Source: Actinomadura sp. DC4
Lineage (GTDB): Bacteria > Actinomycetota > Actinomycetes > Streptosporangiales > Streptosporangiaceae
Reading direction: 5' to 3'
DNA: 64,000 nt
Assembly (NCBI RefSeq): GCF_030406325.1
Contig: NZ_JAUEQY010000004.1
Span: forward strand, 396,736 to 460,735
A program made the position numbers and the translations under genes. Below, piece by piece: positions 1 through 64,000 of this stretch (position 1 is its first letter; the number at the start of each line of letters is the position of its first letter). The notes under the pieces are model-generated. The model did no database searches, had not been told where the DNA came from, and worked only from the letters and a program-made list of their open reading frames with translations.

Positions 1-56
1 ACATCGACGAAGTGGTACGGCTGCTGCAGCCGGCCGGAGAAGAGGAACCAGCGTGA
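1..56 (+). CDS. C-terminus of an upstream gene, cut by the window edge
   Basis: A reading frame open from base 3 ends in TGA at 54-56. It encodes a 17-residue tail (IDEVVRLLQPAGEEEPA). The stop overlaps the GTG start of the dehydrogenase in a GTGA junction, which is typical of translationally coupled genes and makes this tail likely real. The operon context suggests a PTS permease component or sugar-phosphate enzyme, but too little is present to identify it. Confidence 0.4.
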   Translation, partial: IDEVVRLLQPAGEEEPA

Positions 57-1087
57 AGGTCGCCCGTTTCTACTCACCCGGAGACATCCGTGTCGAGGAT
101 GCCCCGGAGCCCTCGCCCGGCCCCGGAGACGTGAAGATCCGGGTGCGCAACTGCTCCACCTGCGGCACGGACGTGAAGATCTCCAAGTTCGGCCACCACC
201 ACATCCGGCCGCCCCGGGTGATGGGACACGAGATCGCCGGGGAGGTGGTCGAGCTCGGCGAGGGCGTGACCGGCTGGCAGCCGGGCGACCGCGTGCAGGT
301 CATCGCGGCCATTCCCGACGGCACGTGCGAGGAGTGCCGGCGCGGCCGGATGACCGTGTGCCCGAACCAGGAGTCGATGGGCTACCACTACGACGGCGGC
401 TTCGCCGAGTACACGATCGTGCCGGCCAAGGTGCTCGCCGTCGACGGCCTCAACCGCGTCCCCGACGGGATCGGCTTCGCCGAGGCCTCGGTGGCCGAGC
501 CGCTCGCGTGCGTGCTCAACGGTCAGGAGCTGGCCCGCATCGGCGAGGGCGACGACGTCGTCATCGTCGGCGCCGGCCCGATCGGCTGCCTGCACGTACG
601 CCTGGCGCGCGCCCGCGGCGCGGCCCGCGTCTTCCTGGCCGACCTGAACCCCGACCGGCTGGCCATGTCCGCCGACCGGGTGGAGCCGGACGCCGCGATC
701 CACGGCGCCGACCTGGTCGACCAGGTCATGAAGCTGACCGACGGACGGGGCGCGGACGCGATCGTGACCGCCGCCGCCTCCGGCGCCGCGCAGGAGTCGG
801 CGCTGCAGATGGCGGCCCGCCAGGGCCGGATCAGCTTCTTCGGCGGGCTGCCGAAGGACAACCCGGTGATCGCCTGCGACTCCAACCTCGTGCACTACCG
901 CGAGCTGACGATCGTGGGCGCCAACGGCTCCAGTCCGCAGCACAACAAGCGGGCGCTCGAGCTCATCGCCTCCGGCGCGGTCCCGGTGTCGGACCTGATC
1001 ACCGAACGCCTGCCGCTGTCCGACGTACTCGACGGCATCGCCATCGTGGCGGCCGGTACCGCGATCAAGGTCACCATCGAACCCTGA
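53..1087 (+). CDS. Zinc-dependent medium-chain polyol/alcohol dehydrogenase
   Basis: This 344-aa protein has the medium-chain dehydrogenase layout: a GroES-like zinc domain followed by a Rossmann fold. The catalytic zinc ligands are visible as the Cys in the CGTD motif and the GHE motif near residues 59-60. The structural-zinc loop reads DGTCEECRRGRMTVC, so the first of the usual four Cys is Asp. The nucleotide loop is GAGPIG near residue 180. Family members oxidise sorbitol, galactitol phosphate, threonine or similar secondary alcohols with NAD. Being followed immediately by HPr and Enzyme I suggests that the substrate is a phosphorylated polyol delivered by a PTS permease just outside the window. 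The GTG start overlaps the upstream stop. Substrate is inferred. Confidence 0.85.
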   Translation: MKVARFYSPGDIRVEDAPEPSPGPGDVKIRVRNCSTCGTDVKISKFGHHHIRPPRVMGHEIAGEVVELGEGVTGWQPGDRVQVIAAIPDGTCEECRRGRMTVCPNQESMGYHYDGGFAEYTIVPAKVLAVDGLNRVPDGIGFAEASVAEPLACVLNGQELARIGEGDDVVIVGAGPIGCLHVRLARARGAARVFLADLNPDRLAMSADRVEPDAAIHGADLVDQVMKLTDGRGADAIVTAAASGAAQESALQMAARQGRISFFGGLPKDNPVIACDSNLVHYRELTIVGANGSSPQHNKRALELIASGAVPVSDLITERLPLSDVLDGIAIVAAGTAIKVTIEP

Positions 1088-1100
1088 TGAGGGAGCAAGC

Positions 1101-1385
1101 ATGTCCGAGCGAACAGTAAAGATCGCCTCTCGTACGGGCCTGCACGCCCGGCCCGCGGCGCTGTTCGTCAAGGCCGCCGCCGACCAGGGCGTTCCGGTGA
1201 AGATCCGGGTCGGCGACGGCAAGCCCGTACCGGCGGCGAGCATGCTCGCCGTGCTGTCGCTGGGCGCGAAACAGGGCACCGAGGTCGTCCTGGAGGCCGA
1301 GGGCCCGGGTTCGGAGGAGGCCCTGGACGCGCTCGCGGAGGTGCTCGCCCGCGATCTGGACGCGGAGGAGTCCAGCGATGCCTGA
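1101..1385 (+). CDS. ptsH: PTS phosphocarrier protein HPr
   Basis: This 94-aa cytosolic protein carries phosphate from Enzyme I to sugar-specific EII proteins. The phospho-accepting His15 lies in TGLHARPAA, the HPr signature. A Ser47 sits in SMLAVLSLG, matching the regulatory-serine region of Gram-positive HPr. Length is normal for the family. A GAGGGAGCA ribosome site precedes ATG 1101, 13 nt after the dehydrogenase. Its end overlaps the Enzyme I start by 8 nt, so ptsH and ptsI are translationally coupled. Finding it inside a substrate-specific operon suggests a dedicated or the only general PTS set of this strain. Confidence 0.95.
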   Translation: MSERTVKIASRTGLHARPAALFVKAAADQGVPVKIRVGDGKPVPAASMLAVLSLGAKQGTEVVLEAEGPGSEEALDALAEVLARDLDAEESSDA

Positions 1386-3030
1386 CGTGCTGCGGGGCAT
1401 CGGGGTCAGCCCCGGCCTCGCGGCCGGCCCCGTCGCGCGGATGAGCCCGCCACCGCCGCTGCCGGACGCGCGCACCGTGACCGATCCCGAGCGGGAGACG
1501 GCCACGGCGGCGCACGCCCTGGAGGCGACCGAGGCACGGCTGCGCGAGCGTGCCGCCGCGGCGGCCGGCGAGGCGCACGACATCCTCGACGCGCAGTCGA
1601 TGATCGCCGGCGACCCCACCCTCCGGGACGGGGTCATCGCCCGGATCAAGGACGGCGCCGACGCCCCGCACGCGCTGCGCGACACCTTCGACGAGCACCG
1701 CCGGACGCTCGAAGGGCTGGGCGGATACCTCGCCGAGCGCGCGGCGGACCTGGACGACATCGCGCACCGCGCGATCGCCGTCGCGCTCGGGCTGCCCATG
1801 CCCGGCGTGCCCGATCCGGGCCACCCGTTCGTGCTGGTCGCCGACGACCTCGCCCCGGCCGACACGGCCACGCTCGACCCGGACCGCGTCCTGGCGCTGG
1901 TCACCGAGCGCGGCGGGCCGACGAGCCACACGGCGATCCTGGCCCGCTCGCTCGGCCTGCCCGCGGTGGTCGGCTGCGCCGGCGCGCTGGACGTCGCCGA
2001 CGAGACGACGGTGACGGTGGACGGCACGACCGGGCAGGTACGCGCCGGCGTGGACGAGGAGGAGGCGGCCGGCGTACGCGAACGGGCGGCGGACGAACGG
2101 GCCCGGCTCGCCGGCGGGTCCGGACCGGGACGGACCTCGGACGGGCACGCGGTCGACCTGATGGTCAACATCGGCTCGGCCGCCGACCTCGCCGGGATGG
2201 ACCTGACCGACGTCGCGGGCGTCGGGCTGTTCCGTACCGAGTTCCTCTTCCTGGACCGCCACGACGCGCCCGGCCTGGAGGAGCAGGTCGCCGCCTACTC
2301 CGAGGCGTTCCGCTTCTTCTCGGCCGGCACGATCGTCGTACGCACCCTGGACGCCGGGGCGGACAAGCCGCTGCAGTTCCTCGGCCTGCCCGACGAGCCC
2401 AACCCGGCGCTCGGCGTACGCGGTCTGCGGGTGGCGCGCGACCGCCCGGAGATTCTCGACACCCAGCTCGAGGCGATCGCGCTGGCCTCGGCCAACACCA
2501 GCGCCGACGTGTGGGTGATGGCGCCGATGGTCTCGACGCAGCCGGAGGCGGACGCGTTCGCCGCGCGGGTACGCCACCACGGCCTGCCGACGGCCGGGGT
2601 GATGATCGAGGTACCGGCCGCGGCGCTGCGCGCCCGGAGGTTCCTCGATGTCGTGGACTTCCTCAGCATCGGCACCAACGACCTGAGCCAGTACACGCTC
2701 GCCGCCGACCGGCAGACCGGCGACCTCGCGGACCTGCTCGACCCCTGGCAGCCCGCGCTGCTCGAACTGATCAAGGGCTGCGCGGCGGCCGGACAGGACG
2801 CCGGCAAGTCGGTCGGCATCTGCGGCGAGGCGGCGGCCGACCCGCTGCTCGCCCCCGTACTGGCCGGGCTCGGCATCACCAAGCTGTCGATGAGCCCGCG
2901 CGGCCTGCCGGCCGTGCGCGCGAGCCTCGCCGGGTACACGCTCGCCGAGTGCGAGCGCCTGGCCGCCGTCGCGCTGGACACCGGCGACGCGGCCGAGGCT
3001 CGTGCCGCGGTGATCGACGCGACCTCCTGA
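1378..3030 (+). CDS. ptsI: PTS Enzyme I (phosphoenolpyruvate-protein phosphotransferase)
   Basis: This 550-aa protein starts the PTS cascade by autophosphorylation from PEP and passes phosphate to HPr His15. The phospho-histidine is His184 in GGPTSHTAILAR. The C-terminal PEP-binding TIM barrel shows GLFRTEFLFLDR, the MIEVPAAAL helix, FLSIGTNDLSQYTLAADR and the catalytic Cys in GICGEAAADP near residue 480. All expected residues are present and length is close to the usual 570. It is the last gene before a strong hairpin terminator. Together with HPr and the dehydrogenase it forms a polyol-PTS operon probably repressed by the facing DeoR gene. Confidence 0.95.
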   Translation: MPDVLRGIGVSPGLAAGPVARMSPPPPLPDARTVTDPERETATAAHALEATEARLRERAAAAAGEAHDILDAQSMIAGDPTLRDGVIARIKDGADAPHALRDTFDEHRRTLEGLGGYLAERAADLDDIAHRAIAVALGLPMPGVPDPGHPFVLVADDLAPADTATLDPDRVLALVTERGGPTSHTAILARSLGLPAVVGCAGALDVADETTVTVDGTTGQVRAGVDEEEAAGVRERAADERARLAGGSGPGRTSDGHAVDLMVNIGSAADLAGMDLTDVAGVGLFRTEFLFLDRHDAPGLEEQVAAYSEAFRFFSAGTIVVRTLDAGADKPLQFLGLPDEPNPALGVRGLRVARDRPEILDTQLEAIALASANTSADVWVMAPMVSTQPEADAFAARVRHHGLPTAGVMIEVPAAALRARRFLDVVDFLSIGTNDLSQYTLAADRQTGDLADLLDPWQPALLELIKGCAAAGQDAGKSVGICGEAAADPLLAPVLAGLGITKLSMSPRGLPAVRASLAGYTLAECERLAAVALDTGDAAEARAAVIDATS

Positions 3031-3043
3031 CCGCACCGGTCCG

Positions 3044-3074
3044 GATGCCCCTCTGCGCGCGGCAGGGGGGCATC
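3044..3074 (+). terminator. Factor-independent-type hairpin after ptsI
   Basis: GATGCCCCTCTGC (3044-3056) pairs over 13 bp, with one T-G wobble, with 3062-3074 around a 5-nt loop. No U-tract follows, as is common in actinobacteria. The remaining gap to 3356 is unusually AT-rich around 3079-3160 but holds no gene I recognise. Confidence 0.75.
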
Positions 3075-3356
3075 CGCCGATATGAAACTGCGTTAGGCGC
3101 CCCTTAAGGAGCAGATAATAAACGCCCGCGCAATTCTCGGTATAACTGATTCATGCGATTAGGAGCGGCTCTGAACGGGCCGTGAACATCGGTCCACCTG
3201 GCCGGACGGGCCCGCACACCCTGTCCGGCGATCCACGGAGTCGGTTCGTTGACCGCACTCCGACCGCAGCGGTCTCCCCTTGGCTCCGCCCGCCGGGGGG
3301 AGGCCGCTGCACCTTTTCTCGTGGTAATTATCGAAGGGAGGTCCACCGTGTCGCCG

Positions 3357-4118
3357 TCAGACGCGTACGACCTCGGGGCCTGCCGCGGCGAGGTCCGCCG
3401 CGAGGCCGCTGTCGAGCCCGCTGTCGGTGATCAGCACGCTGATCTCCGACAGCGACGCGAACTTGGCAAGGTAGTCATTGCCGACCTTGGTGTGGTCGAC
3501 GAGGAGCACGGTCCGCTGCGCGGCGCCGATCATCGACTGCTTCATCGCGGCCTCGGCCGGGTCGGGGGTGGTCAGGCCGACCTCGGCGGAGATGCCGTTC
3601 GTCGCCATGAACGCGACGTCGACCCGCATCCGGGAGAGCGGCTGCATCGCCCAGTCGTCGACGGTGGCGAGCGTGCGCCCGCGCACCCGGCCGCCCAGCA
3701 TGATCACGTTGAGGTTGGACCGCGTGGCCAGGATGGTCGCCAGCGGCGGAGAGTTGACGATCACCGTCAGCTCGCGGTCGCTCGGCAGGACCTGAACCAG
3801 GCGCCCGGTCGTCGAACCCGCGTCGATGATGATCGAACCGTCGGCGGGAAGCTCGGCCAGGGCCGCCTTGGCGATGCGCTCCTTCTCGGCGGTCATCACG
3901 GCGTCGCGGGCGGCCAGGGCCGGCTCGAAACCGAGCCGCTCCACCGGGATGGCCCCGCCGTGGACGCGACGTAGAGTGCCCGCGCGCTCGAGGACGGTGA
4001 GGTCCCGGCGGATCGTCTCCATCGTGACCCCGAAGTCCTCGGCGAGCGTCACGACGTCGACCCGGCCCGCGTCGCGCGTGCGCCGGAGGATCTCCTGCTG
4101 TCTCTCCTCGGCGTACAT
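3357..4118 (-). CDS. DeoR/GlpR-family transcriptional regulator
   Basis: This 253-aa regulator has an N-terminal winged helix-turn-helix (VVTLAEDFGVTMETIRRDL) and a C-terminal DeoR sensor domain that normally binds a sugar phosphate. The ATG at 4118 (MYAEERQQ) is preferred over the upstream GTG at 4133 because DeoR proteins typically begin with this motif. The gene points toward the PTS operon and ends 326 bp after ptsI. Its upstream DNA is rich in tandem GTTT units on the + strand, resembling DeoR-family operators. It probably represses the PTS and polyol genes and itself until the phosphorylated substrate appears. That role is inferred from position. Confidence 0.88.
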   Translation of the reverse strand: MYAEERQQEILRRTRDAGRVDVVTLAEDFGVTMETIRRDLTVLERAGTLRRVHGGAIPVERLGFEPALAARDAVMTAEKERIAKAALAELPADGSIIIDAGSTTGRLVQVLPSDRELTVIVNSPPLATILATRSNLNVIMLGGRVRGRTLATVDDWAMQPLSRMRVDVAFMATNGISAEVGLTTPDPAEAAMKQSMIGAAQRTVLLVDHTKVGNDYLAKFASLSEISVLITDSGLDSGLAADLAAAGPEVVRV

Positions 4119-4120
4119 AT

Positions 4121-4164
4121 GTTGTTTGACCACCGATTTCAGCGTTGTTTTGTTTCTGTTTATC
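4121..4164 (-). promoter_or_regulatory. Candidate DeoR operator with repeated AAACA-type units
   Basis: On the minus strand the region just upstream of the regulator start has repeated A-rich, C-interrupted units such as AAACAGAAACAAAACAA, with another AAACAA at the start codon. DeoR-family regulators often bind direct repeats of this kind. Autoregulation is inferred. Confidence 0.45.
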
Positions 4165-4255
4165 GCTCTGCTTTGTGACCAGTCAAGAGGCGGAGCGGTG
4201 TTGGAGTAGGAGTCCAGCGGCCGTCAGAGGGCCCGACGACTTCCCCCGGCGGGTG

Positions 4256-4313
4256 TTGACAGAGCTTGACCGTCCCATTACCGTCAGGTCTATTGAAAGG
4301 AAGGTTTCTTAAT
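4256..4313 (+). promoter_or_regulatory. Promoter and AT-rich element ahead of the hydrolase cluster
   Basis: TTGACA at 4256-4261 and TACCGT at 4279-4284, spaced 17 nt, form a good sigma-70-type promoter. Seven nucleotides on lies the AT-rich element TGAAAGGAAGGTTTCTTAA, which stands out against the GC-rich flanks. Similar GAAAG/TTTC elements are known to me upstream of secreted carbohydrase genes in actinobacteria. A 680-nt stretch then separates it from the GH30 start, which is unusually long. Confidence 0.5.
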
Positions 4314-4321
4314 TAATAGGC

Positions 4322-4995
4322 CTCGGGGGATGCCGATTCAGCACGTCCATCCCGCCGGAAGGGGGCCAGCCGCCATGCCGCACCACAGCACCGGGCACGA
4401 CGCGATCACCATGGCCGGACACCCCTGCGGCGATGTCCGGGAGCCGGCCTCCGCTACGCCTGAACCGCAGTTCGGCGTTCGCGCGGACGCGGGTCCGGCC
4501 CGGCCGGTACGGATCCCCGAACCGGACCTCCGGATCGGCCACACGGACCTCCTCCCGACGCCCGAGCCCCCCTCGCGAACGCCCGCGCCCGCCAGCGCGG
4601 GGCCGGACGAGGGCGACCCGGCCGGTGGAGACGCCGAACCCGCAGGACGCCGGGGCCATGACACGGCCCCGGTGAGACTCCGTCGTACGGAGCCGCCCCC
4701 GTCGCGTGCCGACGCGCCCGCCAGCGCGTCGCCCGGCGACGGCGGTCACGCGGCGACTCGACCGTCCGGGCGCGGCGTGCCACGGCTCGGCACATTCACC
4801 TGTTCTTTCACCGTGGCGTTCTTCCGGCGGGTGGGCCGGCGGACGGCGCGGTGGCGCGAGATCGGCTCGCGGCCCTCACCCGGCACCGCCGGCGAGGGTT
4901 TCCGTCACGCCCGCGCGCCCCCGGCGCGTACACCCGCCTGCCGCCAACAGGCACCTGACTCCTCCGCCCCCTGACCACTGGAGCCGAGCCCTCCC
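4322..4995 (+). other. Long GC-rich leader or unproven gene between promoter and GH30
   Basis: About 670 nt without a recognisable gene. A frame from ATG 4330 to TGA 4974 stays open for 214 codons, starts 10 nt after the AT-rich element and is preceded by a run of G. Its product would be proline/alanine/arginine-rich and disordered, with no signal peptide or domain. Other frames are open too, so openness alone is weak evidence. It could be a real low-complexity protein, a decayed exoenzyme or an untranslated leader. Confidence 0.3.
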
Positions 4996-6891
4996 ATGTC
5001 CAGGAAAGTCCGCCGCGCCGGCCGCAGGCCCGCCCGGCTGTTCGCCACCTCCGCATTCCTCGCTCTCGTCGCCTCCCTCCTCACCGGCGCCGGCGCGGCG
5101 TCGTCCGCGCACGCCGCAGGGGAGAGCGTCAACGTCTGGCTGACCACCACCGACGACTCCGGTGGCCGTCACGTCACCCGCGGGCTGCAGCAGCAGACGC
5201 CGATCGCCTTCGGGAACGGCGGCAGCGGCGCGCAGAACATCACCGTCAACGAGAACACCCGCTACCAGCAGTTCACCGGCGCCGGCGCGTCGTTCACCGA
5301 CACCGCCGCGTGGCTGATGAACAGCAGCGGCGCGCTCAGCTCGACCACGCGTACCCAGGTCATGCAGAAGCTGTTCGACCCGAGCAGCGGCATCGGCCTG
5401 GACTTCCTCCGCAACCCGATGGGCGCGTCGGACCTCGCGCGGAGCAACTACTCCTACGACGACATGCCGGCCGGCCAGACCGACGCGAGCCTGAGCCACT
5501 TCTCCATCTCCCACGACCTGGCCGACGTACTGCCGCTGACCAAGCAGGCCCGGCAGCTCAACCCGTCGCTCAAGGTCATGGGCACGCCGTGGAGCGCCCC
5601 GGCCTGGATGAAGGACAACGACACCTTCAACCAGCCCGGCTGGCTGGAGTCGCAGTACTACGCCGCGTACGCCCAGTACTTCGTGAAGTACATCCAGGCC
5701 TACCAGGCGCAGGGCGTGCCGATCGACTTCGTCTCGGCGCAGAACGAGCCGACCTGCTGCGGCGGTTATCCGTCGATGAGCTGGAACGGTTCCGGCCTCG
5801 ACTACTTCACCAAGACCAACCTGCTGCCGGCCTTCCACGCGGCCGGCCTGTCCACCAAGGTCCTCGCCCTGGACTGGAACTGGGACACGTACGCGAGCTA
5901 CGGCGCGCCGCAGGTGGACGACACCGCCATCCGGGGCGACGCGAACTTCGGCGGGATCGCGTGGCACGGCTACGGCGGCAACGTGAGCCAGCAGACCACG
6001 ACGCACAACCAGTACCCGAACCTGGACGCCTACGACACCGAGCACTCCGGCGGCACCTGGATCGGGAACCAGCAGCAGGAGGACATGCACAACATCATCG
6101 ACTACACCCGCAACTGGGGTAAGAGCGTCGTGAAGTGGTCGCTCGCCGTGGACCAGAACATGGGCCCGCACAACGGCGGCTGCGGCACCTGCACCGGACT
6201 GATCACCGTGCACAACGGTGACAGCCGCAGCGGGCAGGTCGACTACACGGTCGAGTACTACGACATGGGCCATCTGACGAAGTTCGTCAAGCCCGGCGCT
6301 TACCGCATCGACTCCACCGCGAACTCCTCCGTGCCCAACGTCGCCTGGCGCAACCCGGACGGCTCGAAGGCACTGGTCGCCTACAACGACACCGGCTCGG
6401 CCCAGTCCGTCAAGGTCAACTGGGGCGGCCAGTCGTTCACCTACTCGCTGCCCGCCAAGACCACCGCGACGTTCACCTGGAGCGGTACCCAGGGTGGCGG
6501 GGGTACCGGCGGCACCGGCCAGATCACCGGCCTCGACGGAAAGTGCGTCGACGTCAACGCGGCCAGCAGCGCCAACGGTGCCGCCGTCCAGCTCTATGAC
6601 TGCAACGGGTCCGCCGCCCAGCAGTGGACCGTGGGCACCGACGGCACGATCCGGGCGCTCGGCAAGTGCATGGACCTGACCTCAGCCGGTACCGCCAACG
6701 GCACCCAGGCCCAGCTGTACGACTGCAACGGCAGCGGCGCCCAGCAGTGGACCAAGGGCACGTCGAGTTCGCTCGTCAATCCCGCGTCGGGCAAGTGCCT
6801 GGACGCGACCGGTCCCAGCTCGGCCAACGGCACCCGGCTGCAGATCTGGACCTGCACCGGCGCCACCAACCAGCAGTGGACCACTCCGTAA
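4996..6891 (+). CDS. Secreted GH30 glycosidase (beta-1,6-glucanase-like) with C-terminal ricin lectin
   Basis: This 631-aa exoenzyme begins with a signal peptide (basic start, hydrophobic stretch, AHAAG cleavage region near residue 41). A GH30 catalytic domain of about 450 residues follows. GTPWSAPAWMK matches the family core. The acid/base is Glu251 in SAQNEP and the likely nucleophile is Glu349 in YDTEHSGG. A Gly/Thr linker leads to a ricin-type beta-trefoil from about residue 510 with QQW repeats. GH30 includes glucosylceramidases and beta-1,6-glucanases. The neighbouring chitinase and beta-1,3-glucanase favour beta-1,6-glucan of fungal walls. It is first of three co-oriented exoenzyme genes. 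Family is clear; exact substrate is inferred. Confidence 0.85.
   Translation: MSRKVRRAGRRPARLFATSAFLALVASLLTGAGAASSAHAAGESVNVWLTTTDDSGGRHVTRGLQQQTPIAFGNGGSGAQNITVNENTRYQQFTGAGASFTDTAAWLMNSSGALSSTTRTQVMQKLFDPSSGIGLDFLRNPMGASDLARSNYSYDDMPAGQTDASLSHFSISHDLADVLPLTKQARQLNPSLKVMGTPWSAPAWMKDNDTFNQPGWLESQYYAAYAQYFVKYIQAYQAQGVPIDFVSAQNEPTCCGGYPSMSWNGSGLDYFTKTNLLPAFHAAGLSTKVLALDWNWDTYASYGAPQVDDTAIRGDANFGGIAWHGYGGNVSQQTTTHNQYPNLDAYDTEHSGGTWIGNQQQEDMHNIIDYTRNWGKSVVKWSLAVDQNMGPHNGGCGTCTGLITVHNGDSRSGQVDYTVEYYDMGHLTKFVKPGAYRIDSTANSSVPNVAWRNPDGSKALVAYNDTGSAQSVKVNWGGQSFTYSLPAKTTATFTWSGTQGGGGTGGTGQITGLDGKCVDVNAASSANGAAVQLYDCNGSAAQQWTVGTDGTIRALGKCMDLTSAGTANGTQAQLYDCNGSGAQQWTKGTSSSLVNPASGKCLDATGPSSANGTRLQIWTCTGATNQQWTTP
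6524..6888 (+). repeat. Ricin-type lectin module, copy 1
   Basis: Coding repeat shared by the three hydrolase genes. A 49-nt segment at 6587-6635 is identical in the other two copies (8065-8113 and 9351-9399), including synonymous sites. Confidence 0.85.
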
Positions 6892-6923
6892 GTCACCTTT
6901 TCCTCACCGCCAGGAGGATCTTC

Positions 6924-8372
6924 ATGTCACGACCTAGGTTCGCCATGCTCCGACGGAGGGTGGCGCGTCTCGCGGCACTCGCCGCGGTGCTCCTCGCCGC
7001 CGTCGGAGCGCTCGTCGGTACGGGGACGGCGGCGCACGCCGCCGTCAACCCCGGCCCGGGCTTCCCGGCGCACTTCGCCGCCCCGTACGTCGAGACGTGG
7101 GGCTCGACCTCGGCCATGGCCAACGCGCAGTCGGCCACCGGGCTGAAGTACTACACGCTCGCCTTCGTCATCGGTGGCGGAGGCTGCAACGCCACCTGGA
7201 ACGGCGACACCTCCATCGACAACAGCGGGTGGCAGACCGCGATCAACAACCTGCGGGCCTCCGGCGGCGACGTCCTCGTCTCCTTCGGCGGCGCGTCGGG
7301 CACCGAGCTCGGCCAGGCGTGCAGCTCGGTCTCCACGCTGCAGGCGCAATACAAGCGGGTGATCGACACGCTCAACCTGACCCGCATCGACCTCGACATC
7401 GAGGGCTCGGCGCTCAATGACACCGCCGCCAACGACCGGCGGAACCAGGCGCTCGCCGCGCTCCAGTCGCAGTACGCGGCGGCCGGCAAGAAGCTGGCCG
7501 TCGACTACACGCTGCCGGTCGACCCGACCGGGCTGTTGTCCAACTCGCTCAGCCTGCTGAACAACGCCAAGAGCCGCGGCGTGGACGTCAGCCTCGTGAA
7601 CATCATGACGATGGACTACGGCTCGCCGATGGACATGGGCCAGGCCGCGGTCAACGCCGCCACGGCGCTGCACGGCCAGCTCGGGCAGATCTGGAACACC
7701 AAGACCTCCGACCAGCTCTGGGCCATGGAGGGCAACACCCCGATGATCGGGGTCAACGACACCACCAGTGAGATCTTCACCACCGGGAACGCCACGACGC
7801 TGGAGAGCTTCGCGGCGAGCCACGGCATCCAGCTGCTGGCGTTCTGGGCCCTCGGCCGCGACAAGGCGTGCGCGACCAACGGCCAGCTCTCGGACACGTG
7901 CAGCGGCACCCCGCAGAGCGCGTACCAGTTCTCCCGCACCTTCAACGGCATCACCGGCGGCGGTGGCGGCGGTGGCGGGGGCGGCGGCACCGGTGGCGCG
8001 ATCACCGGGTACGGCGGCAAGTGCGTCGACGTCAACGCCGCGAGCACGGCGAACGGCACGGCCATCCAGCTCTATGACTGCAACGGGTCCGCCGCCCAGC
8101 AGTGGACCGTGGGCACCGACGGCTCGATCAAGGCTCTGGGCAAGTGCCTGGACCTGACCGCGGCCGGTACCGCCAACGGCACCCAGGCGCAGCTGTACGA
8201 CTGCAACGGCACCGGCGCGCAGAAATGGCAGTCCGGCTCGAACAAGACGCTGGTCAACCCGGCATCGGGCAAGTGCCTGGACGCGACCGGCCCGAGCTCG
8301 GCCAACGGCACCCGGCTGCAGATCTGGACCTGCGCCGGAAGCGCCAACCAGCAGTGGACCCTTCCCTCCTGA
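6924..8372 (+). CDS. Secreted GH18 chitinase with C-terminal ricin lectin
   Basis: This 482-aa protein starts at ATG 6924 behind a strong AGGAGGATC ribosome site. A signal peptide (hydrophobic core, TAAHAA cleavage) leads to a GH18 barrel. The catalytic motif reads RIDLDIEG with Glu160 as the proton donor; the first Asp of the usual DxxDxDxE is Thr, as in some GH18 subgroups. A run of about 11 glycines links to a ricin-type beta-trefoil near residues 357-482. GH18 enzymes cleave beta-1,4-GlcNAc in chitin by substrate-assisted catalysis. The gene lies 32 nt after GH30 and 17 nt before GH16, so all three are probably one transcript. Endo versus exo mode cannot be read here. Confidence 0.9.
   Translation: MSRPRFAMLRRRVARLAALAAVLLAAVGALVGTGTAAHAAVNPGPGFPAHFAAPYVETWGSTSAMANAQSATGLKYYTLAFVIGGGGCNATWNGDTSIDNSGWQTAINNLRASGGDVLVSFGGASGTELGQACSSVSTLQAQYKRVIDTLNLTRIDLDIEGSALNDTAANDRRNQALAALQSQYAAAGKKLAVDYTLPVDPTGLLSNSLSLLNNAKSRGVDVSLVNIMTMDYGSPMDMGQAAVNAATALHGQLGQIWNTKTSDQLWAMEGNTPMIGVNDTTSEIFTTGNATTLESFAASHGIQLLAFWALGRDKACATNGQLSDTCSGTPQSAYQFSRTFNGITGGGGGGGGGGGTGGAITGYGGKCVDVNAASTANGTAIQLYDCNGSAAQQWTVGTDGSIKALGKCLDLTAAGTANGTQAQLYDCNGTGAQKWQSGSNKTLVNPASGKCLDATGPSSANGTRLQIWTCAGSANQQWTLPS
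7997..8367 (+). repeat. Ricin-type lectin module, copy 2
   Basis: Second copy of the shared lectin-coding repeat. It is closest to copy 3, with AACGGCAC(C/G)GGCGCGCAGAA in the second subdomain of both, and contains the 49-nt identical segment at 8065-8113. Confidence 0.85.
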
Positions 8373-8389
8373 CGAAGCGAGACAACGAG

Positions 8390-9655
8390 ATGCTGTCCAC
8401 CTCCCGACGGCGCGTGGGCCTGTTCGCCCTGGCCCTCGCGCTGGTCACCGGGTCGGGCGGCGCCGTCACGGCGGCGGCGAGCCCGCGGGTGCCTCTGGCC
8501 CCGCAGGCCGCCGCCGCTGCCGCGGCGTCGTTCACCGACGACTTCGACGGCGCCGCCGGCGCCGGTGTCGACTCGAGCAAATGGCGGTTCGAGACCGGCG
8601 ACAACGTCAGCAACCACGAGCGGCAGTACTACACGAGCGGTACGCACAACGCCGCCCTGGACGGCCAGGGACACCTGGTCATCACGGCACGGAAGGAGAA
8701 CCCCGCCAACTACCAGTGCTGGTACGGCACCTGCCAGTACACCTCGGCCCGGCTCAACACCGCGCAGACCTTCACCCAGGCGTACGGCCACTTCGAGACG
8801 CGGATGAAGATCCCGCGCGGCCAGGGCATGTGGCCCGCGTTCTGGATGCTCGGCAACGACATCGGCAGTGTCGGCTGGCCGAACAGCGGTGAGGTCGACA
8901 TCATGGAGAACGTCGGCTTCGAGCCGGGCTCCGTCCACGGCACGATCCATGGGCCGGGTTACTCCGGCAGCGCCGGCATCGGCGCCGGCTACTCACTGCC
9001 GAACGGCCAGGCCTTCGCCGACGCGTTCCACACGTTCGCGGTCGACTGGGCGCCGAACTCCATCAAGTGGTCGGTGGACGGCAACGTCTACGAGACCCGG
9101 ACCCCGGCCGACCTGAACGGCAACCGCTGGGTGTTCGACCACCCGTTCTACCTGCTGATGAACCTCGCCGTCGGCGGGTACTGGCCGGGCGACCCGGACG
9201 GCTCCACCAGCTTCCCGCAGCAGCTCGTCGTGGACTACGTGCACGTCACGACCAGCGCGGGCGGGGGCGGCGGCACCGGTGGCGCGATCACCGGGTACGG
9301 CGGCAAGTGCGTCGACGTCAACGCGGCGAGCACGGCGAACGGCACCGCGATCCAGCTCTATGACTGCAACGGGTCCGCCGCCCAGCAGTGGACCGTGGGA
9401 TCGGACGGCACGCTCAGGGCCCTCGGCAAGTGCCTGGACCTGACCGCGGCCGGTACCGCCAACGGCACGCAGGCGCAGCTGTACGACTGCAACGGCACGG
9501 GCGCGCAGAAATGGCAGGCGGGCTCCAACGGCTCGCTGGTGAACCCGGCGTCGGGACGGTGCCTGGACGCGACCGGCCCGAGTTCGGCCAACGGCACCCG
9601 GCTGCAGATCTGGGACTGCGCCGGAAGCGCCAACCAGAAGTGGACGCTTCCCTGA
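8390..9655 (+). CDS. Secreted GH16 endo-beta-1,3-glucanase (laminarinase-like) with ricin lectin
   Basis: This 421-aa protein has an N-terminal signal peptide and Ala-rich segment to about residue 47. A GH16 jelly roll follows, in which GEVDIMENVG contains nucleophile Glu168, Asp170 and acid/base Glu173. RMKIPRGQGMWPAFWMLG and HTFAVDWAPNSIKWSVDG are typical of bacterial laminarinases. A short Gly linker joins a ricin-type beta-trefoil from about residue 298. It probably cleaves beta-1,3-glucan outside the cell, with the lectin anchoring it to polysaccharide. It is the last gene of the exoenzyme group, 17 nt after the chitinase and before a perfect hairpin terminator. Start ATG 8390 gives a canonical signal sequence. 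Confidence 0.9.
   Translation: MLSTSRRRVGLFALALALVTGSGGAVTAAASPRVPLAPQAAAAAAASFTDDFDGAAGAGVDSSKWRFETGDNVSNHERQYYTSGTHNAALDGQGHLVITARKENPANYQCWYGTCQYTSARLNTAQTFTQAYGHFETRMKIPRGQGMWPAFWMLGNDIGSVGWPNSGEVDIMENVGFEPGSVHGTIHGPGYSGSAGIGAGYSLPNGQAFADAFHTFAVDWAPNSIKWSVDGNVYETRTPADLNGNRWVFDHPFYLLMNLAVGGYWPGDPDGSTSFPQQLVVDYVHVTTSAGGGGGTGGAITGYGGKCVDVNAASTANGTAIQLYDCNGSAAQQWTVGSDGTLRALGKCLDLTAAGTANGTQAQLYDCNGTGAQKWQAGSNGSLVNPASGRCLDATGPSSANGTRLQIWDCAGSANQKWTLP
9284..9652 (+). repeat. Ricin-type lectin module, copy 3
   Basis: Third copy of the shared lectin-coding repeat, with the 49-nt identical segment at 9351-9399. The adjacent catalytic domains are unrelated, so the similarity is confined to this module. 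Confidence 0.85.
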
Positions 9656-9681
9656 TCGGAGCGTTCTGACGATCGGCGCAT

Positions 9682-9721
9682 CCAGGGCCGGTACCCGCAT
9701 ACCCGCAGGTACCGGCCCTGG
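9682..9721 (+). terminator. Hairpin terminator of the exoenzyme operon
   Basis: CCAGGGCCGGTACC (9682-9695) pairs perfectly over 14 bp with 9708-9721 around a 12-nt loop, 27 nt after the GH16 stop. No U-tract follows. Confidence 0.8.
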
Positions 9722-9831
9722 TCACGCGTGCGTCGGCGGCGCCACGGGTATGCCTTTGGAGGGACGAAAGCCGCACTTGGGGGCGCTTGGGGCATTGCGC
9801 GCGTCTCCCTGGAGCTGACGGGGGGCGATCG

Positions 9832-10821
9832 TTGAAGGCGGCGCGGGCGTATCCGATCACCGAGCACACCACCGACCTGCGGGTGGAGTACGTCGAGGAC
9901 CCCACACCCGGCGCCGGAGAGGTGCTCGTACAGGTCACCGCCGCCGGCGTGACGCCGTGGGACCACACCGCCGCCACCGGCGCCGCGGCCGGCCCGCTGA
10001 TCCTCGGCAACGAGGGAGCGGGCATCGTCGCCGCCGACCCCGCGGGGCGCTGGGCGCCCGGCACCCGCGTCATGTTCTTCGCCGGATCCGGCGAGACGAG
10101 CGGCCGCGGCACGATGGCGGAGTTCGCCGTCATCCCCGAACCCAACCTGGCCGAGATCCCGATCCACGTGGCCGACGAGGTGGCCGCGGCCGTGCCGATC
10201 GCCTACCTCACGGCCGTTCTCGCCCTGCGGCTCGGCGGGTTCTCACCCGGCGCGCGCGTCTTCGCCCCCGCCATCGGGGGCAGCGTCGGCAACGCGACCG
10301 TCCAGCTCGCCCGCGCGCTCGGCGCCCGCGTGGTGGCCGGCGGCGCCGGCAGCACGGCCAAGGCCGAGGCGGTACGCGCGGCGCCGTGGGCGCGGGGGAT
10401 CACGGTGGTCGACCTCGAACGCGGACGGCTGAGCGAGGGACTCGGGGACGGCTTCGGCGACGGGATCGACCTGGCCGTGGACGGCGTCGGCGGCGCCGTG
10501 ACCGCGCAGATCGCCGAGGCGCTGGCCACCGGCGGCCGGATCGTGCTGGTCGGCCACTCCGGCGGCGGGGTGGCGCACGTGCCGATCGGCGAGGTCGTAC
10601 GACGGCGCGCCAGCCTGCACGGGTTCTCCCTGCCCTCGGTCACCCCCGAGCAGTCGCGCCTCGCCTGGTCGACCATCACCGAACTGCTGGTCGGCGAGCG
10701 GATCCACCCGGTCATCGACTCGATCTTCCCCCTGGACGCCGCGGGCGAGGCCATCCGCCACCTGGTCGAGGACCGGCCGATCGGAAAGGTCGTGATCACC
10801 GACCTGTCCCGCACGCGGTGA
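9832..10821 (+). CDS. Zinc-less medium-chain oxidoreductase (quinone reductase type)
   Basis: This 329-aa enzyme lacks the zinc-binding Cys and GHE motifs of the dehydrogenase at the window start. It fits the NADPH:quinone oxidoreductase branch: N-terminal GroES-like fold, then a Rossmann fold with GGSVGNATVQLARALGARVV near residues 145-165. TTG 9832 is chosen because GGGGGG lies 5 nt upstream and the protein then begins MKAARAYPI, typical of the family. An in-frame start at 9787 would add an unlikely extension. It probably reduces a quinone or enone with NADPH. It faces an ECF41 sigma gene, and oxidoreductases are frequent ECF41 neighbours. Substrate is unknown. Confidence 0.8.
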   Translation: MKAARAYPITEHTTDLRVEYVEDPTPGAGEVLVQVTAAGVTPWDHTAATGAAAGPLILGNEGAGIVAADPAGRWAPGTRVMFFAGSGETSGRGTMAEFAVIPEPNLAEIPIHVADEVAAAVPIAYLTAVLALRLGGFSPGARVFAPAIGGSVGNATVQLARALGARVVAGGAGSTAKAEAVRAAPWARGITVVDLERGRLSEGLGDGFGDGIDLAVDGVGGAVTAQIAEALATGGRIVLVGHSGGGVAHVPIGEVVRRRASLHGFSLPSVTPEQSRLAWSTITELLVGERIHPVIDSIFPLDAAGEAIRHLVEDRPIGKVVITDLSRTR

Positions 10822-11075
10822 GCCGGCGGCCGCCCCTACCCGCTCGGATCGGAGCGGAGGGTGGGCGGCGCGTCCGCCCCGTCTTCTGGCCGCCTCGCAG
10901 GGTAAAGAACATCTACACCGACTCAGTGGAGTGTCAGGGCGTACGGCAGCCATGGTCCGCGTGGAACGACCGCCGCCAGGTCGAGCGTCGTGACGAGCCC
11001 ATCGCTCGTACGGGAGTCGCTGGTCCGCGTGACCGCCGACCGCGAGCACCGTCCTCCGGCGAACCATCCGACGTC

Positions 11076-12053
11076 TCAGCGGCCCGGGGGTTCCTCCTCT
11101 CCGCGCCTGTCCAACCGGCCGCCCGTCGTCCAGCGACGGAGTTTCTCGGGGTTGCGCACCACCCAGATGCGGGTGATCCGGTCGCCCGCGACCTCGAACG
11201 CGAACACCGTCACGGTGACGCCGCCCTGCTGGGCCACCAGACCGGGCTGACCGTTGACCGTACGCTCCAGGAACGTCATGTCGCCGGGCCTGCGGCGGGC
11301 GAGTTCGGCCCAGGCGTGCGCGATCCGCTCGCCGCCCTCGATGGGGTGCAGGAAGGTCGTGGCGAGGCCGCCGCCGTCGGCGACCGCCGTCGCGCCGGGG
11401 TCGAGCAGGCCGATCAGGGCCTCGATGTCCTTGGCCTCCCACGCCCGCTTGAAGTCCCTGACGACGCCCGCGCGCTGGGCCGCCGGAGTCGCGGAGGGCC
11501 GCGCGGCCCGGACGCGGCGGCGGGCGGAGGAGGCCAGCTGGCGGCAGGCCGCCGGCGTACGGCCGACGATCTCGGCCACTTCGGCGAAGGAGTGGGAGAA
11601 GACGTCGTGGAGGACGAACGCGACGCGTTCGGCCGGGGTCATGGATTCGAGCACGACCAAGAAGGCCAGGTTGACCGACTCGTCCAGGGTGACCTGGTCG
11701 GCCGGGTCGGCGGTGGCGCCGCCGGGCGGCCCGGTCTCGGGCAGCGGCTCGGGGATCCACTCGCCCACGTAGGTCTCCCGCCGGACCCGGGCGGAGCCGA
11801 GCAGGTTGAGGCAGACGCGGCCGGCGACCGTCGTCAGCCAGGCGCCGGGGGAGCGGATGGCGTCCCGCTGGTGCGGCGACATGGCGTACCAGCGGGTGTA
11901 GGTCTCCTGGACGGCGTCCTCGGCCTCGGCCAGGGAGCCCATGAGCCGGTAGGCGATGTTGAGCAGCTGACGCCGCTCGCTCATGATCGCGTCCAGGGGG
12001 TCGGGCCGGTCCCCGCCTGAGCCGACGGCCTCCGGTCCGGATGGGGTGGTCAT
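11076..12053 (-). CDS. ECF41-type RNA polymerase sigma factor with SnoaL-like C-terminal domain
   Basis: This 325-aa protein has sigma regions 2 and 4 (residues about 23-180), then a SnoaL-like domain (about 195-310). All three ECF41 hallmarks are visible: WIPEP at 99-103, DGGG at 226-229 and NPEKL at 301-305. In characterised ECF41 proteins the C-terminal domain controls activity in place of an anti-sigma factor. None is seen here. The ATG at 12053 (MTTPSGPEAV) is chosen; the frame stays open much further upstream but there it overlaps the divergent LUD gene. It shares a 157-bp control region with that gene. ECF41 factors usually drive their own promoter and that of a neighbour, so the LUD gene or the facing oxidoreductase are candidates. 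Confidence 0.92.
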   Translation of the reverse strand: MTTPSGPEAVGSGGDRPDPLDAIMSERRQLLNIAYRLMGSLAEAEDAVQETYTRWYAMSPHQRDAIRSPGAWLTTVAGRVCLNLLGSARVRRETYVGEWIPEPLPETGPPGGATADPADQVTLDESVNLAFLVVLESMTPAERVAFVLHDVFSHSFAEVAEIVGRTPAACRQLASSARRRVRAARPSATPAAQRAGVVRDFKRAWEAKDIEALIGLLDPGATAVADGGGLATTFLHPIEGGERIAHAWAELARRRPGDMTFLERTVNGQPGLVAQQGGVTVTVFAFEVAGDRITRIWVVRNPEKLRRWTTGGRLDRRGEEEPPGR

Positions 12054-12109
12054 GGTGCCGGCGGCTCCCTCCGTCGCGTCTGCCCTCACCGGTCCGACAA
12101 GACGGCACC

Positions 12110-12146
12110 CCGGAATGTGAGGCCGGAGTGCCGCCTCACATTCCGG
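12110..12146. promoter_or_regulatory. Perfect 14-bp inverted repeat between divergent ECF41 and LUD genes
   Basis: CCGGAATGTGAGGC at 12110-12123 is repeated inverted at 12133-12146 with a 9-nt spacer. It lies 57 nt from the sigma start and 64 nt from the LUD start. It could be an operator or a pair of facing promoters. It does not exactly match the ECF41 promoter motif I recall (TGTCACA and CGTC). Confidence 0.6.
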
Positions 12147-12210
12147 AGGGCCGTGCTGTCGAACCCGCTGAGACCAATACACCATCTGGACGAGCAGGCC
12201 AGGAGTCACC

Positions 12211-12831
12211 ATGACCGCCTTGACAGCATTCGCCGACCCGGCGCCCGCGCAGCGCCTGGAGCGGGCGGCCGCCGCGCTGACCGCGCACGGCTTCACCGCC
12301 GAGATCCTCGATGACGCCGCCGCCGCGCGTACCCGCGTCAGAGATCTGATTCCGGAGGGCGCCAGTGTGTTCACCGGGGCCAGTGAGACGCTCCGCCTGT
12401 CCGGCATCGACGCGGACATCAACACCGGCGGGCGGTACCGCGCCATCAAGCCACGGGTCCTGGCCATGGACCGCGTCAGCGGCGCCGACGACATCCGGCG
12501 GCTGCTCGCCGGCCCCGACGTCATCGTGGGCAGCGTCGCGGCGCTCACCGAGACCGGCTCCCTCGTGATCGCCTCGGGCAGCGGAAGCCAGTTGCCCGGC
12601 TACGCCGGCGGCGCCGCCCGCGCGATCTGGGTCGTCGGCGCGCAGAAGGTGGTGCCCGACCTGGACACCGCGCTGCGGCGCGTCGAGGACCACTGCCTCC
12701 CGCTGGAGAGCGCCCGTACCCAGGAGGTCCACGGGTGGCCCAGCGCCGTCAACCGCCTTCTCGTCCTCAACGCCGAGCACCACCCCGGGCGCGGCACCGT
12801 CCTGCTGCTCCGCGAGGCCATCGGATTCTGA
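12211..12831 (+). CDS. LUD-domain protein (LutC/DUF162 family)
   Basis: This 206-aa protein matches the LUD fold of the LutB/LutC lactate-utilisation and YkgG families. ASVFTGASETLRLSGI, the central GSVAALTETGSLVIASG and the C-terminal VVGAQKVVPDLDTAL are characteristic. Single-domain LUD proteins without LutA/LutB neighbours occur widely in actinobacteria and have no settled function. An AGGAGTCACC ribosome site precedes ATG 12211. The gene is divergent from the ECF41 sigma gene and ends 7 bp before the convergent histidine kinase. Regulation by that sigma factor is plausible but unproven. Confidence 0.8.
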   Translation: MTALTAFADPAPAQRLERAAAALTAHGFTAEILDDAAAARTRVRDLIPEGASVFTGASETLRLSGIDADINTGGRYRAIKPRVLAMDRVSGADDIRRLLAGPDVIVGSVAALTETGSLVIASGSGSQLPGYAGGAARAIWVVGAQKVVPDLDTALRRVEDHCLPLESARTQEVHGWPSAVNRLLVLNAEHHPGRGTVLLLREAIGF

Positions 12832-12838
12832 CCCTGCG

Positions 12839-14689
12839 CTATCCCGCGATCGGGAGTTCGACCAGCAACGACGTGCCCTTCTCGGCCGGGCTCGTGACCG
12901 AGAGCCGGCCGCCGAGCGCCTCGACGCGGTCCGTGAGGCCGATCAGCCCCGACCCGTGCGCGGGGTCGGCCCCGCCGATGCCGTCGTCGCGCACCGACAG
13001 CCGGACGACCCCGTCGGCCGCCGTCAGGCAGACGTGCACCACGGAGGCGTGCGCGTGCTTGGTGGCGTTCGTCAGCGCCTCGGACACGATGTAGTAGACG
13101 GTCACCTCGAAGCGCTGCGCGAGCCGCGCGCACCCCGACACGTCGATCTCGACCGGGATCGCCGAGCGGCGCGCGAGCACCGCGAGCGCCGGCCGCAGAC
13201 CGCCCTTGGAGAGGATGGCCGGATGCAGGCCCCGGGAGATCTCCTGCAGGTCCGCGACCGCCTCGTCCAGGGACTCGGCCGTGTCCGCGAACTGGTGGCG
13301 CAGCCTCTCCAGCTCCGGCGGGACCGTGCTCGCGGCACCGCGCAGCTCGAGACCGAGGGAGACCAGGCGCTGCTGGATCCCGTCGTGCAGGTCGCGCTCG
13401 ATCCGGCGGCGCGTCTCGTCCGCGGCGGCGACGACGCGGGCCCGCGAGGCCCGCAGGTCGGCACCGCCCTGGGCGTTGGCGATGGCGGCCGCGGCGAGCT
13501 CGGTGAACTCCAGCATGCGCGCCTCGGTGTCGGGCGGCGGCTGCTCGGCCGTACTCGAGGAGATGACGGCCACCCCCCACAGGGACCGGCCGACCACGAT
13601 GGGGCAGCCGACGGAGGAGACGACACCCCGCGCGCGCAGCGTGGCCATGAGCGGGCCCGCGCCCAAGTACGCGCTGACGCGTCCGGGCGCTCCCGTACGG
13701 GAGACGAGTTCGGAGACGGTTCCGCGCTCCAGCGTCCAGCGTGAGCCGACCGGCATCGTGGCGTCGAGGTCGGTGCGGTTGTTCCACTTGCCGACGGTCA
13801 CCGCCGTGGCGGCCGGCTCGTACCGTACGACGATGGTGTGCATCGCGCCGAGGAGCAGCCCCATCTCACGGGCGACCGCCTCGAAGACCTCGGCGGGCGG
13901 GGCGGCGTGCGCGACCAGCGTCGCCAGGCGGCGCAGCGCGGCCTGCTCGTCGGCGACGCGGGCGAGCTCGTCCCGGCTGTCGCGCAGGGCGCAGGCGACC
14001 CGTTCGCGCTCGCGCGCGGCGTCCAGCAGCACCTCCAGCGAGGGCACCACCCTGTCCCGCAGCCGCTGCATGACCGGCCGCGGAAGGCCGGTGGGCACGC
14101 GAAGCGTCGCCGGCGCGTCGTCGCCGTGCAGCGGGAACGCCACGTGCCGGTCGTCGGAGAGGATCACGCCGGGTTCGATCGTGGCCCCGGGGATCTTGAG
14201 CGCCTGCGCCAGCCGCCGGGCGGTGGAGGGCAGCGCCGTGCCCGGTTCGGGCGCCCGCAGCAGGAGACGGGCCAGCTCGGCGGACAGGTTCGCCTCCTCG
14301 CGCGCCTCCACCGCCACCCACAGCAGCCGGGACACCTGGGCGAGCGCGGAGGCCAGCAGCGCGAGCGCCATGAAGACTCCGAGGATCGCCAGGTCCGCCC
14401 ACCGCGTGAACCGCATGCTCCCGCCGGGCGAGATGAGGAAGAAGCCGAAGACGACCGTGCTCGCCGCGGCCATGAGGAGGCCGGGCGTGAGGCCCCAGAC
14501 GGAGGCGACGAGCAGGAGGCCCGGCAGGTAGACCGCGCCGAGGGACTGGGCCGGCGTGTACGCGGAGACGAGGGCGCCGACGGCCGTCGCGAGGGTCAGG
14601 CACAGCGCCGCCACGACGAGTCCGGAAGCCTGCGACGGCCGGCACGGGCGTGGTGGCGTGAGCGGCAAGGATCGGCGCATACCACACAT
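12839..14689 (-). CDS. Membrane sensor histidine kinase, NarL/DesK type, orphan
   Basis: This kinase (616 aa from ATG 14689; the frame is open to 14710) starts with about four hydrophobic segments (residues about 20-120, DUF4118/KdpD-like). A coiled linker and a GAF domain follow, with SVGCPIVVGRSLWGVAVI. The HisKA_3 dimerisation region contains RRRIERDLHDGIQQRL, whose His is the phosphoacceptor. A HATPase domain shows SEALTNATKHA and DDGIGGADPAHGSGL. ATG 14689 has an AGGA 9 nt upstream. No response regulator gene lies in the window, so its partner is elsewhere. It probably senses a small molecule or redox change through GAF. The signal cannot be deduced. Confidence 0.88.
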   Translation of the reverse strand: MCGMRRSLPLTPPRPCRPSQASGLVVAALCLTLATAVGALVSAYTPAQSLGAVYLPGLLLVASVWGLTPGLLMAAASTVVFGFFLISPGGSMRFTRWADLAILGVFMALALLASALAQVSRLLWVAVEAREEANLSAELARLLLRAPEPGTALPSTARRLAQALKIPGATIEPGVILSDDRHVAFPLHGDDAPATLRVPTGLPRPVMQRLRDRVVPSLEVLLDAARERERVACALRDSRDELARVADEQAALRRLATLVAHAAPPAEVFEAVAREMGLLLGAMHTIVVRYEPAATAVTVGKWNNRTDLDATMPVGSRWTLERGTVSELVSRTGAPGRVSAYLGAGPLMATLRARGVVSSVGCPIVVGRSLWGVAVISSSTAEQPPPDTEARMLEFTELAAAAIANAQGGADLRASRARVVAAADETRRRIERDLHDGIQQRLVSLGLELRGAASTVPPELERLRHQFADTAESLDEAVADLQEISRGLHPAILSKGGLRPALAVLARRSAIPVEIDVSGCARLAQRFEVTVYYIVSEALTNATKHAHASVVHVCLTAADGVVRLSVRDDGIGGADPAHGSGLIGLTDRVEALGGRLSVTSPAEKGTSLLVELPIAG

Positions 14690-14742
14690 TACCGCCGGTC
14701 CTGCGCGCATCAGCGCAGGTCAAGCCCCGTACGGGGCCGCCG

Positions 14743-15009
14743 TCAGCTCGGGACGATCGCGGCGAGGCGCGCCTTCACGTCCTTGGCGCTGGGATTGGTC
14801 ACCGCGGTGCCGTCCGGGAACACGACGACCGGCACGGTCTGGTTGCCGCCGTTCACGTTCTCGACGAACGCGGCGGCGGCCGGGTCGCGCTCGATGTCGA
14901 TCTCGACCATCTCGATCCCGTCGCGGGCGAGCTGGGTCTTCAGCCGCCTGCAGAAGCCACACCAGGTCGTGGTGTACATCGTGAGCTCACCCGTCGTGGG
15001 CGTGGTCAT
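14743..15009 (-). CDS. mrx1: Mycoredoxin (glutaredoxin-like)
   Basis: This 88-aa thioredoxin-fold protein has the redox motif CGFC at residues 17-20 in MYTTTWCGFCRRLK, with NQTVPVVVFPDGT as the cis-Pro loop. Mycobacterial mycoredoxin-1 has CGYC in the same context and reduces mycothiol mixed disulfides. This fits actinobacteria, which use mycothiol. ATG 15009 gives the normal family length; the frame runs further but that part overlaps uvrD2. It is divergent from uvrD2, the same pairing as Rv3198A/Rv3198c in M. tuberculosis as I remember it. A GC palindrome (14724-14737) downstream may help termination. Confidence 0.88.
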   Translation of the reverse strand: MTTPTTGELTMYTTTWCGFCRRLKTQLARDGIEMVEIDIERDPAAAAFVENVNGGNQTVPVVVFPDGTAVTNPSAKDVKARLAAIVPS

Positions 15010-15142
15010 GACTCTCCCCGGGTCCGTCTGCGGACTGTCGATCAGCGCAACACCGGGCCGTCGCGTCGCATTCCCTCGGCGGGGATGGGGCGCGAGCGTC
15101 CGACGGTACTGAGAGGATGAGCGCTCCGTGGAAGGAGGGGCG

Positions 15143-17221
15143 ATGGAGGCGGATGAGATCCTCGCCGGGCTCGACCCGGAGCAACGTGAGGTCGCCGAGG
15201 CCACGCGCGGGCCGGTATGCGTGCTGGCAGGCGCGGGTACGGGCAAGACGCGCGCGATCACCCACCGCATCGCGTACGCGGTGCTCACCGGGGTGGTCTC
15301 TCCCCAGCGCGTGCTCGCTGTGACGTTCACCACGCGCGCCGCGGGCGAGCTGCGCGGGCGCCTCCGGCAGCTCGGCGCGCCCGGCGTGCAGGCGCGGACG
15401 TTCCACGCCGCGGCCTACAAACAGCTGCACTACTTCTGGCCGAAGGTCATCGGCGGCGAGCCGCCCCGGCTGGTCGAGTCCAAGCTCGGCCTGGTCGCGG
15501 AGGCGGCGCGGTCCTGCCGCCTGTCGTTCGGCCGTACGGAGCTGCGCGACGCCGCCGCCGAGGTCGAGTGGGCCAAGGTCACCCAGACCCGCCCGGAGGA
15601 GTACGTCACGGCCGCGGGCAAGGCCGGGCGCACGCCGCCCGCCGAGGCGGCCGACATGGCGCGCGTCTACGAGGCGTACGAGCACCTGCGCCGCGACCGC
15701 AACCTGCTCGACTTCGAGGGCATGCTGGAGCTCACCGCCGCGATCTTCACCGAGCACCAGGAGGTCGCGAACCAGTTCCGCGACCAATACCGCCACTTCG
15801 TCGTCGACGAGTACCAGGACGTCAACCCGCTGCAGAAGCTCCTGCTCGACACCTGGCTCGGCGAGCGCCGTGACCTGTGCGTCGTCGGCGACCCCAACCA
15901 GACGATCTACTCCTTCACCGGCGCCAGCCCCTCCTACCTGCTGAACTTCACGATCGAGCATCCCGAGGCCAAGGTCGTCAAGCTCGTCCGCGACTACCGT
16001 TCGACGCCGCAGGTGGTCGGGCTCGCCAACGACGTGCTGGCGCAGGCGCGAGGCGAGACGCGCCGCCACCGCCTGGAGCTGGTCGCGCAGCGCCCCACCG
16101 GGCCCGCGCCGGCCTTCCACGAGTACGACGACGAGGTGGCCGAGGCCGAGGCCGTGGCCAAGCGCATCCGCGAGCTCCTCGACGAGGGAGTGCCGGCCCG
16201 CGAGATCGCGGTGCTCTTCCGCATCAACGCCCAGTCCGAGCCGTATGAGCAGGCCTTCGCCGACTTCGGCATCCCCTACGTCGTGAAGGGCGCCGAGCGC
16301 TTCTTCGAACGCGCGGAGGTACGCCAGGCGGTGGTGCTGCTGCGCGGCGCCGCGCGCTCGGCCGGCGACGAGCCGCTCGTCCGCGCCGTACGCGACGTTC
16401 TGGCGAGCACCGGTCTCACCGACCAGGCGCCGGAGGGACGCGGCGCGGCACGCGAGCGCTGGGAGTCGCTGGCCGCGCTGGCCCAGCTCGCCGAGGACGT
16501 CGCCGCCGACCGGCCGTCCGCGGGCCTGCGGGAGTTCGTGGCGGAGCTGGAGGAGCGGGCCGGCGCCCAGCACGCGCCGACGCTCGAAGGCGTGACGCTC
16601 GCGACCCTGCACACCGCCAAGGGCCTGGAGTGGGACGCGGTCTTCCTCGCCGGGCTGGTCGAGGGCACGCTGCCGATCATCTACGCGGAGAAGAGCCCGG
16701 ACCAGATCGAGGAGGAACGCCGGCTGCTGTACGTCGGGGTGACCCGCGCACGGGAGTTCCTGACGCTGTCGTGGGCGCTGTCGCGTTCTCCCGGGGGCCG
16801 CAAGGGCCGGCGCCGTTCGCGCTTTCTCGACGGGCTGGCGCCGCAGAGTGCGGGTCCGCCGCGCGTCGACCGTACGAAACGCCGCTCCGCCGCGTCGGGC
16901 CCGCAGCCGTGCCGGGTCTGCGCTCGGCCGCTGATGGCGGCGATCGAGCGCAAGCTGGGCCGCTGCGAGAGCTGCCCGGCCGACTACGACGAGGAACTCC
17001 TGACCCGCATGAAGGACTGGCGGGTGGCGACGTCGAAGCGGCAGAAGGTCCCGGCCTACGTCGTGTTCACCGACGCGACCCTCCAGGCGATCGCCGAGCG
17101 CGCGCCGTCGTCGGACGCGGAGCTGGCGGCCATCCCGGGAGTCGGCGCGGTGAAACTCGACCGCTACGGCGCGGAGGTGCTGGCCCTGTGCCGAGGCGAG
17201 ACGCTCGACCTGGTTGACTGA
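15143..17221 (+). CDS. uvrD2: ATP-dependent DNA helicase UvrD2
   Basis: This 692-aa superfamily-1 helicase has Walker A LAGAGTGKT (Lys35), Walker B VVDEYQDVNPLQ, motif III GDPNQTIYSF and motif V TLHTAKGLEWDAVF. Motif VI is RRLLYVGVTRA. A four-Cys zinc motif (CRVC then CESC near residues 590-615) links to a C-terminal HRDC domain ending with AAIPGVGAVKLDRYG. This layout is diagnostic of UvrD2, an actinobacterial 3'-5' helicase in DNA repair that is essential in mycobacteria. ATG 15143 is preferred over GTG 15128 because GAAGGAGG lies between them at ribosome-site spacing. It is a conserved core gene next to mycoredoxin. Confidence 0.95.
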   Translation: MEADEILAGLDPEQREVAEATRGPVCVLAGAGTGKTRAITHRIAYAVLTGVVSPQRVLAVTFTTRAAGELRGRLRQLGAPGVQARTFHAAAYKQLHYFWPKVIGGEPPRLVESKLGLVAEAARSCRLSFGRTELRDAAAEVEWAKVTQTRPEEYVTAAGKAGRTPPAEAADMARVYEAYEHLRRDRNLLDFEGMLELTAAIFTEHQEVANQFRDQYRHFVVDEYQDVNPLQKLLLDTWLGERRDLCVVGDPNQTIYSFTGASPSYLLNFTIEHPEAKVVKLVRDYRSTPQVVGLANDVLAQARGETRRHRLELVAQRPTGPAPAFHEYDDEVAEAEAVAKRIRELLDEGVPAREIAVLFRINAQSEPYEQAFADFGIPYVVKGAERFFERAEVRQAVVLLRGAARSAGDEPLVRAVRDVLASTGLTDQAPEGRGAARERWESLAALAQLAEDVAADRPSAGLREFVAELEERAGAQHAPTLEGVTLATLHTAKGLEWDAVFLAGLVEGTLPIIYAEKSPDQIEEERRLLYVGVTRAREFLTLSWALSRSPGGRKGRRRSRFLDGLAPQSAGPPRVDRTKRRSAASGPQPCRVCARPLMAAIERKLGRCESCPADYDEELLTRMKDWRVATSKRQKVPAYVVFTDATLQAIAERAPSSDAELAAIPGVGAVKLDRYGAEVLALCRGETLDLVD

Positions 17222-17255
17222 TGGACCCGGTCACTTTCAGTAGGGATTGTCACGA

Positions 17256-18116
17256 ATGAACGGCGCGCTGACGGAGCTGCTCGATCTGCTCGACCTCGAG
17301 CAGATCGAGATGGACATCTTCCGCGGGCGCAGCCCGGCCGAACGCCAGCAGCGCGTGTTCGGTGGCCAGGTGGCGGGCCAGGCCCTGGTCGCGGCGGGCC
17401 GCACGGTCCCCTCGGACCGTCACGTCCACTCGCTGCACGCGTACTTCATCCGCCCGGGCGACCCGAGCGTCCCGCTGGTCTACACGGTCGACCGCGTCCG
17501 CGACGGCCGCTCGTTCACCACCCGCCGCGTCTCGGTCATCCAGCATGGCAAGGTCATCTTCACGCTGTCGGCGTCCTTCCAGGTGCTGGAGGAGGGCCCG
17601 TCCCACCAGGCGCCCATGCCGGAGGTCCCGTCCCCGGAGGACCTGCCGACCTTCCGCGAGAGGATGGAGGCGCTGTTCGGCCCGCAGGACAACGACTTCT
17701 TCCGCCGGCGCCCGGTCGACCTGCGTCACGTGACCCCACTGACGTGGGAGGCCGCCCGCGACCCGTCGCTGACCTCGTCGGAGTCGAGGGTCTGGCTGCG
17801 CGTCGACGGCGAACTCCCGGACGACCCCCTGCTGCACGTCTGCCTGATGACGTACGCCTCGGACATGACGCTGCTCGACACGGTGCTGCTCAACCACGGC
17901 CTGGCATGGGGCGACAAGATGACGATGGGCGCGAGCCTGGATCATGCGATGTGGTTTCACCGCCCCTTCCGCGCCGATGAGTGGCTGCTGTACGCCCAGG
18001 ACACCCCGAACGCCTCCGGCGCCCGGGGGCTGGCTCGTGGCGAGGTCTTCACCCAGGACGGCGAGCTGGTCGTCTCGGTCGTCCAGGAGGGCCTGATCCG
18101 CACGACGGAGTCCTGA
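17256..18116 (+). CDS. tesB: Acyl-CoA thioesterase II
   Basis: This 286-aa double-hotdog enzyme hydrolyses acyl-CoA to free acid and CoA. FGGQVAGQALVAAGRTV, HSLHAYFIRPGDPSVP and RDGRSFTTRRV mark the first hotdog. SLDHAMWFHRPFRADEW and NASGARGLARGEVFTQDGEL mark the second. Length is normal. ATG 17256 has TAGGGA 9 nt upstream. The gene is intact, but its last 110 nt and the first 20 nt of its 3' flank recur as damaged copies at 28838-28967 and (stop codon only) 31568-31677. An integrase relic lies just downstream. This suggests that the gene's 3' end served as an integration site for a mobile element. Confidence 0.94.
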   Translation: MNGALTELLDLLDLEQIEMDIFRGRSPAERQQRVFGGQVAGQALVAAGRTVPSDRHVHSLHAYFIRPGDPSVPLVYTVDRVRDGRSFTTRRVSVIQHGKVIFTLSASFQVLEEGPSHQAPMPEVPSPEDLPTFRERMEALFGPQDNDFFRRRPVDLRHVTPLTWEAARDPSLTSSESRVWLRVDGELPDDPLLHVCLMTYASDMTLLDTVLLNHGLAWGDKMTMGASLDHAMWFHRPFRADEWLLYAQDTPNASGARGLARGEVFTQDGELVVSVVQEGLIRTTES

Positions 18117-18126
18117 CCTGGTGAGA

Positions 18127-18159
18127 CGCGGCTTCCTCGAGGAGGGCGAGGAAGCCGCG
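18127..18159 (+). terminator. tesB terminator hairpin
   Basis: CGCGGCTTCCTC (18127-18138) pairs perfectly over 12 bp with 18148-18159 around a 9-nt loop. The tesB-end relic at 28838-28967 keeps only the start of the left arm, so it is broken within this hairpin. Confidence 0.8.
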
Positions 18160-18225
18160 CGACAAACGCGTCGACGGCTGGGAGGCCCGGCGCGTAGCGA
18201 ACCAGGAGAGCGACCGGGAACGATC

Positions 18226-18452
18226 TCACTGTGTGTCATCCCGGATCGGAGACCCTCGCTGAGGGCCACCGTTTTGTGCGGGGAGTGTGCCAGCTCGGCC
18301 GGTGGCTCGCTCTGGCCGTGGATCGCCCCTGGCGTAGGTCTGGAGCAGCACGGGCACCGTGTTGCCGGCGTGGCGCGCCGCCTCTGCGGCAGGAACGAAC
18401 ACCCGAGTTGAGCCAGAGCGTCAGGGCAGCGTGACATAGGCCGGACGGTCAG
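18226..18452 (-). pseudogene. Decayed tyrosine-recombinase (integrase) C-terminus
   Basis: On the minus strand, frame ending at the stop 18226-18228, the sequence AEAARHAGNTVPVLLQTYA resembles the integrase tail around GHS and the catalytic Tyr. One base out of frame and directly upstream (18398-18448), GLCHAALTLWLNSGV matches the usual DLRHAALSLWLNSGV. The parts join only through a frameshift. The catalytic Arg before His is Cys, GHS is GNT, and a stop precedes the fragment. It is therefore a dead remnant of an actinophage or ICE-type integrase. It sits 67 nt past the tesB terminator, where an element's integrase would be next to its attachment site. No longer N-terminal part was found. Confidence 0.6.
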
Positions 18453-18687
18453 AGGCGAGGCGACAGGTGAGGTGGTAAGGGCGAGCCGTCGCGGCAAGAC
18501 GAATGGTTACGTCATCTGATTGACCGGGTGACCAATTACCCCACGAGGATAGGTATCGGCGCCGACGAAAGGCCGTCGTTTCCCGGCACGACAGCTGTGA
18601 AATATCCGACTCACCATTGCGATGTCCACATTCGGACACCGGGAAGACCGTCTATCCCGGCGCCGACTGATCGGTGATAGTCGGACC

Positions 18688-19695
18688 ATGATTGAGACTG
18701 TGTTCCGGAGTGAGGACGTACCGTCGGCAGAACGGTTCGCCCGCTGGCACGAGATGAGCAACCGCAAACACGCGCCGGTGATGATCCGCAGTGATCACAA
18801 GGCGGATTTCCAGGCCACCACGCGGAACCTGGACCTCGGAGCCGTTCAGGTGACCGAACTGACCTTCCCGCCCGTGTACGTGAGCCGCCCCCCGAAACTG
18901 ATTCGCCAGTCCGATCCGGAGACCTTCGCCGTGTGGCTCGGCCTGCGGGGGACCATGGAGATCGCCCAAGGCGGCCGATGTGTAGAACTCGCCCGCGACG
19001 AATTGGTGCTCTATGACAGCTCACGGCCCTACCACGGTCGGGCGGACGCGGTCACGGGAGTTGAGGTGGAATTCTTTCGCGCGCTGATGCCCATACCCTC
19101 TAACGCCATTGCCAGGATCACCGCGATCCGCATACCGGCAGGCGAGGGAATACCCGCCCTGTTTCATCGCCACCTCATCGAACTGATCCGGCAGGCTCCC
19201 CGCTTCCGGCCGGCCGACACCGCCCGCCTGGCCACCATCACCCTGGATCTGATGGCCGCGATGTGCGCCTCCCTCATCGAGGCAGACAACTGTCTACCGC
19301 CCGAGACACGCCAGCGTGCCCTGCAGGCGCAGATCCACGACTTCGTGCTGCGGAACCTCGGGGACCCCGACCTGTCAGCCGACACCATCGCCGCCGCTCA
19401 CCAGATCTCCGTGAGCTACCTGTACAAACTCTTCGAACAACAGGGCCTGACCGTGGCCGGCTGGATACGCCAACGCCGACTCGGACGCTGCCGCCGCGAT
19501 CTCGCCGACCCTCAACTGAGCCAGGTACCGATCCACGCCATCGCGACTCGCTGGGGCTTCACCAACAACGCCCACTTCAGCCGGCTCTTCCGGGCCGCAT
19601 ACGGCATGTGCCCAAAGGACTACCGGGCGATCCGAACGCCGTCCAAGGGAGTGTCACCTCAGAGGCTCGCGGACGACAGTCCCGGCCAAGCGTGA
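18688..19695 (+). CDS. AraC-family transcriptional regulator (AraC-binding-like sensor)
   Basis: This 335-aa regulator has an N-terminal cupin-like ligand domain (AraC_binding_2 type) and a C-terminal double helix-turn-helix from about residue 225. ISVSYLYKLFEQQGLTVAGWIRQRRL is the first HTH; AIATRWGFTNNAHFSRLFRAAYGMCPKDYR is the conserved second one. ATG 18688 (MIETVFRSED) is chosen over an upstream in-frame ATG because it fits family starts. It stands between the integrase relic and the Rhs gene and may be cargo of the same island. It is 108 nt upstream of and co-oriented with the Rhs gene, so it may regulate it. No operator could be recognised. Confidence 0.85.
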   Translation: MIETVFRSEDVPSAERFARWHEMSNRKHAPVMIRSDHKADFQATTRNLDLGAVQVTELTFPPVYVSRPPKLIRQSDPETFAVWLGLRGTMEIAQGGRCVELARDELVLYDSSRPYHGRADAVTGVEVEFFRALMPIPSNAIARITAIRIPAGEGIPALFHRHLIELIRQAPRFRPADTARLATITLDLMAAMCASLIEADNCLPPETRQRALQAQIHDFVLRNLGDPDLSADTIAAAHQISVSYLYKLFEQQGLTVAGWIRQRRLGRCRRDLADPQLSQVPIHAIATRWGFTNNAHFSRLFRAAYGMCPKDYRAIRTPSKGVSPQRLADDSPGQA

Positions 19696-19803
19696 AAGAA
19701 CCGGCAACAACAGTGCGTAAAACGTCAACGACTTCCTCCTGAGGGCGCGACAGGCTCGGGCGCACGATGGTCCGTTACACCGCGCTGCCTTCCGGGAGGC
19801 GTT

Positions 19804-22800
19804 ATGGGTCGCTCACGGTTCGTTGCCCAGATCAGCAGGTCCGTGTGGTTGCGGCCGGTGGTTCTGCTGGTGGGTATGGCGCTGGCGTTCGGGGGATTGC
19901 TGGGTGGTGGCGTTCCGGTCCCGCCCTCGTTGACGAGCCGGGCGCATGTGGTGACGCCGAAGCAGCGATCGGGTTCCGCCGCCGGCAGGGCGCATCTGGT
20001 GTCCTCGAAGCAGACGACGGCCAGGGGCGACGGGAGGAAGCGGTTGCCGCAGCGGCTGCCGCAGCGGCCGAAGAACGCGCCGCCGGTGGAGCGACCGTTC
20101 ACCCCCCAGGTGGTCAAGACCGGCGGGAAGCGACCCGCGCCACCGCACCGGGTCGGCTTGATGCCCAAGCGCGGGCCGGTGAAGGTCACCGGGTTCGACG
20201 CGAAGCGCAGCGTGGCGGATCCGGGGCAGCGTGGCCGGTTCACCGATCGGTATCGCAACCCCGATGGGACGTGGACGGCGCGGGTCTACACCCGTCCGGT
20301 CAACTACCGGGACGCGACGGGCGCGTTCCAGCCGATCGACGCCAGGCTCGTCGATGACGGCCACGGTCAGTGGCGGAACACGGCCGACGGCAGCCGGTTG
20401 ACGTTCGCCGGGAGAGCCTCCGGGCAGGATCTGGCGACGATGGATCTGGGTCGCGGCAGGCGGTTCGGGTTCGGAGTGGCAGGCGCTGCCACGGTGCCCG
20501 GGACGGCCCGGGCCGACACGGTGCGGTACGCCGGTATCGAGCCGGGCACGGATCTGGTCCTGCAGTCGCTGAACGGCGCCAGCATCAAGGAGAAGCTCGT
20601 CCTGCGGTCCCCGGGCGGTGCCTCGTCGTGGGAGTTCCCGTTGCGCACCGACGGGCTGGTGCCGCGGCTGGCCGCTGACGGCAGCGTCGAGGTGGTCGAC
20701 GCGGCCGGTGCGGTGGTGGTGCACATCCCGCACGGCTTCATGGTCGACGCGAAGATCGACCCGCGTTCGGGGGAGGGCGCCCGTTCGCAGGCCGTCGCCT
20801 ACGGACTGGAGGAGCGCGGCGGCCGATGGGTGCTGAAGGTGACCGCCGACCACGCATGGCTGGCGGATCCGGCGCGAGTGTTCCCGGTGACGGTGGACCC
20901 GACGTCGGTGACGAACTTCAGTGACACCTCCGACACCTATGTGCAGACCGGCTACGGGTCGAGCCCGTACACCGAGGACCAGCTGAAGGTCGGCACGTAC
21001 GACGGGGGCTCTACCAAGGCCGCCACGTATCTGGGATTCTCCCAGGTCGACAACGACCTGAGCCATTCCAAGATCTATGACGTCGACCTGCACCTGATGA
21101 ACGCGTGGTCGTACTCGTGCAAGGACGAGCCGATCTCGGTGCATCCGGTGACGCAGAGCTGGGGGCAGGCGTCGATCGCGGCCTATCCGGGTCCGTCGTA
21201 CGGGTACGCGCTGGCGTCGCGGAGTTTCGCGGACGGATGGACCAGCGGCAGCGGCGCGGCCAGCCCGTGTCCGGCCAGATGGGAGGGCATCGATCTGGGT
21301 ACGGCCGGGGACGCCCTGGTGCAGGGGTGGGTGGACGGCACCAAGGCGAACTACGGGTTGACGGTGCGGGCCTCGACGACGAGCAGCTATGGCTGGAAGA
21401 AGTTCTCCAGCAGGGAGACCCCCAACGGCCCGTACATGAGCATCGTCTACAGCCCGTACAACGCCACGTACACGATGGCGGACAACCCGGTGGTGTTCAA
21501 CCCGCCGGTGCTCAACAACCAGGCCGGCTACGTGCATGTGAAGGTCACCGACAAGGGCCACACCACCTGGACACCGACCAACGGCTACAAGCTGTCCTAC
21601 GAGGTGTTCGACCAGGCCGGTAACCAGATCAAGCACGTCGCCGCGCAGACGGTGATGCCGGGAAACGTCGCCTACGGGCAGACGGCCACGGTCAACGCGA
21701 AGGTCAACGCCCTGCCGCCGGGCACCTGGACGATCAAGTTCGACATGGTCACCAGCGGCGGCGCGTTGTTCTCCGACTGGGGTGTGGCGCGCACGGCGCA
21801 GGTGAAGGTGACGGTCCCGGACGTCCCGGCCCGACTCAACGAGATGTCGCCGCACAACAATCTCCAGGTCGGGTCGCTGACCCCGCAGTTGTTCGCGGAC
21901 GCGGTGAGTGTGGACGCGTGGCCGTCGGCGACGGTGAACTACCAGTTCACGGTGTGCGCGGCACCGTGGATCGACTGGTCGTGGTGTGTGACCTCGCCGT
22001 GGCAGCAGACCCCGAAGTGGACGGTGCCAGACACCGATCCGGCAAAACGGCTGGAGTGGGCCAACGAGTACTACTGGACCGTGTCGGTCAACGACGGTGG
22101 CGGCACGACCACCAACGGCCCGTGGCATAAGTTCGCAACCGCCGTGCAGCAGCCGGAGATCACCTCCCACCTGGCCGCCACGGCGTCCGGTGGCCAGGAG
22201 TTCGACCAGCAGACCGGTAACTTCATCACCACGGCGACGGACGCGAAGGTCGCGGCGGTGGGGACGCCGTTGTCGGTGACCCGCACCTACAACAGCCTCG
22301 ACCCACGTACGGGCGGGATGTTCGGTGCGGGCTGGACCAGCCGCTACGACATGAAGGTGGTTCCCGACAGCGCCGGTAGCGGCAACGTGGTGGTCACCTA
22401 CCCGTCCGGGCAGGAGGTCCGGTTCGCCGGCAACGGTGACGGCACCTACGCCCCGCCCATCGGGATGTTCGCGACCCTGGCGGTGAACGGTGGAGGGTGG
22501 CGGCTGCGCGACAAGTCCTCCACCACCTACGACTTCGATTCAGCCGGCCGGCTGACGTCCATCACCGATCACCGGGGGCGCGCGCAGAGTCTCGCGTACG
22601 GAACGGGCGGCAAGCTGTCGGTGGTCACGGCGACCGGTGGCCGGTCGCTGACGTTCGGGTGGTCGGGCAACCATGTGCAGACCGTGAGCACCGACCCGGT
22701 TGACGGGTCGCCGTTGACGTGGACCTACTCCTACAGCGGGGACACCTTGACGAAGGTGTGCCCGCCCACGTCGGCCACGGCGTGCACGAGCTACTCCTAC

Positions 22801-25800
22801 GGGTCGGGCTCGCATTACCGCACTACGGTGCTGGACGACAACCCGGTCGGGTACTGGCGGCTGGGGGAGGCCGCCGGGACCACCGCGAACAGCGAGGCGG
22901 CGGCGAATCTCGGCACCGACAAGGGCACGTACGCCGCGGCGACCCTCAACACCGCGGGTGCGGTGGGCGGCACCGGTGACAAGGCGGTGCACCTGGCCGG
23001 TGCGGGGAGCGTGCGGCTGCCGGACCGCTATGTCAGCAAGCAGAGCGGCTACCTGGCGGTGGAGGCCTGGTTCAAGACCTCCGGCAAGGGCACGATCCTG
23101 GCCTACCAGAACGCGGCCGCCGGGTCGTCGCCCACCAATTTCACCCCGGCGGTCTACGTCGGCGGGGACGGGAGGCTGCGCGGCCAGTTCTGGAACGGGA
23201 CGGCCACGCCGATCACCTCATCCGGTGTGGTGAACAACGACCAGTGGCATCACGTGGTGCTGTCCGGGCAGGGCGGCAGCCAGACCCTGTACCTGGACGG
23301 GTCGGTCGTCGGTTCCCTGGACGGGACGATCGATCACCTGAACCAGCCGTACGTGTATGCGGGATACGGGTGGGCGTCCTCGCACTGGCCGCAGACCGTG
23401 ACGACAGCGGGCAGCAACTTCTACTTCACCGGCGACATCGACGAGGTGGCGATCTACGACAAGCCGCTCGGCCTGCCGGCGGTGCAGCAGCACTACGCGG
23501 CGCGGCTGGCGGCCCAGCAACTGACCCAGGTCACGTTGCCGACCGGCCGGGTGCACGCGATCAACACCTACGACACCGGCCACGACCGGCTGGCCACCCA
23601 GACCGACCACAACGGCGGGGCGTGGGCGCTGGGCACCCCGGCGTACTCGGGGACCACCGATGCTCCGGTCAAGACCGTCACCCTGGACACTCCGGCCGGC
23701 ACTGGCACCATGACCTACCGCTACGACCCGCTGCGGGGCAACCGGATCACTTCGGAGACCGACCAGCTGGGCAAGACGACCACCTACGGGTACGACATCG
23801 CCGGACACCTGGCGACGGTCACCGATGCCAACGGCAACGAGACCGCCATGGCCTACGACGAGCGCGGGAACCTGGACTGGCAGCGGAGATGCCGGGACCC
23901 CGACACCTGCTACGCCGAGTACTGGAGCTACTACCTCAACTCCGGTGACCCGTTCGATCCCCGTAACGACCAGCTGACCGCCCACCAGGACGGGCGCACC
24001 GTGAATCCGTCCGCGAGTCCGTACACCACGACCTGGCAGTACGACACCTATGGGCAGCAGACACAGCAGCAGTGGCCCGGCACCGACGAGTTCCCCGATG
24101 GCGTTCACGGGCTCGCCTATGAGTACACCGACGGCACCGAACCCGCCTGGGGCGGCGGCAGCACACCCGCGGGGTTGCTGAAGCGGCAGTCGAACGGGAG
24201 CGGCCGGACCACCCACACCTTCACCTACACCTCGGCCGGTGACGTGGCGCGCGACACCGACGCCGCGGGGAAGGCGACCAGCTACACCTACGACGCGCTC
24301 GGCCGGGTGCTGACCACGACGGAGACCTCCGACGCCCACCCCGCGGGGGTGACCACCAGCCTGGCCTACGACGGGGAGGACCGGGTCACCACCGAGACCG
24401 GGCCCGCCGTGACCAACGAGGTCACCGGGGTCACCCACACCGCGCAGACGCGCTACACCTACGACGACGACGGCAACCGGCTCACCGAGACCCTCGCCGA
24501 CACCACCGGTGGTGACCCCGGCCGGGTCACCACGTACACCTACGACTCGCACGGACGTCCCGACAGCGTCACCGACCCCGAGAACCACACGCGGTACGCA
24601 ACCTTCGACACCACCGGCGCACGCACCACCGAGATCGACCCGCTCGGTCACACCTACGCCCTCACCTACACGCCGCGCGGGCAACCGGCCACCCGCACCC
24701 TCAAGGGCTGGACCGGCAACCCCGACCATCCGAGCTCGGCCCGGGACCTGGTGGTCGACTCCTACGCCTACGACGACGGCGGCCGCCTCGCCTCCCACAC
24801 CGACGTGATGGGCCGTACCCTCGCTTACACCTACTACGGCGACGATCTGCTCGCCCAGACCACCGCCCGGGGCGTGACGCTCAACAACGCCTCCACCGGC
24901 CGCGACGTGGTGATGGAGTCCGACACCTACGACGGCGCGGGCCACCTGACCACGCAGGTCACCGGGGGCGGGAAGAAACGGGTCGACTACGTCTACGACC
25001 AGATCGGCAATCGGGTCGCCCAGGTCGTCGACCCCGACGGGGTGGCCCGGCGCACCGACAACAAACTCGACGCCGACAACAACGTCGTCAAGACCACGCT
25101 GACCGATGGCGGCTCGGAGCGCCAGGAGGTCACCTCCTACACCTTCGACGCGCTGCACCGGACGACCGCACGGACCGTGGAGAACGGCGACGAGGATCTC
25201 ACCACGACGTACACCCGAAACCAGCTCGGAGACATCACCTCGGTGGTAGACCCGCGCGGCAACGCCGCCGGTGCCACGCCCGCCGACCACACCACCACCA
25301 TGCGATATGACCCGGCGGGCCGGCTCGTCCAGGTCACCCAGCCGCCGGCCCAAGTCGAGCGAAACGGAGCCCCGGCCGTACAGTCCAACCCGACCCTCAA
25401 GATCGGGTACGACACCGCCGGCGAACGCACCCAGATCACCGACCCAGAAGGCCGTAAGAAGACCATCGGCTACGACAGGACCGGCCAGACCATCGCTCTG
25501 GCGCAGCCGTCCTACACCCCACCCGGTGGCACGGCGTTCACCGCGACCACCACCTTCGCCTACGACGCCGCCGGGCAACTGCTGAGGCAGACCGATCCGC
25601 GGGGCGACACCACCAGCTACGCCTACGACGCGCTCGGCAACTCCGTTCACCGCGACGACCCGCGGCTGTCCACCGAGAACAATCCCGGACGCTGGAGCTA
25701 CGACTACGACACCGCCGGTGAGCCGCTGTCCGAGACCGATCCGATGGGCGCCCGCACCGAGGCGACCTACGACGACCTGGGCCGCCAGATCACCCAGACC

Positions 25801-28626
25801 ACCGTCGAACGCAAACCCTCGGCGGCCGCCTACACCACCGGCCTCACCTACGACGACGCCGGGAACCTCGTCCAGACGGTCAAGCCGGGCGGCGACACCA
25901 CAGCGCTCACCGTCGACGGAGTGGGGGAGATCACCCAGCAGGTCGACCCGCTGGGCAAGATCTCAACGGCCGAGTACGACCTGGCGGGCCGGTCCGTGAA
26001 GGTGACGGATCCGCTGGGCAGGAGCACCGCCGTCGAGCACGACGCCGCCGGCCGTATGACGGCATCAAAAGATCTTGACTCCGATGGTTCGATCCTGCGG
26101 ACGCGCGTGTTCGGATACGACCCGAGTGGGAACCGCACCAGCGAGACCACACCCGAAGGCAGAACGACCCAGCGGACCTACGATGCCGCAGGCAACCTGA
26201 CGAAGCTCGTGGAACCGGTGGCGGCCGGTAGCTCGATCACCACGACGTTCGGATACGACGCCGACGGAGGACGCACCCGGCTGACCGACGGACGCGGCAA
26301 CGCCACGATCACTACCTACAACACCCTCGGCCTGACCGAGTCGGTCATCGAACCGTCCACTCCCGCCCACTACGACCTGGCGAGCCGCACCTGGACCACC
26401 TCCTACGATGCGGCCGGTAACCCGGTCAGACAAGACAAGCCGAGCGGGGTCAGCGTCACCCGGGTCTTCGACGAACTCGGCCGCCTGACCCAGGAGAACG
26501 GCGCCGGCGCCGGCGCCTCCACCGCGCAGAAGACCTTCGGGTACGACCTGGCCGGCCACCGGCTACGCGTCTCGGCCCCCGGCGCCGACATCCTGACCAC
26601 CTACAACGACCGCGGCCTGGCGCTGACCACCTCCAGCCCCAACGGCGCCGGCGCCACCTTCGGCTACGACTCCGACGGGCGCCTGACCAGCCGTACGGAC
26701 GCCGCCGGGGCGGCCTCCTTCACCTGGAACGGCTACGACCAGCTCACGGCCGCCACCGACGACATCACCGGCGACACCGCCACCAGCTCCTACGACGGCG
26801 CCGGCCGGCTCACCGGCATCCAGTACGGCACTACCGGGGCACATCGCACCTACACCTACGACGCCCTCAACCGGGTCAAGACCGACACTCTGACCTCGCC
26901 CGGTGCCACCACGCTCGCCTCGACCGCCTACACCTACGACAGAGACGACCACATCACCGGCAAGACCACGGCGGGCACGCCCGGTGCGGGCGCCAACTCC
27001 TACACCTACGACGATGCCGGACGCCTCACCCAGTGGACGGCCCCGGCGGGCACCGTCACCGACTACAGCTGGGACGCCGCGGGCAACCGCACCAGGGCGG
27101 GCACCACCACCTACACCTACGACCAGCGCAACCGGCTGACCTCCGACAGCACCGGAACCACCTACACCTATACCGGTCGCGGCGACCTCAAGACCCAGAG
27201 CGACCAACCCGCGAACACCCTCACCTTCGACGCCTACGACCGTCTCATCACTGACAATGGCGTCACCAACACCTACGACGCCCTCGACCGCCTCACCACC
27301 CGCACCCAGGCCGGCGTCACCACAAAGGTCAGTTACGCCACCGACCAGAACGACCCCGTCGCGACCACCAACGCCACCATCCAGACCACCTACGGCCGAG
27401 GGCCTGACGGCGATCTGCTGTCCGCACGGGTCAACGGCACCCGCGGCCGCGTCCTGACCGACCGGCACGACGATCTCACCGCCACGCTCAACCAGGCGGG
27501 CGACGCCCTCACCGGCTCGACGGTGTACGACCCGTTCGGGACACCCACCGGCACCACCGGAACCGTCCCGGACCTCGGCTTCCAGAGCGAGTACACCGAC
27601 CCCACCACCGGGCGCGTCGACATGAACGCCCGCTGGTACACCCCCGGCACAGGCGACTTCGCAAGCCGCGACGACTGGACCCTCGACCCCGTCCCGTCCA
27701 TCCAGGCCGACCACTACACGTACGCCAACGGTTCCCCACTCGACAACGTCGACCCCACCGGGCATTCGGCCCGCGGAGACTGCGGCTCCCCAGGCCAGAT
27801 GAGCCTCGCGAGCTACGGGCTGAGGGGAAACGACTGGAACGGCGCAGGGGGCGACGACTGCCAGGACGCCCAGAACGGTGGCAGCAGTAGTGGCGACGCC
27901 CACAATCCCGGTGGTGGCAGTGGCGGCGGCCATCCCTCGTCCGGCGGTGGCGGCGGTGGCGGTGGCGGCGGTGGCGGTGGCGGTGGTGGCGGTCATCACA
28001 GCCCAACCCCCAAGCCCTCACCCGAGGACATCCAGCATCAGCAACTCAAGCACGCGCTGAGGCACCCCCAACCCCGTCCGCCGACGGTGAATCCCATCAC
28101 CCAGGGCCAGGTCGACAAGGGGCGGGACGCCGCGGAGTCCGGGATCCCGGCGGTAGGTTCGCAGAACAACGCGGACCCGGGGACTTCCCCGCCGGTGGTC
28201 AGTGTCCCTCCCGACAGCTCGCCCGTGACCGGAACTCCTGCGCCGGGCAACGGAAAGTGTGGGCCAGGTTCAAACGCGAGCCCCGGACTTTCCTGGCCGG
28301 ATTGGCCGCACCTCAAATGGCCCAGCCTTCGCAGGCCCCGGATTCCGAAAACTCCCGCTCAGATCGGCTGTATGGGCTTGTGCTTGTTGGGGGAGATCGA
28401 GAACGACACTGGCTGCGCGGAACTGTGCCTGGCATGCACGGAAATGACCCTTCCTACGAACACGCCGCTCTGGATATTGAGGGCATTTACCTGTTACCGT
28501 TGTGCTCTTTGCGCTGGGGAAAAATATCATGACTGCGCCGACAACTGCATTGAAAAGAGAGGAGGTAAGAAGCAGCTTCCTCCGCCGGGCTCGACGGAGC
28601 CACCACCGAGCCTGCCGACCCCCTAG
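19804..28626 (+). CDS. Giant secreted Rhs/YD-repeat protein with LamG insertion and Cys-rich tip
   Basis: This 2940-aa protein starts at ATG 19804 after GGGAGG. A basic, hydrophobic signal region (residues 1-50) leads to a Pro/Arg-rich stretch, a DNRLRE-type domain (about 370-560) and an Rhs N-terminal module (about 780-900, TPLSVTRTYNSLD). A LamG/concanavalin domain (about 1000-1235) interrupts the early YD repeats. Dozens of YD repeats follow (about 1300-2560), ending in the Rhs core (YDPFGTPTG, DNVDPTG at about 2575-2652). After the core come a run of about 17 Gly, a Pro-rich segment and a tip with 10 Cys in residues 2856-2915. Rhs shells normally encapsulate and deliver the variable C-terminal toxin. 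The tip matches no toxin I know. The DNA encoding it is less GC-rich. Confidence 0.93.
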   Translation: MGRSRFVAQISRSVWLRPVVLLVGMALAFGGLLGGGVPVPPSLTSRAHVVTPKQRSGSAAGRAHLVSSKQTTARGDGRKRLPQRLPQRPKNAPPVERPFTPQVVKTGGKRPAPPHRVGLMPKRGPVKVTGFDAKRSVADPGQRGRFTDRYRNPDGTWTARVYTRPVNYRDATGAFQPIDARLVDDGHGQWRNTADGSRLTFAGRASGQDLATMDLGRGRRFGFGVAGAATVPGTARADTVRYAGIEPGTDLVLQSLNGASIKEKLVLRSPGGASSWEFPLRTDGLVPRLAADGSVEVVDAAGAVVVHIPHGFMVDAKIDPRSGEGARSQAVAYGLEERGGRWVLKVTADHAWLADPARVFPVTVDPTSVTNFSDTSDTYVQTGYGSSPYTEDQLKVGTYDGGSTKAATYLGFSQVDNDLSHSKIYDVDLHLMNAWSYSCKDEPISVHPVTQSWGQASIAAYPGPSYGYALASRSFADGWTSGSGAASPCPARWEGIDLGTAGDALVQGWVDGTKANYGLTVRASTTSSYGWKKFSSRETPNGPYMSIVYSPYNATYTMADNPVVFNPPVLNNQAGYVHVKVTDKGHTTWTPTNGYKLSYEVFDQAGNQIKHVAAQTVMPGNVAYGQTATVNAKVNALPPGTWTIKFDMVTSGGALFSDWGVARTAQVKVTVPDVPARLNEMSPHNNLQVGSLTPQLFADAVSVDAWPSATVNYQFTVCAAPWIDWSWCVTSPWQQTPKWTVPDTDPAKRLEWANEYYWTVSVNDGGGTTTNGPWHKFATAVQQPEITSHLAATASGGQEFDQQTGNFITTATDAKVAAVGTPLSVTRTYNSLDPRTGGMFGAGWTSRYDMKVVPDSAGSGNVVVTYPSGQEVRFAGNGDGTYAPPIGMFATLAVNGGGWRLRDKSSTTYDFDSAGRLTSITDHRGRAQSLAYGTGGKLSVVTATGGRSLTFGWSGNHVQTVSTDPVDGSPLTWTYSYSGDTLTKVCPPTSATACTSYSYGSGSHYRTTVLDDNPVGYWRLGEAAGTTANSEAAANLGTDKGTYAAATLNTAGAVGGTGDKAVHLAGAGSVRLPDRYVSKQSGYLAVEAWFKTSGKGTILAYQNAAAGSSPTNFTPAVYVGGDGRLRGQFWNGTATPITSSGVVNNDQWHHVVLSGQGGSQTLYLDGSVVGSLDGTIDHLNQPYVYAGYGWASSHWPQTVTTAGSNFYFTGDIDEVAIYDKPLGLPAVQQHYAARLAAQQLTQVTLPTGRVHAINTYDTGHDRLATQTDHNGGAWALGTPAYSGTTDAPVKTVTLDTPAGTGTMTYRYDPLRGNRITSETDQLGKTTTYGYDIAGHLATVTDANGNETAMAYDERGNLDWQRRCRDPDTCYAEYWSYYLNSGDPFDPRNDQLTAHQDGRTVNPSASPYTTTWQYDTYGQQTQQQWPGTDEFPDGVHGLAYEYTDGTEPAWGGGSTPAGLLKRQSNGSGRTTHTFTYTSAGDVARDTDAAGKATSYTYDALGRVLTTTETSDAHPAGVTTSLAYDGEDRVTTETGPAVTNEVTGVTHTAQTRYTYDDDGNRLTETLADTTGGDPGRVTTYTYDSHGRPDSVTDPENHTRYATFDTTGARTTEIDPLGHTYALTYTPRGQPATRTLKGWTGNPDHPSSARDLVVDSYAYDDGGRLASHTDVMGRTLAYTYYGDDLLAQTTARGVTLNNASTGRDVVMESDTYDGAGHLTTQVTGGGKKRVDYVYDQIGNRVAQVVDPDGVARRTDNKLDADNNVVKTTLTDGGSERQEVTSYTFDALHRTTARTVENGDEDLTTTYTRNQLGDITSVVDPRGNAAGATPADHTTTMRYDPAGRLVQVTQPPAQVERNGAPAVQSNPTLKIGYDTAGERTQITDPEGRKKTIGYDRTGQTIALAQPSYTPPGGTAFTATTTFAYDAAGQLLRQTDPRGDTTSYAYDALGNSVHRDDPRLSTENNPGRWSYDYDTAGEPLSETDPMGARTEATYDDLGRQITQTTVERKPSAAAYTTGLTYDDAGNLVQTVKPGGDTTALTVDGVGEITQQVDPLGKISTAEYDLAGRSVKVTDPLGRSTAVEHDAAGRMTASKDLDSDGSILRTRVFGYDPSGNRTSETTPEGRTTQRTYDAAGNLTKLVEPVAAGSSITTTFGYDADGGRTRLTDGRGNATITTYNTLGLTESVIEPSTPAHYDLASRTWTTSYDAAGNPVRQDKPSGVSVTRVFDELGRLTQENGAGAGASTAQKTFGYDLAGHRLRVSAPGADILTTYNDRGLALTTSSPNGAGATFGYDSDGRLTSRTDAAGAASFTWNGYDQLTAATDDITGDTATSSYDGAGRLTGIQYGTTGAHRTYTYDALNRVKTDTLTSPGATTLASTAYTYDRDDHITGKTTAGTPGAGANSYTYDDAGRLTQWTAPAGTVTDYSWDAAGNRTRAGTTTYTYDQRNRLTSDSTGTTYTYTGRGDLKTQSDQPANTLTFDAYDRLITDNGVTNTYDALDRLTTRTQAGVTTKVSYATDQNDPVATTNATIQTTYGRGPDGDLLSARVNGTRGRVLTDRHDDLTATLNQAGDALTGSTVYDPFGTPTGTTGTVPDLGFQSEYTDPTTGRVDMNARWYTPGTGDFASRDDWTLDPVPSIQADHYTYANGSPLDNVDPTGHSARGDCGSPGQMSLASYGLRGNDWNGAGGDDCQDAQNGGSSSGDAHNPGGGSGGGHPSSGGGGGGGGGGGGGGGGGHHSPTPKPSPEDIQHQQLKHALRHPQPRPPTVNPITQGQVDKGRDAAESGIPAVGSQNNADPGTSPPVVSVPPDSSPVTGTPAPGNGKCGPGSNASPGLSWPDWPHLKWPSLRRPRIPKTPAQIGCMGLCLLGEIENDTGCAELCLACTEMTLPTNTPLWILRAFTCYRCALCAGEKYHDCADNCIEKRGGKKQLPPPGSTEPPPSLPTP
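27946..27996 (+). repeat. GGTGGC-type microsatellite coding poly-Gly in the Rhs protein
   Basis: A near-perfect GGT/GGC run codes for about 17 consecutive glycines between the Rhs core and the variable tip. Such runs can change length by slippage, with little effect if whole codons are gained or lost. Confidence 0.75.
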
Positions 28627-28837
28627 CTTTGATCATTCACGGTATGGCCGGCCGGCGGCCCGGGTTCTCCTTTCGCGCTCGCGGGGACGAGTTCGTGCTG
28701 GTCAGGTGGTATCCGGGAGAGCGCAGACGCGTTGCCAGGCCCGCGTGATCGCCTCGGCCGGTCACTTCCGGCAAGACGACCTGCGGTGCCCTCTGCGCGG
28801 CCAAGCGCTTTCCGGGGCGCGGTGCGATCGGGACGCT
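28627..28837. other. Gap after the Rhs gene; no immunity gene recognised
   Basis: The 211 bp after the Rhs stop hold only a 34-codon frame (ATG 28644 to TGA 28748), whose product is basic and unlike known immunity proteins. I see no promoter, terminator or larger coding frame with support. Confidence 0.4.
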
Positions 28838-28967
28838 CGAACGCCTCCGGCGCCCGCGGCCTGGCGCGGGGCGAGGTAGTGCACCCGCGACGGCGATCTG
28901 GTCGTCTCGGTCGTCCAGGACGGCCTGATCCGCGTCAAGGACTCCTGATCTGGTGAAACGCGGCTTC
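28838..28967 (+). pseudogene. Relic of the tesB 3' end, copy 2
   Basis: This segment aligns base for base with 18006-18135. It encodes NASGARGLARGEV, then after a 1-nt insertion near 28888 continues in another frame as GDLVVSVVQDGLIRVKDS and a stop at 28946-28948. Similarity runs on past the stop (CTGGTGA.ACGCGGCTTC) into the left arm of the tesB terminator and then ends. No upstream part of a thioesterase precedes it. It is therefore a severed 3' end, best explained as an attachment-site duplication or displaced gene end. Confidence 0.75.
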
Positions 28968-29213
28968 TGATGAAACAGCCGAGCGGTGCCAGATTGATGG
29001 AGGCCAGTGTCTATCACACAGCACGCCTCGCACACAGCAGCGGTTGACGGACCTTCCGGGACAGCAGGAATGATCGTGATCTACTGGGTGCCGTAGGTCT
29101 CCCTCGGCCCGGTCGTCGGGATAGCGGCAGATCGCGCAGGTTCCCTCCTGGGTCGCTAGCAACTGGTCGCGTTCGTGATCCCATACGTCCGCCGGATTGA
29201 ATAGCGGTCGCAC
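28935..29213 (-). pseudogene. Endonuclease VII-like (His-Me finger) gene, truncated
   Basis: The 92-codon frame has the recombination endonuclease VII pattern: CAIC, then VDHDHSCCPG, then CCVRGVLC, i.e. the zinc knuckle and the HNH-type active site. The family continues after the last Cys with CNxxLG and a short helix. Here that part is lost: the next residues are unrelated and the frame ends inside the antisense of the tesB relic. In another frame CVIDTGLHQ resembles the missing piece, suggesting a frameshift. The N-terminal part is also unclear. These proteins are common in actinophages and islands. It is probably a dead gene cut at the island junction. Confidence 0.5.
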
Positions 29214-29382
29214 ATAGTCCGCATCGCCGCCCTGGTAGGCCGAAAGGGACCTGATGTTCGCAGGTCATGTGCGATGGCCTCCAGACACAGAGCGAGGGGT
29301 TGGACAGACGGCTCAATTCTCACAGGTCAAGCGCCTATGGGCACGGAGAGGCCCTGGCTGAACGACCCGCCGAGGATTCCGC
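29214..29382. other. Short gap without an assignable gene
   Basis: Minus-strand frames contain CEHQVPFGLPGRRCGLC, a possible zinc knuckle that may be the frame-shifted N-terminal part of the endonuclease VII relic. Nothing else is recognisable. Confidence 0.3.
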
Positions 29383-29799
29383 TCAAAGATCTTGATCCGC
29401 ACATCGTGACAACAGGTCGGAGTCTGGCCCGGTGCGGGCCGTCGCCGGTTCCTCACGGGCCATGGATGAACCGTCTGCTGCCGGGGCGTTCCAGCCCGAG
29501 ACGAACCATCGGACACGCCCCATGTCCCATGTCCCATGTCCGTGCACGGGTGTGCGTTGACCTACGTTCCAGACGGCGCAGGCCAACGACCAGCCGTCGT
29601 CGGCAGCGATGTGAAGGGGATGGTTGACATGGCGCTCGTCCGATGGGCGTGGGACCTCGGGTGGGAGCCGGTAGTCGCCGGACAGGAGGGCGGACAACCG
29701 CTCCGCGACCCGCTTGGTGATCTCGTGCTCGTCGCCGGTGCTGCCGACCACGAGTTCCACGTCGTGGACGAAGGTCTGCGGGGCGTCATCAGGTTTCAT
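29383..29799 (-). pseudogene. Cupin (cysteine dioxygenase-like metal enzyme), frame-shifted
   Basis: The frame begins at ATG 29799 behind a strong AGGGGAG site. It encodes the start of a double-stranded beta-helix enzyme of the cysteine-dioxygenase-like type: YRLPPEVPRPSDERHVNHPL, then WNVGQRTPVHGHGTW, where the His residues bind metal. After this motif the sequence stops resembling the family and runs to residue 138, well short of the usual 180-200. The break falls exactly at three tandem CATGTCC heptamers (+ strand). Two copies would restore HGTWGV, but the following sequence still looks decayed. It is probably inactive and probably island cargo. Confidence 0.55.
29521..29541. repeat. Three tandem CATGTCC heptamers inside the cupin gene
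   Basis: CATGTCC occurs three times head to tail at the codons just after the metal-binding HGHGTW. Gain or loss of one 7-nt unit shifts the frame, so this is a slippage site. Confidence 0.8.
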
Positions 29800-29838
29800 G
29801 GTGATCTCCCCTGAGAGTGCGCGACGCTGCCTTCCGGG

Positions 29839-30456
29839 TCAGGGCAGCACGCGATAGGTCAGGTGCGTGACCGAGTTCGCTGCTCGCGACTCCACCTGCC
29901 GCAGATTCAGTGGCCCGACGCCGTCGAACAGTCGCGTGCCGGCGCCGAGCGTGAGCGGCACGATGTGCAGCCGCAGCTCGTCGATCAGGCCGGCGGCGAG
30001 GTACTGGTTGACGGTGGTCGCGCCGCCATGGATGGAGATGGCGCCGTCCCCGACCGCCTCGCGTGCACGTTTCAGCGCGGATTCGATTCCGTCGGTGACG
30101 AAGTGGAACGTGGTGCCGCCGTCCATCGGCTGCGGATCGCGCGCGTGGTGAGTGAGCACGAAGACCGGGCCATGGTAGGGCGGATTGTCGCCCCACCAGC
30201 CGTTCCACTGCCGGTCCCACTCGCCCCGCACGGGGCCGAACATGTTGCGCCCCATGATGAACGCTTTGGCCGCGGTCCCCCGGTCGAGCTCGACCCGGTT
30301 CTCCTCGGCAGCGGCATACCAGGCGTGCAGCTTGTCGCCCCAGCCGTCTCCGCCGTCGTCGCCGAACGGCCGTTGCTCGCTCTGGTTGAGCCCTGCGGAG
30401 TATCCGTCGACCGAGATCGTCAGATCGCAGGTCACCCTGCCCAGCCGTGTGGTCAT
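29839..30456 (-). CDS. Dihydrofolate reductase-like protein (RibD C-terminal family)
   Basis: This 205-aa protein matches the RibD_C/DHFR-like family: VTCDLTISVDGYSAG at the N-terminus, FIMGRNMFGPVRGEW, PVFVLTHHARDP and the NADPH loop ISIHGGATTVNQYLAAGLIDELRLHIVP. Most members are uncharacterised NADPH-dependent reductases and are unlikely to be the housekeeping DHFR. ATG 30456 is chosen because GAGGAGGACG precedes it; the frame runs further upstream without a good site. It is divergent from a LysR gene, the classical arrangement in which the LysR protein controls its neighbour. Complete and apparently functional, unlike the adjacent cupin. Confidence 0.85.
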   Translation of the reverse strand: MTTRLGRVTCDLTISVDGYSAGLNQSEQRPFGDDGGDGWGDKLHAWYAAAEENRVELDRGTAAKAFIMGRNMFGPVRGEWDRQWNGWWGDNPPYHGPVFVLTHHARDPQPMDGGTTFHFVTDGIESALKRAREAVGDGAISIHGGATTVNQYLAAGLIDELRLHIVPLTLGAGTRLFDGVGPLNLRQVESRAANSVTHLTYRVLP

Positions 30457-30538
30457 TTGCGCCGTCCTCCTCGTGGCGACCTGCCGTCGCCTTCGCGGTG
30501 ACCTTCCCGTCACGTGCCAGCATGGAAGCGCCATCACA

Positions 30539-30553
30539 TGACGTCTAATGTCA
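30539..30553. promoter_or_regulatory. Candidate LysR-type binding site
   Basis: TGACGTCTAATGTCA has 4-bp inverted ends (TGAC/GTCA) in the AT-richer gap between the divergent reductase and LysR genes, 33 nt upstream of the LysR start. LysR proteins bind short interrupted dyads in such gaps. Confidence 0.45.
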
Positions 30554-30586
30554 ATTCCGCCGGGAACGCATTAATATTCTTGATCT

Positions 30587-31501
30587 ATGCTCACCCTGAC
30601 CCACCTCAAGGTTCTGGCCGCGGTGGCCCGACACGGCTCGGTCACCGAAGCGGCAGCGGAGTTGCACTACTCCCAACCGTCGGTGAGTCACCACCTGGCC
30701 CGCCTGGAAGCGGCCACCGGCGTCAAACTCGTTCAGCGGATCGGTCGCGGGATCCGGCTGACGCCTGAAGGGCGGTTGCTGGCCGACCGGTCCGCCGAGA
30801 TCCTGGGCCGAGTCGACGCGGCGACCAACGAGTTGGCCGCCCAGGTCGGCCTGCAGGCCGGGCGGGTCCGGCTGGCCGCCAACGCATCCACACTGAGCAC
30901 CATCGTGCCCACGGCGGTCGCCGCGTTGGCCCAGGCGCACCCAGGTCTCCAGCTGAGCCTGTTCGACCGCCACCCCGTCGAAGCGCTACGCATGCTGCGG
31001 CACGGCGAGATCGACATCGCCCTCGTCTACCGCTACGCCGACGCCCCCGTCGAGGAGGAGGGATTCCGCCTCGAACACCTCGGCGACGATCCGATCTACC
31101 TCATCAGCCGGCGACCCGGCGACAGCCTCGCCAACCACCGCCACTCCGCCTGGATCGACGGTTGCGACCGGTGCCAGAACGAACTGAACGCCCTGTGCCG
31201 GCACGAGGGCTTCACTCCCCGCATCGCCTCACACAGCGACGACATGGTCGTCGTGCAATCCCTCGTCGCCGCCGGCATCGGCGTCGCCACTCTGCCTGGC
31301 CTCGCGCTCCAAGCCCACCGCCGACCCGACATCCACGCCACCGAACTCACCGGCCGCCACCGCCAGATCTACGCCGCCACCTACGGCGACCCACCCGACC
31401 CACCCGCTGCGACCGCCGTACTAGCCGCACTCGCCGACGCGACCACGCCGGCAACCTCGACCGCAACGCCGTCGACCACATCCCGCCGAAACAACAGATG
31501 A
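30587..31501 (+). CDS. LysR-family transcriptional regulator
   Basis: This 304-aa protein has the LysR winged helix-turn-helix at its start (LKVLAAVARHGSVTEAAAELHYSQPSVSHHLARLE) and a periplasmic-binding-like effector domain after about residue 90. It begins at ATG 30587, 130 bp from the divergent DHFR-like gene, which is its most probable target. The C-terminus is Thr/Ser-rich. It lies inside the region bracketed by tesB relics 2 and 3, so it may have been acquired together with that reductase. Confidence 0.9.
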   Translation: MLTLTHLKVLAAVARHGSVTEAAAELHYSQPSVSHHLARLEAATGVKLVQRIGRGIRLTPEGRLLADRSAEILGRVDAATNELAAQVGLQAGRVRLAANASTLSTIVPTAVAALAQAHPGLQLSLFDRHPVEALRMLRHGEIDIALVYRYADAPVEEEGFRLEHLGDDPIYLISRRPGDSLANHRHSAWIDGCDRCQNELNALCRHEGFTPRIASHSDDMVVVQSLVAAGIGVATLPGLALQAHRRPDIHATELTGRHRQIYAATYGDPPDPPAATAVLAALADATTPATSTATPSTTSRRNNR

Positions 31502-31567
31502 TCAGCAAGCAGCGATACAAGCCCATCCGCAAGTCTTGACAATTCCTCCCAGGTCCTCGGCGGGCAT

Positions 31568-31677
31568 CCGAACGCCTCAGGCGCCCGCGGCCTGGCGCGC
31601 GGAGAGGTCTTCACCCAGGACGGCGAGTTGGTCGTCTCCGTGGTCCGGGAGGGCCTGATCCGGGTGAGGACTCCTGA
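31568..31677 (+). pseudogene. Relic of the tesB 3' end, copy 3
   Basis: This 110-bp segment matches 18006-18116 of intact tesB. It encodes NASGARGLARGEVFTQDGEL and VVSVVREGLIRV in the tesB frame. A 1-nt deletion near 31667 removes the normal in-frame stop, although the stop sequence ACTCCTGA is present. It resembles copy 2 more than copy 1 at several positions (GCGCCCGCGGCCTGGCGCG). No upstream thioesterase sequence precedes it. It lies directly beside the 3' end of the TetR gene and marks the likely outer boundary of the island. Confidence 0.75.
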
Positions 31678-31682
31678 CCGGC

Positions 31683-32312
31683 TCACTCCGCCGGAGGCTT
31701 GGATTTGCGGCGGGGGAGGCGCATCGTCAGGAGTTTGGCGCGGGGGGCGACGCGGGCGGCCAGGCCGAACAGCGCGTCGGTTCGGGTGCGGTCCGCGTCC
31801 AGGTGGGTGAACAGGTTGATCCCCAGGTAGAAGGTGATCGCCGCGTACGCCAGATCGCGTGGTGGCATCAGCTTGGCCAGGGGTGAGCCGCCGATCACCC
31901 GGTCCAGGGTCGTCTCGATGAACTCGATCCACGGCTCGGCCCGGACCACGATCTCCTGGCGCAGTTCCGGCCGGGCGATGCCGGCGCCGATCAGCTCCGT
32001 GAACAAGGTGATGTGGCCGCCCTCGATGTCGGCCTGGTAGATCGTGGTCGCGACCTCGACCAGGTCCTCGATGGTCGTGGCGCCGGCGACCGCCTCCTGG
32101 TGCGCGGCCATCCGCTGCTCCGAGGAGCGGTCGAGGGCGGCCAGCAGCAGCGGGTCGACGCCGTTGAAGTGGTAGAAGATCAGCGCCGAGTTGCAGCCCG
32201 CGGCCTTCGCGATCGTGCGGGCGCTCGTGCCCGCGTAGCCCACGGTGCGCAGCGTCTGGGCGGCCGCCTCGATCAGGCGTTCCCGGGTCTCCGTGCTGTT
32301 CTGCCCGCTCAC
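31683..32312 (-). CDS. TetR-family transcriptional regulator
   Basis: This 209-aa regulator has the N-terminal TetR helix-turn-helix (GYAGTSARTIAKAAGCNSALIFYHF, residues about 25-50) and a helical ligand domain. It is divergent from a membrane-protein operon; an 18-bp palindrome 46 nt from its start is a convincing operator. It probably represses both itself and that operon and releases in response to a hydrophobic ligand, as TetR proteins usually do. The ligand is unknown. Its 3' end abuts a tesB relic. Confidence 0.92.
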   Translation of the reverse strand: MSGQNSTETRERLIEAAAQTLRTVGYAGTSARTIAKAAGCNSALIFYHFNGVDPLLLAALDRSSEQRMAAHQEAVAGATTIEDLVEVATTIYQADIEGGHITLFTELIGAGIARPELRQEIVVRAEPWIEFIETTLDRVIGGSPLAKLMPPRDLAYAAITFYLGINLFTHLDADRTRTDALFGLAARVAPRAKLLTMRLPRRKSKPPAE

Positions 32313-32357
32313 GACACTCCCCGGTTGACAACCCGAACACCCTAGTTCATCGTACGG

Positions 32358-32375
32358 TTTAATCGACCGATTAAA
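32358..32375. promoter_or_regulatory. TetR operator palindrome
   Basis: TTTAATCGACCGATTAAA has perfect 8-bp arms with a 2-nt centre, in an AT-rich patch between the divergent TetR gene and the membrane operon. Size and position are typical of a TetR dimer site. Confidence 0.75.
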
Positions 32376-32398
32376 TCAGTTGATGAATGAGGTGGCCC

Positions 32399-33286
32399 AT
32401 GGTCGTTCCCGACCCCCGGCGGCAGCGGACCGCCCGGCGCACCCTGCTCGGCGTGGTGGCCGCGCTCTTCGTCGCGATGCTCATGTACAAGATCCTCAAG
32501 GCCGGGCACCTCGAGCAGACCGCGCTGTTCTACGTCGGGATCCCGGCGCTCATCGCGCTCACGGTCGTGGCGACCGCCCGGCCGCGCTCCACGTTCGGCG
32601 CGAACATGGTCACCATCACGATCGGGCTCGCGCTGGCCGGGCCGCTGCTCAACGAGGGCATGGTCTGCCTGGTCGTCGCGGCACCGCTGTTCTACCTGTG
32701 CGGCGCGGTCGTGGGCGTGATCGCCGACGCGGTCCGCAAGCACAGGGGCATGCAGGCACTGCTGGTCATCCCGCTGCTGCTCAGCGCCGAGGGCGCGGTG
32801 ACCTCACTTCCGCGCGGGGGCGAAGTGACGGTCACCCGGAACGCTCCGGCCGGCACCGATCTGGACCGGGCACTGGCGGCCGCGCCGGTGTTCGGTCCGG
32901 TTCGGTCGCCGCTGCTGCGGCTCAAGTTCCCCAAGCCCGTACGGGCCGAGGGCTCCGGCCTCGAACCGGGCGCCACCCGGCACATCGACTTCACCCCGCG
33001 TAGGTCGCTGGGCATCGGCGCCAGGCCGACGCCCCGCTCGATGGACCTCACGGTCGTCCGGCGCGCCCCCGGCCTCGCGGTGTTCGCGGTCAGCCGCGAC
33101 ACCACGCTCGCCCGGTGGCTCCGGTTCACCGAGGCGGAGTTCCGCTGGCAGGGGACCCGGCTGTCCGTGACCCTCCGGTATCGCAGGACGTTCGATCCCG
33201 CCTGGTACTTCGGCCCGGTCCAGCACTACGGCATGCGGGAGGCCGCCGCCTACCTCGCCGAGACCTTCACCGGGAGAGCCGGGTGA
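32399..33286 (+). CDS. Membrane protein of unknown function with soluble C-terminal domain
   Basis: This 295-aa protein has an Arg-rich start followed by about four hydrophobic segments (residues about 15-125). A soluble part ends with VQHYGMREAAAYLAETFTG, which may be a beta-rich lipid- or polyketide-binding fold; I do not recognise a family. ATG 32399 is chosen because GAGGTGG precedes it by 6 nt; an in-frame ATG at 32387 lacks such a site. It starts 24 nt from a TetR palindrome. It overlaps the next gene in GTGA, so the two are coupled and probably act together at the membrane. Function unknown. Confidence 0.75.
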   Translation: MVVPDPRRQRTARRTLLGVVAALFVAMLMYKILKAGHLEQTALFYVGIPALIALTVVATARPRSTFGANMVTITIGLALAGPLLNEGMVCLVVAAPLFYLCGAVVGVIADAVRKHRGMQALLVIPLLLSAEGAVTSLPRGGEVTVTRNAPAGTDLDRALAAAPVFGPVRSPLLRLKFPKPVRAEGSGLEPGATRHIDFTPRRSLGIGARPTPRSMDLTVVRRAPGLAVFAVSRDTTLARWLRFTEAEFRWQGTRLSVTLRYRRTFDPAWYFGPVQHYGMREAAAYLAETFTGRAG

Positions 33287-34542
33287 CGGCGCTGGTCCGC
33301 GCGGTCGGCCTCTTCGGCCCGGTCCTCGCCGTCATGGTGATGCTCCGGCACCGTACGCCCGGACGGCGGGAGATCGCCGCGCTGATCCTCGGCTGCGGAT
33401 GGAACCTGCTGGCGCTCGCCGGGGTCAACGCCGTCGCCCTCCGCGCCGGGTGGTGGTCGTACGCGGCCGAGGGCGGCGTCGTCGCGGGCGTACCGGTCGA
33501 CCTGCTGCTCGGCTGGGCGGTCCTGTGGGGCGGCGTCGGGGTGCTGGCGCTGCGCCGGTCGTCGCTGTTCCTCGTCGCGGCGCTCGCAGTGTGGTTCGAC
33601 CTCGCCGTGATGCCTATGGGCGAGCCGGTGGTGCGGCTGGGCGATACGTGGCTGATCGGGGAGACGGCCGCGGTCACCGTCGCCCTGGTGCCCGGGCTGC
33701 TGCTGGGCCGGTGGACCGCCGAGGGCCGCCGCCTCATGACGCGGGTGGCGATGCAGGGCGTGCTGGCCATGGGCCTGATGGTCGTCCTGCCGGTCGCTCT
33801 GAGCGGGGTGCCCGCCCGTCCCGGCTGGACGCTGGGCCTGGTCGTCCAGCTTTCGACCGTGCCCGCGGCGCTGGTCGCCGCGGCGGTGGGGGAGTTCGCC
33901 CGGACGGGAGGGGGGACGCCGCTGCCGTACGACCCGCCGGTCCGCCTGGTGACGTCCGGCCCGTACGCCTATGTCCGCAATCCGATGCAGACCGGGATGA
34001 CCGCCGCGTACCTGCTCCTGGGCGTCCTCGAGCCGCGGTTCCTCGCCGGCGCCGTCGTGGCCGTCGCGTACGGCGCGGGCCTGGCCGCCTGGCACGAGGA
34101 CGCCCAGCTGCGCGGGCTGCACGGCGAGGCGTGGACCCGCTACCGGTCGGCCGTCCGGCCCTGGCTGCCGAGGAGACGTCCGCATGCGGGAACACCGGCG
34201 GCCGTCGTCTGGATCGCGGGCGGCTGCGACCGTTGCGCCCCGGTCGCCGGCTGGATCGTCAGGCGGGCACCGGTCGCCCTGACCGTACGCGCCGCCGAGA
34301 GCCACCCCACCGGCCTGCGGCGGATGACGTACGAGCGATCCGACGGCGTACGCGCCGAGGGCGTCGCCGCCTGGGCGCACGCGGCCGGGCACCTGCACCT
34401 CGGCTGGGCGCTGGCCGGCTGGATCCTGCTGCTGCCGGGCCTCCGTCATTTCACCCAACTGTGCGCCGACACCTTCGGCGCGGGCCCGGCCCTCACGCCG
34501 GTCGGATCAGCGGCGGGAACCCGGTACCGGCGCCAAGGGTAG
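33283..34542 (+). CDS. Membrane methyltransferase (ICMT/PEMT-like) fused to a CxxC thioredoxin-like tail
   Basis: This 419-aa protein has six or more hydrophobic segments in residues 1-215. A PEMT/isoprenylcysteine methyltransferase core follows: VTSGPYAYVRNPMQTG, then AWHEDAQLRGLHGEAWTRY, where Glu-Asp and the following helix bind S-adenosylmethionine. After residue 300 comes a separate domain starting VVWIAGGCDRCAPVAGWIV, resembling DUF393/DCC thiol-disulfide proteins with a CxxC. I do not know this fusion. GTG 33283 overlaps the preceding stop. As the second gene of a TetR-controlled pair it may methylate a lipid or quinone-like ligand. The methyltransferase family is well supported; the tail is less certain. 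Confidence 0.75.
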   Translation: MTALVRAVGLFGPVLAVMVMLRHRTPGRREIAALILGCGWNLLALAGVNAVALRAGWWSYAAEGGVVAGVPVDLLLGWAVLWGGVGVLALRRSSLFLVAALAVWFDLAVMPMGEPVVRLGDTWLIGETAAVTVALVPGLLLGRWTAEGRRLMTRVAMQGVLAMGLMVVLPVALSGVPARPGWTLGLVVQLSTVPAALVAAAVGEFARTGGGTPLPYDPPVRLVTSGPYAYVRNPMQTGMTAAYLLLGVLEPRFLAGAVVAVAYGAGLAAWHEDAQLRGLHGEAWTRYRSAVRPWLPRRRPHAGTPAAVVWIAGGCDRCAPVAGWIVRRAPVALTVRAAESHPTGLRRMTYERSDGVRAEGVAAWAHAAGHLHLGWALAGWILLLPGLRHFTQLCADTFGAGPALTPVGSAAGTRYRRQG

Positions 34543-34562
34543 CCGGTAACATTCTGCCGGCC

Positions 34563-34676
34563 ATGGCACGGCGAGCCCGCGAGGCGGTTGAGCGCGAGCC
34601 CCTGCGGTTCTACGAAAGCGGCCCACTCGGCGCCATCGCGCACATCCGTACGGACCGGTCGGGCCCGCGAGAGTGA
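34563..34676 (+). CDS. Candidate 37-aa small protein
   Basis: A short frame from ATG 34563 to TGA 34676 encodes a basic peptide beginning [20 protein letters not shown]. It lies alone in the gap between the methyltransferase and the Dxs-like gene. No strong ribosome site or family is visible, so it may be chance. Confidence 0.25.
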
Positions 34677-34705
34677 CCGGACCAATCATGGAGGAGGCCC
34701 TCCCC

Positions 34706-35350
34706 ATGGGCATCATGACGTCGATCCGCGGACCGCGGGACCTGAAGGCGCTCGACGGCGACCAGCTGTCCCGGCTGTCGGAGGAGATCAGGGCGTTCCT
34801 GGCCGACGCCGCGGCCCGTACCGGCGGACCCCTGGGCCCGAACCTCGGGATGGTCGAACTCACCGTCGCCCTGCACCGGGTCTTCGACGCGCCACGGGAC
34901 CGGATCGTCTTCGACACCGGCCACCAGAGCCACGTGCACGAGCTGCTGGCCGGGCGTCAGGACCGGAAGAGCGGCCCGTCCCACGACGGCGCCGCGAACC
35001 GGCGGACCGCGCTCGGCTGGGCCGACGGCCTCGCCAAGGCCGCCCGTGACCGCTCCCACGTCGTCGCGGTGACCGGCGGCACGGCCTGGGAGGCGCTCGA
35101 CGGCCTCGCCGGGGACGACCGGCCGCTCGTGATCGTCGTCAACGACGGCGGCGGCTCCTCCCATCCGGTAGGGCAGGACCTGCGATACCTCGGCCCGGTC
35201 GACGGCCACGACGTCACCGCCGTCGAGGCCGCGCTACGCCGGGCGAAGGACCTGCCCGGCCCGGTCGTCGTCCACTGCGTCACCGAGAAGGGCCGCGAAC
35301 GACCCGGCGCCGACGGACACGCGGCGACGCCGCCAGGAGGCCTCTCATGA
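34706..35350 (+). CDS. Truncated Dxs-like protein (thiamine-diphosphate fold, likely inactive)
   Basis: This 214-aa protein follows the N-terminal third of 1-deoxy-D-xylulose-5-phosphate synthase: [58 protein letters not shown] and [20 protein letters not shown]. Full Dxs has about 620 residues. Here the middle is shortened and the cofactor motif GDGALTGGMAWEAL is reduced to TGGTAWEAL, without the Asp that holds Mg-ThDP. The pyrimidine and C-terminal domains are absent. Catalysis as Dxs is therefore unlikely. ATG 34706 follows GAGGAGG by 8 nt, so it is still well translated. It overlaps the rRNA methyltransferase start in ATGA. A regulatory or decoy role is speculation. Confidence 0.75.
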
Positions 35351-36132
35351 GCCGGGTCGGCACGCGCAACGCGCGGTTTCAGCAGTGGGAGGCTCTGCTC
35401 TCCAACCGGACCAAGCGCAACCGCAGCGGGGAGTTCCTCGTCCAGGGCGTACGGCCGATCACCCTCGCCGCCGAGCACGGCCGGCCGATCCGGGCGCTCC
35501 TGTACGCCTCCGGGCGGCGGCTGTCGGACTGGGCCGAGGCCATGCTGCGCGACACCGGTGCCGAGCGGGTCGAGATGGCACCCGAGCTGCTCGCCGAGCT
35601 GGCCGGCAAGGACGACGCCGAGCTCGTCGCGGTGGCCGCGCTGCCGCCGGACGACCTGGACCGCATCACGCCCGGCGGCCCGGTGATCGTCTTCGACCGG
35701 CCCAGCGACCCCGGCAACATCGGCACCGTCGTACGCTCCGCCGACGCGTTCGGCGCCTCCGGCGTGATCGTGACCGGGCACGCCGCCGACGTCTACGACC
35801 CCAAGGCGGTACGCGCCAGCACCGGCTCGCTGTTCGCCGTGCCGGTCGTCCGCGTGTCCTCGCCCGGGGACGTCGTCGCGTGGGCCCGCGCCGCGGACAT
35901 CCGGATCATCGGCACGGACGAGACCGGAACACACGACATCTTCCGCCGCGATCTGGGCGGTCCGGTGCTGATAGTGATCGGCAACGAGACCCGCGGGATG
36001 TCCGCCGCGTGGCTGGCTGCCTGCGACGAGACCGTGCGGATCCCCATCGGCGGGGCGGCCAGTTCGCTCAACGCCGCGGCCGCCGCGACGGTGCTCCTGT
36101 ACGAGGCCGCGCGACAGCGTGAAGAAAAATAA
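35347..36132 (+). CDS. TrmH/SpoU-family RNA 2'-O-methyltransferase
   Basis: This 261-aa SPOUT enzyme transfers methyl from S-adenosylmethionine to a ribose 2'-OH in tRNA or rRNA. SpoU motifs are clear: [19 protein letters not shown] (motif 1), [10 protein letters not shown] (motif 2) and [20 protein letters not shown] (motif 3), which form the knot. The N-terminal part resembles the RNA-binding substrate domain of TrmH-like antibiotic-resistance methyltransferases. ATG 35347 overlaps the Dxs-like stop. It lies directly upstream of the whiB7 promoter, a ribosome-stress locus, which is suggestive but not proof of a link. The specific nucleotide target is not deducible. Confidence 0.88.
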
Positions 36133-36142
36133 GAAATCGCAG

Positions 36143-36184
36143 GTGAAAAATACGTTGCCCACATCGGGGAAGCGATCGTACGCT
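36143..36184 (+). promoter_or_regulatory. whiB7 promoter with upstream AT-rich box
   Basis: TTGCCC at 36155-36160 and TACGCT at 36179-36184 are spaced 18 nt. Immediately upstream lies GTGAAAAATAC, an A-rich run. WhiB7 is known to activate its own promoter through an AT-hook that contacts such an AT-rich box next to -35, so this is the expected autoregulatory site. Confidence 0.7.
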
Positions 36185-36202
36185 TCTCGCGAGCACATGA
36201 CG

Positions 36203-36223
36203 GACCCCTCCCTCAGAGGGGTC
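36203..36223 (+). promoter_or_regulatory. Stem-loop near the 5' end of the whiB7 leader
   Basis: GACCCCTC (36203-36210) pairs with GAGGGGTC (36216-36223) around a 5-nt loop, about 15-20 nt after the predicted transcription start. Confidence 0.5.
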
Positions 36224-36458
36224 TCCGGACGAGAGAGGCGGTGGCAGTCCTGTGAGTAACGACTTCGGTTCCTCGGCTTGGGCCGCCGCATGCCCGCGTA
36301 CGGCTGTGCTGTCCCCGCGTCGCGTCACGCTTCTCGGTGCCACGTCCCTCTATGGGCGCGTGCGACCTGATGGCGTGGAAAAGCGGGTGGAGCAGCATGT
36401 CTTCGCCAAGTCCGCTGCTGTTCTGAGCAATGCCCAGGTCGAGGACACCGGCATCCGC

Positions 36459-36497
36459 ATGTCGCTGGGTCCGCCCCCCTGGAGACCGCCAGAGTGA
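36459..36497 (+). CDS. Candidate regulatory upstream ORF in the whiB7 leader
   Basis: ATG 36459 begins a 12-residue peptide, MSLGPPPWRPPE, ending 20 nt before the attenuator hairpin. Its Pro-Pro-Pro stretch would stall ribosomes easily, which suits a sensor of slowed translation. The same frame is open from GTG 36252, and another short frame (MSSPSPLLF, 36397-36426) lies nearby, so the true leader peptide is uncertain. Confidence 0.4.
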   Translation: MSLGPPPWRPPE

Positions 36498-36516
36498 GAG
36501 CTCTGAGCAGGCCTCC

Positions 36517-36558
36517 AGGCCGCGGATCCCATACCCGGGAACCGCGGCCTTTTTCTTT
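36517..36558 (+). terminator. Attenuator (intrinsic terminator) in the whiB7 leader
   Basis: AGGCCGCGG (36517-36525) pairs perfectly with CCGCGGCCT (36542-36550), followed by TTTTCTTT. This is the only hairpin with a clear U-tract I found in the window. It ends 11 nt before the whiB7 GTG, so read-through would be needed for expression. Antibiotic-controlled attenuation of whiB7 is known in mycobacteria and Streptomyces. Confidence 0.85.
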
Positions 36559-36569
36559 GGAGCAACACC

Positions 36570-36899
36570 GTGTTCGGCAAACACCACACCGAGCCAAACG
36601 AGATCGAATCGAGAAAGGGGGTGGAGACCTTGGGCCTCGCACTCACCGCGATCAGCGAGAACCTTGATCTTCCTTGTCGGAACGAGCCCGAGCTTTTCTT
36701 CGCCGAGTCGCCCCAGGACGTCGAGCTGGCCAAGGCGCTCTGCGCCGAGTGCCCGATCCGGCGTGCCTGCCTCGCCGGCGCCACCGAGCGCCGCGAGCCG
36801 TGGGGTGTCTGGGGTGGAGAGCTCTTCATCCGTGGCGTCGTCGTTCCCCGCAAGCGCCCGCGCGGCCGTCCGCGCAAGAACGCCGAGGTAGCGGCATGA
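36570..36899 (+). CDS. whiB7: WhiB7-type iron-sulfur transcription factor
   Basis: This 109-aa protein has the four WhiB cysteines (Cys36, 58, 61, 67: C-x21-C-x2-C-x5-C) that hold a 4Fe-4S cluster. The G(V/I)WGG turn follows in EPWGVWGGELF, and the AT-hook RGRPRK near the C-terminus identifies the WhiB7/WblC subclass. WhiB7 binds sigma-A and activates ribosome-targeting antibiotic resistance genes. GTG 36570 is chosen because GGAG lies 7 nt upstream, right behind the attenuator; TTG 36630 would give a 90-residue form. It sits beside the ABC1 kinase as in mycobacteria. Long leader, terminator and promoter box predict induction by translation inhibitors. Confidence 0.95.
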   Translation: MFGKHHTEPNEIESRKGVETLGLALTAISENLDLPCRNEPELFFAESPQDVELAKALCAECPIRRACLAGATERREPWGVWGGELFIRGVVVPRKRPRGRPRKNAEVAA

Positions 36900-37105
36900 C
36901 GCCCCGGCCGACCGAGACCGTACACATCGAGAAAGAGCAGCCGATGAGCTTGCTGAGCATAGAACTGTCCCAGGAACGAATACGCGAGGCCGAGCGTGAA
37001 GTGGCACGCCGGCGCGGCATGGCCCAGGCGCGGGCCGCGCGCCGGGCCCGGCGTGACGCCGAGCTGACCGCCTCGCGTCTCAGGCGCCTGCTGACCATGC
37101 GCTGA
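36896..37105 (+). CDS. Small basic helical protein coupled to whiB7
   Basis: This 69-aa frame overlaps the whiB7 stop in ATGA, so it is probably translated with it. The product is mostly one charged helix: LSIELSQERIREAEREVARR followed by an Arg/Ala-rich stretch, with no Cys and no membrane segment. An internal ATG at 36944 (MSLLSIELSQ) is an alternative start. I do not recognise a family. Being the only gene before a strong terminator in the whiB7 transcript, it may assist WhiB7 or ribosome stress responses. That role is inference. Confidence 0.65.
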   Translation: MTPRPTETVHIEKEQPMSLLSIELSQERIREAEREVARRRGMAQARAARRARRDAELTASRLRRLLTMR

Positions 37106-37140
37106 CGGCCCCCACACAACCGGAACCAGACCAACACGGA

Positions 37141-37174
37141 AGGAACCCCCGGCACCACACTGCCGGGGGTTCCT
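37141..37174 (+). terminator. Terminator of the whiB7 transcript
   Basis: AGGAACCCCCGGCA (37141-37154) pairs perfectly over 14 bp with 37161-37174 around a 6-nt loop. The following 176 bp up to 37350 hold no gene I can support. Confidence 0.85.
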
Positions 37175-37350
37175 GTCGTCTCGGGGACGCCGCCCGCGAG
37201 AGACGACGACGAAATCGTGCGTGCGACGCCGCCGGTGGTTGGGATGTCCTGGTCGAGGCAACGCATTGACCAATGTGGCCGCGTTTCGTCCACGCCGGGG
37301 CGGTCGATCGGTGATGCTAGGAGTGAGGCCGACAGAGGGGAACACCGGGC

Positions 37351-37503
37351 ATGGTCAGCTGTTCGTCATGTGGAACCACCGCCGAGTCATCGCTCGGCTG
37401 GACCACGGATGTGACCGAGCGGGGCCTGCAGCACCTCTGTGACCGCTGCAGCAGGGACAACATCCGGTCGATCGAAGGCCGCCTCGACCCGACCTACTGG
37501 TAG
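37351..37503 (+). CDS. 50-aa zinc-ribbon protein
   Basis: ATG 37351 to TAG 37503 encodes MVSCSSCGTTAESSLGW then ERGLQHLCDRCSRDNIRSIE and a C-terminal DPTYW. Two CxxC pairs form a small zinc ribbon. I recall similar 50-60 aa proteins with the same CSxCG, CxRCxRxNxRSIEG and terminal W pattern as conserved hypotheticals in actinobacteria. An AGGGG site lies 10 nt upstream. It ends 10 bp before the convergent ABC1 kinase gene. It may bind nucleic acid or protein; function unknown. Confidence 0.8.
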   Translation: MVSCSSCGTTAESSLGWTTDVTERGLQHLCDRCSRDNIRSIEGRLDPTYW

Positions 37504-37513
37504 CCGCCGAAGA

Positions 37514-38845
37514 TCAGCTGGCGATCTCGTCGGTGGGGTCGTCGCCCGCGAAGCCCGGCACCCAGCGCAGCGCCTCGCCGCGGAACGGTCCCTCCGCCTC
37601 GAGCTGGCACAGCACGCCCGTGCCGGCGGCCACCACCCGATGGATCAGTACGTACGACGGCGGAAGGTTGAGCTGCCGTACGACGTTGGTCGGCCGCAGG
37701 TCGGTGACCCGGGCGAACTCCTGACGCAGCCACTCGCGCGAGAACTTGAACGTGTCCTCGATCAGCGGTTCGGCGATCGGCACGATGAACGACCGCAGCG
37801 ACTCGGCGTCGATCTCGACGCCCTCGCGGATGAAGCCCTCCTCGCGCAGGGCCTTCATGATCTGGTCGATGTCCAGCAGCGTGCCGATCCGCATGAGCAC
37901 GCCGATGCGGCGGTGGAAGCCGCCCGGCAGCCGGTCGACGGCGCCGAAGTCGATGACGCCGAGGCGCCCGTCGTCGAGCAGCCGGTAGTTGCCGGGGTGC
38001 GGGTCGGCGTGCAGCATGCCGCACCGCGCGGGGCCGGAGAACAGGAACCGGCAGTAGAGCAGGCCCGCGTGGTCCCGCTGCTCCTGCGTGCCGCCGGAGA
38101 TGATCGCCGACAGCGGGGTGCCGTCCATCCACTCGGTCACCAGCACGTCGCCGGACTGGTCGATGACCTGCGGGATGAAGAAGTCCGGGTCGTCGGCGTA
38201 CGCCTCGGCGAAGGCCTGCTGCGACTCCGCCTCGACGGTGTAGTCGAGCTCCTCGCGGACGCGTTCCCGCAGCTCGTCGAGCATCGACTTGGTGTCCAGG
38301 CCGGGGGCCAGGGCGGAGAAGAGCCGGCCCAGCCGCGCGAGCTGGTTGAAGTCGCTCAGCAGCGCCTGCCCGGCACCGGGGTACTGCACCTTGACCGCGA
38401 CGGTACGGCCGTCGTGCCAGACCGCCTTGTGCACCTGGCCGATCGAGGCCGCCGCGGCGGGCCGGTCGTCGAACTCGGCGAACAGCGACCGCCAGTCCTC
38501 GCCGAGTCCCTCGGACAGGACCCGGTGCACGGTACGGGCGGGCAGCGGCGGCGCCGCCTCCTGGAGGCGGGTGAGCGTGGCGCGGTACGGGCCGGCGATC
38601 TCCGGCGGCAGCGCGGCCTCGAAGATCGACAGCATCTGGCCGAGCTTCATCGCCCCGCCCTTGAGCTCGCCGAGCACCTTGAACAGCTGCTCGGCGGTCC
38701 GCTGCTGGATCTCGGCCGCGACGAGTTCGGCCGATTTACCGAACGTACGTTTGCCGACACCGAGCGCCGTCCGTCCGGCGAAGCCGATCGGGAGCGAGGC
38801 CAGCTTGGCTGAACGTGTCACGGCACGACGGGGGAGATCGCTCAT
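37514..38845 (-). CDS. ABC1/UbiB-family atypical kinase
   Basis: This 443-aa protein has the UbiB/ABC1 signature: the KxGQ motif in [11 protein letters not shown], the Ala-rich loop [12 protein letters not shown], the VAVKVQYPG lysine, [11 protein letters not shown] as catalytic loop and VIDFGAVD for metal binding. These kinase-like ATPases support prenyl-quinone metabolism and are membrane-associated. ATG 38845 ([16 protein letters not shown]) is chosen over 38869 because it matches the family start. Its neighbour whiB7 and the nearby uvrD2 recall the Rv3197 neighbourhood of M. tuberculosis, where the homologue is adjacent to whiB7. In a menaquinone-using actinobacterium its substrate is unknown. 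Confidence 0.92.
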
Positions 38846-38963
38846 TCGCCTACCTGCTCGATCGCGCATCCGCGAGGCTGCTGGGGACGTCCGTCCGGTC
38901 CGATCACGCCTTCATTGTCCGGGAGAGACGCGACACGTCTATAGCGAGAACCGCCAGATGTTG

Positions 38964-38975
38964 GGGACATGTCCC
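38964..38975. promoter_or_regulatory. 12-bp palindrome between divergent ABC1 kinase and enoyl-CoA hydratase genes
   Basis: GGGACATGTCCC is a perfect palindrome in a 282-bp divergent gap. It could bind a dimeric regulator. No known site is recognised. Confidence 0.35.
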
Positions 38976-39068
38976 TCTGAGCATAAATGACCTGGCCAAA
39001 CGAGTAAGTGTGTGCTTCCTCACTAGGTCTCCCGAGCGCCCCGGACGCGAGGACATTACCCTCCCGCC

Positions 39069-39131
39069 ATGAGCGAGCGAACAGGCGAGCACGGGCCCAC
39101 GGTCACACCTCCGGCGAAGGAGAGCGCATGA
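39069..39131 (+). CDS. Candidate 20-codon leader ORF overlapping the hydratase start
   Basis: ATG 39069 begins a 20-residue peptide whose TGA overlaps the hydratase ATG in ATGA. Its first residues (MSER) repeat those of the hydratase. It may couple translation or be chance. Confidence 0.35.
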   Translation: MSERTGEHGPTVTPPAKESA

Positions 39132-39916
39132 GCGAACGGCTGCGAGTGGACCGGCGCCCGGAGGGGATCGTCGTGCTCACCCTCGACGACCCCGACCGGC
39201 GCAACGCGATGTCGGACACGATGACGGCGGCCTGGCGCGAGGTCGTCGCCGGCCTGCGCGAAGATCCCGAACTGCGCTGCGTGGTCGTGACCGGCGCCGG
39301 CAGCGCCTTCTCCTCGGGTGGCGACCTGACCTGGATCGCCGAGCGCGGTGAGGTCGAGGTCGCCCCGCTCCGTGACCACATGCTGGAGTTCTACCGGACC
39401 TGGCTGTCGATCCGGGACCTGGAGGTGCCGACCGTCGCCGCGGTCAACGGGGCCGCCGTCGGCGCCGGCCTGTGCCTCGCGCTGGCCTGTGACCTGCGTT
39501 ACGCCGCCGTCGACGCCAAGCTGGTCGCGCCCTTCACCCGCCTCGGCATCCACCCGGGCATGGCCGCGACCTACCTCCTGCCCGAGGCGGGCGGCCTGCC
39601 GCTGGCCCGAGAGATGCTCTTCACCGGCCGGGTGGTGACCGGGGCGCAGGCCGAGCGGTACGGGCTGGTCAACCGGGCGGTGCCCCGCGAGGACGTGCTC
39701 GGCGAGGCGCTCGGCGTCGCCGCGGAGATCGCGGCGCGGGCGCCGGTCGCGACGAGGCTGACCAAGGCGGCCCTGGCCGGCGGCGGGCCGCCGAGCCTGG
39801 AGGCGGCCCTGCGATGGGAGTCGCTCGCCCAGCCCGTGACCATGGCCTCGGCGGATCTGGCCGAGGGGATCGCCGCCCAGCGGGAGAAACGCGTCCCGAG
39901 GTTCACCGGCCGCTGA
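39128..39916 (+). CDS. Enoyl-CoA hydratase/isomerase (crotonase) family protein
   Basis: This 262-aa crotonase-fold enzyme acts on acyl-CoA esters. GSAFSSGGDLTWIA forms the first oxyanion-hole strand and AAVNGAAVGAGLCLALACDLRYAA the second. The usual catalytic Glu region near residues 130-140 is KLVAPFTRLGIHPGMAATYLLP. Active-site residues vary in this superfamily, so hydratase, isomerase or another reaction is possible. ATG 39128 follows GAAGGAGAGCGC. It lies alone, divergent from the ABC1 kinase and 260 bp from YgjP. Family secure; substrate unknown. Confidence 0.88.
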   Translation: MSERLRVDRRPEGIVVLTLDDPDRRNAMSDTMTAAWREVVAGLREDPELRCVVVTGAGSAFSSGGDLTWIAERGEVEVAPLRDHMLEFYRTWLSIRDLEVPTVAAVNGAAVGAGLCLALACDLRYAAVDAKLVAPFTRLGIHPGMAATYLLPEAGGLPLAREMLFTGRVVTGAQAERYGLVNRAVPREDVLGEALGVAAEIAARAPVATRLTKAALAGGGPPSLEAALRWESLAQPVTMASADLAEGIAAQREKRVPRFTGR

Positions 39917-40008
39917 AGTCCCGACGGGCCGGTCGCCGCCCTTCCCCAGCCGGGCACCGGTCCGTGCACCGACGGTAGGAGCCGGGTCCTCAGGAGCGCA
40001 ACGAGTCC

Positions 40009-40150
40009 TGTGGACGAGGCTGGGGACCTAGGTGGGGACGGCGCGGGGTGTCGCTGTGGACAGACTGCGTACAAGGATGTGGATAGCCCTGGGGATGAAT
40101 CAATTACCCCGGTTCTACCTGCATCGATGCGATCCACCCCCTGTGGAGAA
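40009..40150 (+). promoter_or_regulatory. Cluster of four DnaA-box-like sites
   Basis: Four 9-mers in one orientation each differ by one base from a DnaA box (TGTGGACAA or TGTGGATAA): TGTGGACGA at 40009, TGTGGACAG at 40055, TGTGGATAG at 40078 and TGTGGAGAA at 40142. An AT-rich patch (40090-40105) lies among them. This is too small for a chromosomal origin but could titrate DnaA or couple expression to replication. Confidence 0.4.
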
Positions 40151-40176
40151 AACAAAGTTTTCGGTACGGTGCTACG

Positions 40177-40707
40177 GTGCCCCCCACAGGCGAGATTGAA
40201 GTCCGTCGCAGCTCACGGCGCCGCCGTACGGTGACCGCGCGCCGCGACGGTGACAAGACGGTCGTGATGATGCCGGCCGGGTTGAGCGCCGCCGAAGAGC
40301 AGGAATGGATCGCGACGGTGCTGGAGAGGCTGGCGAGGCGTGAGCAGCGCCGGCACCCGAGTGACGACGTGCTGTTCGACCGTGCCCGTGAGCTGTCGAC
40401 ACGCTATCTCGACGGCCGCGCCGCGCCCCTGAGCGTGCGCTGGGTCAGCAACCAGCGCAGCCGCTGGGGCTCCTGTACGCCCGACGACGGCTCCATCCGG
40501 CTGTCCATACAGCTCCGAGGCATGCCCGGCTGGGTCGTCGACTACGTCCTGCTGCACGAGCTGACGCACCTGCTGGAGCCCGGTCACGGGCCCTCGTTCT
40601 GGAAACTCGTCAACCGCTACCCCAAGACCGAGCGCGCCCGCGGCTACCTCGAAGGCGTCGCCGCCACCGCCGGTCTGCCCCTGACGGACGGAGAGCCCGT
40701 CGCGTGA
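40177..40707 (+). CDS. YgjP/DUF45-type metallopeptidase-like protein
   Basis: This 176-aa protein matches the YgjP family: VRWVSNQRSRWGSCTP, RLSIQLRGMPGWVVDYVLLH and the zinc motif HELTH with a third His in HGPSFW. YgjP proteins have a zincin-like fold; biochemical roles are poorly known. The GTG at 40177 has TACGGT at 40165-40170, 6 nt upstream, so transcription may begin at the start codon (leaderless). It overlaps the next gene in GTGA, suggesting a two-gene unit. DnaA-box-like sites lie directly upstream. Confidence 0.85.
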   Translation: MPPTGEIEVRRSSRRRRTVTARRDGDKTVVMMPAGLSAAEEQEWIATVLERLARREQRRHPSDDVLFDRARELSTRYLDGRAAPLSVRWVSNQRSRWGSCTPDDGSIRLSIQLRGMPGWVVDYVLLHELTHLLEPGHGPSFWKLVNRYPKTERARGYLEGVAATAGLPLTDGEPVA

Positions 40708-41294
40708 CGGCCCGATTCGTCGCCGTCCTCGCCGGACGCGAGGTCGCGACCCCGCCGGGTGCCGACCCGGCGGAGTTCCGGCTCGCCGTGATCGAGGACA
40801 CCTATGAGGTCGTCGCCGGCTTGGAGTTCGTCACCCCCGTCCTCGCCCTCACCGACGACGACGATGACGCCGCGTCGATCACCTGGCCGGGCACCGAGAT
40901 CGTCCGTACGGACGGCCTGCGGGCGCTGCTCGACGCGCTGACCGGCCTCGGCGCCGACCAGGCGGCCGTCGTCGCCCACGACGCCCCGGACCTGCCGCCC
41001 CTGCTGCTCGGAAAGCTCTTCCGCGCCCTCGGTGGCGGAGAGGTCGCGATCTGCCCGGCCAAGGACGGCGGCCTCGTCGCCCTGGCCGCCCGGCTGCCGG
41101 CCGCGCCGTGGATCGGTGAGATCGACCTCGACACCGAAGACGCCCCGAGCCGGCTGCGCGCCGCCGCCGGGCGCCCCGGCGCCGTACGCTCCGGGCCCGG
41201 CTGGCACCGCCTCCGTACGCCCCGGGACCTCACGCGTCTCGACCCTGGCCTCGAGGGCTGGGACAACACCAGAATCCTGCTCGGCGGCGGGTAA
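40704..41294 (+). CDS. DUF2064-like putative nucleotidyl/glycosyltransferase-fold protein
   Basis: This 196-aa protein overlaps YgjP by 4 nt. Its middle, AAVVAHDAPDLPPLLLGKLFRAL then EVAICPAKDGGLVALAARLP, resembles the DUF2064/CofC-like Rossmann fold in which GSDxPxLP and GPAxDGGYxLxGL bind a nucleotide sugar. The C-terminal LRTPRDLTRLDP fits the same family (DVDTPxDL). The matches are partial and key acidic residues differ, so catalytic activity is uncertain. It may be a divergent or inactive member. No signal peptide or membrane segment. Confidence 0.55.
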   Translation: MTARFVAVLAGREVATPPGADPAEFRLAVIEDTYEVVAGLEFVTPVLALTDDDDDAASITWPGTEIVRTDGLRALLDALTGLGADQAAVVAHDAPDLPPLLLGKLFRALGGGEVAICPAKDGGLVALAARLPAAPWIGEIDLDTEDAPSRLRAAAGRPGAVRSGPGWHRLRTPRDLTRLDPGLEGWDNTRILLGGG

Positions 41295-41335
41295 ATCCGG
41301 TAAGGGTTTCCTGACCCAAAGGTCACATTGACGCG

Positions 41336-41355
41336 CTCTGCAAAGGATTGCAGAG
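41336..41355. promoter_or_regulatory. LacI-family operator of the uronate operon
   Basis: CTCTGCAAAGGATTGCAGAG has perfect 8-bp arms around a 4-nt centre, 31 nt upstream of the LacI GTG and directly downstream of TTGACG (41328-41333). It overlaps the probable promoter, the expected place for a repressor of the whole operon. Confidence 0.75.
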
Positions 41356-41386
41356 TTTCACTCATTCATCCCGTCAAGGAGCACTC

Positions 41387-42382
41387 GTGCCGGTGACCAT
41401 CCAGGATGTGGCCCGTGAGGCGGGGGTCTCGGTGTCCACCGTGTCCCGCGCGTTCACGGCGCCGGAGATGGTGAGAGACGAGACCCGGCACTTCGTGCTC
41501 GCGACCGCGGAACGGCTGGGCTACCGCCCGAACCGCGCCGCGCGGGGGCTGATCACCGGCAGGACCGGAAACCTCGGCGTGATCGTCCCCGACCTGTCGA
41601 ACCCCTTCTTTCCCAACGTGCTGAAGGGAGTGCAGTCCCGCGCTCGCGAGGCCGACTACGCCGTCTTCCTCGCGGACTGCGACGAGAACGCCACCGAGGA
41701 GGTCGCCCTCGTCCAGGCCATGGCCAAGCAGGTCGACGGCGTGATCCTCTGCTCCTCCCGCATGTCGGCCGCCCAGCTCGAACGCATCGTCGGCAGCACC
41801 TCCCTGGTGTTCGTCAACCGCCAGGTCGGCGACCAGCCGGCGGTCCTGATGGACACGGCCGGCGGCATGCGGCAGGCGGTCGACCATCTCGCGGCGCTCG
41901 GGCACCGCCGGATCGCCTTCCTGAACGGGCCGCGCGCCTCGTGGTCCAACCGGGAACGCCGGCGCGGCCTGCGCCGCGCGGCCCGGCAGGGCATCGAGAT
42001 CGTCGAGCTGGGGCCGTTCGCCCCGCGCTTCGAGGGCGGCCCGCACGCCGCCGACCTGGCGCTGGCCGAGGGCGTGACGGCGATCATCGCCTACAACGAC
42101 CTGATGGCGCTGGGCGTGATGTCCCGGCTGGCCGACCGGGGCGTGTCCGTACCCGGGCAGATGAGCGTCGTCGGGTTCGACGACATCTTGATGGCGGGCA
42201 TGGCCACCCCGCCGCTGACCACCGTGTCGATGCAGAACGAGCGAGCGGGCCGCGTGGCCGTCGACCTGCTCGTCAGCCTCCTGACCGTCACCGGCGCCGC
42301 GGGGGATCCGCGCCGGGAACTCGAATGTCAGCTGATCGTGCGGGCGTCGACCGCCGTACCGCCCGATCCGACCGGAAGGTGA
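41387..42382 (+). CDS. LacI-family transcriptional regulator of the hexuronate operon
   Basis: This 331-aa repressor has the LacI helix-turn-helix (VTIQDVAREAGVSVSTVSRAF), hinge (LGYRPNRAARGL) and a periplasmic-binding effector core (LGVIVPDLSNPFFPNVLKGV, VSVPGQMSVVGFDDILMAGM). GTG 41387 follows AAGGAG at normal spacing. It is the first gene of the operon it probably controls: SBP starts 8 nt after its stop and the operator precedes it, so the circuit is self-regulating. The effector is probably a hexuronate or breakdown product, inferred from the downstream enzymes. Confidence 0.92.
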   Translation: MPVTIQDVAREAGVSVSTVSRAFTAPEMVRDETRHFVLATAERLGYRPNRAARGLITGRTGNLGVIVPDLSNPFFPNVLKGVQSRAREADYAVFLADCDENATEEVALVQAMAKQVDGVILCSSRMSAAQLERIVGSTSLVFVNRQVGDQPAVLMDTAGGMRQAVDHLAALGHRRIAFLNGPRASWSNRERRRGLRRAARQGIEIVELGPFAPRFEGGPHAADLALAEGVTAIIAYNDLMALGVMSRLADRGVSVPGQMSVVGFDDILMAGMATPPLTTVSMQNERAGRVAVDLLVSLLTVTGAAGDPRRELECQLIVRASTAVPPDPTGR

Positions 42383-42390
42383 ATCCCCGA

Positions 42391-43587
42391 ATGCGCGCTA
42401 AGAAGTTGTGCCTCGCGGCGGTGTTCGTCCTGGTGGGCGCCTGCGGCTCGCCGAGCGCCGGGGGAGGGGCCAAGGACCTCTCCCCGGACAAGGTGCCGAA
42501 CAGCCCGAAGAAGGCGGTGACGCTCAACATCATCGACGTCGCGGGCAACCTCCAGCTCACCAAGGGCATGATCGACGAGTTCGTCCAGACGCACCCGAAG
42601 GTCATCAAGAAGGTCACCTACACCACGGCCACCGCGCCGGAGCTGCCCGGCAAGATCAAGGCGCAGCAGAGCGCGGGGCAGGTGCAGATCGGGCTGGTCC
42701 TCACCGGCACCGACGGGCTCGCGGCCGGCATCTCCCAGAAGCTGTGGGTCAAGACCGATGACTACGCGAGCCGTATGGGCGCCGCGAACTACCTGCCGCC
42801 CGCGCAGAAGATGCAGGAGCTCGCGCAGGGCCACGGCGTCGAGATCGTCTACTACCCCTCCGGGCCGCTCATCGAGTACAACCCCAGGACGGTCACCAAG
42901 CCGCCGGCGACCGTACAGGACCTGCTCGCGTGGGCCAAGGCACACCCGAAGAAGTTCCAGTACGCCCGCCCGGCCAACTCCGGCCCCGGCCGTACGTTCC
43001 TCATGGGCCTGCCCTACATCCTCGGCGACAGCGACCCCAAGGACCCCAAGGCCGGCTGGGCCAAGACCTGGGCCTACCTCCAGGAGCTCAGCAAGTACGT
43101 CGACTACTACCCCTCCAAGACCTCCGAGACGATGGCGAACCTGGCCAACGGGTCGGCCGACATCATCGCCACGACCACCGGCTGGGACATCAACCCGCGC
43201 GCGCTCGGCCAGGTGCCGGCCGGGGACAAGGTCGCCGCCCTCAAGGGCATGCACTGGGTGACCGACGCCCAGTACGCCGTCGTGCCGACCGGCGTCTCCG
43301 CCGACGTGTTGTCCGCGGACCTGCAGCTGATCAAGTGGATGCTCACGCCACAGCAGCAGGCCAAGGCCTACGACACCGGCTACTTCTACCCGGGCCCGGC
43401 GGTCAGCGGGGTCACCGTGCAGATGGCGCCGCAGAAGTCCCAGCAGGTCATCCAGCAGTTCGGCCGCCCGGAGTACGACGAGTGGATCGCCACGTTCCCC
43501 AAGGAGACCTCGCTGCCGGCCGAGCAGCAGGTGGCCGCGTTCGACCAGTGGGACCGCACCGTGGGCAGCGGAAAGGTCCGCAAGTGA
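42391..43587 (+). CDS. ABC transporter substrate-binding lipoprotein
   Basis: This 398-aa protein has a lipoprotein signal: MRAKKLCLAAVFVLVGACGS, with lipobox Cys18. The mature part is a two-lobe binding protein of the PotD/iron family (VEIVYYPSGPLIEYNPRTV, TTGWDINPRALGQVPAG). It should sit on the outer membrane face and hand substrate to the two permeases encoded downstream. Since all enzymes in the operon work on hexuronates, the likely ligand is glucuronate, galacturonate or an oligomer. This is inference; the protein family more often binds polyamines or iron. Confidence 0.88.
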   Translation: MRAKKLCLAAVFVLVGACGSPSAGGGAKDLSPDKVPNSPKKAVTLNIIDVAGNLQLTKGMIDEFVQTHPKVIKKVTYTTATAPELPGKIKAQQSAGQVQIGLVLTGTDGLAAGISQKLWVKTDDYASRMGAANYLPPAQKMQELAQGHGVEIVYYPSGPLIEYNPRTVTKPPATVQDLLAWAKAHPKKFQYARPANSGPGRTFLMGLPYILGDSDPKDPKAGWAKTWAYLQELSKYVDYYPSKTSETMANLANGSADIIATTTGWDINPRALGQVPAGDKVAALKGMHWVTDAQYAVVPTGVSADVLSADLQLIKWMLTPQQQAKAYDTGYFYPGPAVSGVTVQMAPQKSQQVIQQFGRPEYDEWIATFPKETSLPAEQQVAAFDQWDRTVGSGKVRK

Positions 43588-44657
43588 CCGACAGCAGGAT
43601 CTCGGAGCTGCGGCTCGACCACGTGAGCCGCGGCTTCGGGGGCGTGACGGCCCTGGACGGCCTCGACCTGACGATCAGGGGCGGCGAGTTCGTGGCGCTG
43701 CTCGGCCCCTCCGGCTGCGGAAAGTCGACCGCGCTGAACTGCCTGGCCGGCCTGCTGCCGCTGAGCGAGGGTTCGATCACCCTCGACGAGAGGCGGATCG
43801 ACACCGTGCCCCCGGAGCAGCGCGGGTTCGGGATGGTCTTCCAGAACTACGCGCTGTTCCCGCACATGTCCGTACGGGCCAACATCGGCTTCGGCCTGCG
43901 GATGGCGCGGGTCGCCAAGGCCGAGGCCCGGCGGCGCGTGGACGAGGCGCTCGCCCTCGTCCAGCTGGAGGACCACGCGGGGAAGTTCCCCGCCCAGCTG
44001 TCCGGCGGTCAGCAGCAGCGCGTCGCGATCGCCCGCGCGATCGTCCTCGAACCCGCGCTCGTGCTCATGGACGAGCCGCTGTCCAACCTCGACGCCAAGC
44101 TGCGGCTGGAGATGCGCACCGAGATCAAGCGCATCCACCAGACGCTGGGGCTCACGACCGTCTACGTGACGCACGACCAGGAGGAGGCGCTCTCGCTGGC
44201 GGACCGGCTCGTGCTCCTGCGGCAGGGCCGGGTCCAGCAGGTCGGCACGCCCGAGGAGGTCTACTCCGAGCCCGCCAACCGCTTCGTGGCCGGGTTCATG
44301 GGGTACCGCAACGAGCTGGAGCTGCCCGTGACCTCGGTCACGGACAAGACCGTGGTCCTGGGCGACCTGACCGGGACGCGCCGCGAAGACCTCGGCGAGG
44401 TCGCGGTCGCCGCGATCCGGCCCGAGGACTTCACCGTGGGAGACGGGCCGAACGCCATGGAGGTCGACGTCGAGGTCGTGGAGTACCAGGGCCGCGAGCA
44501 GGCGATCCAGGCCCGTACGGCAGAGGGCGGCCCGCTCCACCTGCGCGCGCCGACGCGCCTGGCCCCGGGCGACCGGGTGACCGTGTCGGTGCCGCCGGAG
44601 CGGGTGCTGGTCTTCGCCGCCGAGAGCCCGGCGGCGCCGTCCGGGGAGGCGGCCTAG
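43584..44657 (+). CDS. ABC transporter ATP-binding protein
   Basis: This 357-aa ATPase has Walker A GPSGCGKST, Q-loop, signature LSGGQQQR, Walker B LVLMDEPLSNLD and H-loop VYVTHDQEEAL, followed by a C-terminal TOBE domain (about 280-357) typical of PotA/MalK-type importers. GTG 43584 overlaps the SBP stop in GTGA. With two permeases and the lipoprotein it completes one importer. The expected substrate is a hexuronate, from operon context. Confidence 0.95.
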   Translation: MTDSRISELRLDHVSRGFGGVTALDGLDLTIRGGEFVALLGPSGCGKSTALNCLAGLLPLSEGSITLDERRIDTVPPEQRGFGMVFQNYALFPHMSVRANIGFGLRMARVAKAEARRRVDEALALVQLEDHAGKFPAQLSGGQQQRVAIARAIVLEPALVLMDEPLSNLDAKLRLEMRTEIKRIHQTLGLTTVYVTHDQEEALSLADRLVLLRQGRVQQVGTPEEVYSEPANRFVAGFMGYRNELELPVTSVTDKTVVLGDLTGTRREDLGEVAVAAIRPEDFTVGDGPNAMEVDVEVVEYQGREQAIQARTAEGGPLHLRAPTRLAPGDRVTVSVPPERVLVFAAESPAAPSGEAA

Positions 44658-45581
44658 ATGGCGGTCCAGGTGGCGGCGCCGCGGATGGCCCTGCGGCACC
44701 GCCTGGCCGACCGGGGCGTGGACCGTACGCTGCTGCTCCTGCTGCCGGCCGTGCTGTTCATCGTGGCGCTGTTCGTCTATCCGTTCGTGTACGGGCTGCA
44801 GCTGTCCTTCCAGCCGCAGCCCGGTTCGGAGACGGTCCAGCGGTACGGCTCTGGGGCCTTCGCCGACTACCACGCGTTCTTCGCCGACCCGTACCTGCGG
44901 AACACGATCTGGACCACGCTCAAGCTCGGCCTGCCCGCCGCCCTGTTCAACGTCCTCGCGTCGGTGCCGATCGCGTACCGGATGCGCGGCCGGTTCCGCG
45001 GCAAACGGACGATCACCACGATCCTCGTCGTGCCGATCGCGCTCGGCACGGTGCTGACCGCCGAGGGCCTGCTGGCGTTCATGGGACCCACCGGCTGGCT
45101 GAACCGCCTCCTGCTCGACCTGCATCTCACCGACCACCCCGTGCGCCTCACGCACAACTACTGGGGCGTGCTGTTCTCGCTGGTCATCTCCGGGTTCCCG
45201 TTCGCGTTCCTGCTGACGCTGTCCTACCTGTCCGGCATCGACCCGACGCTGGAGCGGGCGGCGGCGACGCTCGGCGCGGGCTGGTGGCAGCGGTTCCGGT
45301 ACATCACGCTGCCGTTGCTGGCGCCCGGCCTGGGCATCACGTTCTGCCTGTCGTTCGTGCTGGCGTTCTCGGTCTTCCCCTCAGCGATCATGGTCGGCGA
45401 CCCGGCCGGATCGACCCGGGTGATCTCGATCGCGGCCTTCCACGCGGCGTTCGAGCAGTACGACTACTCGATGGCCTCGGCGATCGCCATGATCATGGGC
45501 GCCGTCGAGCTGGTCGTCATCGGCGTGGTGCTCGGCTGGCGCTCCCGGCTGTACCGCGGTGCGACGGGAGGCAAGGGATGA
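44658..45581 (+). CDS. ABC transporter permease, subunit 1
   Basis: This 307-aa inner-membrane protein begins immediately after the ATPase stop. Six hydrophobic segments are visible, first at about residues 27-50 (LLLLLPAVLFIVALFVYPF). The permease EAA-type loop reads ERAAATLGAGWWQRFRYITL and contacts the ATPase. It resembles PotB-type permeases. It overlaps subunit 2 in ATGA. Confidence 0.92.
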   Translation: MAVQVAAPRMALRHRLADRGVDRTLLLLLPAVLFIVALFVYPFVYGLQLSFQPQPGSETVQRYGSGAFADYHAFFADPYLRNTIWTTLKLGLPAALFNVLASVPIAYRMRGRFRGKRTITTILVVPIALGTVLTAEGLLAFMGPTGWLNRLLLDLHLTDHPVRLTHNYWGVLFSLVISGFPFAFLLTLSYLSGIDPTLERAAATLGAGWWQRFRYITLPLLAPGLGITFCLSFVLAFSVFPSAIMVGDPAGSTRVISIAAFHAAFEQYDYSMASAIAMIMGAVELVVIGVVLGWRSRLYRGATGGKG

Positions 45582-46420
45582 CCACCATCACCCGACGGAG
45601 GGTCGCGCTGCGGCCCGGAACGTGGCTGGTCTGGGGCGCGGTCGTCTTCTTCCTGCTGATCCTGGCCGGCGTCGTGGGTGCGGTCGTGGTCGACTCGTTC
45701 GGCACGCGCTGGTTCGGCGGGTGGCTGCCCTCCGGCTGGACCGCGCACTGGTACGGCACGGCGTGGCGCGAGTTCGACCTCGGCGGCGTGCTGATCGTCA
45801 CGCTGGAGGTCGCCCTGGCGGTCGTGGTGATCTCGCTGCTCGTCGGCGTGCCCGCCGCGTACGCCCTCGCCCGCCGGACCTTCCCCGGCAAGCGCGTGCT
45901 GATGGTCGCGTTCCTGCTGCCGATCCTCATCCCGCCGATCACCTACGGCGTGCCGCTGGCCACCGTGCTCTACAAGTTCCACCTGGCCGGCCGGCTGACC
46001 GGCGTCATCCTGGCCAATCTCGTCCCGGCCGTGCCGTTCGTCATCCTCGTCATGACGCCGTTCATCGAGCAGATCGACCCGAAGATCGAGTCGGCCGCGC
46101 GGATGTGCGGCGCGCGCACGAGGCTGATCTTCACCCGGATCCTCGGGCCACTGCTCGTCCCCGGCATGCTCGCCGCCGCGATCCTCATCCTCGTGCGCAC
46201 GGTCGGCATGTTCGAGCTGACCTTCCTCACCGCGGGGCCGGACAGCCAGACGCTGGTCGTCGCGCTCTACTACTCCGTCTCCTCGGCCGGCATCCGCGCG
46301 CAGCAGGAGATCGACGCGATGGCGGTCCTCTACACCATGTCCATGCTGGTACTGCTCGTCGTGGCACTGCGCTTCGTCAACCCGACCCAGCTGGTGACCC
46401 AGATCAAGGAGAGAGATTGA
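45578..46420 (+). CDS. ABC transporter permease, subunit 2
   Basis: This 280-aa inner-membrane protein starts at ATG 45578, overlapping subunit 1. It has six hydrophobic segments; the EAA loop is ESAARMCGARTRLIFTRILG. It is PotC-like and pairs with subunit 1. Its TGA overlaps the TTG start of the isomerase gene. Confidence 0.92.
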   Translation: MTTITRRRVALRPGTWLVWGAVVFFLLILAGVVGAVVVDSFGTRWFGGWLPSGWTAHWYGTAWREFDLGGVLIVTLEVALAVVVISLLVGVPAAYALARRTFPGKRVLMVAFLLPILIPPITYGVPLATVLYKFHLAGRLTGVILANLVPAVPFVILVMTPFIEQIDPKIESAARMCGARTRLIFTRILGPLLVPGMLAAAILILVRTVGMFELTFLTAGPDSQTLVVALYYSVSSAGIRAQQEIDAMAVLYTMSMLVLLVVALRFVNPTQLVTQIKERD

Positions 46421-47157
46421 GAACCCTGCTGACCCCGGGCAAGGAAACCGAGCTGATCGGGCTGGAGCTGGCCGACCTGGCCGACGGCGAGACCCTCGAC
46501 CTGACCCGCGACACCGAGATCGCGGCCGTGATCCTGTCCGGCGTCGTCGACGTCGACGGGCTCGGCACGGCGGGCGGGCGCGCCGGCGTCTTCGACGGGC
46601 CGGGCCACACGGTGTACGCCCCGCCCGGCACGCCGCTGCGGTTCCGCGCCACGGGCGGCCCGGCGCAGATCGTCCTCGCCTCGGCCCCGCTCGGCGACGG
46701 CACGCCCGGCCGGGCCCGGATCATCGGCCCGGCCGACCAGGCCGTCGACGAGCGCGGCGAGGGCAACTGGGCCCGTACGGTGCGCACGATCCTCGGCCCG
46801 GACGACGACGCCGGGCGGCTGCTGCTCGGCGAGACGATCAACCCGCCCGGCAACTGGTCCAGCTATCCGCCGCACAAGCACGACACCCACGAGCCGCCCC
46901 GAGAGGTCCGGCTGGAGGAGGTCTACCTGTTCAAGGTGGACCCGGAGGGCGGCTTCGGCATCCAGCTCCGCTACGACGGCCAGGGCGAGGAGGCCTTCAC
47001 CGTACGGGACGGCGACGTCGCGGCCATCCCGGCCGGCTACCACCCGGTCGTGGCCGCCCCCGGCTACTCCCTCTGCTACCTGTGGGTGATGGCCGGCCAG
47101 GGTCGGCAGATGATCCCCTACCTCGACCCCGACCACGCCTGGGTCCAGAACGGATGA
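46417..47157 (+). CDS. iolB: IolB/KduI-family isomerase
   Basis: This 246-aa double cupin matches 5-deoxy-glucuronate isomerase Iol[16 protein letters not shown] with metal His residues, [31 protein letters not shown] and a terminal DPDHAWV. TTG 46417 overlaps the preceding stop in TTGA. No inositol genes (IolC, IolD, IolE, IolG) are near. In a hexuronate operon with no UxaC-type isomerase, it may convert glucuronate to fructuronate or galacturonate to tagaturonate, as reported for the related KduI. Family clear; substrate inferred. Confidence 0.85.
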
Positions 47158-47164
47158 GGCCGAG

Positions 47165-48376
47165 GTGAACATCGTCGCGGCCAAGGTCATCGTCACCTGC
47201 CCGGACCGCAACTTCGTGACCCTGAAGCTGACCACGGACGACGGGCTGACCGGGGTGGGCGACGCCACCCTCAACGGCCGGGAGCTCGCGGTCGCCTCCT
47301 ACCTTCAGGATCACGTGTGCCCGTTGCTCATCGGCCGCGACGCGGCCCGCATCGAGGACACCTGGCAGTACCTCCACAAGGGCGCGTACTGGCGGCGCGG
47401 CCCGGTGACGATGACCGCGGTCGCGGCGGTCGACACGGCGCTGTGGGACATCAAGGGCAAGGCCGCCGGGATGCCGGTCTACCAGCTCATCGGCGGCCGG
47501 TCGCGCGACGCGGTCACGGTGTACGGGCACGCGAACGGCGCGACCGTCCCCGACGTCCTGGAGCAGGTCGGCGGCCTGCTCGACCGCGGCTACCGCGCGG
47601 TGCGGGTCCAGGTCGGCATCCCCGGACTGAAGAAGGTCTACGGCGTGCCGGCGACCCGCGAGCCGTACGAGCCGGCGGTCGCGGGGGAACGGCCGGACGA
47701 GGAGACCTGGTCGACGCCGAAGTACCTCAACTTCGTTCCGGGCCTGTTCGCGGCGGTGCGCGAGCGGTTCGGGCACGACTTCCACCTGCTCCACGACGTG
47801 CACCACCGGCTCACCCCGATCGAGGCGGCGCGCCTGGGCAGGGCGGTGGAGCCGTACGGGTTGTTCTGGCTGGAGGACCCGATCTCCGAGGAGCTCCAGG
47901 AGGGGTTCCGGCTGATCCGGTCGCACACGACGACGCCGATCGCGGTCGGTGAGGTCTACAACTCGATCTGGGACTGCCGGCAACTGATCGTCGAGCAGCT
48001 CATCGACTACATCCGGATGGACGTCGTGCACGGCGGCGGGATCACCCACCTGCGCCGGGTGTTCGACCTGGCCGCCCTCCACCACGTACGGACCGGGTCG
48101 CACGGCGCCACCGACCTGTCGCCGGTGTGCCTGGCCGCCGGCCTGCACGTCGACATCGCCGTGCCGAACTTCGGCATCCAGGAGTACATGCCGCACACCG
48201 AGGCCACCGACGCGGTCTTCCCGCACACCTACCGGTTCGCCGACGGGCTGCTGTACCCCTCGGAGGAGCCGGGTCTCGGCGTCGACATCGACGAGGAGGC
48301 GGCCGCGGAGTACCCCTACCGGCGGGCCTACCTGCCGGTCAACCGCCTGGAGGACGGGAGCATGCATGACTGGTGA
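47165..48376 (+). CDS. manD: D-mannonate dehydratase (enolase superfamily)
   Basis: This 403-aa protein follows the ManD/RspA pattern: [21 protein letters not shown] at the start, [28 protein letters not shown], the HDVHHRLTP loop and [11 protein letters not shown] with acidic metal ligands. [18 protein letters not shown] and [16 protein letters not shown] follow. It removes water from D-mannonate to give 2-keto-3-deoxy-D-gluconate. GTG 47165 lies 7 nt after IolB. Its last 11 nt overlap uxaA. It is one branch of the Ashwell hexuronate pathway; UxuB supplies mannonate. Confidence 0.93.
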
Positions 48377-49796
48377 CACCCTGCTGCTGCAGCCCGAGGA
48401 CGACGTGGCGGTCGCCCTGCGCGACATCGACGGCGTGCCGCGCGGGCACAAGGTCGCCGTACGCGACCTGGCCGTCGGCGCGCCGATCCGCAAGTACGGC
48501 CAGATGATCGGGGTGGCGACCGCGCCGATCAAGGCCGGGGAGCACGTGCACACGCACAACCTCGGCATGGGCCCGCACGACACCGACTACGCCTTCGGCA
48601 CCGACCTGCGCCCGGTGCCGCCCATCGCCCCGGCCGGGTTCCAGGGCATCGTACGGCCGGACGGCCGCGTCGCCACGCGCAACTACATCGGCATCCTGAC
48701 CTCGGTGAACTGCTCGGCCACGGTCGCCCGCAGGATCGCCGCCCGCGCCTCGACGGAGGGCTATCCGAACGTCGACGGCGTCGTGGCGCTGACCCACGGC
48801 ACCGGCTGCGGCATGGCCGCCGACGGCGACGGGATCCGGCTGCTGCGCCGCACCCTGAACGGCTACGCGCGCCACCCCAACTTCGCCGCGATCCTCGTGA
48901 TCGGGCTCGGCTGCGAGGTCAACCAGCTCACCGGCTTCGACCTGCCCGAGGGCACGCCGACGATGACGATCCAGGAGCTCGGCGGCACCTCCGCGACCGT
49001 ACGCCGCGGCCTGGAGGTGATCGGCGAGCTGCTGCCCGCGGCGAACGCGGTCACCCGCGAGCCGGTGCCCGCCTCCGAGCTGGTCCTCGGCCTGCAGTGC
49101 GGCGGGTCCGACGGCTACTCCGGCATCACCGCCAACCCCGCCCTGGGTGCCGCCGCCGACCTCCTCGTACGGCACGGCGGCACCGCGGTCCTCGCCGAGA
49201 CGCCCGAGGTGTACGGGGCCGAGCACCTGCTGACCCGCCGAGCGGTCTCCCGCGCCGTCGGCGAGCGGCTGATCGGGCGGATCCACTGGTGGGAGTCCTA
49301 CGCCGAGTCGATGGACAACAACCCCTCGCCGGGCAACAAGGCCGGCGGCCTGACCACGATCCTGGAGAAGTCGCTCGGCGCGGTCGCCAAGGGCGGCACG
49401 ACGCCGCTCACCGCGGTCTACGAGTACGCCGAGCCGGTCACCGAGCGCGGTTTCGTCTTCATGGACACTCCCGGGTACGACCCGGTCTCGGCGACCGGGC
49501 AGGTGGCCGGCGGCGCGAACCTGATCTGCTTCACGACCGGCCGCGGCTCGGTGTACGGCTGCCGCCCGGCGCCGAGCGTGAAGCTGGCCAGCAACCGCGA
49601 GACGTACCTGGCCATGGAGGAGGATATGGACGTCGACTGCGGCGCGATCCTCGCCGGAGAGGTCTCGGTCGCGGAGCTGGGAGAGCGGATCTTCGAGCTG
49701 GTCCTGGAGGTCGCCTCGGGACGCAAGACGGCGAGCGAGGAACTCGGCTTCGGCGACGAGGAGTTCGCGCCCTGGCAGTTGGGAGCGGTGATGTGA
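48366..49796 (+). CDS. uxaA: Altronate/galactarate-type dehydratase (UxaA family)
   Basis: This 476-aa protein has the N-terminal SAF-like domain ([30 protein letters not shown]) and the C-terminal dehydratase core ([64 protein letters not shown]). UxaA dehydrates D-altronate to 2-keto-3-deoxygluconate, the galacturonate branch. GarD homologues share this layout, so galactarate cannot be ruled out. ATG 48366 overlaps manD; its stop overlaps the UxuB start. Having both dehydratases suggests that the operon handles glucuronate and galacturonate. Confidence 0.9.
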
Positions 49797-51133
49797 ACGA
49801 GCGGTTGTCGCTGACGAGCCGGCCTCGTACGGTGCCGGACTCGGTGGAGATCGTGCACCTGGGCATCGGGGCGTTCCACCGGGCGCACCAGGCGGTCTAC
49901 ACCGAGGACGCCGGCGACGGCTGGGGGATCTGCGGGATCACCCAGCGGAGCGCGGCCGTGGCCGAGCGGCTGGCGCCCCAGGACGGCCTCTACAGCGTGC
50001 TCGTACGCGGGCCCGGCGCCGCCTCGGCACGCGTGATCGGCGCGGTCCGCGAGGTGCTCACCGGCGAGGCCACCGTGGCGCGGATCGCGGACCCGGCCGT
50101 ACGGATCGTCTCGCTGACCGTGACCGAGAAGGGCTATCGGCGCGACCCGGCGACCGGGCGGCTGCGCCTCGACGACCCGGAGATCGCGCTGGACCTCGCG
50201 GGACGCCCGCCGCGCACCGTGGTCGGCCGGCTGGTCGCCGGCCTCGCCGCCCGCGAGGCGCCGGTGACCGTGCTGTGCTGCGACAACCTCCCCTCCAACG
50301 GCGCGACCCTGCGCGGCCTGGTCGAGGAGTACGCCGGGCGGAGCGGCGCCGAGATCGGCTGCGAGGTCGCCTTCCCCTCGACCATGGTCGACCGCATCGT
50401 GCCCGCCACCACCCCCGCGGACCTCGACGAGGCCGAGCGCCTCCTCGGTGTACGGGACGAGGGCGTCGTCGTCACCGAGCCGTTCACGCAGTGGGTGATC
50501 GAGGACGACTTCGCGGCCGGCCGCCCGTCCTGGGACGCGGCCGGCGCGATCCTCACCGGCGACGTCGCGCCGTACGAGACGATGAAGCTGCGGCTGCTCA
50601 ACGGCGCCCACTCGTTGCTGGCCTATCTCGGGTCCGACCTCACCTACGTCTCCGACGCGGTCGGCGTGCTCGGCGACCTGGTGCGCCGCTACATGGACGA
50701 GGACGCGAGCCCGACACTGGACGTGCCCTCCGGCTTCGACCTGGAGGCGTACAAGTCCTCGCTGCTCGAACGCTTCGCCAACCCGGCCCTGCGGCACCGG
50801 ACCGCTCAGATCGCGATGGACGGCTCGCAGAAGCTGCCGCAGCGCCTGCTCGGCGTCGTACGTGACCGGCTGGCCGCGGGCGCCGAGCCCCGCTGGGCCG
50901 CCCTGGCCGTCGCCGCGTGGATGCGGCACGTCCAGACGGCGCCTGAGCTGGACGACCCGATGGCCGGGACGCTCCGGCGGGCCGTGGCGGGGGCGGACAC
51001 GCCCGCCGCCGTCGTGGACGCGCTGCTGTCGGTCACCGACGTCTTCGGGCCCGACCTGCGCGACTCGGAGGTGTTCCGCCGCCTGCTCGTCGAGTGGCTG
51101 ACCCGGCTGGTGGCGGGCGCGCCAGGCTATTGA
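49793..51133 (+). CDS. uxuB: Mannitol/fructuronate dehydrogenase family protein (UxuB-like)
   Basis: This 446-aa long-chain dehydrogenase has the N-terminal VHLGIGAFHRAHQAVYTED, the central CDNLPSNGATLRGLV and VAFPSTMVDRIVPAT, and the catalytic MKLRLLNGAHSLLAYLG with Lys, Asn and His. The family reduces fructuronate to mannonate or tagaturonate to altronate with NADH, feeding both dehydratases encoded upstream. GTG 49793 overlaps uxaA in GTGA. It is the last gene of the operon. Missing from the operon are the 2-keto-3-deoxygluconate kinase and aldolase, which must be elsewhere. Confidence 0.92.
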   Translation: MNERLSLTSRPRTVPDSVEIVHLGIGAFHRAHQAVYTEDAGDGWGICGITQRSAAVAERLAPQDGLYSVLVRGPGAASARVIGAVREVLTGEATVARIADPAVRIVSLTVTEKGYRRDPATGRLRLDDPEIALDLAGRPPRTVVGRLVAGLAAREAPVTVLCCDNLPSNGATLRGLVEEYAGRSGAEIGCEVAFPSTMVDRIVPATTPADLDEAERLLGVRDEGVVVTEPFTQWVIEDDFAAGRPSWDAAGAILTGDVAPYETMKLRLLNGAHSLLAYLGSDLTYVSDAVGVLGDLVRRYMDEDASPTLDVPSGFDLEAYKSSLLERFANPALRHRTAQIAMDGSQKLPQRLLGVVRDRLAAGAEPRWAALAVAAWMRHVQTAPELDDPMAGTLRRAVAGADTPAAVVDALLSVTDVFGPDLRDSEVFRRLLVEWLTRLVAGAPGY

Positions 51134-51158
51134 TACGTGTTCTAGATCGACTTAGGCT
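51130..51158 (+). promoter_or_regulatory. Leaderless promoter of the SDR gene
   Basis: TTGATA (51130-51135) and TAGGCT (51153-51158) are spaced 17 nt; the GTG start follows 6 nt after the -10. Transcription should begin at or near the start codon, giving a leaderless mRNA, which is common in actinobacteria. Confidence 0.65.
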
Positions 51159-51164
51159 CTCACC

Positions 51165-51956
51165 GTGATCCTGGACCGCTTCCGCCTCGACGGCAGGGCC
51201 GCGATCGTGACCGGCGCCGGACGAGGGATCGGGGCCGCCACCGCGGTCGCCCTTGCCGAGGCCGGCGCGGACGTCCTCGTGGCCGCACGCAGTGAAGACC
51301 AGCTCCGCACGATCGCCGCGCAGATCGAGGCCACCGGACGGCGGGCCGCCGTGGTGGCGGCCGACCTGACCGACCTCGACGCCGCGGCCGCGCTGCCGCG
51401 GGCCGCGGTGGAGGCGTTCGGCCGCCTGGACGTGGTGGTGAACAACGTCGGCGGCACGATCCCGAACGCCTTCCTCGACACGACCGTGGACTACCTCGCG
51501 GAGGCGTTCGAGTTCAACGTCGGCATCGCCCACGCCGTGACCCGCGCGGCCGTCCCGCTGATGACCGCGGACGGGGGACAGGGCGCGGTCGTCAACATCT
51601 CCTCGGTGATGGGCCGGATCACCGGGCGCGGATACCTCGCGTACGGCACGGCCAAGGCCGCGTTCGCGCACTACACGCGCCTGGCGGCGGTCGACCTGGC
51701 GCCGCGCGTACGGGTGAACGCCATCGCCGCCGGCTCGGTGGCGACCTCGGCGCTGGAGTTCGTCATCGGCGACGAGGGCGTGCGCCGGCAGATGGAGGAC
51801 AAGACGCCGCTGGGGCGCATCGGGGACCCCGAGGAGATCGCCGCCGCGGTGCTCTTCCTGGCCTCCCCGGCCGGCGGTTTCGTCACGGGGCGGGTCCTCG
51901 AGGTGGACGGCGGGACCGATCAGCCGACCCTGGACCTGGGCCTGCCGGATCTTTGA
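51165..51956 (+). CDS. Short-chain dehydrogenase/reductase
   Basis: This 263-aa classical SDR has the cofactor loop [12 protein letters not shown], the NNVGG structural motif, catalytic Ser in NISSVMG, and [11 protein letters not shown] with Tyr and Lys. The C-terminal [15 protein letters not shown] ends the substrate loop. Asp or Arg choice at the cofactor loop is not clear enough to say NAD or NADP. GTG 51165 is set by the leaderless promoter. It is followed by a DapB-like gene after 11 nt. I recall the mycobacterial pair Rv0927c/Rv0926c with the same two families side by side. Substrate unknown. Confidence 0.9.
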
Positions 51957-51967
51957 GGGGGAGTCAG

Positions 51968-53020
51968 ATGACGTACCGCGTGGTGCTGTGGGGCACCGGC
52001 AACGTGGGCCGCAACGCCCTGATCGGCATCGACGCACGGCCCGACCTGGAGCTGGCCGGTGTCTGGGTCTCCAACCCCGACAAGGTCGGCCGCGACGCGG
52101 GCGAGCTCGCGGGCCTCGGACGCCTGGGCGTGACGGCGACCAACGACGCCGAGGCGGTGCTCGCGCTGCGTCCGGACTGCGTCGTCTACACCTCGATGGC
52201 CGACGTACGGCTCGACGAGGCGATGGAGGACCTGACGCGCATCCTGCGCGCCGGGGTGAACGTCGTCTCCAGCAGCCCGGTCTTCCTGCAGTTCCCCGAC
52301 GACGAGGTGGGCGCGCCGATCCACCGGGCCGCGCTGGAGGGCGGCGTCTCGATCTGGGTGAACGGCGTCGACCCGGGCTTCGCGAACGACTGGCTGCCGC
52401 TGACGATCACCGGCATCAGCGAGCGCATCACCCAGGTCCGCTGCATGGAGATCCTCAACTACTCCACCTACGCGCAGCCGACCGTGCTGTTCGACGTCAT
52501 GGGCTTCGGCCGCCCGATGGACGAGACGCCGCTCCTGCTCTCGCCGACCGTGCTCACGCTGGCCTGGGGCAGCGTCGTCCGCCAGCTCGCCGCGGGCCTG
52601 GACGTGGAGCTGGAGGGGATCGAGGAGTCCTACACGCGCCTGCCGGCCCCGGAGACCTTCGAGATCGACGCCGGCACGGTGGAGAAGGGCACGGCCGCGG
52701 CGCTGCGCTTCGAGGTGCGCGGCATGCGCGGCGGCCGTCCGGTGGTCGTGCTCGAGCACGTCACGCGGCTGAGAGACGACCTCGGCCCGGACTGGCCCCA
52801 GCCGGCCGGCCAGGGCTCGTACCGCGTGGAGGTCCGCGGCGAGCCCGACTACACGCTCGACCTGCAGCTCCTGGGCACGAACGGCGACCACAACACCGCG
52901 GGCCTGAAGGCCACCGCGATGCGCCTGGTCAACGCGGTCCCGTCCGTCGTGGCCGCGCCCGCCGGGCTCCTGACCGCGCTCGACCTGCCACTCGTCACGG
53001 GCCGGGGGCTCGTCCGCTGA
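51968..53020 (+). CDS. Dihydrodipicolinate-reductase-like NAD(P)-binding protein
   Basis: This 350-aa protein has a Rossmann start (YRVVLWGTGNVGRNAL) and the architecture of the DapB-like family that includes 2,4-diaminopentanoate dehydrogenase. VVSSSPVFLQFPDDE and WVNGVDPGFANDWLPL fit that family. True DapB is about 270 aa and has the catalytic His motif SGTRHH, absent here. ATG 51968 follows GAGGGGGAG. It is coupled to the SDR gene and probably works on the same compound. Substrate unknown. Confidence 0.78.
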   Translation: MTYRVVLWGTGNVGRNALIGIDARPDLELAGVWVSNPDKVGRDAGELAGLGRLGVTATNDAEAVLALRPDCVVYTSMADVRLDEAMEDLTRILRAGVNVVSSSPVFLQFPDDEVGAPIHRAALEGGVSIWVNGVDPGFANDWLPLTITGISERITQVRCMEILNYSTYAQPTVLFDVMGFGRPMDETPLLLSPTVLTLAWGSVVRQLAAGLDVELEGIEESYTRLPAPETFEIDAGTVEKGTAAALRFEVRGMRGGRPVVVLEHVTRLRDDLGPDWPQPAGQGSYRVEVRGEPDYTLDLQLLGTNGDHNTAGLKATAMRLVNAVPSVVAAPAGLLTALDLPLVTGRGLVR

Positions 53021-53119
53021 CATATGCGGCAATAGTCGGCTTGTTCGTCGTATTTCACATATGCGCATCTTCGGGCGTGATCTACTTATTATGCAGATTC
53101 GCGGGCCGAAAGGAATGCT

Positions 53120-53956
53120 GTGACGGGCGACGAATGGTTCCGGAGAACCGGTGCCACGGGGGAGAGCGCCCCGCCTGCGTTCGACAGCGGGACACCGCAC
53201 ATCGCGCGGGTGCAGGACTACTGGCTGGGCGGAAAAGACCACTTCCAGGCCGACCGCGAGGCCGGTGACGAGGCGGTCGAGGCATTTCCCGGCCTGGTCG
53301 CCTCGGTGCGGAACACCCGGGCCTTTCTCGCGCGCTCGGTGCGCTATCTGGCCCGCGACGCCGGCGTCCGCCAGTTCCTCGACATCGGCACCGGAATCCC
53401 GGCGGCGAACAACACCCACGAGGTGGCCCAGGCCGCCGCGCCGGAGTGCCGGATCGTCTACACCGACCACGACCCGGCCGTCCTCGCCCACGCCAGGGCG
53501 CTGCTGACCAGCCACCCCAAGGGCGCCACGGCCTACCTCGACGCCGACCTGCGCGACCCGGAGAAGATCCTGCTGGAGGCGGCGCAGACGCTGGACTTCT
53601 CCCAGCCGGTCGCGCTCATGCTCGTCGCCATCCTCCACTGCATCCCCGACGGCGACGACCCGTACGGCATCGTGAACCGGCTGCGGGAGGCCGTGCCTCC
53701 CGGCAGCTACCTCGTCATCTCCCACCCGGCCAACGACATCCAGGCCGAGCAGATGGGCGCGATGGCCAAGAGCCTCAACCGGGTGATGGCCCAGAAGGTG
53801 ACCCCGCGCGGCTTCGCCGACGTTGCGCGGTTCTTCGACGGGCTGGAGCTGGTCGAACCGGGCATCGTACGAGCGTCGGAATGGCGGCCGGCCCCGGAGT
53901 ACTCCGTCGGCACCACCGTCTCCACGATGTGGAGCGGCGTCGCGCGGTTCTCCTGA
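53120..53956 (+). CDS. SAM-dependent methyltransferase (DUF574 type)
   Basis: This 278-aa protein matches the actinobacterial DUF574/Methyltransf_19 family: GTPHIARVQDYWLGGKDHFQADRE near the start, FLDIGTGIPAANNTHEVAQ as SAM-binding motif I, and IVYTDHDPAVLAHARALL. The family is abundant and mostly uncharacterised, many copies per genome. GTG 53120 follows AAAGGAATG. The upstream gap (53021-53119) is AT-rich with TATTAT at 53087-53092 that may be a -10. It converges with the Nudix gene; the two stops abut in TGATCA. Confidence 0.88.
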   Translation: MTGDEWFRRTGATGESAPPAFDSGTPHIARVQDYWLGGKDHFQADREAGDEAVEAFPGLVASVRNTRAFLARSVRYLARDAGVRQFLDIGTGIPAANNTHEVAQAAAPECRIVYTDHDPAVLAHARALLTSHPKGATAYLDADLRDPEKILLEAAQTLDFSQPVALMLVAILHCIPDGDDPYGIVNRLREAVPPGSYLVISHPANDIQAEQMGAMAKSLNRVMAQKVTPRGFADVARFFDGLELVEPGIVRASEWRPAPEYSVGTTVSTMWSGVARFS

Positions 53957-54517
53957 TCAGGCCCTTTCGAAGACCTCCGCCGACGCCCTTACCAGGCGGC
54001 GCAGGACGTCGTCGGCATCGAGGGGAATGGCGTCCAGGGCGAACCAGCGCAGGTCGTCGGACTCTTCGCTGATCTTCTCCCGGGCGCCCGGCGGCGCGAC
54101 GGCGGTGTACTGGACGTCGAGGTGGTACGAGCCGCCGTGGCACCAGACGCGGTGCCGGTCGACGCGGACCGGGCCCGGCAGCAGCCGCAGGCCCCCGATG
54201 CCCGACTCCTCCGCGGCCTCCCGCAGCGCGGCCCCGGCGAGCGTGGTGTCGCCGGGCTCGCAGTGGCCGCCGAGCTGCAGCCACATCTTCGCCTTCGGAT
54301 GCAGGGTGAGCAGCACACGCTCGCCCGAGGCGTCAAGGACCGCGGCGCTGGCGGTCAGGTGCCCCACCACGCACTCGCGCCACATGCCGTCCTCGTGCGC
54401 CGCCAGGTGCCCGAGGAACTCGCGCCGGAGCGCGTCCTGTCCCTCGTCGCCCGGCCGCCAGCCGGACAGCACCTGTGTCGCGTCCGCGTGCAGGCCGTCC
54501 GGGGACCGTGCGGTCAC
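53957..54517 (-). CDS. Nudix hydrolase
   Basis: This 186-aa protein has a Nudix-type segment: LQLGGHCEPGDTTLAGAALREAAEESGI, matching GG...EPGD...REA.EE.G, although spacing differs slightly from the classical 23-residue box. It hydrolyses a nucleoside diphosphate linked to another moiety. GTG 54517 overlaps the stop of the DUF2342 gene in GTGA, so it is the second gene of that unit. The identity of X in NDP-X cannot be told from sequence. Confidence 0.85.
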   Translation of the reverse strand: MTARSPDGLHADATQVLSGWRPGDEGQDALRREFLGHLAAHEDGMWRECVVGHLTASAAVLDASGERVLLTLHPKAKMWLQLGGHCEPGDTTLAGAALREAAEESGIGGLRLLPGPVRVDRHRVWCHGGSYHLDVQYTAVAPPGAREKISEESDDLRWFALDAIPLDADDVLRRLVRASAEVFERA

Positions 54518-55809
54518 GCCTCCTCGTCCGGCTTGCCGTCCTCGCCCTTCGGCTCGGTGAAGTCGGTGATGTCGATGTCGGCGCTCTTGCCCTCGACGAA
54601 CGCGGCCGGATCGTCGAGGTCCTCGGCGGTCGGCATGAGGTCCGGGTGCGCCCAGACGCCGTCGCGACCGTCGATGCCGCGCGCCTCGCCGAGGCTCGTC
54701 CACAGCGCGGCGGCCTCGCGCAGCCGGCGCGGCCGCAGCTCCAGGCCGACCAGCGTGGCGAACGTGCGCTCGGCAGGCCCGCCGGTGGCCCGGCGCCGGC
54801 GTACGGCCTCGGCCAGCTTGACCGTGGAGGGCAGCCGGTCCTTGGCCGCTGCGTTCACCACGGTGTCCACCCAGCCCTCGACCAGGGCGAGCATGGTCTC
54901 CAGCCGGGCCAGCGCCGCCTTCTGCTGCGGTGTCTCGTCCGGGGTGAGCGACAGCTCGCCGCCGAGCGCCTGCTGCAGCGCCTCGGGGTTGCTGAGGTCG
55001 ATGCCCGCGACCGCGTCCTCGATCTTGGACAGGTCGACGGTGATGCCGCTGGCGTAGTCCTCGACCGCGCGCAGCAGGTGCGAGCGCAGCCACGGCACGT
55101 GCTCGAACAGCCGCTGGTGGGCGGCCTCGCGCAGCGCGAGGTAGACGCGCACCTCGTCCTCGTCGACCTCCAGGCCCTCGCCGAACTCGCGTACGCCCGA
55201 GGGAAGCAGCGCGCCGACGCCCGCCGGAGCGAGCGGCAGGCCGATGTCGGCGGAGCCGACGACCTCCAGGGCGAGCGCGCCGAGCGCCTGCCCGGCCTGG
55301 CCGCCGACCATGGCGCCGGCCATCTGCCGCACCATGCCGACCAGCGGCCCGGCCACGGCCTGCATCTCCTCGGGCATCGCCGAGCCCATCGACTCGACCA
55401 TGCGCTTGGCCATCGGGTCGCAGACCTTGGACCACACCGGGAGGGTGTACTCGATCCACTCGGACCGGCTCCACGCCTGGGGCGTGCGGATGCCGGCGGG
55501 GTGCGTCGTCACCTCGTCGAGCCAGAGGTCGGCCAGGCGCAGCGCCTCGACGACCGCGCGGCGCTGGGCGTCCAGCACCGACGGGTCGCCCTTCTCGGCG
55601 ATCTGGTGCCGGGCGATGTCCTTGGCGAGGTCCCAGTTGAGCGGCCCGTCGCCGCTGCTGGTGGACTGGTTGGACAGCATGTCGGCGAACTGGTGCAACA
55701 TGGCGGCGAAGTCCTGCATGTTGCCCGCGCCGAACGGGTCCTGACTGCCGGGCTCGTTCTCGTCTCCGGGGTCGCCCGGACGATTGAAGCCGAAGGGGAT
55801 ATCACTCAC
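54514..55809 (-). CDS. DUF2342 zinc metalloprotease-like protein
   Basis: This 431-aa protein begins MSDIPFGFNRPGDPG. It has the DUF2342 helical core: WDLAKDIARHQIAEKGDPSV, GIRTPQAWSRSEWIEYTLPVW, a Gly/Ala-rich amphipathic segment (GGQAGQALGALALEVVGSADIGLPL) and YLALREAAHQRLFEHVPWL, which has the zincin-like His and Glu-His. The family is often called a zinc-dependent metalloprotease, though activity is little studied. It is a conserved actinobacterial gene next to the PDZ protease and UPF0182 (Rv3195 in M. tuberculosis as I recall). Confidence 0.88.
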   Translation of the reverse strand: MSDIPFGFNRPGDPGDENEPGSQDPFGAGNMQDFAAMLHQFADMLSNQSTSSGDGPLNWDLAKDIARHQIAEKGDPSVLDAQRRAVVEALRLADLWLDEVTTHPAGIRTPQAWSRSEWIEYTLPVWSKVCDPMAKRMVESMGSAMPEEMQAVAGPLVGMVRQMAGAMVGGQAGQALGALALEVVGSADIGLPLAPAGVGALLPSGVREFGEGLEVDEDEVRVYLALREAAHQRLFEHVPWLRSHLLRAVEDYASGITVDLSKIEDAVAGIDLSNPEALQQALGGELSLTPDETPQQKAALARLETMLALVEGWVDTVVNAAAKDRLPSTVKLAEAVRRRRATGGPAERTFATLVGLELRPRRLREAAALWTSLGEARGIDGRDGVWAHPDLMPTAEDLDDPAAFVEGKSADIDITDFTEPKGEDGKPDEEA

Positions 55810-55851
55810 CGGGTCTCCTTGATCGGCCCCGCGAGAACGCTGCCGTACATG

Positions 55852-55947
55852 ATGGCTCGCTCGCTCCGCTCGCTCACGGGGGCCGCCTTGGTCGGCCGGG
55901 TGAGCAGGCTGCTGTGTTTAATGGCTCGCTCGCTTCGCTCGCTCACG
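55852..55947. repeat. Two direct copies of a 27-nt GCTCGCT repeat
   Basis: ATGGCTCGCTCGCTCCGCTC plus 7 nt at 55852-55878 recurs with one T-for-C change at 55921-55947. Each contains internal GCTCGCT units and could fold as a short stem. The pair lies in the divergent gap between DUF2342 and the epimerase gene, so it could affect either promoter. Confidence 0.7.
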
Positions 55948-56035
55948 AGCCCTACCTCGGGCAGGATGAATGGGTCACAACCTTCACGTTATCCGGTCGC
56001 AGCCCGGGGGCGTGCGATAGGAGGACTCGCTCGAC

Positions 56036-57121
56036 TTGAGTACACGACAGGTTCGCCCACGGCGTAGCGCCGGCCCGGTCATCGCCGTCACGGGGGCGGC
56101 GGATGGCATCGGGCGCGCCCTGGTCGCACGGCTGGCCGGCTCGGCGGACATCAAGAAGGTCATCGCCCTCGACGACCATCGGGGGGACGTGCCAGGGGTC
56201 ACCTGGCGCGTCGTCGACATTCGCGACCCGCAGCTCACCAGCCGCATCTCCGACGTCGATGCGATCGTTCATCTCGACATCGACCAGTCGCCCGAAACCG
56301 ACCACCGCGAACGCCGCGCGTACAACGTGCGCGGCGCCCAGACCGTGATCACCGCGGCGGCGGCCGTACGCGTGCGCCGCGTGATCCTCATCACGAGCGC
56401 CATGGTCTACGGCGCCGAGGAGGGCAACGCGGTCCCGCTGCCGGAGGACTCCCCGCTGGCCGCCGAGCTGGACGAGGGCATCGTCGGCGACTTCCTGGAG
56501 ATCGAGGAGCTCGCCGCGATGGCGCCGGTGGCGCACCCGGGCATGACCGTCACGGTCCTGCGCCCGGCGGCGCTGGTCGGCCCCGGCATCGACACGGTGG
56601 TGACCCGGCACTTCGAGGCTCCCCGCCTGCTCACGGTCAAGGGGTGCGCGCAGCGCTGGCAGTTCTGCCACATCGACGACCTGGTCACCGCGCTCGAGCT
56701 CGCCGTCTCCGGCGCGGTGACCGGCCGGCTCGCGGTGGGGTGCGAGGGCTGGCTCGAACCCGAGGAGGTGGAGGAGATCACCGGGCGGCGGCGCTTCGAG
56801 CTGCCCGCGGCGGTCACCTTCGGCACCGCGCAGCGGCTGCACCGCATCGGGGTCACCCCGGCGCCGGCCACCGACCTGCACTACGTCGTCTATCCGTGGG
56901 TGGCCGACTGCGCGACGCTGCGCGAGGCCGGCTGGAAGCCCTCGCGGGACAACGCCGAGGCGCTGACCGCGCTGCTCGAGGAGGTCGCGGGCCGCCACGC
57001 GCTCGTCGGGCGCCGGCTGGCGCGCAAGGAGGCGACGATGGCCACCGCCGCCGGTGCGACGGTCGCCGTCATCGGCACGGCCGCGATCGTACGGAGGGCC
57101 CGCCGCAAACGCCGCGGATAG
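56036..57121 (+). CDS. NAD-dependent epimerase/dehydratase family protein
   Basis: This 361-aa extended SDR has the Rossmann motif TGAADGIGRALVARL, an Asp-containing VDIRDP cofactor loop, YNVRGAQTVITAAAA and the typical LITSAMVYGAEEG, where Tyr of the YxxxK motif is replaced, since no Lys follows four residues on. A hydrophobic and Arg-rich C-terminus (TAAGATVAVIGTAAIVRRARRKRRG) may attach it to the membrane. TTG 56036 follows AGGAGG by 11 nt. It is probably a nucleotide-sugar or similar dehydrogenase, perhaps a non-catalytic one. It is divergent from DUF2342. Confidence 0.8.
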   Translation: MSTRQVRPRRSAGPVIAVTGAADGIGRALVARLAGSADIKKVIALDDHRGDVPGVTWRVVDIRDPQLTSRISDVDAIVHLDIDQSPETDHRERRAYNVRGAQTVITAAAAVRVRRVILITSAMVYGAEEGNAVPLPEDSPLAAELDEGIVGDFLEIEELAAMAPVAHPGMTVTVLRPAALVGPGIDTVVTRHFEAPRLLTVKGCAQRWQFCHIDDLVTALELAVSGAVTGRLAVGCEGWLEPEEVEEITGRRRFELPAAVTFGTAQRLHRIGVTPAPATDLHYVVYPWVADCATLREAGWKPSRDNAEALTALLEEVAGRHALVGRRLARKEATMATAAGATVAVIGTAAIVRRARRKRRG

Positions 57122-57265
57122 TTTCCCTCCGGTTTCCGCGCTCGCCGATGCGATCAGTGGTGCCAGAGTGGCGTCGCACCTGCGGCCGATGTCCTGTGCT
57201 GATGCTCGCAGGCGCGGCCCAGGGTGCGGCGTAGGCGATCGAAACGGCGGAGTAGCGTTCGTTTG

Positions 57266-57688
57266 ATGAACGTCATCCGGCTCGCGGAAATCCGTGACGT
57301 CCCGCTCTCCGTCGATGAGGTGCTCGTCGCCGTCGCCGACTCGGGCGCGGGCGGCACCGCGATGTTCGTGGGCACCGTACGCGATGAGGACCACCGGCGT
57401 GCGGTGACCGGGCTGGGCTACACCGCGCACCCCCAGGCGGCGGACCGGCTTCGGGTCGTGATGGAGAAGATCGTCGCGGAGTACGACGTGCGCGCGATCG
57501 CCGCGGTGCACCGGGTCGGCGACCTGGCCGTCGGTGACCTCGCGGTCGTCGTGGCCGCCGCCTGCCCCCACCGCGACCAGGCCTTCGAGGCGTGCCGCGC
57601 GCTGATCGACGATCTCAAGGCCGAGGTACCGATCTGGAAGCACCAGGTTTTTGCCGACGGTGGAGATGAATGGGTGGGGATTGGGTGA
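57266..57688 (+). CDS. moaE: Molybdopterin synthase catalytic subunit
   Basis: This 140-aa protein is the large subunit of molybdopterin synthase; it transfers sulfur to cyclic pyranopterin with the thiocarboxylated MoaD. GGTAMFVGTVRDEDHRRAVTGLGYTAHP, AAVHRVGDLAVGDLAVVVAAACPHR and the catalytic Lys125 in PIWKHQ are typical. MoaD is not adjacent, so it must be encoded elsewhere. ATG 57266 gives the expected length; the frame runs further without a site. Confidence 0.93.
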   Translation: MNVIRLAEIRDVPLSVDEVLVAVADSGAGGTAMFVGTVRDEDHRRAVTGLGYTAHPQAADRLRVVMEKIVAEYDVRAIAAVHRVGDLAVGDLAVVVAAACPHRDQAFEACRALIDDLKAEVPIWKHQVFADGGDEWVGIG

Positions 57689-57747
57689 TTTGTGGTACCG
57701 GATGCTGGTTACTTAATAAGTGACCGGTTTTCCGGGAGGTAGGCGGT

Positions 57748-57939
57748 ATGGCAGTCGTTGCGTGGTGGCTCATACCCGTGACCGTCGCGTTGCTCGTGGG
57801 CGCACTCGCTCACCTGTGGGGCCGGCGACCCCGGTTCAGCCGTTCGTTCGAAGAGGTGGATCACTTCCACCGTTTCCTGAACGCCCTCAAACGGCGCGGT
57901 CGGCAGAGGCCCCGACGAGGCGGTCGATCGACCGCGTAG
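57748..57939 (+). CDS. Small single-span membrane protein
   Basis: This 63-aa protein has a hydrophobic stretch at about residues 4-25 (VAWWLIPVTVALLVGALAHLW), then basic and aromatic residues (RRPRFSRSFEEVDHFHRFL). A GGGAGGTAGG site precedes ATG 57748. It lies 10 nt upstream of the PDZ protease gene and may be cotranscribed. I do not recognise a family. Confidence 0.7.
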   Translation: MAVVAWWLIPVTVALLVGALAHLWGRRPRFSRSFEEVDHFHRFLNALKRRGRQRPRRGGRSTA

Positions 57940-57949
57940 GCTTCCGGCC

Positions 57950-59008
57950 ATGTCTCGTCGTGCTGCCACGCTGGTCTTCGCGAGCGTGCTCATTCTCGTA
58001 CTCGGCATGGTCGGCGCGTTCATTCCCGTGCCGTACGTCGCGTTGCGTCCCGGACCCACCACCGACACGCTCGGGCAGCTCGGTAAGACGCCGCTGATCC
58101 AGATCACCGGCGCCAAGACCTACCCCACCCAGGGGCACCTCAACTTCGTGACCGTCGCCTACCAGGGCGGGCCGGGCAACCGCATCGACCTGTTCACCGC
58201 GCTGCGCGGCTGGCTCGACCCCGACGTGGCGATCGTGCCCGAAGAGGCGATCTTCCCCAAGAACGTCCCGACCAAGAAGGTCGAGCAGGAGAACACCGAG
58301 GAGATGGCCTCCTCCCAGGAGTCCGCGACCGCGGCCGCCCTGCACGAGCTGCACATGCCCACGACCACGGACGTCGTCGTGGACTCCGTGCAGCAGGGCC
58401 TGCCCGCCGCCGGAAAGCTGAAGCCCGGCGACCAGATCGTGGCGATCGACGACAAGAAGATCAAGCAGGTGCCGGACGTGAGCGGCATCATCAGCGGCCA
58501 CAAGGCCGGCGACACGGTGAAGTTCGCCATCAAACGCGGCGGCAAGGACTCCGCCCTCGACATCGGCACCGTCGCCTCGCCGGACAAGGCAGCCGCGGGA
58601 AAGCCCGTGGTCGGCGTCGTCCTGCGGGAGAAGTTCCAGTTCCCGATCAACGTGAAGATCAGCGTCGGCGACGTCGGCGGGCCGAGCGCCGGCCTGATGT
58701 TCTCCCTCGGCATCTACGACAAGCTGACCCCGCTGGAGATCACCGGCAGCAGGTTCATCGCCGGCACCGGGACGATCACACCCGAGGGCCAGGTCGGCCC
58801 GATCGGCGGCATCCAGCAGAAGATGGTCGCCGCCCGCGACGCCGGTGCCACGATCTTCCTCACGCCCACGCAGAACTGCGCCGACGCGGTCGCCTCCGAC
58901 CCCAAGGGGCTGCGGCTCGTCCGCGTCGACACCATGCACGGGGCGCTGGCGGCGCTGGACGCCATCCGCACCGGTCACGGCGCCATCCCGGCCTGCCCCG
59001 CCAAGTGA
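57950..59008 (+). CDS. PDZ domain-containing Lon-like membrane protease
   Basis: This 352-aa protein has one N-terminal membrane segment (residues about 5-28). A PDZ domain of about 90 residues follows (VDSVQQGLPAAGKLKPGDQIVAIDD), then the S16 protease domain with Ser246 in GGPSAGLMFSLG and Lys291 in GIQQKMVAARDAG. These two form the Ser-Lys dyad of Lon-type proteases. It lacks the ATPase domain. Active site faces outside the cell. The homologue in M. tuberculosis (Rv3194c from memory) is beside UPF0182 as here. It ends at TGATCA, back to back with PPA1309. Confidence 0.92.
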   Translation: MSRRAATLVFASVLILVLGMVGAFIPVPYVALRPGPTTDTLGQLGKTPLIQITGAKTYPTQGHLNFVTVAYQGGPGNRIDLFTALRGWLDPDVAIVPEEAIFPKNVPTKKVEQENTEEMASSQESATAAALHELHMPTTTDVVVDSVQQGLPAAGKLKPGDQIVAIDDKKIKQVPDVSGIISGHKAGDTVKFAIKRGGKDSALDIGTVASPDKAAAGKPVVGVVLREKFQFPINVKISVGDVGGPSAGLMFSLGIYDKLTPLEITGSRFIAGTGTITPEGQVGPIGGIQQKMVAARDAGATIFLTPTQNCADAVASDPKGLRLVRVDTMHGALAALDAIRTGHGAIPACPAK

Positions 59009-59509
59009 TCAGCTGAGCGTCGACGCGAGCGCGGCGGCGAGCGCCGGCACCAGCTCGTCCCCCGAAAGCACCTGATCGTCGCTGTCGTGGCCGCGCAGCC
59101 GCATCGCCGAGTGCCGGGAGCCGTCCCGCAGCACGCCCACGACGAGCCGTACGTCCTCGCGGCCCGGATGCTCACCCGCCCAGCCGACCGGGTCCTCGTC
59201 GGGCATTTCCTCCTCGGCGCCGTCGGGTAGCAGGATGCGTTCGACGGCGAGCGCGCAGCCGGCCACTCCGTCCGGCCATTCGATGCCGCTGAGAATTTCC
59301 TCGATCGGTTTTTCCAGCGGAAGTTCGGGCTGTTCGAGCACGGCGAGCCGCCCCGCGGTGTTCGGAACACCCAGCCGCTGGGCGAGATCGGGTTCGTTCT
59401 GGTGCAACTCAGGTGCCTCGACCAGGGCGTACAGGCGTGGCGCGGCGTCCCAGCCGGCGCCCGACACGTGGCGCTCGAGTTCCAGGACGACCTCTTCCAA
59501 TCGGCTCAT
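59009..59509 (-). CDS. PPA1309-family protein
   Basis: This 166-aa acidic protein matches the PPA1309 family of conserved actinobacterial hypotheticals: WDAAPRLYALVEAPEL, GVAGCALAVERILLPDGAEEEM and REDVRLVVGVLRDGSRHSAMRLRGHD. It has no signal peptide or catalytic motif. It is convergent with the PDZ protease, with abutting stops, and divergent from UPF0182, a conserved arrangement. Function unknown. Confidence 0.85.
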   Translation of the reverse strand: MSRLEEVVLELERHVSGAGWDAAPRLYALVEAPELHQNEPDLAQRLGVPNTAGRLAVLEQPELPLEKPIEEILSGIEWPDGVAGCALAVERILLPDGAEEEMPDEDPVGWAGEHPGREDVRLVVGVLRDGSRHSAMRLRGHDSDDQVLSGDELVPALAAALASTLS

Positions 59510-59627
59510 GCGGTTATTTTTTCACCTCTCACCCGGGTGTTTTCGCCGTAGGTGGCCGGTCGTGTACGGGAACCCGGGGATGCCTCGGTAAGTTGCCTTC
59601 ACATACACCCGGCGAAGGGGGACTGCT

Positions 59628-62537
59628 GTGACCTTCCGGAGCCCAGGCTTTGGCGGCCGAATCAACGTGGGCCGATCGCGGCTCCTGATACCCGTGATCG
59701 TGATCCTCGTGGTCCTCGTCGCGGTCTTTCTGGCGTTCACCGCGATCTGGACGGACGTGCTCTGGTATCGGTCGGTGGGGTTCTCCTCCGTCTACACCAA
59801 GCAGATCACCACGCGGGTCCTGCTGTTCTTCTCCGCGGGCCTGATCATGGTCGCCCTGCTCGGCGCGAACATCGTGACCGCCTACCGGCTGCGGCCCGCG
59901 TACCGGCCCTCGTCGGTCGAGCAGCAGGGGCTGGACCGCTACCGGAGCGTCGTCGATCCACACCGGCGGCTGATCGTCATCGCCCTGCTGAGCCTGGTCG
60001 GCCTGCTCACCGCGTCGGCGGCGGCCGGCCGGTGGCGAGTCTGGCTGGCGTTCCTCAACCGGCAGCCGTTCGGCGTCAAGGATCCGCAGTTCCACAAGGA
60101 CATCTCGTTCTTCGTCTTCACCTATCCGCTGCTGCGGGTCGTGCTCGGCTTCCTGTTCACCGCGGTGATCCTGACGTTCATCGCCTCGCTGGTCGTGCAC
60201 TACCTGTACGGCGGCGTGCGCGTGCAGGGCGTGGGGGAGAAGGTCAGCCCTGCCGCCCGCGCGCACCTCTCGGTGCTGTTCGGCGTGTTCGTCCTGCTCA
60301 AGGCCGTGGCGTACTGGTTCGACCGCTGGGGCCTGGCCCACTCCGAACGCGGTGTGGTCACCGGCCCGTCCTACACCGACGTCAACGTCGTGCTGCCCGC
60401 CAAGACCATCCTCGCCGCCATCGCGCTGATCTGCGCGCTGATGTTCTTCGCGACCTTCATCCGCCCCGGCGCGATGCTGCCCGGCATGGCGTTCGGCCTG
60501 CTCGTCCTGTCGGCGATCCTGATCGGCGGGGTCTTCCCGCTGCTGATCCAGACCTTCCACGTCAAGCCGAACGAGGCCGACAAGGAGAGCAAGTACATCG
60601 GCCGCAACATCGCCGCGACGAGACAGGCGTACGACGTGGGCGACACGAAGGTCACCGACTACCTGCCGAACACCAAGCTGTCGCCGGCGCAGGCCAAGCA
60701 GGAGACCTCCACGCTGCCCAACGTCCGCCTGCTCGACCCCGCCGTGGTGTCGCCGACGTACCAGCAGCTCCAGCAGATCAAGGGCTTCTACAAGTTCCCG
60801 AACCCGCTCGACATCGACCGCTACCCCAACCCGGCCGACGGCAACGCCCTGAAGGACACCGTCGTCGCCGTACGCGAGATCGACGGGCCGCCGTCCGGCC
60901 AGGCCAACTGGATCAACAGCCACCTCGTCTACACGCACGGGTACGGCTTCGTGGCCGCCCCCGGCAACCAGGTCGACGCCCAGGGCGCCCCGGACTTCAC
61001 CGAGAAGAACATCCCGCCGACGGGCGCGCTCGGCATCACCCAGCCGCGCATCTACTTCGGCGAGCGCTCCCCGTCGTACTCCATCGTCGGAGGGGCGGGG
61101 AACCGCGAGCTGGACTACCCCGACGACAAGAGCCCCACGGGACAGCACAACAGCTCGTACGCGGGCAACGGTGGCGTCCCCATCGGGTCGCTGTTCAACC
61201 GGACCCTGTACGCCCTGCGCTTCAAGGAGAAGAACCTCCTGCTGTCCGGGGCGATCAACCCGCACTCACGGATCCTGTACAACCGGACGCCCCGTGAGCG
61301 CGTCCAGAAGGCCGCGCCGTGGCTGAAGGTCGACGGCAATCCCTATCCCGCGGTCGTCGGCGGCCGGATCAAGTGGATCGTCGACGGCTACACGACCGCC
61401 GCCGACTATCCGTACTCCGAGCGCACGAGCCTCGCCGACGCCACCAAGGACACCAACACCGAGAGCAGGGTTTCGGTGGCCGCCCAGTCCGGCGACCGCA
61501 TCAACTACATCCGCAACTCGGTGAAGGCCACGGTCGACGCGTTCGACGGCACGGTGAACCTCTACGCCTGGAACGACGACGACCCGATCCTCAAGACGTG
61601 GATGAAGGCGTTCCCGGGCACGGTGCAGCCGCGTACGGCCATCCCCGCCGACCTCATGGCACACCTGCGCTATCCCGAGGACCTGTTCAAGGTGCAGCGT
61701 CAGATCCTCGCGCGCTACCACGTGCAGAACTCGCAGGCCTTCTACGGCGGGCAGGACTTCTGGCAGATCCCGAGCGACCCGACCAGCGAGGGCACGGTCG
61801 AGCCGCCGTACTACCTGAGCGTCAAGATGCCCGACCAGACGGCGCCGGGATTCTCGCTGACCTCGACGTTCGTCCCCAAGGGCAAGGTCACGAACCTTAC
61901 CGCGTTCATGGCGGTCGACAGCGTGCCGACGAGCCCGACGTACGGTCAGATCCGTATCCTCCAGGTGCCGCGAAGTCAGGTGACACCTGGGCCGGAACAG
62001 GTCCAGAACACGTTCGAGAACAATCCGACGGTCTCGCAGCAGCTCACGCTGTTGCGCGGGCCCGGGTCACGGACGGTGAGCGGCAACCTTCTGACACTGC
62101 CGTTCGGTGGAGGCTTCTTGTACGTCGAACCCATCTATCTCCAGGCCAACGCCGGAGGGGGGTCCTACCCGCTGCTGAAACGCGTTCTCGTCTCGTACGG
62201 GAACGACATCGGCTTCGGGGCGACGCTCGAGGACGCCCTCAACCAGGTTCTCAAGGGCGGCGGCATCACCACGCCGACCGGTCCGCCGCTGCAGGCGAGC
62301 GAGGACGTCCAGGCGGCGATCGACGCGGCCAACAGGGCGTACAGCGACGCGCAGAACGCCCTGGCCAAGAGCGACTGGACGGCGTACGGAGAGGCGCAGA
62401 AGCAGCTCAAATCCGCCCTTGACCAGCTGGCGAAGCTGCGGAACCAGGGTAAGAACACCCCACCGCCGACGCCCGTCCCGAGCGGCACACCGAGCACGCC
62501 GGCCACCCCTGTCCCCACGCCCAAACCCAGCGGCTAG
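59628..62537 (+). CDS. UPF0182 family large membrane protein
   Basis: This 969-aa protein has about seven hydrophobic segments in residues 15-305. A large extracytoplasmic domain follows with family motifs: NVRLLDPAVVSPTYQQLQQIKGFY, YVEPIYLQANAG near the end and RYHVQNSQAFYGGQDFWQIP. The C-terminus is a Pro/Ser/Thr-rich tail (TPPPTPVPSGTPSTPATPVP). GTG 59628 follows AAGGGGGACTGCT. Family function is unknown; it is conserved across actinobacteria and neighbours the PDZ protease (Rv3193c region from memory). It precedes a perfect terminator. Confidence 0.93.
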   Translation: MTFRSPGFGGRINVGRSRLLIPVIVILVVLVAVFLAFTAIWTDVLWYRSVGFSSVYTKQITTRVLLFFSAGLIMVALLGANIVTAYRLRPAYRPSSVEQQGLDRYRSVVDPHRRLIVIALLSLVGLLTASAAAGRWRVWLAFLNRQPFGVKDPQFHKDISFFVFTYPLLRVVLGFLFTAVILTFIASLVVHYLYGGVRVQGVGEKVSPAARAHLSVLFGVFVLLKAVAYWFDRWGLAHSERGVVTGPSYTDVNVVLPAKTILAAIALICALMFFATFIRPGAMLPGMAFGLLVLSAILIGGVFPLLIQTFHVKPNEADKESKYIGRNIAATRQAYDVGDTKVTDYLPNTKLSPAQAKQETSTLPNVRLLDPAVVSPTYQQLQQIKGFYKFPNPLDIDRYPNPADGNALKDTVVAVREIDGPPSGQANWINSHLVYTHGYGFVAAPGNQVDAQGAPDFTEKNIPPTGALGITQPRIYFGERSPSYSIVGGAGNRELDYPDDKSPTGQHNSSYAGNGGVPIGSLFNRTLYALRFKEKNLLLSGAINPHSRILYNRTPRERVQKAAPWLKVDGNPYPAVVGGRIKWIVDGYTTAADYPYSERTSLADATKDTNTESRVSVAAQSGDRINYIRNSVKATVDAFDGTVNLYAWNDDDPILKTWMKAFPGTVQPRTAIPADLMAHLRYPEDLFKVQRQILARYHVQNSQAFYGGQDFWQIPSDPTSEGTVEPPYYLSVKMPDQTAPGFSLTSTFVPKGKVTNLTAFMAVDSVPTSPTYGQIRILQVPRSQVTPGPEQVQNTFENNPTVSQQLTLLRGPGSRTVSGNLLTLPFGGGFLYVEPIYLQANAGGGSYPLLKRVLVSYGNDIGFGATLEDALNQVLKGGGITTPTGPPLQASEDVQAAIDAANRAYSDAQNALAKSDWTAYGEAQKQLKSALDQLAKLRNQGKNTPPPTPVPSGTPSTPATPVPTPKPSG

Positions 62538-62542
62538 GAGGT

Positions 62543-62591
62543 CTGTCCCGAGGTCCCGCCGTCCTGACTACGGACGGGGACCTCGGGACAG
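62543..62591 (+). terminator. Long hairpin terminator of UPF0182
   Basis: CTGTCCCGAGGTCCC (62543-62557) pairs perfectly over 15 bp with 62577-62591; an inner CGTCC/GGACG stem (62560-62564 with 62572-62576) extends it. It starts 6 nt after the UPF0182 stop. Confidence 0.85.
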
Positions 62592-62650
62592 GTCCCGGAC
62601 TCGATTTGCATAGCGAGTCGGAGTGCCCATAGAGTTAGGGCACACCGCAA

Positions 62651-62727
62651 CGCGGGGTGGAGCAGTTCGGTAGCTCGCTGGGCTCATAACCCAGAGGTCG
62701 TAGGTTCAAATCCTACCCCCGCTACCA
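62651..62727 (+). tRNA. Initiator tRNA-fMet (CAU)
   Basis: A 77-nt cloverleaf with anticodon CAT at 62685-62687. The first base (C1) does not pair with T72, the anticodon stem has three G-C pairs (GGGCTCATAACCC), and CCA is encoded. All three are initiator features. The T-arm is GTAGGTTCAAATCCTAC. Confidence 0.97.
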
Positions 62728-62730
62728 ATT

Positions 62731-62770
62731 AGAGAAGGGCCCGGAGGATTTCCTCTCCGGGCCCTTCTCT
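62731..62770 (+). terminator. Hairpin terminator after tRNA-fMet
   Basis: AGAGAAGGGCCCGGAG (62731-62746) pairs perfectly over 16 bp with 62755-62770 around an 8-nt loop. It may also serve the convergent SnoaL-like gene. Confidence 0.85.
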
Positions 62771-62776
62771 GTTCGG

Positions 62777-63214
62777 TCAATAGATCAGTTCGAGGTCCGA
62801 TCGGCCCCAGTAGGCCTTCAGCTCCTCGATCCGTCCGATCTCGTCCGTGCGGAGCACGAGCGTGGAGTCCCGCTTGAGGCGTCTGCCCTCCGGGTTCCGC
62901 GGAGCCGTCAGCCGGTCGCGCCTTACGGAGTCCGGCCCCACGGGCAGGTAGTCCATGATCGCGAGCACGGGGATCAGCACGCGGACGTCGTCCTGGCACG
63001 CCACAGGCTCACCAGGGGCCTCATGGATCCCGGCGGCCACCGCCCGGCCGAAGTGCGTGCGCAGGGCGTCACGGCCGCTCTGGCGGTCCGAGCCGACCGG
63101 ATCTTCGAAGGTGACCTCGTCCGCGTAGAGGGCGAGCAGGCCGTCGACGTCTCCGGCGTTCATGAGCCGGCAGTGCTCGAAGGCCAACTGCTTCCGGCTG
63201 CGTTCGTTCAGCAA
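62777..63214 (-). CDS. SnoaL/ketosteroid-isomerase-like (NTF2 fold) protein
   Basis: This 145-aa protein has the NTF2-like layout: a helix with FEHCRLMNAGDVDGLLALYADEVTFEDPVG, then GRDALRTHFGRAVAAG and a beta-sheet ending ELKAYWGRSDLELIY. The motif ALYADEVTFEDPVG is usual in the ketosteroid isomerase branch of actinobacteria. Substrate unknown. It is convergent with tRNA-fMet and divergent from the rRNA promoter region. Confidence 0.85.
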   Translation of the reverse strand: MLNERSRKQLAFEHCRLMNAGDVDGLLALYADEVTFEDPVGSDRQSGRDALRTHFGRAVAAGIHEAPGEPVACQDDVRVLIPVLAIMDYLPVGPDSVRRDRLTAPRNPEGRRLKRDSTLVLRTDEIGRIEELKAYWGRSDLELIY

Positions 63215-63363
63215 CTCATCCTCCCGCGACGGCCGGCGCTCAACTCTTGTTGACCTGCCTAAAGCTGTCCTGAATGGCGACGCGCCCGCGCCCTATTCAC
63301 GGGGGATGGCGATGCTTTGACGGGGGTCGTCGCGGGGCTCTGAGGCGGTGCGGCGGCCCCGAT

Positions 63364-63392
63364 TTGACCAAGGTCCGGGACGAACGTAATGT
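63364..63392 (+). promoter_or_regulatory. Upstream rRNA promoter
   Basis: TTGACC (63364-63369) and TAATGT (63387-63392) with 17-nt spacing. It lies about 480 nt before 16S rRNA and fits one of several tandem rrn promoters. Confidence 0.6.
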
Positions 63393-63606
63393 TCTCTTCG
63401 CCCCAAGGGGAACGGGAAGCCGGAAGGCGCCCGGGACCTGCGGGGAACTCACACCAGATCACGAGTCCGGGACTTAGGACCGGATAGAGACGGTAGGGTG
63501 AGAGTCTCCCCGGAAGAACGGGATGCAGGACGCCTTGAAGGTGGCCGGCCCGGATGGGGAACTTCAGCGGGTAGGGAGATCTTCTAGGTCTTTACGGATC
63601 TGGGGG

Positions 63607-63634
63607 TTGACTTACTGGCTGAGGGTGGTAAGTT
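63607..63634 (+). promoter_or_regulatory. Downstream rRNA promoter
   Basis: TTGACT (63607-63612) and TAAGTT (63629-63634) with 16-nt spacing, 240 nt before 16S rRNA. Confidence 0.65.
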
Positions 63635-63635
63635 A

Positions 63636-63875
63636 GAAGGGTTGCCCCGGAGAGGGTTGAGAGACTTCTCGATGGTGTGTGTCCGTTTCTTGAGAACTCA
63701 ACAGTGTGCTAAAAGCCAGTGCCTTTTTAGTCCTCGGACTGGATGGTCATGGCAGGCCGGTTATGGTCTGGTTGTGGTTGTTCGGTTTTTGGATTCCTTT
63801 GGCAAGTATGATTCTTGCCGGGATTTGTCTGTTCAGGTTTGGCGGCCGCTCTTAACGGGTGGTTGTCGTTCGACC
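63636..63875 (+). promoter_or_regulatory. rRNA operon leader with conserved antitermination/processing motif
   Basis: CTTGAGAACTCAACAGTGTG at about 63691-63710 is a motif seen in actinobacterial rrn leaders. An AT-rich stretch follows, and the mature 16S 5' end lies just downstream. No protein is expected here. Confidence 0.7.
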
Positions 63876-64000
63876 TTAACGGAGAGTTTGATCCTGGCTC
63901 AGGACGAACGCTGGCGGCGTGCTTAACACATGCAAGTCGAGCGGAAAGGCCCTTCGGGGTACTCGAGCGGCGAACGGGTGAGTAACACGTGAGTAACCTG
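63876..64000 (+). rRNA. 16S ribosomal RNA, 5' part
   Basis: GAGAGTTTGATCCTGGCTCA and the following GGACGAACGCTGGCGGCGTG, with CATGCAAGTCGAGCGG, are the universal 16S start. The gene continues beyond the window end. The 5' end is set by alignment to E. coli position 8. Confidence 0.97.

Follow-up and report, generated by a model that had tools for sequence, protein, structure and literature searches.

The question raised by this locus is why the 3′ end of one acyl-CoA thioesterase gene, tesB, should be present three times in the window (the whole stretch of DNA that was analysed, 64 kb in length). The window genome is Actinoallomurus, its tesB showing 84-89% DNA identity to that of seven congeners (G001-G007), three of which are Actinoallomurus bryophytorum, A. 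purpureus, and A. soli. The preliminary description, made from the sequence alone, had reported that the last 110 nt of tesB recur twice in damaged form with no upstream thioesterase part at either relic, and blastn within the 64-kb window bore this out: tesB 18007-18135 aligned with 28838-28967 (copy 2; 112/130 identical, 86%, one gap, E 3e-38) and 18006-18118 with 31568-31679 (copy 3; 98/113 identical, 87%, one gap, E 8e-33), with no upstream part of the gene aligned at either place. The 5′ limits of both relics coincide to within one base, at 18006 or 18007 in tesB. The frameshifts that were taken as a sign of age were likewise confirmed, one relic having a single-nucleotide insertion and the other a single-nucleotide deletion (Table 1), as was the run of copy 2 past the stop codon, which shares 19 nt with copy 1 (17/19 identical) into the left arm of a terminator-like inverted repeat and then breaks. 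Copy 3 has no such shared tail. Among the best 40 of 183 candidates in the window's own genome (10.67 Mb, 101 contigs), only these three tesB-end places were found at E ≤0.001, and a pattern scan of the genome contigs for the tail common to copies 1 and 2 returned 0 matches.

Table 1. Features of the tesB-spoU region of the window.
Feature	Position	Strand	Basis or remark
Intact tesB, acyl-CoA thioesterase II, 286 aa	17256..18116	+	Pfam PF02551, PF20789, PF13622
Copy 1, attL-like gene end and terminator start	18006..18135	+	5′ limit 18006/18007, presumed crossover side
Terminator-like inverted repeat, 12-nt arms 18127-18138 / 18148-18159	18127..18159	+	read from sequence
Decayed C-terminal end of tyrosine integrase, frame broken upstream	18312..18433	-	match to A. 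rupiterrae integrase gene
AraC-family regulator, cargo	18622..19695	+	PF14525, PF12833
Rhs/YD-repeat protein, 2940 aa, cargo	19804..28626	+	PF05593 x12, PF20148, PF13385
Copy 2, displaced tesB 3′ end, 1-nt insertion	28838..28967	+	blastn within window
Short ORF, endonuclease VII match, overlapping copy 2	28935..29213	-	PF02945, 36.2 bits vs cut-off 23.6
Three-gene unit: 138-aa ORF, RibD-C reductase-like, LysR	29383..31501	.	profile matches; congener match
Copy 3, displaced tesB 3′ end, 1-nt deletion, putatively oldest or native	31568..31679	+	blastn within window
TetR, two further ORFs (one PEMT match at cut-off), truncated DXP-synthase-like ORF	31683..35350	.	profile matches
SpoU-family RNA methylase gene, right edge of insertion	35347..36132	+	PF00588; tesB adjacency in G002, G003, G004

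The undisturbed arrangement of the region can be read from the congeners. A UvrD-type helicase gene lies upstream of tesB in the window and in all seven of them, and the SpoU gene is the right neighbour of tesB in the genus. When aligned with the window, the tesB block and the block starting at 35353 (the SpoU gene) are 138, 181, and 27 nt apart in G002, G003, and G004, respectively, each with one tesB end; an empty site in relatives, which according to the preliminary description would support integration, is therefore present in three of the seven congeners. The corresponding gap of G007, G006, G001, and G005 holds other inserts of about 0.6, 2.6, 3.2, and 8.3 kb, in which the rest of 18117-35352 finds no match at E 1e-6, and none of the seven genomes has the stretch seen in the window in its own tesB-spoU interval. 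Relative to all seven, 18117-35352 is thus an insertion of 17 kb, and the foreign stretch, earlier thought to end at 31677, extends to 35352. The gap behind tesB is moreover a general landing place, given that differing inserts occupy it in four of the seven. Neither a second tesB end nor a tesB paralogue lies between tesB and spoU in any congener (0/7), so that the full-length paralogues expected earlier under simple gene decay are lacking in that interval, and weak short tesB matches occur at other places in four of the seven. The inverted repeat of the window was not seen in the printed tesB tails of these genomes. No closing tesB repeat is present at 35352, and the 3.67 kb past copy 3 (31680-35352) are unexplained by the proposal developed below.

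The gene content of the insertion was largely named correctly at the outset, with AraC and Rhs genes in the first interval and RibD-like and LysR genes in the second, all of which have profile matches (Table 1). The endonuclease VII gene stands as far as its profile match, which exceeds the cut-off, though it amounts to just a short ORF, and for the supposed cupin gene (ORF 29383-29799) neither Pfam nor NCBIfam gave a match at E 0.001. The view that the intervals of 10.7 and 2.6 kb are each one element did not gain support: 29520-31445 is found as one block at 81% elsewhere in two congeners (G006:C1:2170463-2172319 and G003:C3:701250-703108), the 2.6-kb interval between copies 2 and 3 gave no integrase match, and the closing repeat is missing. 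Since most of this interval is a three-gene unit that also occurs elsewhere in two congeners, we read it as cargo or as a later insertion and not as a plain element in its own right. The genes of 31683..35350 are absent from the tesB-spoU interval of the congeners; among them, a 225-aa ORF (34673-35350) directly before the SpoU gene has a match to the DXP synthase domain model that is confined to the model's N-terminal part, and looks like a truncated extra copy.

The decayed integrase that had been noticed beside the intact tesB proved to be 79.5% identical over 122 nt to a tesB-linked integrase gene of Actinomadura rupiterrae (E 5e-24), with the frame broken inside. This scrap codes AGNTVPVLLQTYAR, which we take to hold the catalytic Tyr, and just upstream in another frame CHAALTLWLNSGV; both sequences belong to the C-terminal end of a tyrosine integrase. 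When the best two candidates were scored in each of 341 family genomes, its best match outside its own genome was the A. rupiterrae gene (E 7.6e-23), followed by one at 2.9e-14. The other two tesB-linked integrases, at 1.2e-10 and 4.5e-10, rank among general family integrases, for which reason the evidence is the top match together with its position, not the whole list.

Elements with such an integrase were found at tesB in related genera. In Actinomadura kijaniata NBRC 14229 (G272), the last 175 nt of tesB and the 172 nt behind it are repeated 32 kb downstream (94% over 347 nt); in A. rupiterrae DSM 45251 (G295), a second tesB end (last ~175 nt) lies 35 kb downstream; and in Spirillospora albida NRRL B-3350 (G254), two tesB ends stand on two contigs with the same geometry. 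A full-length integrase is present at the tesB end in all three. Integration into the 3′ end of the gene, the central proposal of the preliminary description, thus gains from both the empty site in congeners and two loci, plus a third that is split, with an intact integrase. Measured from the end of the aligned integrase, the tesB stop of the window lies 196 nt away, against 219 nt for S. albida, 253 nt for A. rupiterrae, and 6.4 kb for A. kijaniata, and all four, the scrap included, are convergent with tesB. Between tesB and the integrase of A. kijaniata, next to the left end, lies a gene for an AspBHI-like methyl-directed restriction enzyme (L074:4684-6039).

Altogether, five of the 65 genomes of genus g81 (G272, G295, G254, G285, and G269) were counted as having a second tesB end that extends to the stop at ≥83%, with at most 10 candidates scored per genome; the tesB loci of 44 of the 65 were retrieved, including those of all five. 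The count does not include a weaker second match on another contig of G280 (75%), several short matches of 82-83% that end a long way from the stop codon, and a large number at 68-74%, all of which were presumed to be paralogues or chance similarity. In G285 (L091) and G269 (L092), the two tesB ends are separated by just 1.7 and 0.9 kb, respectively; neither locus gave an integrase match at E 0.001, and both are probably scars of lost elements.

Among the matches listed for the 341 family genomes, where the best four candidates per genome were considered, two come close to the integrase of A. kijaniata, at 74% and 65%, ahead of one at 52%, and all three integrases sit at a tesB end. In a protein search, the clade proved small, comprising at least nine clusters at 59-100%, followed by a drop to ≤50%; the surroundings were examined for two of the nine (those of G272 and G254), and the G295 protein falls outside the listed clusters. 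The match to PF00589 is below cut-off for the G272 protein and P0003 and lacking at E 0.001 for P0005 and P0006. R401, H402, and Y433, presumably catalytic residues of the integrase, are invariant in eight aligned sequences, the first Arg not being in the invariant list. Searches of viral contigs with the integrase gave two pattern matches, neither of which was confirmed, and tesB found two partial matches among phage records, both in unannotated records, and 36 among plasmid records, two of them covering ≥80% of the query. Pairs of related integrases about 13 kb apart (G268:C1:5363734-5378666 and G195:C57:346023-360144) look like tandem elements at other sites.

The A. kijaniata element encodes Prim-Pol (PF09250) and DUF927 proteins, and that of A. 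rupiterrae DUF927 and Replic_Relax proteins, with no Prim-Pol among the five G295 proteins scanned; replication-relaxation and sliding clamp genes are also among the element genes. Weak matches to transfer genes came from a 782-aa protein of G272 (plasmid_TraB, E 4e-6, 25.5 bits against a cut-off of 800) and a 759-aa protein of G295 (EccCa, E 1e-5, below cut-off, with no Pfam match). The A. rupiterrae element also holds genes for type I-G Cas7g, Cas5/6g, Cas3g, and a Cas3-extension protein (L088:3276-4067, 4304-10599), as well as an 11-repeat CRISPR array just inside its right end. Among the ORFs of the A. kijaniata locus, just the helicase and tesB match the window (E 1e-4).

Comparison with 39 other g81 species bears on which of two tesB ends is the host's own. 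The 6 kb inside the three elements found matches in none of the 39. The flank past the displaced end of S. albida aligns with the tesB downstream sequence of 36 of them (with that of G277 from 35 nt past the stop), and because of this alignment the displaced end is taken as the host's own, which suggests that the end now on the S. albida gene may have come with the element. The flank beyond the displaced end matched one species for G272, matched only from 3.1 kb on for G285, and had no match for G295 and G269. Nearest-neighbour tests of the 5′ and 3′ parts of tesB were also tried and gave no clean split of element-borne and native ends.

The 5′ limits of the repeats cluster at tesB nt 688-693 (four cases) and 752-754 (three cases, the window twice and G269), a clustering reached in 0 of 200,000 uniform random draws, with the proviso that related elements are not independent draws. 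In the nt 688-693 group, the start of the repeat immediately precedes an inverted repeat, GTGGTTCCAC, and the repeat extends as far as the stop codon. Between the two ends of A. rupiterrae there is no difference over roughly the first 83 nt; in the remainder 18 codons are different, each through a synonymous third-base change (18/18). Both ends have therefore coded for the same protein, and the element seems to bring along a functional end of the gene in recoded form. The differing codons are synonymous in 3/3 cases in A. kijaniata and 13/14 in S. albida. The motif GCAGGTCA, which at a guess may be an integrase arm site, lies 23-38 nt before the displaced end in four of the five cases (G272, G295, G254, and G285; L075, L088, L090, and L091), and is absent before that of G269 and before both window relics. 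The latter start ~62 nt further downstream in tesB than the repeats of the same four genomes, so that use of one and the same integrase site is only a possibility.

Taken together, we consider it likely, at a probability of roughly 0.8, that the three tesB ends were left behind by two or more old integrations of mobile elements whose tyrosine integrase would recombine within the 3′ part of tesB. Such an element would bring a functional tesB tail of its own; a crossover within the gene would join the 5′ part of the host to the tail of the element, thereby restoring the gene, and would push the host's own tail to the far end, and a second element arriving at the same site would push the first tail inward. 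Copy 1 would then be the tail of the newest element, copy 2 that of the first, and copy 3 the native one, an order of events, a number of elements, and a crossover point that we infer for the window. Copies 1 and 2 have in common a post-stop tail that was not seen in the congeners, which fits element-borne ends, and copy 3, which lacks it, fits a native end. The 110 nt themselves could not tell which copy is native: copy 1 is nearest to two congeners (90% to G003, 89% to G006), copies 2 and 3 being 73-86% alike to all seven, which is the opposite of the simple expectation, though relics drift faster. A likeness of the post-stop tail of the window to element tails, sought in the 44 g81 and seven congener genomes, did not rise above shuffles and was for that reason not used as evidence.

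It is improbable that the foreign DNA entered by ordinary recombination, whether homologous or illegitimate, in which tesB tails served as the homology arm, no site-specific integrase was at work in the window, and the integrase scrap is a bystander. This reading nevertheless survives best among the alternatives: it would account for the inserts without tesB ends in the tesB-spoU gap of four of the seven congeners, for the 29520-31445 unit elsewhere in the genus, and for the lack of the arm motif at the relics, and it is at odds with the 5′ limit common to both relics and with an integrase scrap whose location and direction are those seen in two intact cases. Very improbable is a single integration followed by an internal duplication of the displaced end that gave rise to copy 3 (or 2); the relics are indeed 86% alike, about the same as each is to copy 1, but their 500-nt flanks share little (the best upstream match being 18 nt, E 0.009, and no downstream match being better than E 0.36), and the tail past the stop is common to copies 1 and 2 only. 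That old tandem duplicates or paralogues of tesB decayed in place until only ends were left is hardly credible, for although the relics are frameshifted and old and weaker tesB-like matches occur elsewhere in family genomes, both relics share one 5′ limit with no upstream part, the tesB locus has a second copy in 0/7 congeners, and the integrase scrap adjoins copy 1.

This kind of integration has described counterparts, the nearest we met being PAISt of Streptomyces turgidiscabies. This 674-kb island is reported to have a tyrosine recombinase at the 3′ end of the protein-coding gene bacA, where the 8-bp palindrome TTCATGAA lies, to end at its far side in a 141-bp duplication of the bacA end, and to be divided into two modules by an internal third copy; related islands hold an integrase remnant, and excision and integrase activity were tested (PMC4057263). 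The gene-end target, displaced end, internal third copy, and integrase remnant are all shared with the window, where copies 2 and 3 likewise provide an internal copy dividing modules, and an intact gene at one end with a truncated 3′ copy at the other is found in the window, G272, G295, G254, G285, and G269. The differences are the target (tesB here), the size (32 and 35 kb for the elements on one contig), and that the present elements are known from sequence alone.

Actinomycete integrative and conjugative elements (AICEs) are described as having a tyrosine integrase beside one att site and Prim-Pol or other replication genes, with several elements accreting at one site and remnants holding a partial integrase; the vast majority of tyrosine-integrase AICEs occupy the 3′ end of tRNA genes, the pSLS integrase sub-family being the exception (PMC3218068, PMC9513070). 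The tesB elements resemble AICEs in integrase position (219-253 nt from the tesB stop in G295 and G254, 6.4 kb in G272), in a replication gene of the RepSA, RepAM, or Prim-Pol kind (Prim-Pol of G272), in flanking att repeats at a conserved site (the tesB-end repeats of G272 and G295, and those of G254 on two contigs), and in accretion and remnants. They differ in the use of tesB instead of tRNA 3′ ends, and an FtsK/TraB-type transfer gene is only weakly matched here. Integration, replication, and transfer modules were not found in the inserted stretch of the window, which with its integrase scrap only is at most a remnant. The dusA elements are also reported to tie an integrase family to one protein-coding gene, with insertion at the 5′ end of dusA (PMC4482086), unlike the 3′ part of tesB used here. 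In the open-licence PMC literature, tesB was not encountered as an integration site among the matches listed, and the thioesterase in PMC6549336 appears only in its reference list.

Opinion is evenly balanced on the wider proposition that an undescribed integrase lineage is dedicated to tesB. Its elements would cut into the gene, exchange the last 36-58 codons for a synonymous set of their own, and carry defence systems, namely type I-G CRISPR-Cas and a methyl-directed restriction enzyme, from one actinomycete genus to another; their accumulation at tesB would leave, as in this Actinoallomurus, a series of displaced gene ends from which each arrival could be dated. A clade that uses the end of a metabolic gene would escape scans built on tRNA sites, and displaced, synonymously differing ends could record successive integrations, their number and order being readable from sequence. 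In Actinomadura-type hosts, an integrase specific for tesB could be put to use as a tool for integration. Finally, immune systems are present in both of the elements that were seen in full length, and this would link the tesB site to the traffic of defence genes.
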